From: Antitrichia curtipendula
Lineage: Eukaryota > Streptophyta > Bryopsida > Hypnales > Leucodontaceae
Direction: 5' to 3'
DNA: 64,000 nucleotides
Assembly (NCBI GenBank): GCA_951230915.1
Contig: OX579640.1
Location: 25,316,981-25,380,980 of the forward strand
Shown piece by piece: positions 1-64,000 of this stretch (position 1 is its first letter; every line of letters starts with the position of its first letter). The notes below the pieces were generated by a model. That model did not search any database. It was not told the origin of the DNA and saw only the letters and a program-made list of their open reading frames with translations. Both the position numbers and the translations under genes were made by a program.

Positions 1-163
1 TTCCATTTCATGTTCTTCAGGTCCCTTGTTCTTAAGACCAGCTGTATTGCTTTATATTTCCTCAGTTCATATCTCTTTTGGTGGTGTTCGAATACTTTGG
101 TGGATTCTTTTATCGATTTCGTCGGCTTTTTTGTTGCTGTGGTGGGTATGCTTGAACAAACAG

Positions 164-607
164 GAACAGGACAGACTGCTAATCATACCTACAGTCATCA
201 GTATGCTCCTGCTACACACAATTATGGTGGTTATGCCATTAATCAGGAATATGTAGTGAATAGTGCTGTTCCGGCTCAAGAGGTGAGATGCAGCCCGGTT
301 AAGGTTGAGTACATTTTGTCATTATGTCCTTAAAATAATGATTCACTTGTTGCACTTAGTACCTATTTTTCCGTTTAATTAAACTTGATGTTTTTCCTAA
401 TACTGGAGCACTGAGCTGATGACCCAGGCGAACTCATATCCAGCGCAACCGGCATATGGAGCTCAGTATGGTGTGATGCAGCAGCAGCAGCAGCAACAGC
501 AACAACAACAGCAGCAACTGCAGCAGCAGCAGCAGCAGCAAGTACCTCAACAACGTGTGGGGTATCCGCTTCAGGGAGCGACGCAGCACCAGCAGGCTTA
601 CTACTAA
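164..607 (+). CDS. Q-rich protein, last two exons (5' end outside window)
   Basis: Two exons join in frame. The upstream exon, beginning at an acceptor around 163-169, runs to 282 and encodes a Thr/Gly/Tyr/His-rich stretch (QYAPATHNYGGYAINQE). A donor GAG|GTGAGA follows. The intron 283-427 ends in CCCAG, and the last exon 428-607 stays in phase 0 to a TAA at 605-607. The last 60 residues are QPAYGAQYG, then a polyglutamine tract coded by mixed CAG/CAA, ending QQAYY. This composition is typical of C-terminal disordered tails of plant RNA-binding or transcription-associated proteins, but no folded domain is visible and the family cannot be named. The mixed glutamine codons argue for a real coding tract rather than a pure microsatellite. 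Sequence upstream of 160 does not read like protein and is probably intron. Confidence 0.55.
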
Positions 608-2966
608 AAATCCATGTATGTGTATTTCCATTGACGCATTGTTGTTTGATCTGAAATCACAACCACGTAACCTCCTCTTAGTGGCATAAAGAGTTTGCGG
701 CAATGAGACGTTCCAGAGAGAGAACGACAACTTTATATTTTCTTGTTTAAGTATGTCTTTGCCGTCCGTATCCAATATGTGAGGGGGAAGCACTACCTTT
801 TTGGTTGCTCTTCCCATGCCAATCTACTGATCGCTAAGCGTAAACAGTAAGCTTTACTCTGAACAAGTGCCTCACCTATGCGTATTCTTGATACAGATTG
901 TTGCTTTGTTGGGATGGGTTTGACTTCAGTGTTAAGCTGGCCCAAACCCATGCCCTCAAGATACAAGGCAGCGCCTCAGGGTGCCAGATGCCTGTGCTCG
1001 CCATAGGCAGGCAACTGGAGAATTGAACCTTGTGGTTGCTGTGGGATATCTATACGAGTGAAGTGCATGGTGAAGGCTGAAGGGAAGAGTTTTTGTGTAA
1101 GAGAAGATGTTCATATTGGCAAATCCAAATGCCATGGCTTGTTGTATTATTTCATACATGTAATAGTTGTGGCTGTACCGTGCAGTGTCTTCATTGACAC
1201 CTAGCTCACATGCTAGGTTAAAGAGCATGGCATAGGGCAGCCACTAAAATACATGCTTCATCCCTTCAAGTGTTGTTGAGGGTGACGAAGGACAGAGACG
1301 ATCCAAAATCCTTTCTATACTAGAGTTCGCAGTAGCGGTGGCGTAAAGAATCAATGTTTGCAAATGCTATAGCTTCTGTTATCAGTTCAAAGATTTCCAG
1401 ATGCTGAAGTCTAGGAAGATTGTTCTGACAAAAAATCTGGGAAGCTCTCTTACAGATTTTTGTATGTTGCCTAGGATAACCGACTATACTTTCTCCTATA
1501 GCAGACTGGAAGCTAGTTGATGCTAAATGTGGAACAAAATAGGAGAGATTAGTATATGTTTACTTTTGCCTCCCTGAATCAATCTGTAGTACGGTGCTAC
1601 CTATCATATATTGTAGGATCCAAAATTTTGCTACATGTGTACCTGGGTTTTATTTGAATGGGGTTAAGATTATCACTTCATTTTATACTTCACCATTTCA
1701 ACATGTGAGTTTTCAGTAGTGTTGAGCATGCGTCTAGCATCGTTTTACTCCATGGTGGTGCTGGCTATATGTGGTCCCACGGTTGCTTTCTCTCTTTTCG
1801 TATTATCAGGAGTTCTTACCGATCACGCTACTCATGTACGTCAATAATGTTGTCCGGAAAAGAGTTGTAGATGCCTGGGTGGGCTTCGACAAGTCGATAC
1901 GGTTACCTTTTCGGCCTCTCGTACCTGCTTTGAAATTGTTTTTTGTTCGAAGAAGGTGAAAGAAATTAGTAATTCTTTTGCATGCAGGATTACCATGTTG
2001 AGAGTACCTGGATATCTGTTCCCTTGTGATTAGCATGGAAGTGCCACTCGGAACTCTAGGGACCAAGGAACCGGGCTCTTCAGAATTATCTGATCATTGT
2101 GGCATGATGGGGTTAGGCTTTGCTCGGGTTTTGACCGCATCAAGTCACTGCATTCGTAATTGACAGAGTCAAGACAATAAGTATGATCTGATGGTCTCTC
2201 TGCTTCGATCTGTTCGTTTTACGTTTGGATATGTAGCGATTGAATTTTCGAGTTGTATATCCGAAGTGAGGTCTTGATTTTGTGCTATAGTATGGGAGAC
2301 ACTATGGATGGCCCTGCTGCAGCTTCCAGAACTTGAAGGCGTGGTCTGGGAGGTCATGTGGGTGCTGAGCTTTGGATCCGGTGGTATCTTGGGTCGTGTT
2401 GAAGCATCGTTCTTCTAGTGCATTATATAACAACCCATGTCCAGTCTTTACCATGAAGTCTATTGTTCTGTTGTTCAAGGCAGGTATTGACAATGCTCTA
2501 GCTGATTATAGATAAGACATTCGTGTGAATATAACAGATCTCTCTAGCTGTGAGGCAGATTAAGTTTTGCATTACCTATTGGTGACACAAGTTTCTTTAT
2601 TTGCTGGTTTTGCAGTTTATGGTCGGCATTCCTGCTTTTCCTGGATTTTTTCTTGGCATGGTGGGGGTTGGGGTGGGGGTTACACGAGCAAGTCTTAACA
2701 CACATGAGGTTCTCGGAACATTCTGACTCACCGTTTTCGGTACTGCTATCTCAAATATTTCTATTTTCAATTATTTTTGCAATTCATCTTTCTAATTTAC
2801 TGGTCACTCTCAAGTTGAAAAATGATTGGGCAATGTTTCCATCTACCAAGATGTCGTTATGATTGGAGTTTTTCTAATTATTCCTTCTCTCTTATCATGG
2901 TGTCTTCCGAGAGTTGATATGTGCTTACCTTACATGTTTCGCAATTGTGTGAACACAATTCATCAG
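608..2966. other. 3' UTR and spacer, no gene recognised
   Basis: After the Q-rich stop the sequence has only short open stretches on both strands. Parts near 2030-2160 and 2280-2420 are GC-richer and open for about 40-50 codons. They have no family signature and no convincing pair of splice sites, so no gene is called. They could be exons or UTRs of the gene whose exon-like segments follow. Confidence 0.4.
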
Positions 2967-3214
2967 ATCACTGAACTGCAACCAACTTCTAGCGCCGCGT
3001 TTCCAACACCAGACCAAGGTAACCAGATGTTAATACATGGGAACCAGGTATGTGCCTTCACATATGCAGACTGAGGTATGATGTCCAGTGCTAAAGGACC
3101 GGGTTTGTTGTCCATGAATTAATCCTTGCTGTGAGCTTCTTGAATGTTAATGCCTTCTCACTATTTCTTACTATTGAAGGAGAGGAGGAAGCGAGATTGA
3201 TACAGAAGCATTGA
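2967..3214 (+). CDS. Possible terminal exons of an unidentified gene
   Basis: An exon-like segment begins after an acceptor at 2965-2966 and is open in one frame only (ITELQPTSSAAFPTPDQ). It has two possible donors: CAAG|GTAACC near 3017, or CCAG|GTATGT at 3047. From the first donor, joining to the acceptor TTGAAG at 3179 continues the frame as a short acidic tail (EEEARLIQKH) to a TGA near 3214. From the second, the next exon would hit a stop. Good splice consensus and exclusion of other frames support an exon. There is no domain and no family match by eye. Confidence 0.3.
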
Positions 3215-3823
3215 GGTTCTTGGCACCGGTATTGACAATGCCAGAGCCCCGTTGTTCGCTTTTTCTAATTGTTAGATTAGACATATTTAGGGATGAGCAT
3301 ATGGATTATTTCTTCCAGTTGGAGTGGTTAGTGTTTTTCCCTTGTACGACTACTTTTATGTACGCTTTAAAAGGATCTCAAGCATGCCATGAATTGCAGA
3401 AGTGTAAGAGTTTTGCAGGTTGAGCTTGTGCAGATCGAACAGTATGTACTGTAAAGAAGGTGCGATAATTGCACCCTCTGCACTTGTTGGGCCCTGACAG
3501 AATGGTATTTTATGGTTCTTTTACCGTTAACTGTTATGCACTGCTGGGTAATACCAAGCGTGTCTTGGTTATGTATTAAATAATCAGCAAACTAGACTCA
3601 TATAATAATTCTTGAACATCACATCTACTTTTACTTACTTCTGGGCGGGAAGAGAGCACTGTGCTCCCTTTCTTCCTGCAGAATAAGAGAAGTGTTTATG
3701 CAGATGCTTAGCATTTCATTCTTTCTTTTGTGCCCAGTGTACTCGTAAGTGTTGTTTACTCTGCGTTCGTTTGGTAGTCTTCTTGTGCTTTTCTGACTAG
3801 TTTTCAAGTGATCTGGAAACAAG

Positions 3824-3937
3824 GTTGCGGTTATAGATACGGAAAATGTCGACACCACCAGAGGCGCCTCCAAAATGACAGTTGGAGAATGCCCAAGCAT
3901 CTCATTTGCGGATTGCCGGCCACTGTATATGCTGTGA
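3824..3937 (+). CDS. Exon-like segment, unidentified
   Basis: After an acceptor ending at 3823, a 37-codon frame (VAVIDTENVDTTRGASKMTV and on) runs to TGA at 3935-3937. Its composition is protein-like and unlike the surrounding AT-rich intron-type sequence. It may be the 3' terminal coding exon of a gene or, with a donor near 3923, an internal exon. A further open stretch after an acceptor at about 3969 (3970-4068) could belong to the same gene. Family unknown. Confidence 0.3.
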   Translation, partial: VAVIDTENVDTTRGASKMTVGECPSISFADCRPLYML

Positions 3938-4160
3938 AGGTGTCAGTGTGGCTTATAGACCACTTACAGGGTAAGAATTCTAGCTCGAAAGTCTTTTACT
4001 CCTGCTGCAAAGAAACGTTAGGAGAGTCAGTGGTGGATGTGATCTCGTTAGGGCAAAGCTTCTTTTAAATATAAGACATCCCATGATAAAGAGAAGACTC
4101 TTATTTTGACTATCCAGAATGTTATGTTTTCAACTTCTCTCCCTTCTTTTAACTTTTAAG

Positions 4161-4361
4161 ACTCCAGCAGTCTTTCACAACCCTCGGATTCAATTTGGGA
4201 ACAAGTTGCTGAACTTGATCTATGGAAGCCTCAGTACTTGAAGGAGGTTGTGGGTTCAGTAGAAAGTGTCCTTCACATTTATAACGTGGATTTTTGGTGT
4301 CAAAAGATAGTTGCCCGTGGGGTACACATTTTTGTCCCCATGAACGAAAGAAGGGATGCAG
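4161..4361 (+). CDS. Internal exon of an unidentified gene, next to a transposon insertion
   Basis: A polypyrimidine tract and acceptor TTTTAAG lead into a 201-bp open segment that enters with two bases of a split codon and leaves in phase 1 at GCAG|GTAAGG. It encodes about 66 residues with many Trp and hydrophobic positions (WEQVAELDLWKPQYLKEVV, then VDFWCQKIVARGVHIFVP). Both splice sites match consensus well. Thirty bases downstream the sequence is cut at a TA by the pogo-like element at 4393-8239, so the rest of the gene, if it survives, lies beyond 8240. No known domain was recognised. Confidence 0.4.
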
Positions 4362-4487
4362 GTAAGGTAACTGCACCTAAAATGGACCACTACATTAATG
4401 ATGATAAATAGTGTTTTGTTATTAATAGTGTTACTCAATTTCTTACCCCACCAACTCTAAATCTGAATTAATTAAAAATTAGAGTTG

Positions 4488-4970
4488 TTTCTCCCCCTCC
4501 CCCTTCGCTTCCTAGCTGTCTCTCTCCACTCCGTCCGTGGCCTCCTCTCCCCACTCCGCCCATGGCATTTTATCCCTTCGCCCCTTGGGCCTCCTCCCTC
4601 CACTTGCCCTTCTCTCTCCCTCCGCCCCTGGCCCTCCTCTCTCCCTCCGCCCTTGGCCTTCTTCTCTCTTTCCTCTTCCCGAGGCCTGTCTGTTCCTCCT
4701 CTCTCTCTCCAGTCTCCTCCCCGTCTCTTTGTACCCTCTCCCTCCCCGCCCCTCTGTACCTTCTCCCTCCCCGCCCCTCCGTACTCTCTCCCTCCTTGTC
4801 CCTCCATGCTCTCTTTCTCCCTCCTTGCCCCTCCTTGCTTTCTCCTTGTCTACTCTCTATATTCTCCCCGCCTACCCTCTTGTCCCTACTTGCCCAATTG
4901 CCCTCTTCGTGTCCCTGCCTACCTTCTTCGCGTCCCTGCCTGTTGGCCTGCTTGCGGCTACTTGACTCTT
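4488..4970. repeat. Pyrimidine-rich low-complexity tract
   Basis: This is a degenerate run of CCCTCC/TCTCTC/CCCGCCCC units on the + strand. It is open in all three forward frames and encodes only Pro/Ser/Leu, so the long apparent ORFs are artefacts of composition. It lies near the left end of the pogo-like element. Confidence 0.8.
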
Positions 4971-5059
4971 TCTACTCCAAGTCTATAAGTCAGGTGAATT
5001 TTTGTTGCTTTGGAACATATTTTTTTGAGTTTGATATTTTTTATCTTCTTCTACCTCAA

Positions 5060-5977
5060 CCCCTAAAGTTCCTTGACTATGTTTTCATTAAAAACGCTCC
5101 AAAACTGCCATGTTTAGTACAAATATCAAAATTTTGAAAAAAAACATTTTTGAATGCATTTAACCGTAGGATGTTGTAGTATAATAGTTTAAGAAGACGT
5201 GGAAAAAATTTCAAAAGAATCCACCGTGTGGATTGCAAGATCTTAGTGTTTGAACTTGCAAAAGTGCCATTTTTTGACCCTACTGCAATTCGGGCATCTG
5301 CAGTTCAGTAGGTCAAATTTGCATGAAAAAAAAGGCAAAATGATTGTAACTTTGGAATTTATTTGATAATGGCAAGTTTTCTACATTCTTGAAAATTTTC
5401 AAGTCATTTAGAATTGTTCAACATATAGAAAAAAATTAGTAAGTAGAATGAAGTAGGGAATGATGCAAAATACTAAATTATTATTAATTTATTTGTAAAA
5501 TTGAAAAACACCAATCCCAATGGTTGAAATGTTGAAATAAACAATCTACATTCTATCAACTTATTTTTTTCCAAAAATATTGAAAATTGAATTAAATATA
5601 GGACTTCAAAATTTATTTTAGAGTAGAAAGTCTAAAACTCCCCACAAACTAAAAATCATCATAACTTTTGACTCACTTATCAAAATGGAATGATTCAAAG
5701 CTTTCCATACATACATAAATATAATAAATCAATTTCAAACTTTTGAAAAAAGTGATTTTTTAGAGCTGCCCGAAGGGCTTGAGTTGACATGCAAAATACA
5801 TATTGCTTAATAATTTTTGACTCGTATTTCCAAATGTCTTGAAATTTGACACACTGAAAGATACTCTTCATCCACACCTTCTATTAAATATTGGGGCAAA
5901 ATAAACCAAATCTCTGCTCACAGGTACCTGCCCAAAAAAATCATAATGCCAAAAACAATGGTCCGGTCCTTTAAGGG
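5060..5977. mobile_element. CCCCTAAA-end MITE, copy 1
   Basis: A ~0.9-kb non-coding element whose left end reads CCCCTAAAGTTCC and whose right end, read inverted, is CCCTTAAAGGACC. Its sequence is an inverted copy of 44035-44966: the phrase 'gactatgttttcatta' at its left matches, inverted, the right end of that copy. The outer flanks are TCAA and TTAA. It is nested inside the pogo-like element. Confidence 0.65.
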
Positions 5978-6164
5978 TTAAATTTCACTATGTTCTTTGT
6001 ACTTTATAATCTTCTAAATTCATAAGCAAATCACTGAACATGGAGATTTAGAATTTTAGGGTTTACATTGTTTGCACCACTCTTCTAATACATATGAATT
6101 TTATTTTGGAAAATTTGCTTTTTTTCTGCATTTTATTTTTCAGGATTTGTCTTCTTCTAGTGCC

Positions 6165-7709
6165 ATGGATGTTAATGCGGTCCCACAATCTCCTCCTCTT
6201 CACAGCTTGAACCCGTACACTGGCACTTCACGTGCATTGCAACAAATTTCTACTATTGCAACACGTAAATTATCATTGCTTGGATGATTGAGGATGAGTC
6301 ACTACATGGTCTTAGAGGCCTTTGTTCACGCACGGTTGGAGCTTTCCCACAGCACTTTCGAGGACAAAAAAGTGCCAACCTTATCAGAGCATCACGATGG
6401 TGGAAGCTTTGTGATACATTTTCTAATGACACCGATGAAGACTCCAATTTGGCACTTTCTTGTAGCAGAAGTTGTGTTGGAATTCGGAAGCGCATGCATG
6501 TAAAAGTTGCTTTCGGACGTGGCCACAAACGCTTCGATTGGGGACTATGGCTTTACCCTAAACTTCTTGATGCATTTGAACGGTTCAAAAAGACTAGAGT
6601 GAAATTCTCATCAGGCTTGCTAATTGAGCTAGCAATTAACATATTGGTGGCTCAAGATTCTATATACACACAACAGTCTAGAGATCCAAAAGATGGTATT
6701 TTGCTCACAGACAAAATATGTCATAGTTGGATGTAACAATTTATGGATGTTCACAACATTGTTCAATTATCTCAACGAGGTAGATTGACATGTAGTGTAG
6801 GAAAAGAGCGTTTCATTGAAATGCAAACAGCATACTATTTGGATGTATTGCAGAGGGAATTTCAGTCTGGCTTGTTAGATGAGAATCTCGTGGAAAACAT
6901 TGATGAGACTCATTTTGTTGTCAACATTGACAACGGTCGTACTTTAGGATTTTGAGGAGACACTTCTGTCAAATATGTTGAAGTAGTTTCAGGTGGAGAT
7001 TCCAAGACTATGGTTGTCAGGATCTCTGGAGGACGTCGGGCCATGATAGAAGCTCCTATGCTCATATTTACTAATGCAGATAGTAATTATCCCATTAGAG
7101 GCCTTAATGATGACATTCCAGGAGTGACTTATAGAACTGGACCAAAAGGTTGGATGGATCAAACACTTTTCCCTCGGTACTTTGAGGAACCTCGGGCTTT
7201 CCAAGCTGATGTACAACAACGAACTAAAATGGTGTGGGTTGTTAATTGTACAAGTCACAACATCACTGCAAGATTGGGGGACCGTTTTGGCTGGAAAGCA
7301 AACAGTTTTGAGGTATTTGCCACCTTGCTCAACGCATCTTTGTCAACCTGCGGATACATTTATCATTTCGAAGATAAAAGATGCTTGGACTAAACGTTGG
7401 GAAGCAAAAAAGACAGAACTAATCGGAGCCAATGCTTGGCAGAATATTGCTCGTGGAGATGGTCAATGGTTTGGTAAGCTTACCAACCCTGGTAAGAGAT
7501 TTTTTCTTCAACTGGCTGTTGATAGTGTTGAAGATGTCAACAAGCAAGTAGATTGCAGTAATAAGTCTTATGCTAGAAAAGCCATGATCCGTTGTGGCAT
7601 GGCATTAGGTGTTGATGGCTCTTGGAGTTTGGGTCAATTGTTTCCTCATCTTCAAGAAATAGTTGCAAAACATCGTCCGTACTTTGATGGGCAAAATGTT
7701 GCTCTATAG
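6165..7709 (+). pseudogene. DDE_1 (pogo/jerky-type) transposase, broken
   Basis: The reading frame can be followed from an ATG at 6165, just after an acceptor TTTCAG. It passes through a helix-turn-helix-like N-terminal half to a DDE_1 core. The first catalytic block is NIDETHFVV, and the family signature LPPCSTHLCQPAD follows near 7320. Between them the expected DNxxSH block reads VVNCTSHN, so the second catalytic Asp is Asn. The frame is broken by a shift near 6270, stops at 6734 (TAA) and 6953 (TGA), and another shift near 7300, so the copy cannot make a functional enzyme. The C-terminal 120 residues to the stop at 7709 are uninterrupted. Autonomous relatives would cut and paste at TA sites. 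Confidence 0.8.
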
Positions 7710-8877
7710 ACTAGGCCAATTCTGATATTGGTTTTGTTATTTTTGCATTCTTCATAAATATTAAGCTTTGTAAGTTTTCTCTTCAATTAAAAGTTCTTGT
7801 AATACATTTTGTAATTCAAATTGTGTGTTTTGCATATTTGATATTGTCAATGACTATTTTCTTAAGAATTGTTTGTATACTTAATCTATTTCTAATTTTA
7901 TTTCTCATTCTTATCATGTAAAGTGAACTCCTTTTCAAGAGGTTTTTGCTTATATTTTGAATATAGAGAATGATACTTTACAAAGGTTACAAATTCTTTT
8001 ATTTTATAGAGTATGCATTTGAATAAGCATTTGTGTAGTGTATTTAGATTTTTAATTTTTTTAATTTCAATTTAATTAAATAATAGTAACACTAAATATA
8101 AACTTGTAAAAACTTTGTATTTAATAGTTGATAAATAGTGTTATATTTACCAATAGTGTTGGTAACACTAACGTGATTGTTGACATTTAGTGTTATGCTT
8201 CGTAATTAGTGTTGCCAATACTATTTACTATCATTAGTGTACTCAAAATGGACCACTATTCAAAATCGACCCCTATTTTTGGAGGATACCTAAAATGAAG
8301 CACATGACAAGGACAAATGTAATGTGAATTTTGAGTATTGTGCAGCTCTATTTATAGTACTGTGGAGGTGGTAACCTTAAAAGTGAATAATTTTTGGGTA
8401 TAGTTTTTGTTGCCTTAACTTTTTTTCTGGTATCGTTCTTCATGTGCTTCAAATGCATTTTGGCATCACCTACATGACACTTTAGCACCCTACACCTTCC
8501 ATCTTTGAAAATTTGTAATTAATTCACAGTGTTCAAAAGTTGTGAAACCACTTGCATTTTCATTCATAGTCCTTCACCAATATGCAAAAATCGTCCATTT
8601 TTAGAGCATATTGGTTATGCCATAGAGCTTATTTGTGTGCTTTTAGATGTAGTTACCTTAAACACATTTTGGGGATCAAGCGTAGCAAATTCACCCAAAC
8701 CTTTTGAAAAATGTTTTCTCCCATAGTTATTTTCAGTTGATGTCACCAAGTTACAACAAAAACATTTTACCTAGTTGTTGTTTTTGCTAATTATAACTAG
8801 ATTTCAACAATTGTTTTTAGTCTAAAAAATTGGAAGAAAATGGTCAAATTGTAGAAAAAACTCTTACTAACCCTTAA

Positions 8878-9505
8878 CCCCTAAATGCCCAAGACCTGTT
8901 TTGAGCTTCTTGAAATTTGCTCTAAATTGAACAAAATGACAACATTTTAATAAGTTATATCAATTTTCTAGAATTGTAACTCATATTAAAGATCTCATAG
9001 GAAAAGAAAACACAACAATATCACTTATGGAGTGAAAGATTATAATGTTTGACCATAAAGGTGTTAAAATTGCAAAAGTGATGTGAAGTCTTTCAATCTT
9101 TTTTTCACAAGTCAAATCTGAAAAGTTGGTGATCAAAAATATATGAGGTTAAAGGGTCTAACACGTATAGCCCCAATCAGTTTATGGCTTCTTAAAATCT
9201 ACTCTATAAATTTTTTAAATGAATTTTGAATGTGATTTTTTCTCTAAGATCTAGTGTATTTGAGGCTCATTTCTAAGAGCTCTCAACACTACGGGAAGTC
9301 AAGATTGCAATGGGTACCCTTGTACAAAATCTTGAATAGAAGAATCACTATCATTTATTTTCAAGATTGGGCTTTTGATGCTGAAATTAGACTTCAAAGA
9401 GAACTTTCCAAAAATATAAACTCTTAAAAATAGCAACTTGATTAGGTTTTATTTAACTTCAAAGTTCTGCAAACACTAGATTTGGGTGCCTTGGGCATTT
9501 AGGGG
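8878..9505. mobile_element. TTAA-flanked MITE with perfect 16-bp inverted repeats
   Basis: Both ends read CCCCTAAATGCCCAAG in inverted orientation with no mismatch, and both are bordered by TTAA (8874-8877 and 9506-9509). A TTAA duplication with a C-rich terminus is the signature of piggyBac-type elements. The 628-bp body is non-coding, so it would depend on a transposase supplied elsewhere. Confidence 0.75.
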
Positions 9506-9889
9506 TTAAAGGATCAATTGGTGACTATGGAAATCATCTTCTTTGGTACCATGTGAATTATTGGCTTAAAAGAATGCAAAAGCACTCACTAGAAGTTAAA
9601 CCACTATAAGACTTTTTTTCTTTACACCTAAAATACTAAAGATAAATAATTGTACTTTTGTCCTATATAGGAGGATTTTCTATTATCCATTGGTTGTAGT
9701 TTTGTTGTAAATTGCCATGAACTTTAAAAAGATGAGACTTATCACCTAGGTATTTTGTCAAAGAAGATCCAATTTTTGGACATCCATCAACCGCATTTTG
9801 GTCTCAATGTCTTTATGGAAAAATTATATTGTAGCTAACAATATAATGAAAATATTATGGAAACTTCCAATTGTAGTTTTGACCAAAAT

Positions 9890-11204
9890 CTTAGGGTTAG
9901 TTTATACTTGGGTCCGGATTGAAGGCCAACTAGAATTCACCAAGTTTGAACCAATAGGATGGCTCAATTTCTCCAAATTCAACCCAAGGGTTTTATACTT
10001 GGGGTTGGATTAAACTACAACTCATCCTATATGTCGCCTTAGGTGGCATAGCTTTGGTGCCAAATCTTCTAGCCTCGAGGGATCAATTAGGAGAAGGTTT
10101 GGGTTGGCCTAAATCCCATCTAGGGCTAGATTGGGGGGGCGGATTGAGCTCCTCCCTTGGATTGTAGAAATCTTTATTGTCTACCAATGCAAAGTTTTTT
10201 ATTTTTATTTTTTATACATGCTTATTATATGTGAGCTCAAGAAATTTCCTCCCATCTATGTTACTAAATTTTTGGGAGCATAGGAGTTGAATCCAAGATT
10301 ATAAGCTTAATGTTTATTTTTGCTACATTGTACACATTAACTAAGTACACATTAAATATACACCTTACACTTTTAATACTAATCATTATTACACTTTGTA
10401 TAAAGGTACAAAATTAATTGAGGAATTGAACATGAGATGTTTATTTGGTCTCAACATGAGATGTTCTAATTTAAATTATAAAAGTTTTATAAATTAAATT
10501 AATTATCATAAATAATAATAATAATTAGTAGAAATAAATATTATTAAAAAAACTCATACAATAGCTTTATAGTTCTACCATATGTATTTTTTTTTATTGG
10601 AATAGATTTAAAGACCTTTTAGATTACCAAAGCAAATTCTAGCTCCTCGATTGATCAATTTTTGCAGTTAATTTAGCTTTTTAGTTAATTTTTCAATTAA
10701 TTTAGCTCCTCAATTGATCAATTTTTGCAGTTAATTTAGCTTCTTAGTTAATTTTTCAATTAATTTAGCTCCTCAATTGATCAATTTTTACAGTGTTGAA
10801 AGTTTAGATAAAATTATTGGTAGGTTATTACAAGTATGCCAATAACCAATTTTTGAATTTGCAATGTCAAATTTTTTCTAGGTTTTAGCAATTTGAAAGC
10901 ATTGTTAGAAACAATGGGAAGAAAAAGAAAAAGTTCACAAAAAGTAAAAAACTTCTATATTTTATTTTCAAGACAAAAAAATAGAATGAAAAAGGAGAAA
11001 GTGCAAGTTTTATAATTTTTTGAAATTGAGCATCGAAAAAATCCAAGGGCACATGAATTAGAAATTAGGCTTTAGAATTTGGCCCAAAGGCCTTACATTA
11101 ATTGAGGCCGGATGGAAAAACTAGGGCTTGAATGAGGGCCAGATTGAAGGCAAATTGGGTTGGCCTTCCATCCGGTCGCAAAGTGTGTATAAACCAATCC
11201 TTAG
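9890..11204. mobile_element. Non-autonomous inverted-repeat element, ~1.3 kb
   Basis: The left end CTTAGGGTTAGTTTATAC, followed by TCCGGATTGAAGGCCAAC, is matched inverted at 11159-11204 by CTAAGGATTGGTTTATAC and CCGGATGGAAGGCCAAC. Subterminal regions are GC-richer than the AT-rich core, as in many DNA transposon derivatives. There is no coding sequence. A target duplication could not be fixed, and weaker similarity continues a little outside both ends, so the limits are approximate. Confidence 0.6.
10641..10794 (+). repeat. 63-bp tandem repeat, ~2.5 copies
   Basis: The unit starting AGCTCCTC(A/G)ATTGATCAA recurs at 10641, 10704 and 10767, an exact 63-bp period, ending in TTTTTRCAGT. It lies inside the 9890-11204 element and has no coding capacity. 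Confidence 0.85.
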
Positions 11205-12769
11205 AGCCATCCCTCAAAATTTTAAAAATTAAAAAAAAATAGAATTTAAAATTAAAAAATTCTTATCATGTCTCTTTTGGGGAGACCAAGGTTGACATTG
11301 TAGGATTAATTTTATTCCCAAAGTTTTGATCACTTTTGGCAAATGTAAAAAATATCAAGGTAGAACTTGAACCATTGTCATCTTCTTCTTATTTGTTAGA
11401 CCTATAGAATATAGATATTTAAATAGTGTTTTTTTGTTTTTTAATGTAGTTTAAATCGTAAAGTGATGCAACTCATATGATACAATGGGATATTGAAAGT
11501 GAAATTGTCTATTGAAGAAAAAAATGGTGGTTTTGATATAGTTGACATTCATTGGCCAAGCTCCAATAATTGTCGAACACTTTAGAATGATGGTTTTGGA
11601 GTAATTGGTATAATGGTATAGAGTTTCAATTGAGCCAAAATAGAATAAGAATGGGCAATGGTTGTTGGCCTACTACTATCATTTCTAATGGAAAGTTAAA
11701 TGTTTAGGGTTTGACTACCTCTAATATGCAAGATTTATAGATTTTTGAATAGTATTTATTTGCAAGTTATGTGGAGGATATGGAATTCTTTTAGTTATTC
11801 TTTGCGTTTTAGGCACATGACTGGTAGAAATATATTCTCAAAATCTAACTTCTAGATTATTAATTTTAAAGTCTCAAAAGTCTTTAAAACCATAAAAATT
11901 ATATTATAACAAAATAAAAAATTTGCTAACTAAATAGCAAATGTATTTTCACAAATCCTAGAAAATAAACATTACAATATAGTAAATAACACCTATTCTA
12001 CTTAATATTTTGGCTTTATTGTCTCAATATCTAAAAAATAGAATACAAGTCAAATTATATCTGTAGCTTATAATATCAAAATAGTATTTTTTTATAAGTA
12101 ACCTCTATATTCCCATACTTTATAAATTAGTATAATTTTTTTTGTAAAGAAAAATTAATAGAAAGGATAGTTGAAACTATTGTTGTACGAGTTTGTGTAG
12201 AGATTTTATGAATGATATGTCCAACAAATTATTTTTTACAATAATTTTATTGCTTCACTTTCTTCTCAAATAAATGTATTGGCTAAATATGCATTTAAAA
12301 ATTACATTTGAGGTATTGCTTACACATACAAGTATTTGCACACATGCCCATCAAAGCCTAATATGTCCATACAACATTGATTACAATCATCATTCCCACC
12401 TTCAATTATGTCTTTATTTGCGTCTATTCAAAAAAACTAGCTAAACCATTAGATTTTTGAATTAGTTATTATCACTTGCATCCATTCAAAGATGTGTATC
12501 TAACAAAGTTGTACACAAAAAAGAATGAAAATCATCTACGTTTTGGAATGAACAAGGCCTATATGACCATTTACAAGTTTTTACTTAACTTTGGTGACCT
12601 TGTTGGATTAGCCCTACAAGGACATAATCCTAAACTAAGGTAATCAATAAAAAAATGATTAGATTTTTGGATGAATAGGGGCATGCTTTGTTTTTACAAT
12701 TTCCTTGAAAATCATTTATCAAATATTTTAATCCCTAAAAGACCAAGTGTTCATTCAACGTACGCAAAT

Positions 12770-13771
12770 TTGACTATACGGTTATGGGCTCCATCCTTTA
12801 GGGATTAATCCTTGGCATCTAATTACTAGATTAAACTTGTTATGGGAAAAAAGAACATAGAAAATTTTAGGGATGGTAAACAATGCTTGGATGTTGCTAT
12901 TGCTATTCAATTGGCATTGATTACTTCGCATGCTGCTTGCTAAACTTTCAAGCACTATGCTTCTAGGTCATTCAAGCATAATAATAGTTGAATCTTTGAT
13001 TGATGGAAACATAAATCCTAGAATACCAAGGATTAAAATTTGTCATTTTGATTGTCGAACACATTTTGAATTGCAAAGAATTAATGATTTTCATCTAATT
13101 TTGTGTGTAGATTTATTAATATTATGTTAAGATATTTTTTATTTTATTTTATTTTATATTATTTATTTTATCAAAAAAATGGTAAACCTATACAATATAT
13201 TTCAATGTTTTCATATATTTTTCCTTAGAAGTTGATTTGACATTCAAAACTATTTTTTTTACTTTTGCACAAATCTAATAGAGTGAGCCTTCTAAAGAGT
13301 AGTTTCAACTCTACTTGGAAATTTTAAAAAATCTCCAAAATGAACATTTTATTGAAGAAGTTTGCACTTTGCTTGAAATTCTTAAAACAATTTTGATAAA
13401 GAACATATTGGAGTTTGAAGTTGAGGATCTATTATCATGCTTCCAAATATAAAGTGACATGAAAAGTTGCTTTATATTTGAATATTCTACACTATAATGT
13501 AATCTTATTCTGAAAATTTTGGATTTTTGAATTTTTTAAGCATATTTTGTATTAGCTACAAAATTTCTTCAATTTTTCTTCAAAAATTAATGATAACTTG
13601 AAATTACAATAAAAAAATTCCAATTTTTATAACCTATATTAGACATGTAATTTCATCTTTGAAAAATAAAAATAAAAGATTTCATTCATAAATAATAAAA
13701 TAATGGAAGATATAGAGTAGAAGATTTTGAAGTTAGACTACACAGTTATGGACTATCCTTTAGGGATTAAT
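12770..13771 (+). repeat. Dispersed direct repeat pair
   Basis: About 40 bp at 12770-12812 (GACTATACGGTTATGG, then ATCCTTTAGGGATTAAT) recur at 13733-13771 with a few changes, about 965 bp apart. The CCTTTAGGGATTAA phrase also resembles the ends of the CCCCTAAA MITE family, and an inverted AATCCCTAAA lies at 12730. This may be a decayed or partly duplicated element. Confidence 0.4.
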
Positions 13772-14297
13772 ATCATCTAACTTCCATGTATTTCATAGCA
13801 TATAAAAGTTGATGGAATTAGATTCTTAATTGAAAGCAAATGCCAAGAAAACAATGCAAAGAAGTTATTTGAGAACATCGATGAATTAAATCATTGACAT
13901 GATCACAAAAAGTTGAACACAATCAAGTATGAAAAGTACAATAGTGTCCTAACATGAAGAAAATATTTAGGTTTAATCATTGATAGTATGCTTCATATAA
14001 GGGTGCTTGTCTAAGCCCCTAGACTAACATGAACTATTAAATGCAACTTATAGTAAAAAAAGAGCAAGAGATAAATGTGAATCTACTACATTTAGCTTGT
14101 AATACAATATGGATAAGTCATAACCTACTAATGTCTTGTAGGATAACTACACAATACAAAAAATTAGAGAAAGCAACTACACATAGGATAATTTAGTCCA
14201 TGCATATATCAAATGATCATTGAAGGTTTCAAGATATACAATGATCCCTAAAGGTTTCAAAAATATGCTCTACATTTAATTGGTGATTGTCAACCAA

Positions 14298-17015
14298 TCA
14301 CCAATAATCTTTACAAGAACAATATCCATCTCGGAAGTGATGAAAGCGATTTGCATCTCTTACAACAATCTCTCTTCTAGACACTTTGGAGATTAATTTG
14401 GTTGCTGTATGACAATCTGAACACACCCGAAGATTCTTGTAAATATGTACCGGTTTACTATTTGGGGTGTGAATAAGTCCATATGCAATAGCCAACTTCT
14501 CACTATGAGAGCAAAGCGAAAACTCCTTATCATTCTCATCAACATCATGCAACACAAGCCGGGTATCTGGAAGGTACCCTTCAGCTTTGATTTCCTCATT
14601 CAATCTGCTCAGCTCCGCATATATCTCCTTCGTTTCTGGGTGAGATGTATCCCCTACAACAAAGGCATGGATCTTCTTATCAACTTCAATCCAGCTACGC
14701 CCCGGTTCCTTGCGTATACCTCTCTCGTGCATCGCATCCCGCACCAAAGATACCTTCTCCCACTTCCCAGATGCAGCATAGATGTTGGAGAGGATCACGT
14801 ACGTAGAGGCATCCCTGGGTTCCAACTTCAAACGCTCTTTAGCCGCAAGTTCACCCAACTCCACATTACCATAAGATCTACAAGCACCGAGCAAGGCTCC
14901 CCAAGTTGCTTCAACTGGTTCAACTGGCATATTATCAATCAAGAGATTTGCTTCTTCCAGGAGCCCAGCCCGGCCAAGAATATCCACCATGCAGGTCCAA
15001 TGGACCACACTGGCATCGATGCCATAATCTTGCGACATAGCCAGGAAGAGTCGACGCCCTTCGTCAACAAGGCCTGCATGACTACAGGCCGATAACAATG
15101 CCACAAATGAGTACCCATCAGGCTTCACACCGGCTGCTATCATATTCCTGAAGACTTCTAGAGCTTCAAACCCACATCCATGTTGCGCAAGTCCACCAAT
15201 CATCACGTTCCAGCTAATCAAGTCCCGTTCTCCCATTCTGTCAAAAACCAGTCGAGCATCATCGATACTGCCACACTTCGCATACATGTGGACCAGCGCA
15301 TTACCCACACGCACATCCAACTCAAATCCAGCTTCACGGGCCTCGCTATGAACCTCCCTTACCCACTTTAAAGTCCCTGCGCTTGCACATGCATTCAGGA
15401 TACTCGCATATGTAAATGCGTCTGGTTTGAGACCTTCCTGTTTCATTCGGAGAAAAAGTTCGAATGCTTCCTCACCACAACCACATTCTGCATATGCTCC
15501 AATCATCACATTCCATGAAATTACATCCCGTTCCTCCATTCTGTCAAAAGTCAGTCGCGCATCATCGATACTGCCACACTTCGCATACATGTGGACGAGC
15601 GCGTTGCCCACACGCACATCCAACTCAAATCCAGCTTCACGAAAATGGCAATGAACCTCCCTCACCCACTCCAAAGCCCCCGCGCTTGCACAGGCATTCA
15701 AGATGCTCATATAAGTGATTGCAGTTGGTTTGAAGCCTTCCCGTTTCATTCGGAGGAAAAGTTCGAATGCTTCAGACCCAAGTCCATGTTGCGCAAGTCC
15801 ACCAATCATAACATTCCAAGTAATCACGTCCCGTTCCTCCATTTTGTCAAAAAATAGTCGCGCATCATCGATACTGCCACACTTCGCATACATGTGGATG
15901 AGCGCGTTGCCCACACGCACATCCAACTCAAATCCAGCTTCACGAGAATGGCAATGAACCTCCCTCACCCACTCCAAAGCCCCCGCGCTTGCACAGGCAT
16001 TCAGGATGCTCATATAAGTGATTGCAGTTGGTTTGAAGCCTTCCCGTTTCATTCGGAGGAAAAGTCGATATGCTTCCTCACCACAACCACATTCTGCATA
16101 TGCTCCAATCATCGCATTCCAAGTAATCACGTCCCGTTCCTCCATTTTTTCAAAAGCCAGTCGCGCATCATCGATACTGCCACACTTTGCATACATGTGG
16201 ACCAGCGCGTTGCCCACACGCACATCTGACTCAAATCCCGCTTCATGGGCATGCCTGTGAACCTCCTTCACCCATTTCAAAGCCCCCGCGCTAGCACATG
16301 CATTCAGGATGCTCATATACGTGATTGCGTCTGGTTTGAAGCCTTCCCGTTTCATTCGGAGAAATAGTCGATATGCTTCCTCACCACAACCACTTTCGGC
16401 ATATGCTCCAATCATCACATTCCAAGTAATCACATTGCGACTCACCAACTTATCAAAAGTGTTCCTTGCCTCCTTTATGTTCCCACACTTTGCATACATT
16501 TTAAGGAGCGAAGTCCCCACACGAACATCAGATTCAAACCCCCCCTCTCTGATATATGCATGAACTTCCTCACCCCACTTTAAAGCTGATGGGCTCCCAC
16601 ATGCCTTCAGGATGCTCAAGTAAGTAACTGCATTAGGTTGCATACCTTCTTTTCGCATTTGATTGAAAACTTCCATGGCATCTTTCGCAGAACTGTGCTG
16701 AGCAAAACCTCCAATCATGACGTTCCAACTAATAACATCCTTCTTCACAAGTTCAGCAAACACTCTATATGCATCCTCCAGTCTCCCACATCGTATGTAT
16801 GCACTCAATAGGCCGTTTGCCACATATATATTCTGCTGCATTCCACTCTCAATGACGCACTCCTGGACCTGCTTGACTGCTTTAAGGTCTTCATGTCCCA
16901 CGCACCGATTCAGAACTGCAGTATACATGTACGAGTCTATAGCAACGCCATGTTGTAGTCGGTTCTTCAAAACATCAATTGCTTCACTCGTGGTTTTTGC
17001 GCATTGCATGTGCAT
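14298..17015 (-). CDS. PPR protein, PLS class with E and DYW domains
   Basis: A single intronless frame of about 905 codons. The first in-frame ATG is at 17015, and the frame is open a little further upstream without an ATG. Two short N-terminal repeats are followed by a tandem array of PPR P, L and S motifs (for example HMYAKCGSIDDAR, ERDVITWNVMIG and FLRMKREGFKPTAITYMSI), then an E domain. It ends in a complete DYW domain with the cytidine-deaminase-like signature HSEKLA, CSDCH and a terminal KDYW. Such proteins bind organellar transcripts and carry out C-to-U editing. Zinc ligands and the catalytic Glu are all present and there is no internal stop, so the gene is probably functional. No clear presequence is visible at the chosen start, so an upstream exon may encode the organelle-targeting peptide. 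Confidence 0.93.
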   Translation of the reverse strand: MHMQCAKTTSEAIDVLKNRLQHGVAIDSYMYTAVLNRCVGHEDLKAVKQVQECVIESGMQQNIYVANGLLSAYIRCGRLEDAYRVFAELVKKDVISWNVMIGGFAQHSSAKDAMEVFNQMRKEGMQPNAVTYLSILKACGSPSALKWGEEVHAYIREGGFESDVRVGTSLLKMYAKCGNIKEARNTFDKLVSRNVITWNVMIGAYAESGCGEEAYRLFLRMKREGFKPDAITYMSILNACASAGALKWVKEVHRHAHEAGFESDVRVGNALVHMYAKCGSIDDARLAFEKMEERDVITWNAMIGAYAECGCGEEAYRLFLRMKREGFKPTAITYMSILNACASAGALEWVREVHCHSREAGFELDVRVGNALIHMYAKCGSIDDARLFFDKMEERDVITWNVMIGGLAQHGLGSEAFELFLRMKREGFKPTAITYMSILNACASAGALEWVREVHCHFREAGFELDVRVGNALVHMYAKCGSIDDARLTFDRMEERDVISWNVMIGAYAECGCGEEAFELFLRMKQEGLKPDAFTYASILNACASAGTLKWVREVHSEAREAGFELDVRVGNALVHMYAKCGSIDDARLVFDRMGERDLISWNVMIGGLAQHGCGFEALEVFRNMIAAGVKPDGYSFVALLSACSHAGLVDEGRRLFLAMSQDYGIDASVVHWTCMVDILGRAGLLEEANLLIDNMPVEPVEATWGALLGACRSYGNVELGELAAKERLKLEPRDASTYVILSNIYAASGKWEKVSLVRDAMHERGIRKEPGRSWIEVDKKIHAFVVGDTSHPETKEIYAELSRLNEEIKAEGYLPDTRLVLHDVDENDKEFSLCSHSEKLAIAYGLIHTPNSKPVHIYKNLRVCSDCHTATKLISKVSRREIVVRDANRFHHFRDGYCSCKDYW
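15281..16492 (-). repeat. Exact 303-bp tandem repeats inside the PPR gene
   Basis: The phrase CATACATGTG recurs at 15281, 15584, 15887 and 16190, spacings of exactly 303 bp (101 codons, one P-L-S triplet). The central units differ by only a few bases, mostly at positions expected to face RNA, which suggests recent unequal crossover or gene conversion. Confidence 0.9.
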
Positions 17016-17446
17016 GTTGCCACCGCCAACTTGAACAGTTTGCTTTGACTCCCTTGCACGAGTGGGCAAAGTGATTCTTCTTCCACAATTGCCCTTGGAT
17101 AACCTGACCCATCAATACACTCTTAATAAGAAAAAACTTCATAATGTGAAAATCTTGCTCAATCAATTTACACATACTTGGATGCATCTATGCAGTCTTT
17201 AAATCTGTTACACGCACAATATTTCTCGACATCATTGCACTTTAAAGGCACCTAATAAACACTCACACAGTAAATATCACAAAGCAATGAAGAGAAGAAT
17301 GTCGCTCAAACCAAATCATCAAACTGACTCAACTCACAAGTTTCACGCTACAACTAACAAAAGAAATTACAATTTGTGGGTTTGACATCCACCACCTCCA
17401 ATATGTAAGCTTCATCTATAGCAAAGTTATTTGCATTTGTTTCTTG

Positions 17447-18237
17447 TCACGAAGGGAGACTACTCACGGTATGCCAATACCTATTTGGGTGATCAATCTT
17501 TTGAGAATAACTGGTAGGATAACCAACATGAGATGGTAATTTGGTTAAGATCAGCAATTTGAGCATCGCCTTCACCCAAGGTGGGGTTGACCAACCATCT
17601 ACCCAAAGCACTTTCTTTGTCACCTTGTGTTTATAGTCAGGTGATTTGGGATTCATCTATAGGCAACACAACCCACGATCCAATAAGGGAAACCAATCAA
17701 GGAATATAAGTTCTTAAACATTGGAGTGATCCAATTAGCCTTCACTCCATTCCAAAACAAGCTCAGAATGTAATACGCTTCTCGTTCACCAGAGCGCCCA
17801 GGACCTTCTACAAGCAATAAATAACCCTCTCATTTTTTTTTGCAACTTTCTAACATCAACTAACTGGTAGTCTAGTGATATTCCTAGTGATACCTTGTAA
17901 AATCTGTTGTCCCACCACTGCAAAGGGTCCGCAAAATACTCCTCCCAATCTTCAACTGTCTGTACTTCGCCGGATTCAACTGAAACATACTTCATATATG
18001 TCAGTCACATTCTTTTCTGAGAAACAAACAGCATCCACTTCTTTCCATGAGAACGACCATCTGATACATACCTGAAGCATTGGTACTCATAGACGGTCTT
18101 CTCCAAACTGATGACGATGAAAACCTAATTGCTTCGCTGCTTCGTCCTCCATGGGAGGCTGAGACCAATAACAAAGAAGGGTGTATATGACATGGAGAAT
18201 TCGAAAGTGAGATCACACAGGCATCCTGGTCACACAA
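17447..18237 (-). CDS. Small PDF-motif protein (OSB-like), three exons
   Basis: On the minus strand, a first exon (18237-18072) encodes a Ser/Arg-rich stretch resembling an organelle transit peptide (RFSSSSVWRRPSMSTNAS) and ends in a consensus donor CAG|GTATGT, phase 1. Exon 2 (17979-17894) enters in phase 1 after TTTCAG, reads WEEYFADPLQWWDNRFYK and leaves at AAG|GTATCA in phase 0. Exon 3 (17656-17447) enters after CTATAG and reads NPKSPDYKHK and LWVDGWSTPPWVKAML before a TGA. Together exons 2 and 3 form the PDF motif (WWDNR, PD[FY]KHK, PPWV) known from plant organellar single-stranded DNA-binding (OSB) proteins. In that family the motif follows an OB fold, which is not visible here. The phases match at both junctions. 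The first exon is the least certain. Confidence 0.65.
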
Positions 18238-20837
18238 ATCCCCAAAACTGCGTCAAAAAACACATTTACTATTTTCGGTAGCAGTTTGAGCATAACATAC
18301 TCGTCGGTATTAAACATTTACTATTTGCCGTTCAACTGACCAAGTTCAATTTCTGTAAGTCGGGGGAAGGGTAACACCATATTTATCAAATATACTACTG
18401 TCAAGGAACCTAAAAATATATTGGACACAGATGTTACCATCATGACCACAGTGGTTCAGTTGACACAAGTCACAAGTCATCCACTACTTCTGTACAACAG
18501 GTGAATGGCCACAAGTCAACAGTCACTCACCTGTGCACCAGCTCCAAGCACCAAATAGATTCTCGTATGTTGCCTACGATGCAATAAAAGGTGCAGGAAT
18601 GCAGACATTTTGCGGTTCGGTACCTACAAACTTCAAAAGATTCCTCTGCAGCAACAGAGTAACATCACATATAGAAATCTAACTTCTTGTCTAGAGAAAG
18701 AACATGAATAAATCTCCTCAAGTCCTCGCCCCCTTTCAAGTGTAAGGCCTCTGCCAGTTCAAAACAGACCCTTCTCTAAGTGCATATAGTGTCCGAAACC
18801 TTGAGTAAAAGTTAAGAAAGTACTATATAAGTATCAATCAGCTAGTTCAACTGAGTTCGCTCTCTTATCCAAATTTCTAAACCTCCAGGCAGGAAGAGAA
18901 ACATTCTAGTTTGGTTAACCAAACGCAACCTCAACATCAACAACGTCCAATGTACACACCAAGCTTCAAAAATCGACTTAAACGTAGACACAAAGTTTCA
19001 TGTATGACTGTCTATTTCTTCAAGTCTGCTCAATTACATCCGTTCCTTCTCTGATTTTATTGCTCCTTTGCCTTCAGCATCAATAATTTCCAATGTACGC
19101 CACTTCCAGATATCGATTAGGAGTTCACTTCACTCCACACACAAAGTTTCATGTATGAATCTGTCTCTTCAAATCTTCCACTCCCCTTCTACTGTATATG
19201 ATCTATTTCTGTTTTGCAAAACCCCTCACAAATTACTAAACCCTCGGTGTCCGGAGAGAAAAAATACTCTACAGTTCTCTGCAGCAACAACCACCAACTT
19301 GCAACTGCGTCTGCTCTACCCACCAAATTGCCAAACCCTAACTAGTTCTAGTCTAAATCACCCTCAACAGCTTGACATGAACAGCACCCGATATATGCAA
19401 CAAGTTCTGTCACCTAACTTCACTCTGACCTCAATCTATTACACATGAATCAATCCCTGCGAGTTCTTGAGCTACCTTTCAACTGTGTCTGTTCCCATCT
19501 CCAAATTGATAAACCCTAACTTGAGAAAGAAAAGCACCCTCGAATCATAGGATCAGGTCCATAGGATCAACAGCCAATGCAACCTCGACTTCAACCTAAA
19601 CACAAAGTATCATACAAGAATCGCTCCCCTCGAGTTTTTCAGCCACCTTCCAACTCTATCCGTGCTTCCGTCCGAATTGCTAAACCCTAGTCGAGCAAAC
19701 CTCCAAGCAGGGAGAGCACCCACAACACTCACAACTCTCAGCATATGCAAAGAGCTTCAAAATTTGACTATGCTGCAGAGAAGGTATCATATGTGAGGAT
19801 TTATGCTCTGAAATTTTCCTACTTCCTTGCAAAGGTTTACCTGGTAGTGGAGATTCAACGAGCGGATAAGTAAATCTGGTGCAGTAAGAGGACATGGCGA
19901 GACACCACATGTGCCAGCCTCAAGAGTCTACCTCAGGACCCGATTCCTACACTCAGGGTTGAGTAGTTCACCCGCACTTGGCACGGTGTTTCACGGGGCT
20001 GGTAATCTTGTTCAGGAGCCACGTGCAAGATAGTTGTTTTTGATGAAGGCTGACAAGTCGATTTCTAGGTTCCAAGGATCCTTTGAGTGACAACAGAATT
20101 GGAAGTCCTAAAAATCCACGGTCTGAGGAATCCTGTTCCCCACTCAAACTAGCGCCTGGCCAGCTACAACACCATGGACCCCTGCCTACAAAAGTTTCGA
20201 GAATCCTCTAACTCCTCAATATTCTGTTCTTCAATGCTCCTTCCCCAGGAGGTCCAAGCCGAAACCCTAGTCAAGAACACCTTCGACCAAATTCACGCAA
20301 GCTGAGAAACGAGGTCTAATCGGCCGAGCGATAAAAGACCACATTCTCTGCGACAAATATCAAGCATGTTGAATTAAATTCAAATGTGCCAAGATACTCA
20401 ACTCGTCATCATCAGACAGAGTTCTTCAAACTACAATAGCTCCCTTCTAGAAAATCGGTGGTTGATGACGACGGGACTCTACGAAAGAATCGAGACACGA
20501 CGACGAAACAAATTCCGAGTCAGAAACCAGTGAATTCGTCTGATTCAATCCGCACTATTGTAGCCCTGTGCCGCAGGTCGAAAGTAAGAGATGATTTAAT
20601 TTAACTTTTAATTCAAATTAACTCAAAAATCTATCACTTTCACACTGTAGATCCAAACTTCACGAAACAAAGTTTGTGCACCCCTCCTCACAAAGAGCTT
20701 TCTAATAGTACAAAGAACACGACGAAAGATGAAAGGACACATGGTTGTACAGATCTCACTGTGACAAACAAAACAAAATAAAGAAATAGTCTAGTCTATA
20801 CATTAATTTAGATTGGATTTCTTTGTTTTGATTTGTT
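18238..20837. other. Non-coding stretch with degenerate repeats
   Basis: No gene is recognised. The phrase CACAAAGTTTCATGTATGA occurs at about 18990 and 19139 and, changed, near 19600. AAACCCTA-type phrases recur at 19330, 19510 and 19685. The stretch therefore looks like a degenerate duplication of leader or intron sequence upstream of the two minus-strand organelle-protein genes. A minus-strand open segment at 19680-19910 with a possible donor near 19838 was considered but has no family signature. Confidence 0.4.
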
Positions 20838-22509
20838 TTGGTTTTGTTTTTTGTTTTTTTTGATAGGGTGAAATCTTCCAGCTACATTCTTGGTACCATC
20901 CAAAAAATTATATTGAGGAAGGGTACACGGGCTTTCTTTCGTGGCGTTTTGACTCACAACATATTACTTTGTTTTGTTTGTTATGGTGGGATCTCCAGAA
21001 CCGTTGGAAAGCTCTCTCCAAAGATGGGTGCACTGGATTTGTTTTGTGGCATTCCAACCTACAATGTAAAAGTTACGGATTTTTGAATTTTTTTAGAAAT
21101 TAAAAAACTAAAAATTATTTTTATTATTATTTTGGCTATGGCAAGGGCACATGGTATAATAGTCAATACATCTATACCTTAAATTAGTTGTTTTTTTGTT
21201 TAAAATGGGGTGCAAAATGAGAAGAGGGAGGCCTTTTATAATTTTCCAAGATCTCCTTCCCTTCTCAAATTACCTACAACTACCTATGGAAAATCAAATT
21301 AACTTTAACTATTTTTAATTAACTCTATCCTACTGTTGTAATTATTCTAATTTTTGGAGAAATGCTCCAAATGCCAAAAAAATTCTGCCATTGTCTTCAA
21401 AAGACCCCAATTAACATGGAGGATCCTTGACCCCCTATTTCCATACCATTTTGCAAGCCAAAACCATCAATTTGCAAACCAATGAAAAAGGTAGAAAATC
21501 CAAATGTTAGAGTTTATATTTTCTTAAGATTTTGATTAGCTTAGGTTGTTTGAAAGGTTTGAGAAAGTAAGTAAAAGTTCAAGTTAACTTCATTTGGACA
21601 TTTCCAACTCCTGGTATATAAATCAATTTGTTGTAAATCTTATAATTTTGTTAAAAGTTGTTGCTGGCACCGGTTTTGGTAGTTGTTGGTGTTGGAATGT
21701 CTTGAAATTTGATTGGACACTTATGTAGGTTAAAACACGCTATCTTATTTTTAGTAGAATTTTACCACTACCTAGATAATTTCTATGAATTTTGCAATGC
21801 TAGTAAATGCGGTTGACTTCCCATAGAGTCATCTTTTGCAATCTGAAAAAGAACAAAAAAGATTTAGTAGCTTCTAGAATCCTCCAAATGCTAAGTGCAA
21901 GATTACATTTTTACCTATCCGAAATGTAGGAGGTTCAAAATTCATACCTCCTGATTTAATTTCTTCAAGAAGGAATGAAACACCGAATTAGACATTCTTG
22001 CACTTGGCCAAGTGCAATGATTGTATGCAAAACTATTCACAAAAAATGTATTATCAAAAGCTTGAGTACCCCCTAGATTTTCAAGAGATCAATTTTTAAT
22101 TTCAGCATGCAATACTATCACTTCGAATGCAAACTCTCTATGAGGATGCAATTTCAGTTATTCCAAGAGAAATACGAGTCCAACACATAATATTTCTTCA
22201 TATCAGTCATTTGGTTTGGTCTCATGTATTAACATTCATGCTCAGCACTTTGCAATTACATTCATGTTATAATATTTACATGCGTTTACCATGTGTACAA
22301 CAATATTCACTACAATTTTTAGAATATTTATTTATAAATCCAGAATGACATTGAAGGTTTAGCAACTACCTTCACATTTTTTAATTATGTGCTCACACCA
22401 ATCAAAAACCATACAATTATTCAAACATCTTTATAGTCTTTCAAAACTAGTACACAAGGTCTATACTTTCACACACCGTATTCTACCATCACACGTACTA
22501 CTATGTCTC
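20838..22509. other. AT-rich spacer, nothing recognised
   Basis: Only short, AT-driven open frames occur on either strand. There are no inverted repeats, splice-site pairs or domain-like peptides that can be supported. Confidence 0.5.
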
Positions 22510-25500
22510 TTATAACGGCCCTGCTTCATCCGGTGTCTCCAATATTCGTGCAGATGATTGCACCACGTCTCCTCCTTCTCCTCCATCAGTTGCCTCCGCT
22601 TGATTGTGTGCACTTGGTCCATGGATTGGACTCATTGGAGACGAAGAAATAAACTGCAATGCCGTATCCACCATGGCGCTTGCAACAGGCATTGTCACTC
22701 CTTCTGATAAAGTCAGCGTCAGAGAAGGTCCTTCCAAAATGGAAATCACTCGGTGATAAATGTAATGTGGTCCTTCACTTGTCCGAGTGAATTGAACATT
22801 GTCCCTATTACGATAATATCCTTCACCATCCGGGACAAAGCTCATTTGATTCAATTTGCTAAATGCTGACAACGATGATATGGACTCCGTTTGTGCTGTT
22901 CCATCTGCATTTTCTCCCACGCCCTCTTCAACTTGTTCCGGTTCCATGTTGTCCACCTCCTCAACTACTTCTGGAACAACAAAATCCGGGTCTTGCTCCA
23001 CTTCCATCAGATTTGCTTCATCCCCACGGGCATCACTGACTGCATCAGTGTCACGAGAACCTAAACTTCGACCAGCACTTGGTAATCTATCAGACTGAAA
23101 TTGCTCGGCATCACTCTCATCTTCGTTCATTGATGAGGCTCCCAAATCAACTGCTTTAGCTTTCCCTTTGCGCTGTCCCCGTCTGTTCCCTTGAACTCTC
23201 CCTTCTTCATCGGAGGAGTCCCTAGATGACCGTGGTAGTCTTTCAACTCTACCTGGTGGCACACCTCCATCTGTTTCAGAAACACTAGGACCAGGCAACC
23301 TCTCTTCTCTAGTCAACCCTTGTGAGGGTCTGCGTTCAGCGGCCATACTCACACTGTTCACCATCACCAACTTCTCCCCGTACATTGATTGCAATTTGTC
23401 GTACACAAATTGTGTTCTCAACCAGACACCTTCCATAATGATAACATCATTGCCTACATATCCTGTCTCCAAAATCCTTGGCACTGCCATTGTGATGCCT
23501 AATGTTACCAACCCCCAATTCCGTGGCAAATACATTTGTACCAATCTCTTCAACTCTATTGGTGTCCTCTCAAACTTGTCTTGCGCTCGTGGCATCACTT
23601 CTGTACTCCAAGAGTCTTGAAATATAACATGTAAGTCATCCGTACTGCTAGGAAGGTTTTCCATGAACCCACTCTCTTCGGGATAATTTAAGAGGATGAC
23701 AATGCCACCAACGGGTTGTACACCACGGCGTCATTGCTCGCCATGACACAGATCATTCACGTATGAGGACATTGTTTCTGCTTGAAATATCCAAGAACCT
23801 TGGAGCACGTGGCAACCCTCTGGCAACGCCATCCTCGACTCCATCTCTTTGTCAAAGGATACGCCTGGCGGAAACAGAAACACGGCATTCCAACGAAAAA
23901 TGCAAGACATCCAGTTTTTGAGTTGCTGCAGAACATTGCTATAGTCCTCGTTCGACCATGGTATGTCCTCCCCTTGCGAACCTCCACGTCTACAATCAAA
24001 AATTCATAAACATGGTTTCCCAAGTTCAATATACTTGCCCTCAAAGAATCCTCCTCTACATCTCACGTGAAATGAGGCTTCCCGCTCTTCGCGTTGGGTG
24101 GATGCATGGTTGAGTGGCTCATTTTTGGCAAAAGTCCAAGTCCAAAAAGTCCTTTCTTGTGAGTAAAATGTTTGGGAGTAAAATACTTGGAAGTGAATTC
24201 TATAAGAAAAAAATTCTAAAAAAATTCAAAAAGTCCTTAGCTTTTTGAGCGCCCCTAGACCTTGAAAATCATTATACCTTAGAAAAAATCATTTTTGTAA
24301 AAAAAAATATTGGCTATAAGAAAAAGACTTCATAAAATTCAGTGTTTTAATAGTCATTAAAGAGTCCTTTGCCGACATTCAATACGTATTTACACAGCAA
24401 GATTATAATTTTTTTAAAAATTTACTAAAACATCCACTAGAATCATAGTCCTTCGTATGAATTTAAGAACCTAAACCATCTTTAAAAAGTCCTTGAAAAA
24501 TGTGTTGATAGCAAATTTGTCACACCCATATTTTTTTTAAAATCCCCTATACTTTCAAATTTTGCCACAAAAAGAATTCAACAACATAGATGTGTTCATA
24601 ATCAAGTTTAAGACCCTAAAATGGACTTTTTTTTCAAGTTAAATTTTTCTAATATACCCAAACCGCATTTGAAAATTTGATAAGTGCAGTTTTCAAAAGT
24701 GTGACACGATTTTGAGCCCGTCAACCATGCATTCACCCTGTTGCACTACAGAGATTGCAACTTGCCAATTCCAACGAGCATTTGATACATCCTCAACGTC
24801 TCGACCATATCCCGCATAACCTTTGCGACCCGCTCGGATATCCACAAAGTGTTGCCTAACGAAAGCTGGAACGGCATTCTCTAAACTGCTGAGCATTTGA
24901 ACCGTCGTCACTGCAAAAAAATACCACGAGGTCTTCGTGTCATTATCCAATGTCCTCCCCGTCAAGATGAACTGCCTTCCTTCTGAATCTCTATACTTGC
25001 TTGCATTGATGGAGAAGAAATCATCCATAGACAATGGATTTTCATCCCCTGCTTCTACCATAAGAAACCGAATTTGATTTCTGATCGCATCTTTCTGATG
25101 TACTTTGTCCACTGCATACGCTATAGTACCTTTGGAGGGGTTTGCGAAACCAGCATCATTGAAATAGTATCGCTGCGGAGGACGCTTTCCATTCACCACA
25201 TCCTTTGTACACATCTCTTTGACCACACGTACATAATTTTCCGTAGAGATGTTGTTCAACGGCCTCCACCAAGTCTTCTCCATCCTCTTCCGCTTCGGGT
25301 TTCCATCCACTATGACATCAAGATTCCTATCTCTAGCCATCTTTTTCCATTTATTTTCTGCCTTCTTGCTGAAAAATAATTTGCCGTCCTCATAATCTTT
25401 GCACACCCGCAAAATAGCCTTATAGGACTCCTTGTTTTTATGCCAAGCATGCCGTGTATAGTCCACCATCTTCCTCGACAACTCCCCCAACAATACATGC

Positions 25501-27608
25501 TTTGATAAGCTTTGACTTAAATGTAATGCACTCGCTGCCATTGTCAATGCTTTCGTTCTGTATGCATCGTCAGCCCAAGTAGCAACACTTGGACTTCCAC
25601 ACGCTTTCCATATATCGCGCAGTTTGATGAGATTTTCGTAATGCGTGGTGAAGAATTTCCTGTCAAACTCCTTTGCATTTATTTTGACAGATGCTTCTAT
25701 ATAAAATTGCGGATTGTTGTACACCACAAACTTTGCTTTCTGGCTCACAAACTGCACAAGATACTCTTCATTGGATATATGTCCCTCTTCCTTTTCCTGT
25801 TCATCTCGTTTACAAGCACCGACAACATGTTGGCCATCTACTGGCTCCCATACAATATTGCTCTTCAGCCACCTTCTCTGCAATGCGGTGCTTGAGAGAG
25901 ATGAATCCGCTCAGCAATGTTTCAAATACATGGTTTCGAATTCACGTGTAGCACCTTCTTGGCTAAACGGTACCTCTATGAACTCTGTCTCTCTCTTGTC
26001 ATTGCTATTGTCATAGCAATATGCAATGGGACGAAGGGTAATCGCACTTACTCCATCAGCTTCGGATCCCTTGAGGCGCTCGTACATTTCTTTCACACGC
26101 CAATCCATTAGCACCCTATAGTTTGTCTCTGCGTTAGCTACATCGCAGATGCTATCAGTCCTCGCATCAAAAATCAGACTTTGCCCCCATATATATCCTG
26201 CTCTGTACTCGGTCTCAGTAGGAAAAACAACAGGTGTTTTCGTCATGTTCTTCGGCAATACTCTTCTAGGCTCTTGCTCTGGTTCATCTTCAGAGGAATC
26301 ATCATCAATAACAACATTATCGCCATCATTTCCTTGTGGAGTACGGCTTTGTAAGGCTGCTCTTCAACGACGTATCTGTGCTGCTATTCGCTTCCTGACG
26401 CCTTACTCTTCTGCAGCATCCGTTGCACGAATGTGACGCCCCGCTTGATCTTCTGAGATGTTTACTACTACAGAATCACGTTGCACCTCATTCCCACTAT
26501 GTCCTCTACCAGCACCACTTCCTTCAGCAGCAGCACGTCCTCCACCAGCAGCACGTCTTCGAACAGCACCACGTTCTCCACCACCTACCCTTCCTCTATC
26601 AGCACCCCGTCCTGTACGATTGGCAATCTTTGCAGCATCCACTTTGGCCAGTACAACATGTGACCTGTAAATTCTTGCACTTGAACCCACTTTTGATTGT
26701 CTTGACCTTGATCCTGATCCAATTTCTGTGACTGTGATTGGAGCTCCTTCTTCTCCTTCACTTGGAAGCTCAGGAAAAACCGGGAGTTCAATTGGTACAG
26801 GATTTTGAGTTGCCTCCCCCCTCGATTGCAATGATTCTTCTACAACTTCCACCTCCACTACTGGTGATCCTACTGATGCGCTCTTTTGCACTTGTACCTC
26901 TTCATTATCACTTGTAGGTTGAACAACAACATCAGTTGCCGCAGATTGGAGGCGTTGACGCTGTGCACTCGGTCTACCAGAAATAACCCCCTCACTTGCA
27001 TGGATTCCTAATCCCCCTTCAACAGCAGCTCGCTTGCGGTTCCATTCATCCAAAGGAACCCAATTTGGATTCACTGGCGTAGCAAGATCCCGATATACTT
27101 CATTCAAGTCTTTTGGATCTCTTGGTGCAAACCGCTCTTGGACAACACCTGGGTTCACCCTTTCTAATTCTTCACGGCTTAGAATCTCCCGGTATTGATG
27201 ATGTAGTGCTCGCACTTGTTTTGAGGTCATCCCCATGAATTTTTAAACAGCTCTCTCTCGTTTAACCTGCAATTCCTGCGGCACTTTCTTCCAATCTTTT
27301 GCCACACTCTTCAAGCTACGCATGGGAGTAAGAACTAAGAGGAGTTGTGGCGGAACCGGAGCCACCATCAATATCTTCTTCAATTTATACTTTTCAAGTG
27401 CCATTTCTGTTGTAGTCACCGACACAATCAGTCCTCCGTCAACGGTGCCCGTGAGGCCCTCGATGACTCCATGTGAAGACGCCAATGCAGACTCATAACG
27501 CCCTTGCCCAATTGGAAAATCTGTTATCCACAAAGAAGACCTGTCATTGTCGTTCACTACGATCCACCATCCGTGCTCCAACCACTTTGAGTGCATCTTC
27601 GGTGCCAT
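22510..27608 (-). pseudogene. Large decayed gene of unknown, probably transposon-borne family
   Basis: From an ATG at 27608 (after an acceptor TTTCAG) one reading frame runs to about 24740. It is interrupted by stops at 27243 (TAA), 26403 (TAA), 26364 (TGA) and 25911 (TGA), with no frameshift. A ~650-bp MITE (24095-24741) then splits it. The frame resumes (NAKSGKPHF), meets TGA at 24063, loses one G in the run at 23970-23973, meets TGA at 23731 and continues to 22510. The N-terminal part is low-complexity and Arg/Gly-rich. The middle (NPLSMDDFFSINASKYRDSE) is compact but unrecognised. The block after the MITE (NHVYEFLIVDVEV; EDIPWSNEDYSNVLQQLKNW; GGIVILLNYPEE; ELKRLVQMYLPRNWGLVTLG) has the spacing of a Rossmann-type DNA methyltransferase without its DPPY motif. 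That resemblance is a guess. The C-terminal 300 residues are acidic and disordered. Confidence 0.55.
24095..24741. mobile_element. MITE-like insertion splitting the decayed gene
   Basis: The left end TGGGTGGATGCATGGTTGA, then GGCTCA, is repeated inverted at 24712-24741 (GGGTGAATGCATGGTTGA, then GGCTCA). About 600 bp of AT-rich non-coding sequence lies between. Coding sequence is protein-like on both sides and can be joined across it (VVQQ to NAKSGKPHF). A target duplication could not be read with certainty. Confidence 0.6.
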
Positions 27609-27662
27609 GATGCCCTGAAAATGAAAGTTCAACAATACTTTAGCATTCATTGACATTCTCAA

Positions 27663-30596
27663 AAGTTTTAAAATACATTATAGTACATTAAAAATTTATA
27701 ATTCAAATTGTATCAAATTTGAAGAATACACTGTTGTTGTCGTGAATTTTGAACAACTCATGGAACAAGACAAATGAATATTCTTTCCATGTTACTAAAT
27801 GTAATTACATAGAGGACCAAATTGACCAATGAAGTTCAAAAACTGAATTCCAAATAAAATCAAATTTATGAAATCAAATCCAACTATTTTTCAGTAACAC
27901 TTGTTCTATGCATGACAATGAATACTAGAATTGCTCTAACAACTGCACTACAATTTCAATCCAAAAAAATTCACTATGATGGGCATGTGAAACTCTTATA
28001 TATCTCTTCTCAGTAGAACATTACATGTATGATTTAATCATTACCTTTATATATTGTTCCTTGGTCTATCAAATATAGTAAAATCACTTACACACTTGAA
28101 AGTAAAAGTTAACTTACAAAAAAAATTTAGTCTTCCACTTACTTCCTAAACTCCCAATTTGAAACTCATTTACCTTATTGAAATGAGAATTTTTAGATAT
28201 TGTTATGTTTTCTCTATAACAATGTGTTTGAGTTTAATAAAACTATATAAAAAACCTAATTTCTATTAGCTTTCAGTTTCTCTTTTGTTGATAGTAGCTC
28301 AACAAATTGTATATGTATATGGGTTTAAATCACTTCTACTATAAATTTCTAAATGAAAACTAACAACAAGAACCCAACTTCAGTGCAACTAGAATATACG
28401 TAAAATATTCGTATACAATGTATCAACAGCGAAACGAATTGAAAAACCATTTACACAATACCAACGGCCATGAAAGAAAAGCAAAAGAAATTTAATGCAT
28501 AGCAAAAATTAAATAATTCATAAAAATTTAAATTTCAAGAACTTATGCTTCAGAACCTTCAAAATATAAGGCCGTTGTAATGGAATACTTCATGAACTAC
28601 TGATAGACAAATTCATCATAGGTTGTATAATTAGATAACTTCTAGCTGTTATTCATTATCTACTCATACAAATTTGATTATAGAAAATTCCACCTCTATA
28701 TTATTTTTAGAATGCACTCATCAATTCGAACTTGTGCATCTTCCTGAATTACTCCTTTAAAAAAATATTGAACAATTATTCAATCCTTCTTATCTTATTT
28801 TTTTGTGCATTTGGAATACACAATAGCTGAATTGAAACGTTTCCAAGAAACAATCATACATTTCACTTCTAAAAAAAAATTGGCGCTAAGCTTTATTCTA
28901 AAATAGAACCTCTAAAATACATATATATCGCTACAACAAATTCTTAATGATTGCGGAAGTTCCCTTTATCTTGGTTCTTGATGGAGGTTTCTGAAGAAAA
29001 ATTTAAGATGATAAAAAACTCTTTATTCTACATACTATAATTCTTAGTTATTAGTGGCATTTCTCTGGAAAAATCATCATTATAGCTTCCAAAAAACAAT
29101 GATCTATAAGAAAATCAGAGGAGACAACATGGAATGGATAAATACATCTCACCTGACGACCACTTCAAAATTATTCATAAATTGTAATTTTCCATAATAT
29201 TACCAAGTCTTAATTTTAAAAGTTTAGAAATCATAAAGTATTCATTTATTTACTTTCAATTCACGTGTTGTCCAATGAAACAAGCTATCAGAATTGGATA
29301 TAACAAAACCTTAAAGTATTAAAGGCCAAGAATTCAAACCTTTAAAAGTCCTCCATACATTGAATGGACTGAATGGATTTAACATTTTTTACTTTTTAGT
29401 TATAAGTTTTACAGTGATTTTTTCTACATCTTCAACTTGTTAATTTCATTGGATTTAAAAAATTCTTCATAAGTAATCACAATTTTTTTTGTACTGGCAG
29501 AAATTCATATCTTCCACATTCAGTTTCCATGAATGAAAATAATAAATAACAAGCTCTAAAGAATGAGAATGAAAGGAGCATCATTAAATACCGACTTCTA
29601 TTAATTAAATTTTTTTTTTTTAAAGGTGAAAACAATACCTCATGCAAATGTTCTTGCTGCTCGGCCTGCTCCTGATTCTAAAGGCAACTTTGTAACATGC
29701 GTGACTATGCCGCCTTCAATGTTGATTGTTACGTTTCACAACCATCAGTCTTTTTGAAGTATCTGCTATACCAAGATGCACAATCAAAACTCCACCATTC
29801 ATTTTCTTCCAGGATATAGGCTTCAAATATGAAGGTCTCGAATTCTCTTAAGTATTGAATTAACTTCATAGCACATAATAACCTTCAATTTACAAACAAT
29901 TCAAGGAAAGCTCTTAGAACATTAATACAACTCAAAGATTGCACTACTGAGCACTAAGTGAAAAAAACTTCACTAGCATCATAAAAGAGTGAAGCAATTT
30001 ATAATAGCGAGGTAGGGACACTAGCCTTCAGGCAATCATTTCAACCACCTCTCATGTGGTAAGTAATTGGAAATTCTAATTTTTAAGTAATAGAGAACAC
30101 GTAATTAAAAACAATGTACTGGTCTACATTAGTATTCAAGTTCATGTCAGTGCTGCTTTTCAATGAAACAACTCAATCTGTCAACCCAATATAATTCTTT
30201 TCAATAACAAATGACAACTTCCTCCCATTGTCCTCATCTATATATATTGACCATATTGTACTCGTTTTGAACACATAAAACAAGTACAAGAAACTTGCAT
30301 GTCAATTGAGAAATTTGCTGATTTTGACATTCTGCAAGAGATTGTAAAGTCCTAGTTCTACACATTCACTATTTTAAATCTCCAAGTTTGTTTTCTTTTA
30401 TTTCAAGTGTTTTTACAGTCAATACAGGACCATGACATGGTAAAAATATTCTTTTGGACAATCAATGCAAAGACATCAAAGCCCGAGAAATTGGCAATGA
30501 AAGACTAACTCTTCTATTGCTACATCAAAAGGGTAAATGTAACAACTACCCCATATTTAGTGTTGCTCAAATTTTTTATTTCTTGAAGTTCCATAA
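27663..30596. other. AT-rich region upstream of the decayed gene
   Basis: This is mostly AT-rich and non-coding on both strands, and may be a long 5' intron or spacer of the minus-strand gene. One GC-richer segment at 29641-29870 is listed separately as a possible exon. Confidence 0.4.
29641..29870 (-). pseudogene. Possible upstream exon of the decayed minus-strand gene
   Basis: On the minus strand the segment reads LREFETFIFEAYILEENEWW, then FDCASWYSRYFKKTDGCE. After a TAA, a TAG and another TAG in the same frame, it gives a Gln/Glu-rich stretch (NQEQAEQQEHLHE) ending at a donor GAG|GTATTG. The Trp-Asp-Cys/Lys-rich block loosely recalls the finger domain of the two hAT-borne genes. The stops mean it is decayed if real. 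Confidence 0.3.
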
Positions 30597-30783
30597 CCCC
30601 TAAAACCCCGAGGGTGTTCTCTGCCAAAACCACTTAAAACTACCACTTTAGTTATATTCACTTAAGAATACCAATTCTTTTGTTTTTCGGATTTTCAACC
30701 GTACGATCTTGTACTTAACTTAGCAGAGATTATATAGTAAAAATTTCATCAAAATTCACTGAACGGGTTGGAAGAAATTAGCA

Positions 30784-30791
30784 TTCAAAGT
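30784..30791. repeat. 8-bp target-site duplication, left copy
   Basis: TTCAAAGT immediately precedes the CAGGG end of the hAT element. It is identical to 46966-46973 after the other end. The uninterrupted MITE copy has TTCAAAGG at the equivalent site (51371-51378). Confidence 0.93.
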
Positions 30792-30807
30792 CAGGGTTGA
30801 CGAATTG

Positions 30808-31125
30808 GAACGTCCGGGGGCAAATTATGTCCAAAAATTGGACGTCCGGATGTCCGGACGCAGCGTCCGCGGACGCTGTTGCGGACGCAGTGGACGTAGT
30901 GGCCACCGTCCGACGGACGCAGACCACCGGATGGCGGTCGGCCGACGGGCGGTTTGACTCGGACGATCCGACCGCCCGATCCAGCGGACGGCCAGACCGT
31001 TCGATCGAGCGGACAGTAGGTTCGTCCGATCAATCGGACGACTTAGTCCGCTTCGGGAGGTTTGGGAGGGCGTCCGCAGCCGGACCTACTTTAGGTTTGG
31101 TGGCGGACGAGTATAAAGGCGGACG
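30808..31125. promoter_or_regulatory. GTCCG/CGGAC array 1 (left end) with TATA box
   Basis: Dense GTCCG and CGGAC pentamers in both orientations start just inside the left terminal repeat. Such subterminal motif arrays are the usual binding sites of hAT transposases. TATAAAGG at 31112-31119 lies about 150 bp before the ATG of the RING gene, so the array probably also contains its promoter. Confidence 0.7.
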
Positions 31126-31269
31126 GCCCTTCCATTTTTCCTCACTTCTTCTCTCCATTTAGAGGTGGAACCCGTGTCGGACGTTACAACCGTTGCTTCA
31201 TTGTGCTGGTTGCTCCTATACGGGTGGAGAGTGAGGTCAATTATTTTTTGATATCACTTGTCGTCAGTC

Positions 31270-34200
31270 ATGACAACGGAAGGTACGAGCAAGGGTACTG
31301 TAGCGATGACTTCAAGAGGTGGCAAGAGCGGGAAGACAAAATCAAAGGGGACTGCCCACGAGCTTCACTAGGACATTTTAGATGATCCAAATATCAAAGC
31401 GGAGAGCGAATGGGAGAAGGAGGAAGAAACTTATTGGACCTCCAAAATCTGCAAAAAATATGTGAAAATGTATCACATCGACAAATTGTGGCCTCGTGAG
31501 TTCCACATTATTCACACACGAGGGTTCTGTTGCAGGCCATCAAATTGCAAGGATGGACATTTTGTCCATCGATCACTTGAGGTTTGGCGGGCCCTCTTCG
31601 GGGACAAATCAATGAGTAAAGGTCTCATAAACTATAGCATGGCCTCTATGGTGTATGCTGAGCTCATATTGGCTTGGAAGGTAGACTGGAGCACATATCC
31701 AACGACAACTACGGCTCTGCTTTTGTTTACAAAAGGGCAAAAAGATATTCCCGATTTGTATGATCCAAAGGCAAGTCCAAGTGAGGCACCAAAATCACAA
31801 AAGCGACAAAAACATGCTTTAATGCAGGTTAAAAAAGAGATCATGGAGGGGGAAAATATTGAAGTACATTTGGATTCTACAAAGATTCCAACTACAATGT
31901 CAAATGCAACGGTGGAAGGTGTTGACGGAGAGGTGTTTTCAACTCCTCGGGCGGATTGGATATGCACACGCAATTTTACATCCATGGGTGAATAAAGTGG
32001 TGCTTCAAGCATGCGACCCGTGAAGGAGGAACCGGTGGCCTCGTCTGCACCACAAAAACGTCGGGAAGAGGTTCGTCCCGAACAAATGGCAAGGGCCATT
32101 GCATCAATTGATAATATCATAGCGAGCGATGCTACAAATTTTATGACACAAGTACCTTGCAATCAAGACTTGCCAACCACACCGAGCCCCGTATTGAGTC
32201 CCGTATTGGGCCCCGTATCAAGCCCCATGTTGGGCCCCGTATCGAGCCCAAGAGTTGAAGGGCAGATGTTGCCAAAAAATGGAAAGCAACTCGATGGCAT
32301 GGCACAAAATGTGTCCATTGATGACAACCCATTGGATAAGAGCTATCCGCATTTGTCAACTCAAAATGACGCACAATTGGAGGATCTTTGTCATTTGCCA
32401 ATGGCGAGTGAATTGGAAAGCTTGTTGGAAGCTTTTTATTTGTTTAGGATACATCAACAAGACATCTCTCTTCAACCAAACCAAGTAATCAAGACAAATG
32501 AGGCCGGTCCTAGTAACCCTGCAAACGAGGCGGGCTTGACTAAAACCGCAAACGAGGCCGGTCCTAGTAACCCTGCAAACGAGGCGGGCTTGACTGAAAC
32601 CGCAAACGAGGCCGGACCGAGTAATCCCTTTGCTGAATACATTGATCAATGGCCCAATTTTGTGATCACCTTGAAAAGATTGTTGATTACAGCTAAATTT
32701 GTAGCTAGCACTGCCCCCAAACTTATGGAAGTTGCTGAGGAATTCACCAAATCCGGGCCCGGGTTGGTGGAAGGTGCCTTGTCATTTTGGGATTTCGTCA
32801 CGTCTATGAAACCATTATTGGAGGAGCGGATCGAAAATAATCGCAAGCTGCTCATCTTTGCTGAAGAGAATAAAAAATACAAGGCCTTGAAGATAGAGCA
32901 CGAGAAATTGAAAGAAGACCACAAGCAATTGAAGGATGCATTCAAAGGAGTGTGCGCTAATTATGAAAGATTTGCGAACGCACAAGATTCTCGATATGAC
33001 ACTCTAGTTTCTCAAAGGGAATTTATCGAGAAATTGGAGTACGAAATTGTAGCGCTCAAGCAAAAGAATTTGAAGGATGGGGGATATGTTCTTCCAAAGA
33101 CCGGCGGAGCCGTGCGTATAGAAGCGGTTGAGGAAAACAACCAAAAGGAAGTAATATCCAAAACCGCCATGGATAATCCTCCTCCCACATTCCAAGACGC
33201 GTCCATGCAAACGGAAGGCCACGAGTTTGAAGAGGTGAAGCATGAACTAGAGTCGGTAACTCAATAAAACGTCTATTTGGAGGCACAATATCAAAAAATG
33301 ATGCAAGTAGTGGAGCTTGATAAATGCTTGCCAAAGAGCAGTTCCGACACTTGTTGGTTGACGTGGATTCAAAAACTACAAGACAAACCGTCTGTAGTAA
33401 CCCGAGCAATGAAGGGGCTTCTCAATTTAGCCATGAAGTCGAAGGAGCAATGCGATGCCATTTCCTCTGACCTCCTATCTATTAGAAGGATGTTTGAGGT
33501 ACATCATAGGGGTTCAATTGACGTCACATATTGGGGGGACATGTCGGCAATGTTTGAGCGATTGAATGACGCGCAGAAGATTGCGTCAAAGTCCATGAAT
33601 TGGACCTTGGAAGTAGAAGAAGGTTGGGCCCCTTACAACACGCATTTAGCGTACATCAAAGAGGCGGACAAGATAGTAGTGCATGGTGAAAGTTCAAATA
33701 CGGAACTATTGGAGGATAAATGCAGCCTTTGTCTAAATCATTTTGGTCCCGAGGGCGCCTTAATCATGGGCCAATGTCGCCACACTTACCATATCACGTG
33801 TATGGTGAAATCATCCCTTGTTCGTTCGGTTTGTCCCGAGTGTCGGTCTCCTTTGAGCCCTAGGTTTTACGAAATGGTTGGGCACGAGGAGAGCATGCCC
33901 CCTAGCCACGAACACAATCGATGGACCCTTCTACTTGACCAAAAGCCATTTCTATTCCAAAATTACATTCATTGAGGGCGACCTCTAATTTGGAATGCGC
34001 AAAAACTCATGCATGATGTTTGTGAGAACTACAATGACGAATTGGATGACTTTGACTGGATGACGCGCAATAGAGAAGTGGAGTTGCGGGCTCGAGGTAT
34101 TGAAGACTTGGAGGCTCGAGAATTGTTTTGTCGTAGCATGGGGGGACACTGGAGCATCTCACATCAAAAGTTCTTCCGATTTCTTGAAAAAGAAGTCCGG

Positions 34201-34776
34201 AAAGGAGAAGATGGCGTCTGGATAGAAGTGCAACCATCCTAAGAGTTCAATGAGCAGTACGGAGCATACAATCACAGTTTAATAGGGAGAGCCCTATTCT
34301 TATTAAAATTGGAAGAAGTTGCACAGGTTCGTGCTGCTTTTAATGTAGATGGGCTATCAAGCACAGAACATGCACTTGTGGAGGTGGCAAGTGCATTTGA
34401 TAAGAGGATCACCAACATTATAACGACGTAGAGGACTTTTCTACATGGCACAGGGCAAGTGATCTCGTTGACCCTTCGAGATGATGACAAAGCGGTAAAT
34501 GCTATGATAGAAAAGATTTATTCGGCTTTGAGAGCGTTAAAGGCACAGGAAGTAGATTTGTCTCCCACAAGGAAAAATAAATGGAAGATGGAAGACGAAG
34601 ATGACTACTCTCCAGAAACCAAACGACAATTCATCGCCGTGGACATGGAAGTCCGATCAGGAGGGGGCACAGCCTTCGGGTTGGGTGGTCCTCAAACTCG
34701 TAGAGCAAGTAAAAGATTTAAGGAACAAGAGGGTGCCTCTCATATTTCCGCAAACGGTAGCGATGATGCAAAATAG
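31270..34776 (+). pseudogene. hAT-borne C2CH-finger, coiled-coil and RING-H2 protein
   Basis: One frame of 1,169 codons runs from ATG 31270 to TAG 34774. It has in-frame stops at 31369 (TAG), 31993 (TAA), 33265 (TAA), 33973 (TGA), 34240 (TAA) and 34429 (TAG) and no frameshift. Near residues 55-120 is a finger-like domain (CKKYVKMYH, then NCKDGHFVH and NYSMASMVYAELIL) shared with the gene at 45241-46338. A Pro/Ser stretch and 18-residue repeats (32497-32632) come next. A coiled coil follows around residues 515-600 (ALKIEHEKLKEDHKQLKDAF). The RING-H2 finger is at about 818-861 (CSLC, CRHTYHITC, CPEC), with all eight zinc ligands. A tail of about 300 residues is unrecognised. If expressed it would be a ubiquitin-ligase-type protein. 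The stops make it a pseudogene unless they are read through or the intact source lies elsewhere. Confidence 0.75.
32497..32632 (+). repeat. 54-bp coding tandem repeat
   Basis: The units begin at 32497, 32551 and 32605, period exactly 54 bp, and encode NEAGPSNPANEAGLTKTA-type 18-residue repeats within the RING gene. Copies are nearly identical, indicating recent expansion. Confidence 0.85.
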
Positions 34777-35161
34777 TGTTTGTATTAGGGGGTTAACCAA
34801 TGAAATTTGTTTTGTACTTATTTGAATCTCATGAGGATTCAATATTAGTAATGCACAACACTCATGGTATGTCATGAGTTGCTTTTAATTAATGTATAAA
34901 TATTTATGCAATACAAATATGTTTGGATTTGTTTTTTCATCATGATAAATTTAACCTGCTTTATTTGTCAAATATGTTTCTTTTGCGTACCTATTGCAGA
35001 AGATCATACCTATTGTACATTTGTACAAGATCATTTCATATTATTGTTATGTTATTTTCTATAACCCCGTGCCTATAAATCACCCATTTTCATTTACACA
35101 TACATTTCTATTCGCGTAATCCACTTGTCTGCCTGTCTGCACACTTCAAACATCTTACCGA

Positions 35162-35372
35162 AATTGTAAGAACCGCCTGTCCGCCCGACAGGTTTTAGGT
35201 CGGCCCTTCCGCCGTCTGCCGTCCGCTGTTCGGACGGTCCAGATTCCCGTCCGCCGACCGCCCATCCGTTGATCCGATGGCCTATATTCCCGTCCGCCCG
35301 TCCGTTGTTCGGACGGACCAGATTCCCGTCCGCCGTCCGCTGTTCCAATGGCCCAGTTGGCCGTCCGCGTGA
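35162..35372. promoter_or_regulatory. GTCCG array 2, upstream of the transposase
   Basis: A run of CCGTCCGCC/GTTCGGACGG phrases separates the RING gene from the transposase, whose ATG is about 290 bp further on. CTATAAATCA at about 35072 is a TATA-like sequence, but it sits before the array. The array has no coding potential. Confidence 0.6.
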
Positions 35373-35662
35373 CCGTTGTGGGAGGATTTTTTTTTTCCTA
35401 TATTCAACGGTCACATATAGATGAAGACTATAAGAGTCCTGAAATTGACATTTGCAAACATTCCTAAAAAACTGAACGTTAAGATTTCCAAGGGCTAGGC
35501 GTTGCAATTTTTTGTGTTCCTTGCTTGGTAATGCATAGTTCAGTGGAAAGGGGGGCCTTGTTTTCCAAGGCTTTGTGCATAAACATTTGAATGATTTTAC
35601 CCAATTGTTATCATTATGTTTTGAATTTAGGGTTTCAATACACAGAGCCTAAAACAGCCACC

Positions 35663-38600
35663 ATGACCAAGGATTGGTTTTCTTGGTACGAAACCCTATC
35701 AAATGAAAAAGTACAATGCAAGGCTTGCAAATTGGTATTTGCCAAGAAGCCGGTCCGTATGTTTAGTCATTTGGGATATGCAAGCACATCGGAGAGTCGT
35801 GGCAAAGGAATCAGCCTTTGTACTCAAATGACATCTGAAGTTCAAGGTCTATTTGTTCGTTGCAATGGAGTGATTCCACAAAGAGGTACTCCACACAATG
35901 TGGATGGCAACGACACACCTATGCCTATAGTTGTTCGTACTATGTCAAATGCGAGAGACACTGTGAACTCTACCAAAGAAGACTCATGCACGGCACCAGA
36001 GGAATATGTTGGTGGTTCTTCCCAAGAAAATCCAAGTACACAAGCATCAGGTGGACGTGGAACTCAGTGGACATCAAGCAATAGGCCTCAAAGACAGAGT
36101 AGGCTAGTAGAGGGATTCGACGAAGCAAATAAACGCATTTTGAATGCAATGTGGGCCAATTTCTTTTTTGCGGCAAACATACCATTTGCTGTATCCCGAA
36201 ATCCAGCCTTCAAAGAAGCAATGAAAAAAACGGCAGAGTTTCACCAACCTTATAGCCCACCATCATACCATGGTCTACGTCATAAATTGCTTTACCAAGC
36301 AAAGATAGACTTAGAGGTCAATCTTCGTAAGCGGACAGAAACCAGTATTAGGAAGTTTGGAACCACATTGTCTATTGATGGATGAACCTCGGTTTCGAAT
36401 CGGCCATTGATAAATGCTATGCTTGTGTCATCCGCGGGTGAGCAATTCCTAGGATCGGTGGATACAACTGGGAAAACAAAAGATGCTCCATATTTGGCCT
36501 CTATATTAGAGAGTTTTATAGAACAAGTGGGCCCTGCAAACGTAGTGCAGGTGAGTACAGATAATGCGGTTGTAAATCCAGCAGCATGGAGTTTGGTATC
36601 TACTACCTATCCCCACATTTTTTTCCAAGGTTGTGTGGTGCATGCCTTGAATTTGTTGCTAAATGATTGGGCAAACGAACAATGAATTGATGACGTCGTG
36701 AAAGATTCCCGAAAGATAGTCAAATTCTTCAAGAAAAGGCACATGCCGCTTGCGATACTTCGGAAATATTTGACGCAGTACAACTTGTTGTTGGCGGTGG
36801 AAACAAGATTTGCCTTGAATTACAACATGGTTGCACGTATGCTCAAGGTGAAAGCACAATTGCAACAAACTGTGACGGACCCGCAATGGGAGGAATATGC
36901 TAGAAAGCACTCGCGAAAATCCAAAACTCGTTTAGAATCCGAACGGGTGAAGAAGACCATTCTAAGTGGGCATTTTTGGCGCCGTTGTCAAAATTTTGAA
37001 GATGTGACAGCTCCAATTGTCAATGCTCTTCGTGATTTGGATGCGAAGACACCATGCATGGGCAAGGTGTTACATATTATGAGGAAACTAGAGAAGCACG
37101 TCCTCGCTTTAGACAAAGAGCCTTTTTGTTTGGCTTTGGACAAAGCCATCCCGTTGGTGAAGGCGTTCTACGAACGACGTGATATGGTGAAGGCCGATTT
37201 ACATTATGTAGGAGCACTTTTGAATCCCTACCTTCTTGAAGACAAAGAACTAGCCGACGACACCAATGCCATGGCTGCATGCAAGCGCGTTTTGATGCAA
37301 ATATGTACACCTTTAGAGTATACGAAGGTGGTGAAGGAATTTGTAGCCTTCCGCCATAGGGAACCTCCGTTCTACAACATGTTGGATCCGGGTGAACAAC
37401 AATTGTGGGCGCATGCTTGGTGGGATTTTGAGGGCGCGTGTGGGAAGCTCATTTCTCCAATTGCCAAGAGGATTTTGGCCCAACCGGTATCATCGTCTTC
37501 ATGTGAACAAAATTGGAGTAGCTATTCTTTTGTTCACAACAAATATCGGAACAAGTTGAAGCCACAAAGAGCACAGGATTTGGTATATGTGTATACCAAT
37601 TCCAAAGTCCTCGGTGCATCAAAGCAAAATGACGAGAAGAAGTGGTACGATGAGAACCTTGAGTCGGAGGATTTGGCCTTGTCTTCATCGGAAGACAAGG
37701 GTGGTGAATCCGGTGAAGAAGTTGATCCCTCATGGACGATGAAGATGACCATGGCATCCGCAATTTCGATGATGAACCGCTTCGAAGCCCACCTCATTAT
37801 GATGCAGACATCGGAGATCATTGTGAAGACCCTTACAAGTTTCCGTCGGATGAGGACGGCTGTGAATATGACGAAGGTGGACCTTCCATAGCTAAATACT
37901 TAGATGGAACCGGGTTGTTACGTAGTGAAAACATTCTAGCAAATAGAGAAAATACTCATGCGAAGGTAGCGGAGGAAGATGAGGAAATGGTTATAGGTGA
38001 TGAAACTCCCCAAATGGATGAAGTGATTCGAATTCCTGAGTGTCCATCCATGACAACGGTAGGAGCGGAAGAAAATGATCAACACGAAGACATGAGAGAG
38101 TGTGGGGTGAAGTCCCACACAAATGTGGTCAACTAGAGTATTGAATTACCAGAGGCATTGACAAGTGAAACTATTGGACTTTTTGGCATTCAAAATGCCC
38201 AAGCACCTCGAATAGAGGGAAGTCAAGATCCATGTGTATTGGAGTCTGTGTGCCCAATGCCATACCGCAACGCCAAAGACATGAAGCACCTCGTGCGAGA
38301 TCCTCAATTACCATCACGTAACGGTCCTCGACATGCACTATATACAAGCGGTAGCACGACTTTGAATGGTCCTGGAGACTCACGGTTCAAAGAACAACAT
38401 TTGAGCAATTTGAAAGAATTGCACATTGGAGCCAATCCCAATCCATCTGTTTCATCAGACAACGATGATGTGCAATCATTGGAGTCTATGTTTCGTCGAT
38501 TTTCTGGCCATGCAAAGCATTCTCCGATCAAATTTTCAAACCCTACAGTGGAAGCTTTGTCCGCAGAGAAGACAAACATTCCAGGAGGTTCGGAAGCACG

Positions 38601-38919
38601 TCCACCCGCGGTGAAGGAGTCCAAAAAAGCTAAGAGGAAAAGAATAATGGAGCCTTTTGCAATCTCTCCATTGAAAAAACAAAATGTAGGTAGAACCCCC
38701 CTTGATGTAAGTCTGCCTCTAACTAAGCGAAAGGTGAAACCAATCCACGATCTTAAGGGAGGTATTGGAAAGTCTCTACTAAAAGTCAAAAGGGATCATA
38801 AGTTAGGTAGACCAGTGAGATCAAGCACATTGAAACAAGTACAAGAAGAAGGAAGGAAGATTGTACAATCTTCATCAGATAGTATGCAAAATTCATCCAG
38901 TGACGATGGGATACAATAG
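35663..38919 (+). pseudogene. hAT transposase (DUF659 and hAT dimerisation), broken
   Basis: The ATG at 35663 has a strong context (GCCACCATGA). The N-terminus carries a BED-like finger (CKACKLVFAKKPVRMFSH). The DUF659/RNase-H-like core has the first acidic block SIDG just before a TGA at 36383, where the family has Trp. It continues PLINAMLVSSAGEQFLGSVD, VSTDNAVVN and GCVVHALNLLLNDW. A second TGA is at 36683. The C-terminal dimerisation region is SSSCEQNWSSYSFVHNKYRN near 37490-37560. Near 37725 the meaningful frame shifts and continues as an acidic, then basic tail (MDDEDDHGIRNFDDE onward; TAG at 38134) to 38919. The tail may be a fused second protein. This copy cannot make active transposase. 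Confidence 0.85.
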
Positions 38920-39138
38920 GTCATAGTAGCGGGGCTGAAGTCAAAGGAGATAGTGACTATCAACCATAGTTTATAAAGATTGAGAAGTTGTAAACTTGGG
39001 TGTTTAGTTTCTTCCCCTAAACACATTATGTTATGACAATTCATTGTTTGAACTTTAAGTTTGTAATACAAATTTGCTCATTCATGTTGTGCACACCATC
39101 AAAATTTTGTTTTTTCAAATACCTTAAAACTAGCGAAG

Positions 39139-39354
39139 ACCGTTTGTCCGCCTGTCCGCCTTGTGGCCCGTCCGTGCCTTGGTCACTTCCGTCCGATGGG
39201 CGGACGGTCCGACCGCCTGTCCGCCTGGTGGCCCGTCCGTGCCTTGGTCACATCCGTCCGACGAGTGGACGGTCCGACCGCCCGTCCGCCTGGTGGTCCG
39301 TCCGCGCCTTGGTCACCTCCATCCGACGGGCGGACAGTCCGACCGCCCATCGGA
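39139..39354. promoter_or_regulatory. GTCCG array 3, after the transposase
   Basis: Three near-repeats of GGCCCGTCCGTGCCTTGGTCAC occur at roughly 58-66-bp intervals, with GTCCGCC and GGACGGTCCG between them. It begins about 220 bp after the transposase tail. Unlike the other arrays it heads no recognisable gene. It could mark a deleted gene or act only as a transposase-binding array. Confidence 0.6.
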
Positions 39355-41567
39355 CCATGGTAGTTCATGTTTTTTTCTCATTTAGTGCAGCATAGGATTC
39401 CTGAAATGGCCAGATCATCTCCAAAGAGTGTGCCTTCATGACAACAAGCATCCAATGTGAATACTTCAAAGACATTGAACTCCTCATGGCACCGACATCA
39501 AACTTCATTCTTCAATGTGCACATCATATTTTTAGGTGCAATCTTGAAATTAAACATTTCAATGATATTTTGAAATGACCATCTTGAAAGATCAAAATGA
39601 AATGCTACCTATAGTTCTAAATTTTTGATGATAGATCGTAGATTTAATTATATTCAAAAATTTATTTGGATTTTAATCATATATTACTATATATTGTAAG
39701 ACATCTCAATTTTAAAATAATTGTTTTTATGAAGAAATTTGTCGAAGTAAGCCAAATCCGACTTAATGTCATGAAACTAGAAACAATTGCTATGTACTTA
39801 TATAATACTATTGCATCAAAGTCACGATCTTCTAAGATATTTGTATGCAAAGTTCTAATATAGGATTTAGGATTTAGGGTTTAGGGTTCATGTCATTCAT
39901 ATAAATGTTGTCCAAATTAGAAGTGTATTTTGAAAATGGATGTGATAATATTTTGATGTAATATTAAAAAATCATTTTGGTCATGATAGTATAGATTGAT
40001 ACCTAATTAGTAATTACCTACTTATAAGAAATTGCCCCATTCAATGTCAAATAATGTTGTCAAAAATCATTTGGAGTTATATAACTTATATGTTGCGGAC
40101 TTGCGGTCTTGCGGAGTGCGGATCATGAAGTTAGAAAAAGCATATAGAGTTGTCTTATGTCTCTAGAATTCAAAATTCTTTATTCAAAATTGATATCAAA
40201 GAATATTAATTGTCTATTAGAATATTTTTTTCATTGGGATTAACAATTCTTCAATTCTTCCAAAAGTTATTAGCGTATTATTTTTCATTTAATAGTGCAT
40301 CAATTTCTACTTCACAAATTTTAAAAAATGAATGTATAGTTCTTTTGAGATTAACCTCTAATTTTCTAAAGTCCCATTGTCCCATCGAGGGACAAAATGG
40401 ATGTAAGATTTTTAGGCAGGCTCCTATGGCCTCAATATTTTTTGTAATTTTCTGAGTTTTTTTGGTATCTTTTAGAATAAATAACTTGAAGTATTCATTT
40501 TTGAATTGAATTCTAAGAGTTAAAATCAAAAAAAAAATTTCATGAGGTCTAGATTCCTTGCTAGAATAATCTCAGAGTGGAAATTAGTATATTTCAATTC
40601 TATCTTACTATCATAGAGCTATTAATGATTTAATTTTTCCTTCGATCTTGAATCTACTTCTATCTAACAATTTTTTAATGAGTGAAAACTAAGTGTTTCT
40701 TTTTTAAAATCTTTTTTTTAGATTCTCAACTCAATTATTTATCATATAAAATTAGACATTCACCATCACTAGAGTAGCCTTTTTTAGTTAAAAAGGTTCA
40801 TCGCAAAAAAATGTAGTTAAGCAAGGTGCCAACTGCCAAGGTGCCTAAAAAGTAGGGGTTAAACATTTCACATTTAATCATTTATTCATAACTCAATTGC
40901 CTAAATTTTGGCTAAAATGCACAAGGTGAAAGACGTACGTGAATATTCCTCAAAGGGTTGAATGACCAAACATCCCAATTTAGAAAAGCTAGAGAAGTAA
41001 ACATTTAATTTTTAAATTCCATGCACAATTGCACATTGGTGAATTCTTTGAGGTATAAATTCATTCAACTAATGTGGGACAATGGTGTTGATAAAGTTAC
41101 ATAAAAACTTTATTGTTGAATTTGTTTAACAAAATATATTCACATAAGAAATTAAAAAATATACTTCAAAGCTTTATTTGCAAACTTGTGCGTGCTATGA
41201 ATTCAAGAAACACCTAAACCCAATCAAGAATCCTCAAGTTAAGTTCTTAATTGAAGATGGTCCATATATTTCTTGAGGAACTTAATTTGCATTTGTTTTC
41301 ATATTTTTAATTAGTTATGATTTCTTACATTTGTAACTTTAGAGTACAATTTAGGATTTAGGTTTTAGGGTATAGGGTTTAGGGTATAGGGTTTAGGATG
41401 TAGGACTTAGTGTATAAAATTGAAGATCATTGCATTAAAAAACCGTTGGAGTTCTATTTAATGATTCAAATTCTTTAAGTAAGAAAGTGAATCTCGATGA
41501 GATTTTTGTCTTTCCCATCCTTGTCATTATTTGCTAGTCGAGGTCGTTTTAGGAGTCAGATGATGCA
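39355..41567. other. Non-coding interior of the hAT element with TTTAGGG-like tracts
   Basis: AT-rich sequence with no protein-like frame. Degenerate TTTAGGG-type tracts lie at 39861-39888 and 41351-41410 (GGATTTAGGGTTTAGGG, TATAGGGTTTAGGGTATAGG). They match the plant telomere unit with interruptions and are too short and interior to be a telomere. Confidence 0.55.
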
Positions 41568-41985
41568 GCCGTCCGCCTGGTCGGACGACCTCGAAAAATC
41601 TCTCAATTTGATCTCCACTTGAGAGGGGCTGTCCGATCAGGCGGATTGCTCAGGTCGGACGACCCAGGGCGGACGGCAGCCGTCCGTTGAGTCGGACGGG
41701 CGGCGTCCGCCTGACTGGACGGTCCTTACAATGCGGACGACTGTCTGTTCACGTCGTCTCGTCCGCCCGATCAGGCGGACGGGCGAAGCGTCCGCCTTCG
41801 ATTTTAGGGCCGAACGGCCCAGAGCGGAAGGCGGCCGTCCGATTCACCGGGGCCGTCCGATGTGTCGGATGGGTGGCGTCCGCTTGATCGGACGGTCCTG
41901 ACGAGGCGGACGATGATCCGTCCGATCAGGCGAACGGTCGAGGCGTCCGCCTTGCATAAAAGAGTCAGACAGCCCGTCCGCTCCT
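41568..41985. promoter_or_regulatory. GTCCG array 4 with TATA box, upstream of the kinase-like gene
   Basis: This is the longest array, dense in GTCCG/CGGACGG in both orientations. CATAAAAG at 41955-41962 is followed by a last GTCCG and, about 240 bp downstream, the kinase-like ATG at 42201. The layout copies array 1 (array, TATA, short leader, ATG). Confidence 0.65.
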
Positions 41986-42200
41986 CACTTTTATCTTCCC
42001 CCTTGTGTCATGCAAGAGAGAGCGGAGAGCTTGGTGGTTTATCCTCCATTGGCTCCTTTCTAAGGGAAGATAAGAGTGTGATTTCTAGGGGATACTTGTT
42101 GCTTTTTTTTTCTACATTTCGTGTATGATCATTTGGCAAATCGTATATTGCCTTGTGGATTAGAAATTGCAAGTGCACTTCTAAACGTGATTTCATCACG

Positions 42201-43685
42201 ATGCCGAGACCAAAGAAGGCTGCGAAGGACAAACGAGTGAAGTCGGACAGTGAGGCGAGTATGGACGCTCCTTCTCTCGCTTGCAAAGCATTTCTCATTG
42301 AATGCATTGTCAAATTTTATGAGTCGGAAACCACTGCGTCGTTGTATACCAAATATGCAAGGTATGAAGACGAGTGCCCAGCTAAATTCAAGGGAGATAT
42401 GGCACAGAAGTTCACGGATGCTTTAAACGTACCCTACTGGATTCATGAAATGGAAAGTAAGGGCTTTCAATAAGTTTTGAAGAACAAGGTCCATGATGCA
42501 TTGTGGAATGCAAAGGTGATCTTAGAGAAGTACGGAAAGCAACACCGCGTAGGTGATGGCGCTTTTGAACAAGTCATTTTGAGGGCAGACTTGTTTGTTC
42601 GCCAGTGCGCCCCTTTTGCAAAGAATCGAAATAGGCGAGGTTCAATGGGTTGGTGGAATAGTGATGAGGGAGTTGTGGAGTTGCAACGTGGGCGACAACA
42701 TCTCTTAGAGCTTCCAGAAACAGCAAGGGTGATTCCACAAGATGATCAAATCCTGAGGGGTGGATACGCAACAATTCGGAGGGTCCGAATTGAAGGATGT
42801 CGTGAGATACCCACATTTTGGGAGTTCGCAACAAAGGTATCTCATCAACAACGCTCACGACTTCAACTCGCAAGGTTGGAACACCAAAACGAGTCAATGG
42901 CAGTGAGAATTCCACATAATGGAGTTATCCGGTTTTCTACTGTTTATGCAACGCAAAACGAAGGGTACTCGTATTGGTGGAATGGCGGAACATTGAGGCA
43001 AATGTTAAAATTGGATAAGGAATATCCCGATAACATTGGCATTCGGTTGGCTTATTCTCAACCGACCCCGGAAGAGGTGACCAAAGCTTTTTTTCTTGGT
43101 CGTTGGAGGAAGAAGCGCACAGAGCTTGCATGGGCATTGGTGCACCTCATGAATGCAGTGCACAGCGCTGGACATTTGCACAATGATCTTTCACTGGACA
43201 ACATTATGTTTCACTTTCCCAATGATGAGTCACGTGTTTACATTGGAGTTTGCGATTGGGGCATGACTACTTTACGTAATGAACCAATGAAGTCCTTGTA
43301 CACGTTCACCTCTCAGAGTGAGCGGACTGAGACCTTGAAAAAGAGGTGGTAGGTGGACCCTTCTATTGCATACTTGCATAGAAGAGATGCGGATGTGTCA
43401 ACGATACTGATTTTATCACGTAAATTGGAGGAATATGCGGTTGGTCGAATAGCTCAAGCCATCAACAATGGTTGCATGTCGGCGGACTATGTGAGCTTAC
43501 ATCGGGAAAATGAAGGACATACAAGATTTAGCCATGAGGATTTGGCAAGAATTTTTCACCTTTACTTGGAGCGCCTTTGTGATTCGGTGATTGATTCTCG
43601 CGGTAGCTTGTCCGAAATCATCCATCGATTTACCAATAATTACAACTGGCCTATTCCGGATGAACACTTCCGCCACTCATATTAG
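42201..43685 (+). pseudogene. hAT-borne protein-kinase-like gene
   Basis: A single frame of 495 codons runs from ATG 42201 to TAG 43683, with internal TAA at 42471 and TAG at 43350 and no frameshift. An N-terminal region of about 190 residues is unrecognised. The kinase-like part has a glycine-rich loop (LRGGYATIRRVRIEG), a candidate ATP-anchoring lysine (FATKVS), a hinge/alpha-D-like WWNGGTLRQML, the catalytic loop HLHNDLSLDNIMFH (HxDxxxxN form) and a DxG equivalent (VCDWG). These are in normal order and roughly normal spacing, so the domain looks catalytically complete apart from the stops. A helical C-terminal part follows. The N-terminus MPRPKKAAK resembles the MPRNSSS start of the opposite gene. 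It could be captured host sequence or a long-standing gene of this hAT family. Confidence 0.7.
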
Positions 43686-44034
43686 TGTCTATGGTGTTAG
43701 TGGACGACATAGAAGTGATAGAACTATAGAAGTATTAGGTAAATGTAGAGGCGAGTACATAAATTTGCATGATTGTGTGCAAGGATTTTCTAGTATATAT
43801 ATGCACCATCAATGTATGCCAATATATGTGCACCCTTATAATTCATATAAAGTTTTGAAATGTTTGTGTATTTTGAAACTTCCAATGTTCAATGTCTATC
43901 ATCTATTTATGCATTCATCATATGTTTTGCTTGAAATCCTTGGATGAAAAGTGCAATGCAACAATTATTGTTGATGGATGTTAGCTTGGTATGGTTGGGT
44001 TCAAAATTGTATAATCAATGTTGAGCACATATAA

Positions 44035-44966
44035 CCCCTAAAAGACCAAAGTCGTTTTTTTGGCAACATAGCGATTTTGGGCAACTCACTACAAATGAAA
44101 TTTATATTTTTTTTCTTTGAAATTTTCATACAACACGTGCCCGAGGAGTAGCTTTAAGGCCCAACAATTTTCATAAATTTTGACTACATGGTTAAAAAGT
44201 TATTGCATGATATGTCGTTTTCAGTCCTTGGTGGGCAGCACGGGCGACGAAAAAACTTCTTCAAAAATCACTTTTTAAGAAAATAAAAATTGAAATTGAT
44301 TCTTTAGATTTACATGTACATGGGAAGCTTTGAATCATTCCATTTAGATCTATGAATCAAAAGTTATGAGGATTCTTAGTTTAAGGGTAGTTATGGAATT
44401 TCAACTCTAAAATAAACTTTGAAGTCTTTTATTTAACTCAATTTTCAATATTTTTGAAAAAAAATAAAAAAATTGGGTGTAGATTGTTTATTACAACATT
44501 ACAACCGTTAGATTGGCATTTTTCAATTCCATAAATTAATTCTTCACAATTTAGTGTTTTGAATCGTTCTCTACCTCTTCCTACTAACTATTTTTTTCCT
44601 ATATGTTGTACAATTCCAAATGATCTGAAAATTTTCAAGCATGTAGCCAACTTGCCTTCAAGAATAAATCCAAAGAGTAACCACCATTTTGGACATTTTT
44701 TCATATAAATGTGACCTTGTGAAGGGCAGCTGCCCGTTTTTTCGCAGGGACAAAAAAAGGATTTTTGTCAATTCAAATACTATTATCTTGCAATCCACAT
44801 GGTGGAAAATTCTGAAATTTTTTCCACATCTTCTTAAACAAGTTTACTACAAGATCCTATGGTTACATGTGTCCAAGAATGTTTTATTTCTAAAATTTGA
44901 CACTAGTATTAGAAATGGCAGTTTTGGAGCATTTTTGGTGAAAACATAGTCAAAAACATTTAGGGG
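44035..44966. mobile_element. CCCCTAAA-end MITE, copy 2
   Basis: The left end CCCCTAAAAGACC and right end CATTTAGGGG are bordered by ATAA on both sides (TTAT when the right flank is read inverted). It is an inverted copy of the element at 5060-5977: the right part (GGCAGTTTTGGAGCATTTTT) matches that copy's left part inverted. It lies between the two convergent genes of the hAT element. Confidence 0.65.
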
Positions 44967-45240
44967 ATAATGATAATAGAATTTCATCGTACGCAAATAT
45001 TTTTTATACTGAAAAGCAATACAGTTGATACTTGAACAATACCGCTATGATGATACCAAGTACTAACGTCCAAATACATTTTAGTACAATATATTTACAT
45101 CAAAATATTTTAGTACGTAAATGCTATTCGCCGAGATGCCGATATTTTTGTATTATGATTGCCACACTCCATAATCCAATGGCAAAAGATTCCAAGGCCC
45201 ACTCGATTGTAAGACAACGACTAAAATAGCTCTACCTACT

Positions 45241-46338
45241 TTACTCGGAATCTGAATGGATGTCATCTCTACGTTTTGGTGGTGTGGAACCGGATCCATA
45301 AGTGCCAAGATATGGTCCTCCGCCCCAAGTGCATCCATAGTCGCTTGGCGTAGCTCCTTGATTGGGATTTTCATAGTAAGGACCTCCAAAAGTTGGAGGA
45401 GGAACTACATCACGGTGCTAAGACCTTCCTTGCCTTGGTTCGACATGACGAGAGCCTGTGTGACGCTCATATGAACCACCCGTAGTAGATCCGGACAAGT
45501 ATTGGGAGCCTCCTTGGCTAGATCCAAAATCATGTGTGGTTCCATGGCTTCTTTATGGGTTGTAATAAGTACCTCGGGGGTCGTTAGCGTAGTGTAAGAC
45601 CCTTTGACCATCTTGTGAACCAGATGCAGTACGATCATGTTGGTAGGACCTGTCATGCCCGTGTTGTTGACCCCGATCCTCCATGCTCCTATGCATAGCT
45701 TCTTGCATTTGTTGATTGAACTCGATGTCTTCCCGAGCTTCTTGACGCTCATGTCCCACTGTAAATGTTACGGGTGCTGGATTGTCTTCTATATCGTCGT
45801 CGTCCGACCATTCATCCTTAGCATCCGGCAATACAACCGGCGGAAATCCAAACTGCCCTCGATTGGACCACATTCGCATACAATCGCTCGGTTGAGTCCA
45901 ATTCGTATAAATAACAGCGTTAGTGCGCTTCATATGGTCAACATTTTTCCCGTAAATTGTGCGCCAGTCTACATCTTTGTGGAGTACAATCTCTGCCCAA
46001 ACCATGGCCATGTTTGAATAATTCATAACATTTGGTTTGGAATCAGGCAGCTCAGCGCACCGCGTTACTTCCTCGTATCGATGCACAAAGTGTTGTCTCT
46101 CACACGTGGAAATTTGTCCTTCCCAGCGTTGAACTTGTTTGTCTGCTCTTTCTTGTGACCACATTTTGGAGACGTGCGTCATTTTGACGTACTTTTTGCA
46201 CATTGTGCAGTCCCAAACCTTCTTGGGCTCTTCTTCCCATCCAGTTTTAGCTACATACATTGGATTTGCCCAATCTCCCCAGTTCATGTCCTGGGATTTG
46301 CCTTTGTTACTGGACCTTGAACTACTATTGCGAGGCAT
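45241..46338 (-). pseudogene. hAT-borne C2CH-finger protein, related to the RING gene's N-terminus
   Basis: On the minus strand, ATG 46338 to TAA 45241 is one frame of 366 codons with stops at 45553 (TAA) and 45418 (TAG). The N-terminal third contains WDCTMCKKYVKMTH, then TCERQHFVHRYEEV, NYSNMAMVWAEIVLHKDVDW. This aligns block by block with the RING gene (CKKYVKMYH, NCKDGHFVHRSLEV, NYSMASMVYAELIL, KVDWST). It defines a C-x2-C, H, C-x3-H-x2-H finger-like domain. The C-terminal half is disordered (acidic, then His/Gln/Gly/Tyr-rich repeats such as GGPYLGTYGSG). No enzyme domain follows. A DNA-binding accessory role in transposition is plausible but inferred. Confidence 0.7.
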
Positions 46339-46607
46339 GATAACCTTGATTAAAATGAAATGATTTGATGACAAAGTTCACATGAATCTTTAGAACAACT
46401 GAACAAAACGTTTGACACTTGCCAATGAAACGAGGTGAAGTTGTTAACAAGGCCTTCAAAACCAAGTAATCACCAAAATAATTTGCAATTCAGTATCCGA
46501 GCACAATCGTTCACGCACCAAAACGAAAGGGGCGCGCAGAGCCACTGAGAGGCACTGGATCACCCACTCCGCAAGGGAAACGATTGTGAGGAATGAGCCG
46601 TCCACTG

Positions 46608-46955
46608 CGCTATTTATGGCGTCCAAAGGCGGACCAGGCAATGCGGACGTCTACGTGCGAATCGGACGGCCCAGAATCGGACGGGCAGATCGCGCGGACG
46701 TCCCGTCCGCACGTGCCCGTCCACAAGATCCGACCGCGCGATCTCGTCCGCACGATCGCGTCTGCGAGCTCGACGCCCTGTCCGCCCGAGGGCCCGTCTG
46801 CGAGATCCCGTCCGCGGGACTGTCCGCGAGCCTCCTGACCGCGCGGACGAACCGACCGATCAGACGTTCCAACCGATCGGACGGCCCGTCCAGGGATGTC
46901 AAAAGACGTCCGGGGGTCAGCGTCCACGTCCGCCGGACGTGGACGCGGACGTCCT
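46608..46955. promoter_or_regulatory. GTCCG array 5 (right end) with TATA box
   Basis: Dense CGGAC/GTCCG motifs run up to the right terminal repeat. On the minus strand ATAAATAG (46610-46617) lies about 270 bp before the ATG at 46338, so this end array doubles as the promoter of the minus-strand finger gene, mirroring array 1 at the other end. Confidence 0.7.
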
Positions 46956-46965
46956 GTCAACCCTG

Positions 46966-46973
46966 TTCAAAGT
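46966..46973. repeat. 8-bp target-site duplication, right copy
   Basis: TTCAAAGT directly follows the GTCAACCCTG end and is identical to 30784-30791. Confidence 0.93.
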
Positions 46974-47359
46974 TGAACAACAGGTTTTTTCCCAAACAAA
47001 TGTTGTAATTCCCTGAAACACTAAAATAGTCCATAATTTTCTCATCCCTAATCCAAATAAAATGAATCAAAGTTCCACGTGTAGGTAAAAATATAATCTT
47101 TTAGGAAAAATATCCAATAAATATAATTTTGATTTTTTTTTTTTTTTTTTTTTTGGCTGCCCACCAATCTTCATTTCTTGCTCAGTATGTCATAACTTTT
47201 CCATCCGGCATCCCCTTGAAACAAAAATTACATATCCACAAAGCTCTTGCAAAGCTCCCTAACTTCTAATAATTTAAAAAATATTCACTTCAAATTGAGA
47301 CAATAGGAACCTACCCGGACCCAAGTTGTCCCCCGAGGGGATAATCGAGGTTCAAGGGG

Positions 47360-50056
47360 ATAACTAATTCGGAGCCTCTAATTGCAAATATGAATTCTAA
47401 AATTGCAAATTTCATCAAATGTGGAGTATAAAGAAATTTTAGTGTGTTTTGCAAGGTTAAAAATTAAGGCAATACAAGGATCAATCCCCCCTAGCCTGAG
47501 AAATCCCCTTCATTTTTCTTATTCCTAACTAAAATTAAATGGGGTGCACTTGACAACTTCAATTCATGAACTTATACATTTCACTGTCCCGTCTTCTATT
47601 ATAAGTGGTTCACAAAGCAATCCGCTTCTTGAAACAGTTGTGTAGGTGGTTCCAAAACAAACATTAAGTGCTGGTTCTGAAACGGACATTACGTGGACTG
47701 TCAACAATGTCAGCATAATTAAGACTTGTCATTTATTGCTTCAAACCTTGTAAATGGATGGATTACGAGCTAGGGAGTGTACAGTTTAAAGCCAATGTGT
47801 GTTCACTTAATTTTTCTAAATGAGAATTGATTGTCCAATTGCCTTCTTATAAATGTTACAAGAATGTAGGGTTTGTTTAATTTTAGTAAGGGTCGCATTG
47901 GGGAACCTTGTGTATTACTTTTTGCATGGTATAGTACTTGTTTTGGGTCAAGACATATCTTTTTTAAGACTGCATGTGTGGGTTTTGTAAGACCTAGGAT
48001 CACAAATAGTTGCCTATGACAGAATTCTTTGGGAATTCATAAGTAATTCATAAATACTCCAAAAATTATGAAACCACTGGTATTAGATTTTGCATCAATT
48101 TTCCTTCAAGTAAAAAATAAGGGAAAATATTTTTTTGAGCATCTGAAACACATCAAAAAGACCCAACAGCCCTTAAAGGACCGCTTTATGAACCACTTAC
48201 CTTAAAACTTCGCGCTTGTCAGAGGCAAAGCTTCGTTTGCGGACTTTTGTGCGGGTCCAATTGGGAAGGAATCATGGGAACCACTTAGAAAAGGACCCTC
48301 TCGATAAAACCTGAAGGAAAGAATTAGGTTCGATTGAGTGACACTGAGACACAACACTTGAGAGAGGCAATTATTTGTAATGACGGATAAATCAACAGTT
48401 CGAATCGAAGGTACCGTTTTTGAGGCACGAAGCTCATCACTAACAATGCAGGTACGAGTGACACCCTCCAAATTAAAACCTGAGCTTTCAGTCAGGTACA
48501 AACCTTACGAGCAACGACAGTTCTAACACGGAATCCGGTTCATTAGGGTACCCATCAGATCAAGAGAATTCGTCATCTTGGGCACAACCACGATCAATCA
48601 AATATTTCGCATACTCAAATTGCGTATTCAGATTTACAGATTGGTCGAATCTCTGTACCTGCACTACAAATAGCGCAACTGCTAATTACATCACACGAAA
48701 ATTTCTGCCGCAGCATGTGCATCTACTCCAGCAGCAAACCCCAGTTTTGAATCCGGGAGCTTCAATTCACGTGCAATATTGTGCCGGGAGCTTCGGCACT
48801 TCCAAATTTGCCGTAACTCCCTGGCAGCTTTGGAACACTAGATTTAGTCACAGAAAGTTGAGCAGAGACACTGAAATCGAAGAACGTATTCGTATAACAT
48901 AATCTCTACAAGATTTTATAATCTACGTGTGGCAGGCAACTACCTAGGCAAGAAGAGCAGTTGCATTATTCAGACTGTGTTTAAAAATGGAAAGAAAAGA
49001 AATAAAATCTTGTAGCTAAGGTTGCGTACTCTGAATCCCACTGTTCCATCCGACCAGAAACTTTGCAAGATTAAGGAAATCTGGAGCCTGGTTGTGGAGA
49101 AAAGTACATCCTTCAAGCAAAGTCTTGAAAATTTTCAGAGACACATTGAGAGCTAGCCCTGAACATCCCTCCGCAACTGCCTATGGAGATAAATGTTTGC
49201 CGGTAATCCCGGGCACTTATGATCAAGCTATACTAGGCACGTATTTGCCCTCCTTCTACAAATCCTTCTCCTGTAAGCGACGTCTTGAGAGCGGCGATGC
49301 TGTGGACACTATTGTGTACGAGATGCAAGCTTATTCTTTAACAAATTAAAATCTATGTTTGTATTTGTGCTGGGGGAGATGTACGGTTTAGGACGGGGTG
49401 ACTCATGTGGTGTTTACATAGTAATAACTGCATAAGTGAATCTTCCTGTGACTACCGCCAACAACTTCAAATTGCTCATGAAACTGAATTTTCTGTTGCT
49501 AAGTACGGGTTTGTGAGAATTCTTACCTCTAACACTGTAGTCCTTCAAACAGCCTTCTTATCCTTTGACATCATTGACCTTTTTTTGGTACAATTCATGC
49601 AGGAGCTTGGTTCTGGGAGGAGAACTAGCGGGTCCACAGTCTCTTGAAATCGTTTGTAGTGCTGTGTTCATGCATTCGGTAAGCTTATGAAGCTTTGAAA
49701 TGTAGCTTTGAATGCGCGCAAGGTTTATAGCAAGATTTTTCTGGTTACAAATATACAAAAAGTGGGTGAGATTGTATTTGTTGGCTACGGACCGCAGGTG
49801 ATCAGCAAAAATTCTGTCTGTAGAAGAAGAGCGGCTAGAGAACGGCGAATACCTGCGATTCGAGAAGACGGTGCGATTAGAAAAGACAGTGGCCGTGCCA
49901 TATGGGGGGAGCGGCGTTGGAAGATCCGATGCAGAGCGTGTTGAATCCTGATCTGAACCTTCCACCTGCAACAGTCACAAAACAAACGGGCAGAGAGAGT
50001 TAGTTCTAGAAAGTTCATAGTTTTGGCCTCGTCATGACAAACTTAAAAAAAGAGTG
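47360..50056. other. Spacer with one possible exon
   Basis: No gene is identified. On the minus strand a segment from about 49964 to 49795, after an acceptor TTGCAG, is open and Ser/Arg/Pro-rich (DLPTPLPPYGTATVFSNR, then SPFSSRSSSTDRIFADHL). It contains the duplicated phrase TVFSNR and might be an exon or presequence, but there is no family signature. The rest is ordinary AT-rich or mixed sequence. Confidence 0.35.
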
Positions 50057-50190
50057 AATAGTGTTCTGCATCAGACCCCCTCCACGCGCGGGGGGTCTTG
50101 CTGCAAACACTATTAACTTTGGATTTTAGATGAACAGTATTTGCAGTAAGACCCCCCGCGAATGGAGGGGGTCCCACGCAGATCACTGTT
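50057..50190. repeat. 58-bp-arm hairpin (foldback element or small-RNA precursor)
   Basis: Arms 50057-50114 and 50133-50190 are inverted copies with few mismatches around an 18-bp loop. They include GACCCCCTCC, GCGGGGGGTCTT and CTGCAAA. The G/C-rich arms stand out from the surroundings. The size suits a tiny foldback MITE or a hairpin RNA precursor. Confidence 0.8.
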
Positions 50191-51182
50191 CAGAAGAACC
50201 GAACTAAATCCAACTGACGTCACTGAACGATAAAATAAAAATGAACTTCACCGAGGAGACTAGCCAGGGAGTCGATTGAAATTCACTGATGTTGGACTTC
50301 GAGAAACACTTGCTTCATTACTTCAACGAGGGAAGACGTAGATGGTCGAGTTCTGCCCAGAAACTGCGAATCTAGAAACTTCAAATGCAACGACAAGTTT
50401 AACACGGACGTCCTGTACAGACGAATGCCATTTTTGAGAACTGAGACTCTTGTATTAGAGCATGATTCCAAGAATGTGTTCGAAGAGAACAGAACAACGA
50501 ACAGAAGACCCAATCAAAGAAAATAATGGAACGGGGGTTACAAAGGCAGCAGTAGACGGGCAGCAGTAGACGAACCTGGAAAAGCGGAGCGCCGGTGTGA
50601 GCATCGACAGCATTAAACGGACGATCGCTTGCGTTGATGTCGAAGTCTTCGTATAGAGCTCAATCTCATTGAATTCGCTGTTTTGGAATTCGCTAGTTGT
50701 AACAGAGTTTCACAGATTGGCTGCTCCGCTTTGCACTGAGACTCTGTCCTACCAACCGCAGGTTGTTGAGTTAAAAGGGTTAAGGATTGATGTCGTAGTA
50801 AGGCATGTACACGCACAATCGCCACTCGAAAGGAAAGCTCTTAGAACATTTCAAGTGATGACTATAGGGTGCTATCACATTGTCGTTCTACCCAGTGGCC
50901 TTGTATTTGGTGTTGTGCTTGGGGCCCAACAGTTGATATTATTTTTAATTCATTTTTCTAAGATAGAAAAATAGACGAGAAATCTAACAAAAGTGGTTTC
51001 ATATTTTTTAGAGTAATATTGAATTAGTTATGAATTTTCAGAAGACATGTATAGTAGGTCCATATTTCTGACCCTAGGTCTTCTATAAACCGCTCACTTG
51101 GAAGATGGAATGAAGCAAAGCCAATGATTTGATGGGACCCCTTTTTTCTAATCCATTAATAGCACTATAGCATTCAATTTAA
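50191..51182. other. Spacer, nothing recognised
   Basis: Mixed-composition sequence with short open stretches on both strands. None has a domain or convincing splice context. Confidence 0.4.
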
Positions 51183-51769
51183 TCCCTAAAGCTCCGAGGG
51201 TGTTTTCTGCCAGAAAACACTCAAAAGTATCACTTCTGTTGCATTCATTTAAGGAAAAAAAAAATTTGGTTTTTTGGGAATTTAACCATATGACCTTGTA
51301 CTTAACTTGTTTGAGATCATGTAGTAAAAATTTCATCAAATTTGACCGTACAAATTGGAAGATATTAGCATTCAAAGGTGAACCAAAAGTTTTCTTCAAA
51401 GAAGATGCTTAAATTGCCTGATACACTAAGTTTGTCCATAACTTTCTCATCACTAGTCCAAATAGAATGAATCAATGCTTCATGTAGAAGTAAAAACATA
51501 ATCTTTTAGGAAAAAAATTTAAAAAAAAATATTTTTATTTATTCTAATTTTTTTTGGATTGCCCGCAGTCTCCATTTCTTGCTCATTGTGCCATAACTTT
51601 TTCATCCAGCATGCGATTGGAAAAAAAATTATATATCCAAAAAGATCTTGTAAAGGTACACAACCAGTCAACCACCAAAAAATCCCAAAAAAGTTCACTT
51701 CAAATTGAAAGAATAGGAAGCTACCCGGACCCAAATTGTCCCCCGAGGGGACAAGCGGAGCTTTAGGGG
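51183..51769. mobile_element. CCCCTAAA-end MITE, copy 3 (uninterrupted)
   Basis: The left end TCCCTAAAGCTCCG and right end, read inverted, CCCCTAAAGCTCCG form 14-bp terminal repeats with one mismatch. Flanks are TTAA and ATAA-like. The 587-bp body aligns end to end with the MITE that the 16.2-kb hAT element interrupts. It holds the empty target site TTCAAAGG at 51371-51378. Confidence 0.8.
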
Positions 51770-54700
51770 TTATAGATCACTTCGTTACATTTAAAGATCA
51801 CCTCGTTCCATTAAAGTGCCATTTATAGGGGCTTTTCTTAATGACCAAGCGATTTCAGTGCCTTATACCTTAAGTTGTGAGTCAATTGGGGGACTTTACT
51901 CTTGTAAATTCCATGGGAGAGTTGTTAAGCTTTTAGTGGAAGCTAACTTAATGTTTTTGCAAGAATTTTGTTGCAAGAGTATAGTAATGTGGATTGAGCA
52001 CCAGTATTTCAATATTGTTTGGACCTTCTTTGTAGGAGTTTTATCCAGGAATGCCCATGGCGTTAAATTCTAGTGTCGGTAATTTTGTGAATTACATTGA
52101 GGTCTACTAAAGTTGCTATTTTTTGTATCTAACATTTTCTCCAAAGTTATTTTTGAAGTCTGATTTTAGCATCAAAAATCTAATTTCACAAATGAAGGAC
52201 TATGATTTTATTGTTAAACATTTTGTGAGAGGGTACCTTTTGCAATGTTGACTTTGCGTACTGTTCAGGGTTCTTGGAAATGACCCTGAAGTACACTAGA
52301 TTTTAGAAAAAAAATCACACTAGGAAGTCATTAGAAACAATTATGATTAAGGTTTTGAGAAGCCAATAATTGATTGAGATTAAATATGTGTACTTCTTCA
52401 GCTCATATTATTTTGGTAGCTATTTTTTTGGATTTGACATGTTTAAGAAAAGCTAAAAAAGTTTCATAGTTTCAAAATTCTAACGATCAAACATTATAGT
52501 TTGTCAATCTTTAAATGATATTGTTGTGTTTTGTTTTTCTATATGATGATGACCATGTTTAGTTCAAATTTGTATGGTTACAATAAAAAAATAAATGAAT
52601 TCAACTTTTTAAAATGTTGGCTTCTTGTTTAATATAGTAAGAATTTTGAAAAACTCAAAACAGCATTTACACATTCAAAGATTAAATGCAGTGGTCAGTA
52701 AAAGAGAGCACTTGCTTTACTGTACAGCATCGGTACATTGGTACATTGAAGGGCGTAAAGTCTATTTATGTGTAATGATTGGTTTAACAGGGTTGTTGCT
52801 TTCATTAAAAACTAATTTAGGTAATTATTTTAATTTTTGGCAAAACAGAATACCATGAATTAAGTTTTACAAAATATTTGTAGGTAATGTTTTTAATCTT
52901 ATTGCTTATAATGGTTCTTTTAAATTGATGTAAGTACATGTGGATGAAACATGCACTATGGGATTACATTTGAAGAAGGGCCTGTACATGAAGGAGAAGT
53001 TATTTGAATAGAACATGATTTTGAGGTTTCATGAATGTAAAATTGAAATACTTTTAAAAAATATTTTTCATTGAGAGATATAAATAAATTAAATTTAAGA
53101 ACTTGAATAAGAAGTCTTTAAATTTTTGCTTAGAACATCTGAAAGTTATGTAATCTTTTTAAAATTATGGTATTGAAAACAACAAGTTTTTGCGTTCTAT
53201 ATAGATTGAGAGTGCATGTGTTTGATGTACCACAATAATATTTATGAAGTAGTTGGTAAGCTTTCAATGAATTAGTTTTGTTTTTTTAAGTTTGAGTCAA
53301 TTATAAGTTATATATCTGTGCGTGAATAATAGGTTAAAAGTGGCTAATAAACATATTGAAATTTTAACTATTTGGAGAACGTATAAATCAGTTATGTTTT
53401 TTTTTATGTTTATTAGTCTCATATTTGTTACTGAATCCAAATTCTGAATTTGATATTCATGAAGTAGAGTACAAAGGTTAGAATAATTTTCACATTTTTA
53501 ATACCTTCTTCATCAAACATCATATTATTTCAAAGCCAAAATTTTCTGTTAGTGTTTTTTTAATAATTAAAGTGCTCTACAACGCATGTAGCTTTAAGTA
53601 AGATATTACAATTTATTACTTGAATAATATCTCACAATTTGGGATATTTAATTATTTTTGAGTGAACTCGAAAGAGCTCAAAGGAGGGCATTCGTCCTCT
53701 TTGTATGAAACCCTAAAAGACAAAGTGGTACTATGAATCTTAAAAACTGTGAAGATATATTATAAAAAATGAAGTACTGTTTAGAAAAGATAAAAGAGAC
53801 CTATGTTTAATGATTGATTGTAGAGCTTGGTTGATGTCAGAGGGGACTACTTTCATATGCAACATGTTTGTGTATTGGTTCCTATTGTTTGTTTTTGTTA
53901 TGCTGACTTTCAAATAATTTTTGTGAAGACTAAAAATTATTTAGTGCTTGCTATGGATATATCTTTTAACTAATTCAATTCGGAAATGTACAAGTTGTGC
54001 CACTTGCAGACCTAAATGGAGATTGTTGGAAAATGCACAAAAAAACAATTGGAAGTGTGAAAAATAAATAAAAAATTCAAATGAAGTATTTTTGTGGAAT
54101 AAGAAAGATTTTATTCATTCCATGTAGATTAGTGATGAGTTATTTCTGCACAGTCTTGTCTTCTAGTCAATCTAATGGAAAACCCCGAAAAGCACTACTT
54201 GATTCTCTTTTATAATGCAAAATTTATTAGTTTAAGAAGAAAGCGGAATGCGCTCAGTTATTGAACAAGAACTATTGCATCGTTGTGATTATTGTTTTTG
54301 AACTCCATGCTTGATTTAATAATATTCTAGTTTTATGTTCAGTCTGGGAAGTACATCTACTTTATTACCTATTTTGTTTGAAAATGATTATTATGTTTGA
54401 CAGAATGTGTTGATGATGTTCAAAAAAACATTTTAGAAACCAATTTTGCGCTGTAAGTTGAGTTCATTGCTTTTGTAGCATTCATAAAAAAAATTTATCC
54501 CGTATTTGAATAGTAATTTTTGAATATTGAAAAATAGAATTTTCTGGAAATTTACGAAGATTAGCATTGATCAATTCATTTTTGAGTATGGAGTTCCCAT
54601 TTTGTATGCATTTAGTACATGCCGTAGACCATGTGCAATCCCTTAATCTGCCGTTCCAGAGCCTCACCTCATTTAACCAAAAAGAATTGAAATAGATAAG

Positions 54701-57136
54701 AAATTAAAGAATGAACAACGAACTGACCTCTCCAGTCATTTCATTTGTCATGTAATGAATGATTGCATGGAATTTGAATGAGGAACAATTACTAGAAATG
54801 GGTTTTTGCATTTCAAATAGGAATTTGAAAACTAATCTCACCTTTTGACAATGTCATGAAGCGGAATAGGAACATTATTATGAACTAAAATTTAAGGCAA
54901 AAATGAAAAGATTATTTGGGTGGAGAGAGTAATTTCAGAGGATTGTAAAAGAAGTGTGTTTTGTTTATACAATTTTTCTTTATTATAGGTTGAAGTCTTC
55001 AACCTAATTCATTAAGTATGCTATATGTGTAGTTCCGAAAAAATGAGATACGTACATTCAAAGCTTTTTAAATGTATTAAAGAAAGGTCAAAAAAAAAAA
55101 AAAATTCATTGTAAATTAAAATATCTTGCAATCTTTTTAGTAAAGGTTCTGTAAATGGACTTCACAAGAGAGTTGTATATGTTTTTCATGCATACATTTG
55201 TAGTGGTAAAAGTACATCTTGCTTCTCCTATTAAGTATTGTGAAATCGAAGGTTTAGGGTTGTGTAAGTAGGTAGACATTTCTAAATGTATTATGAAATA
55301 ATTTGAATCCTTAAAACAAATTTTTCATTGCGCGGTATGACTGTTATACCCAGAAATTAACTTTGAAATTGGCAATATTAAGAAGATGGACAATATAAAA
55401 AGCTATATGCATGGAATATGAAAAGTGCCTTTCATTTTACAATGTTCATGCACAGATGTAATTTATGAAATCAGAAGAGAGTGCTCATGTTCTAAAGAAC
55501 TTTGAAGGGGCTATTTTATGCGTTTTGCATTGAAGAAGTAAATTTAATTAACAATGTTGTGGAAAAACGTAAGACATGTACAATAGAAAGTGCAACAAAA
55601 TGTTTCAGTATTTTGTTGAAGGTGGTTTTACGGTTTTCAATTGTTGTAGTGGATGAAGCAAAAATATTTCAATTTCAAAAAGAATGTTTCAAAATTAAAG
55701 AGTACAACATATATATGTAGCACATTAACAAAATAAAGAATTGTGCTATGGGTACATAGTGATGAGGAATTTAAATATCATATTTTTGCAGGTCCGCTAC
55801 TTCTTGAATGCAAACAATATTGAGCAAGAGTTTATGGTTCAGAAATTCTTATCATGTAATGTGTGGGAAAAATTGAGTTGTACATTAACACTGCAAATTG
55901 TGCGGTGTGGCAAGATTGTGGTTTGTAATATTTTAGTGATTTTATTTAAGAAAACATTAGTGCGACATTGAACAGAGGGAGATGAGAGAAAAACCATTGC
56001 TTGTATAATAGATATTTGTCTTTCAAATATCTATTAGTGTTGTTAGTAACTGGAAGAAGGTCTTTTGTCTATGGGACTAATTGGTTACTCGTGAAAGTCT
56101 TGTATTTCTTGAAGTGCAGTGGAACTAACTGATTTTATGGAAAATTATGTTTTTGAAAGCCACAATTTTGTATTTTATTGTCTTCTTCTTTTGCAATTGT
56201 AGGCAGAAGTGTTCATGAAATGTTTATAATGTGAATTGCAATAGTTCTTATAAACTCTTAGAGAGGAGCATGAAATGTTGTGGACGTAAGTGAAATAACA
56301 AAAATAATTCATATGCAAAAATTGTTGAGTCGTTCAATATATTGTAAGAAATCATAAAGAAAAACAATGATTATAGTTTAGCACTTGAAGAGTATAAATC
56401 CTTGTTGGTTTGTAGGACGTAAATGTTTGTATTCACATGTAGTTAGAGGATATAGCGAGTACACAAGACATCCATGGTGGTGGTCTAGGAACATATGAAA
56501 GAAGAGTATGTATTACAGAAGTATTACATAAAATTGCTAGAACTTATCACCTTTATGTCGCGTTCCATTGAATTATGTGTACATTCCAGTTATTCTTATA
56601 AGAGGCATATGCCATTTACAAATTAGCAATTTAGATATGTAGACTATGGAGTTTGAACTTTCACATGAAAACCTTTAGAAAGAAATAGAGCAGGACAAAT
56701 GTTATTAATGCTATCAATGTTAGCACGCATGAATCAGAAGTGGTAACGGGATGGTGTTGTTTGCATGTTTACAATGTAATGGCCAATGTACAAGGATTCC
56801 AACGATTATGTACGATTTTTGTAGTTAAAAATACAATTATATTAGTATAGAAATGTGCACTTATAAAACATCATTAATAATTGATAGAGTAAAAAAGGTA
56901 ATGTAACCCTCTAAATGTAGAGTGTATTTATTATGCAATTGAATGAAATGGACATTTAGAATAGTGAGGTTGACAAAAAATTCATTATGTGGAAATTGTA
57001 TGAAGAGCATGCAATGTTTGCTTCAATATGTTGGACAAGTATATCTGCAGACCTTAGCAAGTGAATGGAAAAAAGGAACATATTAAACATTGGATTTGTT
57101 TGTATAGTTTTATTTATGAGGGCGTGAAAAGTAGCC
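51770..57136. other. AT-rich spacer without genes
   Basis: Long AT-rich stretch with homopolymer runs. Open frames are short and composed of Ile/Lys/Phe/Asn as expected by chance. No inverted-repeat element or RNA gene could be supported. Confidence 0.5.
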
Positions 57137-57499
57137 ATGGTCGGGGGGGTTTCAGTGTTTGTTGAAAAGTTTGGAGGATCACTTTTTTATTGTATAGGGT
57201 ATTTCGTTAAATTGGCGGTATTCCATTAGATTGGCGGTTTACGGTTCGAAACCAATCCTGAAATCTACAAGAAAATGACATTAGAGGGAGGAAAGGTGCC
57301 GAGAATTGGTGATTTGGACTATTCTATGGCAGAGAAAGGCTCACATATAGCCCTGTCATATTATGAGGGGTTGCCATGATAGGAAATGCAACGTAAATTC
57401 AACCACCTTGGAGCCCAACTTCATGTGTTGAGATCATCAAAATTGGCCATGAAGGAAAACGATTGCTGTTTTTTGGGCATTGAAATCCATTTTAATTGA
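57137..57499 (+). pseudogene. Fragment of an unidentified coding sequence with stops
   Basis: From an ATG at 57137 one frame runs 121 codons to TGA at 57497. It has an in-frame TAG at 57227 and a TGA-TAG pair near 57377-57382, and no shift. The peptide between them is protein-like (LRFETNPEIYKKMTLEGGKV, RIGDLDYSMAEKGSHIALSY, LAMKENDCCFLGIEIHFN) in otherwise AT-rich DNA. Family not recognised; possibly a relic of a transposon or duplicated gene. Confidence 0.35.
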
Positions 57500-58337
57500 T
57501 TATCGAAAAATCAACGAATTGAGGACCTTGTTTGGTAATTGAAAATGCAGGGGCTAGCAGTCAATATTTGCCAATTTTTATTCATTTAGTACTTTCAGTG
57601 CACTTAATGACAATTTGGGACCATTTCAATAAAAAAATACAGGCTTCGGCTATATATATCATGTTTTAATCATTCAATTGCAAATGCAATGTCACCTCTA
57701 CATTGAATAGTAGTCTATAATTAGTCAAATAAGGGTTACTTGCGGTCCAATGCAGAAGACTTCATGGTGGTGGGGTCTTTTCATGTGCAAGCAAGGGACG
57801 TCCACAATAGAGATCACATGAAATGCTCTTATTTGGATGGAGTCATCATCATCATCATATAGGCCTGAGCAGACAGAAATAATCCAGTGGGCTGCAACAT
57901 CTTTTGACATGGCCATGACATGAAGGAAAATGCTTTATTAGTCATTTTGAATTTACAAAGGGTTTTGTGGAACTTCCTTTTTTATTCACCAAGAAATCCA
58001 TCACCATTGCCCAGGACAGTGGCTCCAGACATTGGCCTACAAAATAAAGTCTGAAATGTGTCTCCTTCATCAAAATGCAAAGATGTGTAGGCACATAAAC
58101 CATGAACAAAGACGATTTTCTTGCTCGTAAACACATTAGATGGAATGAAATGTCATTCAAAATTAGGTTTCCATCTAAAGATATTCATCATATGATGAGG
58201 TAATTCAAATATGCAAAAACATTATTCAAAAATATTCATCAAATATATAAGTATTGAATGAATACATTGTGAAATGAGTTTGGTATAAGCATTGTATACC
58301 GTTAGACTCATGGTAACTAAGTTTCACACCTCCATCA
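57500..58337. other. Spacer, nothing recognised
   Basis: Minus-strand open stretches at 57725-57916 and 57942-58160 have mixed composition and no domain. They could be relics, but no call is made. Confidence 0.4.
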
Positions 58338-58499
58338 CTCGTGTTAGTGTCTTGAATAGAAGCGTCCAAAGAGTATATCAAAGTAATTGAAGAATGAGGT
58401 GGATGTTAGACCTAGAATTAGGGCACAGCTATATCTACTTCATCCTTCAATTACCTTGATATACTCTTTGGATGCATCTATTTGCAAGACTATCACGAG
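58338..58499. repeat. 66-bp-arm hairpin, miRNA-precursor-like
   Basis: The left arm 58338-58403 (GTCTTGAATAGAAGCGTCC, AAAGAGTATATCAAAGTAA) pairs with 58434-58499 (TTACCTTGATATACTCTTT, GGATGCATCTATTTGCAAGAC). Small mismatches and bulges are spread along the stem, with a loop of about 30 bp. Imperfect pairing over about 66 bp is the usual form of a plant miRNA precursor, though a foldback MITE looks the same. Confidence 0.75.
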
Positions 58500-58668
58500 C
58501 AAAGAAGATGTGATACTTCGACTATCCTGTTTGTAATATTGAACGGTTTACGTTGCTAGTAGTAAAAATTTGAACTTGTGCTATATACTAGCCTAAAATA
58601 TGATAATGTATTTGCTACAAAGTTCCAAAATTGAAGCGCTATAGTACCCACAAAATGAAGGCTTGATG

Positions 58669-58915
58669 ACAACAAGGTGTTGGAGGCACTTAAGTGAACA
58701 ACGGAGACGATCTCTGGGAAGGAAAAGCACAAAATGCATAAAACCAAACTCTTGTATCCTTCTTGAGATGAACTCTCATACACCACACCGTGACAAGTGC
58801 AATCTATGAGAATCCTTCTCGAGGACGATGGGAGAGTTTAGTTCCACAAAGTTTGTGCTCTTCCCCTCCCAAAGATCGTCTCCGCATTTGACTTGAGCAC
58901 TTCCAAAACCTCGTT
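58669..58915. repeat. Second long imperfect hairpin
   Basis: The left arm 58669-58732 (CAACAAGGTGTTGGAGG, CGGAGACGATCTCTGGG, AAAAGCACAAA) is matched inverted by 58852-58915 (CAACGAGGTTTTGGAAG, CGGAGACGATCTTTGGG, AGAGCACAAA). The span between holds further weaker inverted similarity (GAGAACTC/TCTCATA phrases). It lies 170 bp from the preceding hairpin. Confidence 0.7.
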
Positions 58916-59744
58916 GCTACCTTCTTTCTATTGATACCTTAGTCCTTCCAAAAAGAGACTAGGACCGCCCTCTGGCGGTGGTGAAATGGTGGTCCGCTGA
59001 GGATCTAGAATTTTGGAAACTAGAGGGGCAGTAAAAAATGTGGGGACGTATATGTCTATAAAGAATGTGGGGATGCACTACAATTTCTATTTGAGAAGAA
59101 AGAGAAGCATTCGTACAATGTAGTAGTTCTAAAGTACTCTCTAGACATCCCAAATCCTAAACCTAATCTAAATGTTTGAAGCGATGTCCTGACGTCAAAG
59201 ACAAGAGCTCGGCGCAACAGAAGACGTCGCCCACGGTTTAGTACGGGCGCCCTGAACCATTCATCTGGACGAGTCAACACCTAGAAACTAGATCGCCCTT
59301 GCTGTTGGAGAGAGACCAAGTAGCCTGCTGGAGAGGCCAAAGGTCAGTTCCGGATAGGGGGAGGGCTGAAAAGCGCACTCAAAGAGAACGGCTAGAGAGA
59401 AATTCGAGAACGAAAGACATTCCGCTGGAGCATTAATTTCAAACCGCCTACTACAGGGTAGGATACTGATAAGCCCACTTTACGATATACGCAGTCGTCC
59501 ACAACTTCATTTACAATCCCGCCGAGGTGACGTCGACGCCTTCCTCCTCTGGGGCTACGGAACCGGAGCAAGAGCCCACTTCCTCCGTCATGTGGGTCCG
59601 TCGTCGCTTTGGGTGCCTCGTCATTTGCTGCGGACCGTCGCTGGCGGGCCCTTCCGGAGCGGAAACGCGGTGACGGCCCTACACAAGCATCGGTACCATC
59701 AGTGGGCATCATGTAATTTTCTTCCCTTTATTTTCTCTTGGAGA
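58916..59744. other. Region 3' of the FCP1-like gene, GC-richer, no firm gene
   Basis: Minus-strand open stretches at 59056-59280 and 59392-59712 (ATG near 59712, Arg/Gly/Ser-rich) follow the FCP1-like stop codon. They may be 3' exons or UTR. No domain is visible. Confidence 0.35.
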
Positions 59745-60686
59745 TCATCGGGGGATGAAATGATCGTTCCCGTGCCTAGTGTATCTTTTCACGACATCGG
59801 GATACTCCAGCAAGAGGGATCCGTCTTGCCATAAAGCGCACGCGCGCACTCTGAGTCCCAGCTTCGTCTGCCTCAGGGGAATGTCGGGGCCCCAACAAGA
59901 AGGGTTACTGGACACATATTGCGACACGCTAAGACCGGAATCTAGCAAGCTGCGGAGATACAAGGTCAACGTCTCCAACAGGATTCTGTCGTATTCGCTG
60001 CCGGCATAGGGCAACGGAAAAATGGCATTGTAGAGCGGATTAAGGATGGTGCTCTCGGGGGAGCAATCGACAAGCAAGGTGTTGGTGGAATTTGCCCTGA
60101 AGTTTGGTGCCCTGAACCTATCGCTGTCCAAGACGCCCTTGTGCAGGACTTTCAGCCACAACTGCCCCTCGGGATGATCGGGGAACTGAATGTAAATGTT
60201 CTCCTGGAGATCGGGATTGCAAGAGATGTGGAAGGGGTGCGCCGGGCAAGGCGTGTCTGGAACATGCGGGGGAGGTCTGCACCTACACGCATTCGCCAGC
60301 CCTCTATCGACTATGGAGATACACTCTTCAAGCGCCAGCACCCGCAAGGATTTTAAGCACTCTAGGCCGTGGAAGAGGAAATCCACCACTGGTTTGGCGA
60401 TTGCGGCGGGCAGTCTCGTCCACACGGACAAGTGGAACTTCTCGTCCAAGTTGTTCAAGAAATGGCGCATGTGCGGACGGCAGTAGAGGGTGTACTCGCC
60501 AAAGATGTGGCGTCTACTCGGGTTGTATTCCTCCTCCAACGGGGCCTCTCCCAAGGGCACATGATTGTGCAGGACTCGCTGGACGTGCTGGATTCGACAC
60601 AACACCCCCTCTACCTCCAGGATCACAAAATAACTGAAAGGGGGCAAAGTAACGGGAGGGGGCATCTCGGAAGCCGGCTGCGAAGC
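59745..60686 (-). CDS. FCP1/NIF-type phosphatase-like domain exon, catalytic Asp lost
   Basis: The last exon (minus strand) enters after TCTGCAG at 60687 in phase 0 and runs 314 codons to TGA at 59745. It aligns by motif with the FCP1/SCP/TIM50 HAD-phosphatase fold. The strand-1 block is FVILEVEGVL where active enzymes have DxDxT. Then come YCRPHMRHFLNNL and LSVWTRLPAAIAKPVVDFLF. The C-terminal block is LLVDCSPESTILNPLYNAI, then LPYAGSEYDRILLETLTLYL. Both catalytic aspartates are glutamate, so phosphatase activity is unlikely and a pseudo-enzyme or binding role is more plausible. It is probably the C-terminus of the protein encoded by the exons upstream to 64000. Confidence 0.75.
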   Translation of the reverse strand, partial: ASQPASEMPPPVTLPPFSYFVILEVEGVLCRIQHVQRVLHNHVPLGEAPLEEEYNPSRRHIFGEYTLYCRPHMRHFLNNLDEKFHLSVWTRLPAAIAKPVVDFLFHGLECLKSLRVLALEECISIVDRGLANACRCRPPPHVPDTPCPAHPFHISCNPDLQENIYIQFPDHPEGQLWLKVLHKGVLDSDRFRAPNFRANSTNTLLVDCSPESTILNPLYNAIFPLPYAGSEYDRILLETLTLYLRSLLDSGLSVSQYVSSNPSCWGPDIPLRQTKLGLRVRACALWQDGSLLLEYPDVVKRYTRHGNDHFIPR

Positions 60687-60898
60687 CTGCAGATGCGAAA
60701 CCCCATGCTCAAAGTGGACTTCAGAATGAATGACACCGGTCCACAACAACAAACACACGTGCTAATTGAGACGTGCCTCCTCTCTTTCTCATGGACGTGC
60801 TAATTCAATCGGACGTACTATTTCTAACGGACACGCATGCTCGATCTAGTCAAGCTAGATAAGAGAGTTGAAAGGAAATGGAGCCTCACCTTTCTTAC

Positions 60899-61072
60899 AT
60901 TCGTGAGGGTGGTGGCTGGGACCACAGGGACTGCTCGCACAATGGCATCGGGAGTGTCGACTTCCGCGGGGACGGTTGCCTTCGGGCAAGGGGATATCGG
61001 TCGACGGGGTGGAGCAACCAGAACAGGTGGGGACATTGCGGACTCGTCGCCCAATACAAGAGCTTTGTCACC
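60899..61072 (-). CDS. Linker exon of the FCP1-like gene
   Basis: This minus-strand exon enters after GGTTCAG at 61073 and leaves at ACGAAT|GTAAGA. It is 58 codons, phase 0 at both ends, and encodes an Ala/Pro/Val-rich linker (GDESAMSPPVLVAPPRRPI, AIVRAVPVVPATTLTN). It joins in frame to the FCP1-like exon. The link to the large upstream exon is not settled: that exon leaves in phase 1 or 2, so another small exon between about 61330 and 61410 is likely. Confidence 0.55.
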
Positions 61073-61459
61073 CTGAACCCAAAATGAAAAGAGTGTAACT
61101 ACATTGCACAAATCAATTGAAGAGAAAAACGTATTGCGAAATGGAATGCAGTCACCAGAGTGCAATTTATATTTGTCAACAACACATCCAATATATTACA
61201 AATATAACAATGTTTTACAGACGGACCCGCTCTCACAGAAGAGAATTTCACATCCTAAGCCCACGTCTACGCTCCATGAACATGACCACTCAAATCCTAG
61301 CAAAGACAAGAGAGCCCCTATGACTACGAACCCATGGCCCCGCGGACTCGCTAGGAGTTGGACAAATTCAAGGCTCCGGAGTAACGCCCTGACATAGCGT
61401 CCAGCTGTCCACACCTTCACGACAAACATAAAAGATGGGAGCTATGTCCAAGGGTTACC

Positions 61460-63800
61460 CACCGCGGGAGCCTCGTTGTCCTTGACCGGCGCCTCCTCCT
61501 GTGTCTCCGGGCTCTGTTGCGGAGCGATCGCGACCTGCATGTGGGGCATATTGCTCAGTCAAGCTAGAGAAGGACTGTTCCATATCTCTCAAGTCAACGT
61601 CCAGATCATAAGGGTCATCGTAAGGCATGCTAGGACAATGGGTGAGTTCAGGGACATGCGCAAACGGAAATTGACTGAGGGCCAGGTCATTGACGTCTGG
61701 CTCGAGAGTGACACTCACCCCGATTTGCGCTGCCTCTCCGGAGGCCAGGTGCCGGAGGCCGGACGCTGCGGACGCCGTTGCCGAAGCCGAGTTTGTGGAG
61801 ACTCCCGAGATGTTGTGGAGCTCGCTCGCAAGAGCGGGAATCAGAGAGACGGGTAGGGAAGGAGAAGGCGCCGTCTTGGAAGCATTCAATTGCGACTTCA
61901 TTTCCCTGATGAATTCCATGCTCTCCCTCCAAGCCACTGCGTTTTCCGCGTCCTTCTCGGCCTGTTTCCTCCTCTCCTCCGCGAGCTCCTTTTCCTTCAT
62001 TGCTTTCTTGGCCTTCCGCCTAGCCTTCTTCTCCGCCTCCTCTTGCAGCCTCTGTTCCCTCTCCCGCTCCATTTTCTCCTCCCTCAGCTTTAGTTGCCTC
62101 CTCTCTTCCTCCTTCTCCCTCCTTAGTGCATCGATTTCTTTGTAGTACTTGTCCATCTTTCCCGATTCCTTCCTCCTTATCTGTTTGGCAATTCTCTTCG
62201 CATATGCGACGTTGATCCCAACCTTGACGTCCGGCTTCACCTCCACAGTCCCCGCGTCCGAACTCCCCCCGGCCCCAGGTACAATCCCCGCGTCCGATGA
62301 AGAAGCAGCTTGGATGACCCTGAGAGTCTCGTCATACTCTTGCCTTAGCTTGGCCGAATCGGACAGCCTCGTCTCGAGATCCAGGTCATCCAGGTCGTCG
62401 AGTTCAATCGGGCAATCCCTAGAACTCTGCATGATTAGGGACAGATTCCGCATGTTAGCTCGAGCATGGGCCATCATTGCCAGCTCTTCAGGGGTGGCTT
62501 CAGGGAGTTCCAACTCAAGAGGGTCGACGTCGACCTGCACAAGCGTCAACGTCAAGACGCTCACTTCGTCTCTCACAGCGGACGGGGGACGGAGGGACTT
62601 CAAGTCTCTAACGATTGTCCGCAAGGACTGGATCCTCTCTGCCATCGTCTTCTCCGTTGGCTCGGCGGGGGTGTCAATGAGATCAACCCTCGTTTTATTC
62701 AAGTGCTCTTGCTGCTCTTCAGATAGTCAAGACCTCAACATGTCCAACTCTATCTGCAGGTCTTCGATCTGCATCCTCGATGGAGTGGGCGGCCTCTCCA
62801 ATTCCTCTAGATGAGAGCTTGCAACCGTAGCAGCTCTGAACGATGGAGTACGGGGAGCAGGAATGCGAAATAAGTGAGCTCGCACATCAGAGCGCCCGCC
62901 CTGAATTTGCTGGGATCGCGGAGGTCGGGTCCAGGACAGTGGGGAGAGGGAAGCAGGCAAGCGGGAACTCCGGGAAGGGACCAATCTAGAGTGGGCGCCC
63001 CCAAGTGCTTGAGATTGTCGAGGCGGTTCAGCAGGAGATACAGGATCAAATCCCCCGCCCTGATCTAATCCAGGCAGAGATGATTGTTGAGGACTGGGAT
63101 CAGACTGCCTGCTCTGATCTGCTCCGACTTGAGCAGGAGAAGACGCTGGAGGAATGGGATCAGACTGCCCGCTCTGATCTGCTCCAGCTTGAGAAGGAGC
63201 AAACGCTGCAGGAATCGGATCAGACCCCCCGCTCTGCTTTGCTCGGGCTTGAGATTGACACTCAAGAGTTATCGGATCAGATCGAACGCTCTGATCTGCT
63301 ACAGAAGGAGTGGAGTGAGACGGCGACGCCGGAGGAAGCGAATCCAAAGTCTCATTAGGTTGAGAGACTGGCTTTACATGCTCGCTCTGGCCAGGCTCCT
63401 CTGATTGCTGGGTTGCATCGTTAGCACCGTGATCAAGCGACGTCTCCCCTCTGATTTCCTGGTGGCCTTCCTCGTCTTGCCAATTTGCGGTCTTCTCATT
63501 CTGCTCATCTCCTTCCAGATCGTCCGCGCCGATGTTGGTTTGCTCGATTTTTTGAAGGTCGTTGTCCACGATGTTCAGGGCCTCGTCGGCTATCGTTTCC
63601 TCGACGGTAGGATTGGGCTCCTCGTCCAGCTCTAGCCGGGTGGCTTTCGCCGGTGTTGGCGTGACATATTCGTAGCATAATGTCCAACCGGGGACCAGAA
63701 TATCGGGCCACATTTCCGCACCTTTGCGGTTATGCATGGATTGACGCAGGAGGGCCTTCGGAGAGGCGATGATCAGAGTGACAGAGCTACGCGACAGCAT
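61460..63800 (-). CDS. Large coiled-coil/low-complexity exon of the FCP1-like gene
   Basis: This minus-strand exon starts after CCCGCAG at 63801 in phase 0 (MLSRSSVTLIIASPKALL, WPDILVPGWTLCYEYV). An acidic stretch follows, then 20-residue Ser/Asp/Pro repeats (ADQSGQSDPIPPA type, 60-bp units). A TGA at 62727 (LRS, stop, LSEEQQEHL) interrupts a frame otherwise continuous to about 61460. Past the stop lies a strong coiled coil at about 61940-62160 (KEEERRQLKLREEKMERERE). The donor is near GCG|GTGGGT or GG|GTAACC. One stop without frameshift resembles the state of the hAT-borne genes. The Val/Ile-rich opening may be the last strands of a Rossmann-like domain begun upstream. Confidence 0.55.
63000..63310 (-). 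repeat. 60-bp coding tandem repeats
   Basis: GATCTGCTCC-type units recur with an exact 60-bp period (GCTC at 63121, 63181 and 63241), encoding QSGQSDPIPPA-like 20-residue repeats. The outer copies are more diverged. Confidence 0.8.
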
Positions 63801-63911
63801 CTGCGGGCACACAATGGTTTTAATCATTTCTGGTATCACAATTTCTAGAACCCTCTACATCATGATGTGCACCAGCACAACTATGGAAACATAGCGGGGT
63901 TAGGTGCTCAC

Positions 63912-64000
63912 CGTACACGCTGAAATTGGCTTTGCTCCAGTGAAGACGAGCATTACGGTCCCCTGATCCCTACAGAACTTGTTGATGAAGCGCAGATACA
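63912..64000 (-). CDS. Upstream exon of the FCP1-like gene, cut by the window edge
   Basis: The minus-strand frame YLRFINKFCRDQGTVMLVF, then TGAKPISACT, ends at ACG|GTGAGC in phase 0. It fits the phase-0 start of the next exon at 63800. The intron is 63801-63911. Hydrophobic strand-like sequence continues into the next exon. Family unknown. Confidence 0.5.

What the first reader, a model, noticed from the sequence alone, without database searches (positions are those of the whole stretch)
30784..46973. A 16.2-kb hAT transposon with perfect ends and four genes
Seen directly: inverted ends CAGGGTTGAC/GTCAACCCTG, exact 8-bp duplication TTCAAAGT, and a hAT transposase inside. Known: CAGGG ends with 8-bp duplications are hAT features and typical elements are far smaller. 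Inference: this is a large multi-gene hAT lineage carrying a RING protein, a protein-kinase-like protein and a finger protein, a combination I do not know from any described hAT family.
Basis: partly seen in the sequence, partly recalled or inferred. Interest (0 to 1): 0.88.

Follow-up and report, generated by a model that had tools for sequence, protein, structure and literature searches.

The report
Four-gene giant plant hAT transposon
This is one decayed copy of a large jumping gene that carries four genes of its own, a transposase plus three helper-like proteins, instead of the single transposase gene that such elements usually have, and the genome holds many sister copies and a second family with the same four genes in another order.

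Summary
Confirmed. The body 30792-46965 (16,174 bp) has exact 10-bp inverted ends and an exact 8-bp duplication. It is one insertion: its joined flanks align across the junction to a related empty site in the same window (51180-51612). The source genome (400 Mb; a moss is likely but unnamed) holds 304 matches to the left end. Of ten sister copies read, six have exact but different 8-bp duplications; four measured lengths are 16.2-17.6 kb. The four genes encode a RING protein, hAT transposase, a protein-kinase-fold protein and, on the opposite strand, a zinc-finger-like protein. The window copy is broken by stops, and no copy with all four genes intact was seen. A second family in the same genome (one copy complete, 20.4 kb, own duplication) has the same four genes in another order. 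dN/dS between families is 0.23-0.45 for the four, so they are not passengers. Dense GTCCG arrays lie ahead of each gene in both families. RING and finger proteins share one putative DNA-binding domain. Copies show C-to-T decay in CG, CHG and CHH contexts, as plant silencing leaves. Most likely mechanism (inferred): finger-domain proteins bind the arrays; RING and kinase act there against silencing, or for transposition, much as VANC does in Arabidopsis VANDALs.

The parts
30784..30791 (.). left target-site duplication TTCAAAGT
   Evidence: identical to 46966-46973; the related empty site has one copy, 7 of 8 bases the same
30792..30801 (+). left terminal inverted repeat CAGGGTTGAC
   Evidence: the longer left-end pattern has 304 genome matches with up to 2 mismatches, reversed control 0
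30812..31124 (.). GTCCG/CGGAC array at left end, upstream of RING gene
   Evidence: 41.5 sites per kb in the 8 sister copies that could be counted
31270..34776 (+). RING-H2 protein gene: N-terminal finger-like domain, long helical middle, RING; one frame with 6 premature stops here
35179..35367 (.). GTCCG array upstream of transposase
35663..38969 (+). hAT transposase gene (about 1,100 codons); here 2 in-frame stops, 11 bp shorter than most sister copies, further breaks in the C-terminal part
39146..39355 (.). fifth GTCCG array, after the transposase, with no gene found behind it
   Evidence: seen in 8 of 10 sister copies; not covered by the stretches fetched in the other two
41571..41980 (.). 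GTCCG array upstream of kinase gene
42201..43685 (+). protein-kinase-fold gene with an N-terminal helical region; 2 stops here
45241..46338 (-). finger-like protein gene sharing its N-terminal domain with the RING protein; 2 premature stops here; the end is inferred from sister copies
46630..46950 (.). GTCCG array at right end, upstream of the finger gene
46956..46965 (-). right terminal inverted repeat
46966..46973 (.). right target-site duplication TTCAAAGT
51180..51612 (+). related empty site: paralogue of the target without the element
   Evidence: joined flanks align over 440 columns at 78%, 11 gap columns, none near the junction

Best explanation
Shown: a giant four-gene hAT element, moved as one unit with 8-bp duplications, in a family with 304 left-end matches; the same four genes in a second family with another gene order; GTCCG arrays ahead of every gene; dN/dS well below 1 for all four genes between families; methylation-type decay of the copies. 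Inferred: the transposase cuts and pastes in the usual hAT way at the GTCCG-rich ends. The finger protein and the RING protein, which share a putative DNA-binding domain, are guided to the GTCCG arrays. There the RING protein (putative E3 ubiquitin ligase) and the kinase modify or remove host silencing factors, keeping the element's own promoters open. In short, a self-encoded, sequence-guided anti-silencing system like VANC of VANDAL elements, built of other proteins.
For: Unit: exact TIR/TSD, empty site, sister copies, gene spacing, second family with TSD TCACTCCT and 20,355 bp. dN/dS between families: TPase 0.23-0.25 and RING 0.41-0.45, kinase 0.24-0.27 and finger 0.33-0.37. Arrays: 22-42 sites/kb upstream of each gene against 0.8-3.0 in coding regions, 0 behind the kinase, 0.7 in flanks; arrays upstream of each gene in both family-2 loci read. 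Shared domain: 38% over 104 aa, E 3e-20 for that one comparison. Silencing: singleton C-to-T rates CG 2.83%, CHG 2.78%, CHH 1.19% against 0.17% for A/T transitions. The analogy: VANC21 binds a short motif arrayed at high density in non-coding parts of its element and causes loss of methylation (passages of PMC5735166).
Against: No binding, ligase, kinase or demethylation activity was tested. The arrays also sit in the subterminal ends, where hAT transposases bind repeats (recalled), so they could serve transposition alone. The fifth array has no gene behind it. No methylation or expression data were available. The RING family fold was predicted poorly (pLDDT 47), so the shared domain's DNA binding is a guess from its Cys/His pattern. 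Among the ten sister copies none had a RING gene free of stops, and no copy with all four genes intact was seen, so present activity is unproven. dN/dS among sister copies is only 0.41-0.60.
Confidence: 0.5

Rival explanations
1. Transposition-cofactor model: the three extra proteins assemble or regulate the transpososome. Arrays are binding sites that bring the distant ends together and autoregulate transcription, like TnpA of En/Spm or the Myb-like partner of Harbinger transposases (both recalled).
For: Arrays occupy both subterminal ends and all promoters; linkage recurs in two families and seems deep: a contig with a 38%-identical transposase carries the RING gene and a CCGTCCGC array.
Against: A ubiquitin-ligase-type RING and a protein kinase are not parts of any transpososome known to me; hAT elements move without them (recalled). 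It does not account specially for the methylation-type decay.
Confidence: 0.35
2. Captured host genes carried as passengers by an otherwise ordinary hAT.
For: RING and kinase domains are common in host genomes; DNA transposons capture gene pieces (Pack-MULEs, passage of PMC6431247).
Against: Long co-linear homologues in many contigs, same four genes in two families with arrays at each, dN/dS 0.23-0.45 between families. Passengers would be fragments and evolve neutrally.
Confidence: 0.04
3. The end pair belongs to two separate small elements or a chance nest.
For: None found; AT-rich spacers inside could hold older inserts.
Against: Related empty site with one duplication copy; sister copies with the same end-to-end content at about 95% identity in most stretches; 54 of 61 kinase-finger distances lie between 4,126 and 4,164 bp.
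Confidence: 0.01
4. Integrated DNA virus or Maverick-like element.
For: Large, multi-gene; viral kinases match the kinase fold, as protein kinases in general do.
Against: Transposase is hAT; TSD 8 bp; Pfam scans of the gene pieces showed no capsid, polymerase or integrase (spacers not scanned); scans of viral contigs confirmed no relative.
Confidence: 0.01

Closest known systems
hAT superfamily (Ac, Tam3, hobo, Hermes)
   Same: Transposase domains, 8-bp TSD, short TIR beginning CAGGG, subterminal repeats.
   Different: 16-20 kb with four conserved genes; textbook hATs are about 3-5 kb with one transposase gene (recalled).
VANDAL/Hiun MULEs of Arabidopsis with VANC
   Same: Multi-gene element (VANA, VANB, VANC); short motif at high density in non-coding parts, upstream regions included; sequence-guided helper protein (passages of PMC5735166).
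   Different: Other superfamily (recalled); VANC itself was not compared here; motif GTCCG; here RING and kinase proteins are present.
En/Spm and MuDR two-gene elements
   Same: Transposase plus helper protein, subterminal motif arrays (recalled).
   Different: Unrelated transposases; 3-bp or 9-bp TSD; no RING or kinase gene (recalled).
Giant eukaryotic transposons (review PMC6431247, passages only)
   Same: Large and multi-gene.
   Different: The word hAT does not occur in that review's main text; the passages seen treat Helitrons, Polintons, Teratorn and giant retroelements.

Membership tests
hAT superfamily | hAT transposase with DUF659 and C-terminal dimerisation domain | tested here: met
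   110.8 and 39.2 bits, cut-offs 34.7 and 21.4
hAT superfamily | conserved acidic triad and CxxH | tested here: met
   D263, D324, C348, H351, W365 and E639 invariant in 16 sequences; that these are the hAT catalytic and structural residues is recalled
hAT superfamily | 8-bp target-site duplication | tested here: met
   window; 6 of 10 sister copies exact, 1 more 7 of 8, 3 not testable because an end is missing or N; one family-2 copy exact
hAT superfamily | short TIR of CAGGG type | tested here: met
hAT superfamily | cut-and-paste activity | not testable with these tools
   only the outcome (insertions, one empty site) was seen
VANC-type anti-silencing system | short motif arrayed at high density in non-coding regions of the element | tested here: met
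   unlike the VANC21 motif, the sites here lie in both orientations
VANC-type anti-silencing system | element-encoded protein binds the motif and removes methylation | not testable with these tools
   needs bench work
VANC-type anti-silencing system | VANC homology | not tested
   no VANC sequence was compared; it is claimed only to work alike
MULE/VANDAL superfamily | MULE transposase and TSD of about 9 bp (recalled) | tested here: not met
   TSD 8 bp and hAT transposase
Maverick/Polinton | protein-primed polymerase, integrase, capsid genes (recalled) | tested here: not met
   Pfam scans of the four genes' pieces found none; spacers not scanned
Eukaryotic protein kinase (kinase-like gene) | protein-kinase fold with catalytic Lys, HxD...N and DxG | tested here: met
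   (24 sequences): K212, N334, D352 invariant, D329 at least 90%; 1,762 PDB matches at E up to 0.001, best 7e-9, TM 0.62 by target but 0.39 by query
RING E3 ligase (RING gene) | RING-H2 cross-brace Cys/His pattern | tested here: met
   invariant C818, C821, C836, H838, H841, C844, C855, C858 in 13 sequences; zf-RING_2 matched in 12 of 12 homologues at the lax limit of E 10, best 2e-8
RING E3 ligase (RING gene) | ubiquitin transfer | not testable with these tools
   bench assay needed

The most novel reading that the evidence does not exclude
A long-lived plant hAT lineage that encodes its own epigenetic escape kit: array-binding proteins that bring a ubiquitin ligase and a kinase to each of its promoters and ends, so that a giant element stays active despite methylation in all contexts.
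Probability: 0.4. Interest if true: 0.92.

Novelty: new variant of a known kind. Interest (0 to 1): 0.82.

Why it matters
hAT elements are thought of as small single-gene transposons. A hAT lineage of 16-20 kb with a conserved four-gene set under selection, and with about 300 left ends in one genome, shows that a cut-and-paste transposon can evolve a multi-protein programme. If the extra proteins counter silencing, this is another case beside VANC, with a ubiquitin ligase and a kinase as tools, and the arrays make the target sequence directly testable.

Tried and rejected
Two separate small elements: rejected by the empty site and sister copies. Passenger cargo: rejected by dN/dS and by the second family. 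Reassigned stop codons: considered, because genes keep one frame with several stops; rejected because many sister copies lack them (no stop in 31 of 86 kinase copies, and in 26 of 60 transposase matches, counted by eye) and singleton changes are mainly C-to-T/G-to-A (760 of 999). A gene behind the fifth array: only a 55-codon remnant with one stop was seen, and an exact pattern for its start found nothing in sister copies. Virus: scans of viral contigs confirmed no relative. Kinase in bacterial or archaeal genome contigs: none confirmed. TATA-like boxes behind the arrays: TATAAA at -158 of the RING gene in 9 of 9 copies examined (window included), other genes less clear, so not relied on. Structure of the RING protein: too poor to search. 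Empty sites: joined flanks of the window and seven sister copies were compared with the DNA then loaded (window and ten sister loci); only the window's gave one. Two interim notebook entries are wrong: one search gives 31 TPase-kinase pairs (recount: 29), one search gives 57 close kinase-finger distances (recount: 54).

Not done: right-end pattern count, joined-flank search in the genome (not completed), a search for shortened derivatives, tests in named moss genomes, a test of whether all 17 extra transposase copies are one family.
Full report
OBSERVATION. The ends are as described: TTCAAAGT | CAGGGTTGAC ... GTCAACCCTG | TTCAAAGT, body 30792-46965. The strongest single proof that this is one insertion is in the window itself. 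The two flanks, joined with one duplication copy, align to 51180-51612 over 440 columns at 78%; 11 columns are gaps, none near the junction (ATTAGCATTCAAAG in both; the eighth base of the duplication differs). Of eight such joins (window and seven sister copies) only this one found an empty site, but only the DNA then loaded was searched.

GENES. RING gene 31270-34776 (+), transposase 35663-38969 (+), kinase-like gene 42201-43685 (+), finger gene 45241-46338 (-). In this copy all are broken. Pfam places the transposase in hAT above cut-off; RING (26.9 bits, cut-off 27.3), kinase (21.7, cut-off 31.7) and finger (zf-C3HC 20.9, cut-off 22.2) are below. Homologues settle the first three: 68 proteins for the kinase, 30 for the transposase and 12 for the RING protein at E up to 1e-3 (in one search only the 7,991 best candidates were scored). 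The finger gene was not searched in that database. RING homologues are mostly long and co-linear, with the eight RING ligands invariant in 13 of 13 sequences. The kinase model (pLDDT 82.9) has a protein-kinase fold behind an added N-terminal helical region. The finger protein and the N-terminus of the RING protein are homologous to each other (38% over 104 aa, E 3e-20), with a shared C-x7-H ... C-x3-H pattern.

HOST. The genome (400,189,583 bases, 303 contigs) is unnamed. Named kinase homologues are two of Ceratodon purpureus, a moss (P0023, P0035), and one under a Bacilli MAG (P0003), probably misplaced; others carry only generic names. The window has a DYW-type PPR gene. A moss is an inference, and the species is not identified.

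SISTER COPIES. Kinase: 86 copies scored of 1,373 candidates. Transposase: 59 scored of 1,973, giving 60 matches. Finger: 146 of 1,809. Right end: 40 of 311. Left-end pattern with up to 2 mismatches: 304 matches, reversed control 0; these are ends, some perhaps of shortened copies. The protein lists hold only the best-scored copies, so linkage counts are lower bounds, and a missing partner may be a low score or a real loss. 29 of 59 transposase copies (window included; my recount) have a listed kinase copy on the same strand 6.4-10.3 kb downstream. 61 of 86 kinase copies have a finger copy on the opposite strand 2-9 kb downstream, 54 of these 61 at 4,126-4,164 bp; controls: 0 of 86 same strand, 0 of 86 upstream. 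36 of 59 transposase copies have a finger copy on the opposite strand 5-20 kb downstream (same strand: 1 of 59). 35 of 40 right ends have a finger gene within 1.5 kb.

Ten copies were read, the first ten of twenty chosen because transposase and kinase were paired, so the choice favours complete copies; the second ten were not given. Six have exact 8-bp duplications, all different (ATCAAGTA, GGGTTAGC, GTCTAAGT, GTGACGTC, GTTGTAGA, AAAATAAG); two of these six have one changed base in the left TIR. One has 7 of 8. Two run into N at one end. One lacks its left part. Four lengths were measured: 16,198, 16,298, 16,549 and 17,575 bp. The body, including the AT-rich spacers, aligns at about 95% in most stretches (range 82-98%). 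Intactness: the kinase frame is free of stops in 4 of 10. The transposase is free of stops over the matched part in 1 of these 10, and in 26 of 60 matches genome-wide (by eye). The RING gene has at least 3 stops or frame breaks in 10 of 10, two of them partial. So no copy with all four genes intact was seen, and present activity is unproven.

SECOND FAMILY. A diverged transposase (P0079) gave 47 rows, 17 of them outside the capped family-1 list. A Ceratodon kinase (P0035) gave 87 rows, 33 of them beginning at query residue 21-24 and absent; two further rows absent look like family 1 and were left out. 12 of the 17 transposase copies have one of the 33 kinases on the opposite strand upstream, 10 of the 12 at 12.3-13.0 kb; 5 have none listed. 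Two loci were read. Both hold kinase (<), finger (<), RING (>), transposase (>), at 67-68%, 54-56%, 44-45% and 65-66% protein identity to the window's genes, with GTCCG arrays upstream of each gene. One has perfect ends, TCACTCCT | CAGGGTTGTC ... GACAACCCTG | TCACTCCT, 20,355 bp. The other has its left end (CAGGGTTGTC) at position 846 of the joined stretch, but no right end was found. So the gene set, the array habit and the end type are kept, while order and sequence have changed.

SELECTION. Between families dN/dS (Nei-Gojobori, pS 0.49-0.57) is 0.23-0.25 for the transposase (four family-1 copies against two) and 0.41-0.45 for RING (window and three copies against two), 0.24-0.27 for the kinase and 0.33-0.37 for the finger gene (three copies against two each). 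All four are thus kept by selection. Among sister copies the mean ratio is 0.41-0.60, because most singletons are post-insertion decay (one copy left out for RING and one for the finger gene).

DEEPER RELATIVES. A 6.3-kb contig filed under a cyanobacterial MAG (L029, CADCWO010000266.1; a misplaced eukaryotic contig, by inference) has a 38%-identical transposase part, an open 875-codon RING frame with both domains (34% and 28% identity), and a CCGTCCGC-type array at its broken end, in the order transposase, RING. It is too short to show kinase or finger genes. Two pairs of transposase and RING hits have the same longest-contig length (17,649 and 8,444), which suggests linkage there too.

ARRAYS. 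GTCCG/CGGAC: 99 of the window's 138 sites lie inside the element, 82 of them in five clusters. In sister copies: 41.5, 22.5, 34.1 and 31.3 per kb upstream of RING, transposase, kinase and finger; 0.8, 1.7, 3.0 and 1.5 in their coding regions; 0 in 1.3 kb behind the kinase; 0.7 in flanks (8 to 10 copies per class). A fifth array after the transposase was seen in 8 of 10 copies; the stretches fetched did not cover it in the other two.

SILENCING MARK. Singleton C-to-T changes per opportunity in the four genes: CG 0.0283, CHG 0.0278, CHH 0.0119; A/T transitions 0.0017 (direction and context taken from the majority of copies, no outgroup). CHG as high as CG points to plant-type methylation of these copies.

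MECHANISM. See best explanation. Shown: unit, genes, arrays, selection, decay. Inferred: binding of arrays by the shared domain, ligase and kinase activity, anti-silencing. The VANC parallel rests on passages of PMC5735166: a short motif, arrayed at high density in non-coding regions, bound by an element-encoded protein that causes loss of methylation. There the motifs lie in the same orientation; here they lie in both.

NOVELTY. Paper searches listed no paper whose title describes a multi-gene giant hAT: 20 of 71 papers shown, 20 of 514, 8 of 8, 8 of 3,363, 0 of 0. Only listings were seen, except passages of PMC6431247 and PMC5735166 (found). Repeat databases such as Repbase were not available, so an unannotated consensus may exist. 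By superfamily it is hAT; as a multi-gene giant it is a new variant.

Noticed in passing
51180-51612: A 78% paralogue of the insertion target lies 4.2 kb right of the element, a local repeat that serves as empty site.
   Followed up: yes
44293-44856: AT-rich spacer behind the kinase is about 78% similar, in reverse orientation, to a spacer between RING and transposase in both family-2 copies; possibly a shared regulatory piece or an old insert.
   Followed up: no
G000:C5: C5 (37.2 of 400.2 Mb) holds 36 of 146 scored finger-gene copies, by eye more among the diverged ones; a repeat-rich, perhaps sex-linked, chromosome is possible.
   Followed up: no
G000:C2:253340 and 283816; C6:10921266 and 10950340; C3:49722854 and 49753100: Inverted pairs of equally scoring copies about 30 kb apart: large palindromes or assembly folds.
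   Followed up: no
X2 locus, G000:C4:30986000 onward: The family-2 copy abuts a piece of a RING gene 85% identical to the window's, on its left side: it seems to have inserted into a family-1 element.
   Followed up: partly
14301-17111 (-): PPR gene in one long open frame with E and DYW domains (Pfam DYW_deaminase 4e-42), an RNA-editing type factor.
   Followed up: partly
22513-27242 (-): Cluster of long frames with no Pfam match of note, perhaps another multi-gene mobile element.
   Followed up: no
59748-60761 (-): Frame with an NLI-interacting-factor-like phosphatase match (7.6e-10) in a GC-richer part of the window.
   Followed up: no
6269-7706 (+): Remnant frames, one with a weak DDE_1 match (0.0089).
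   Followed up: no
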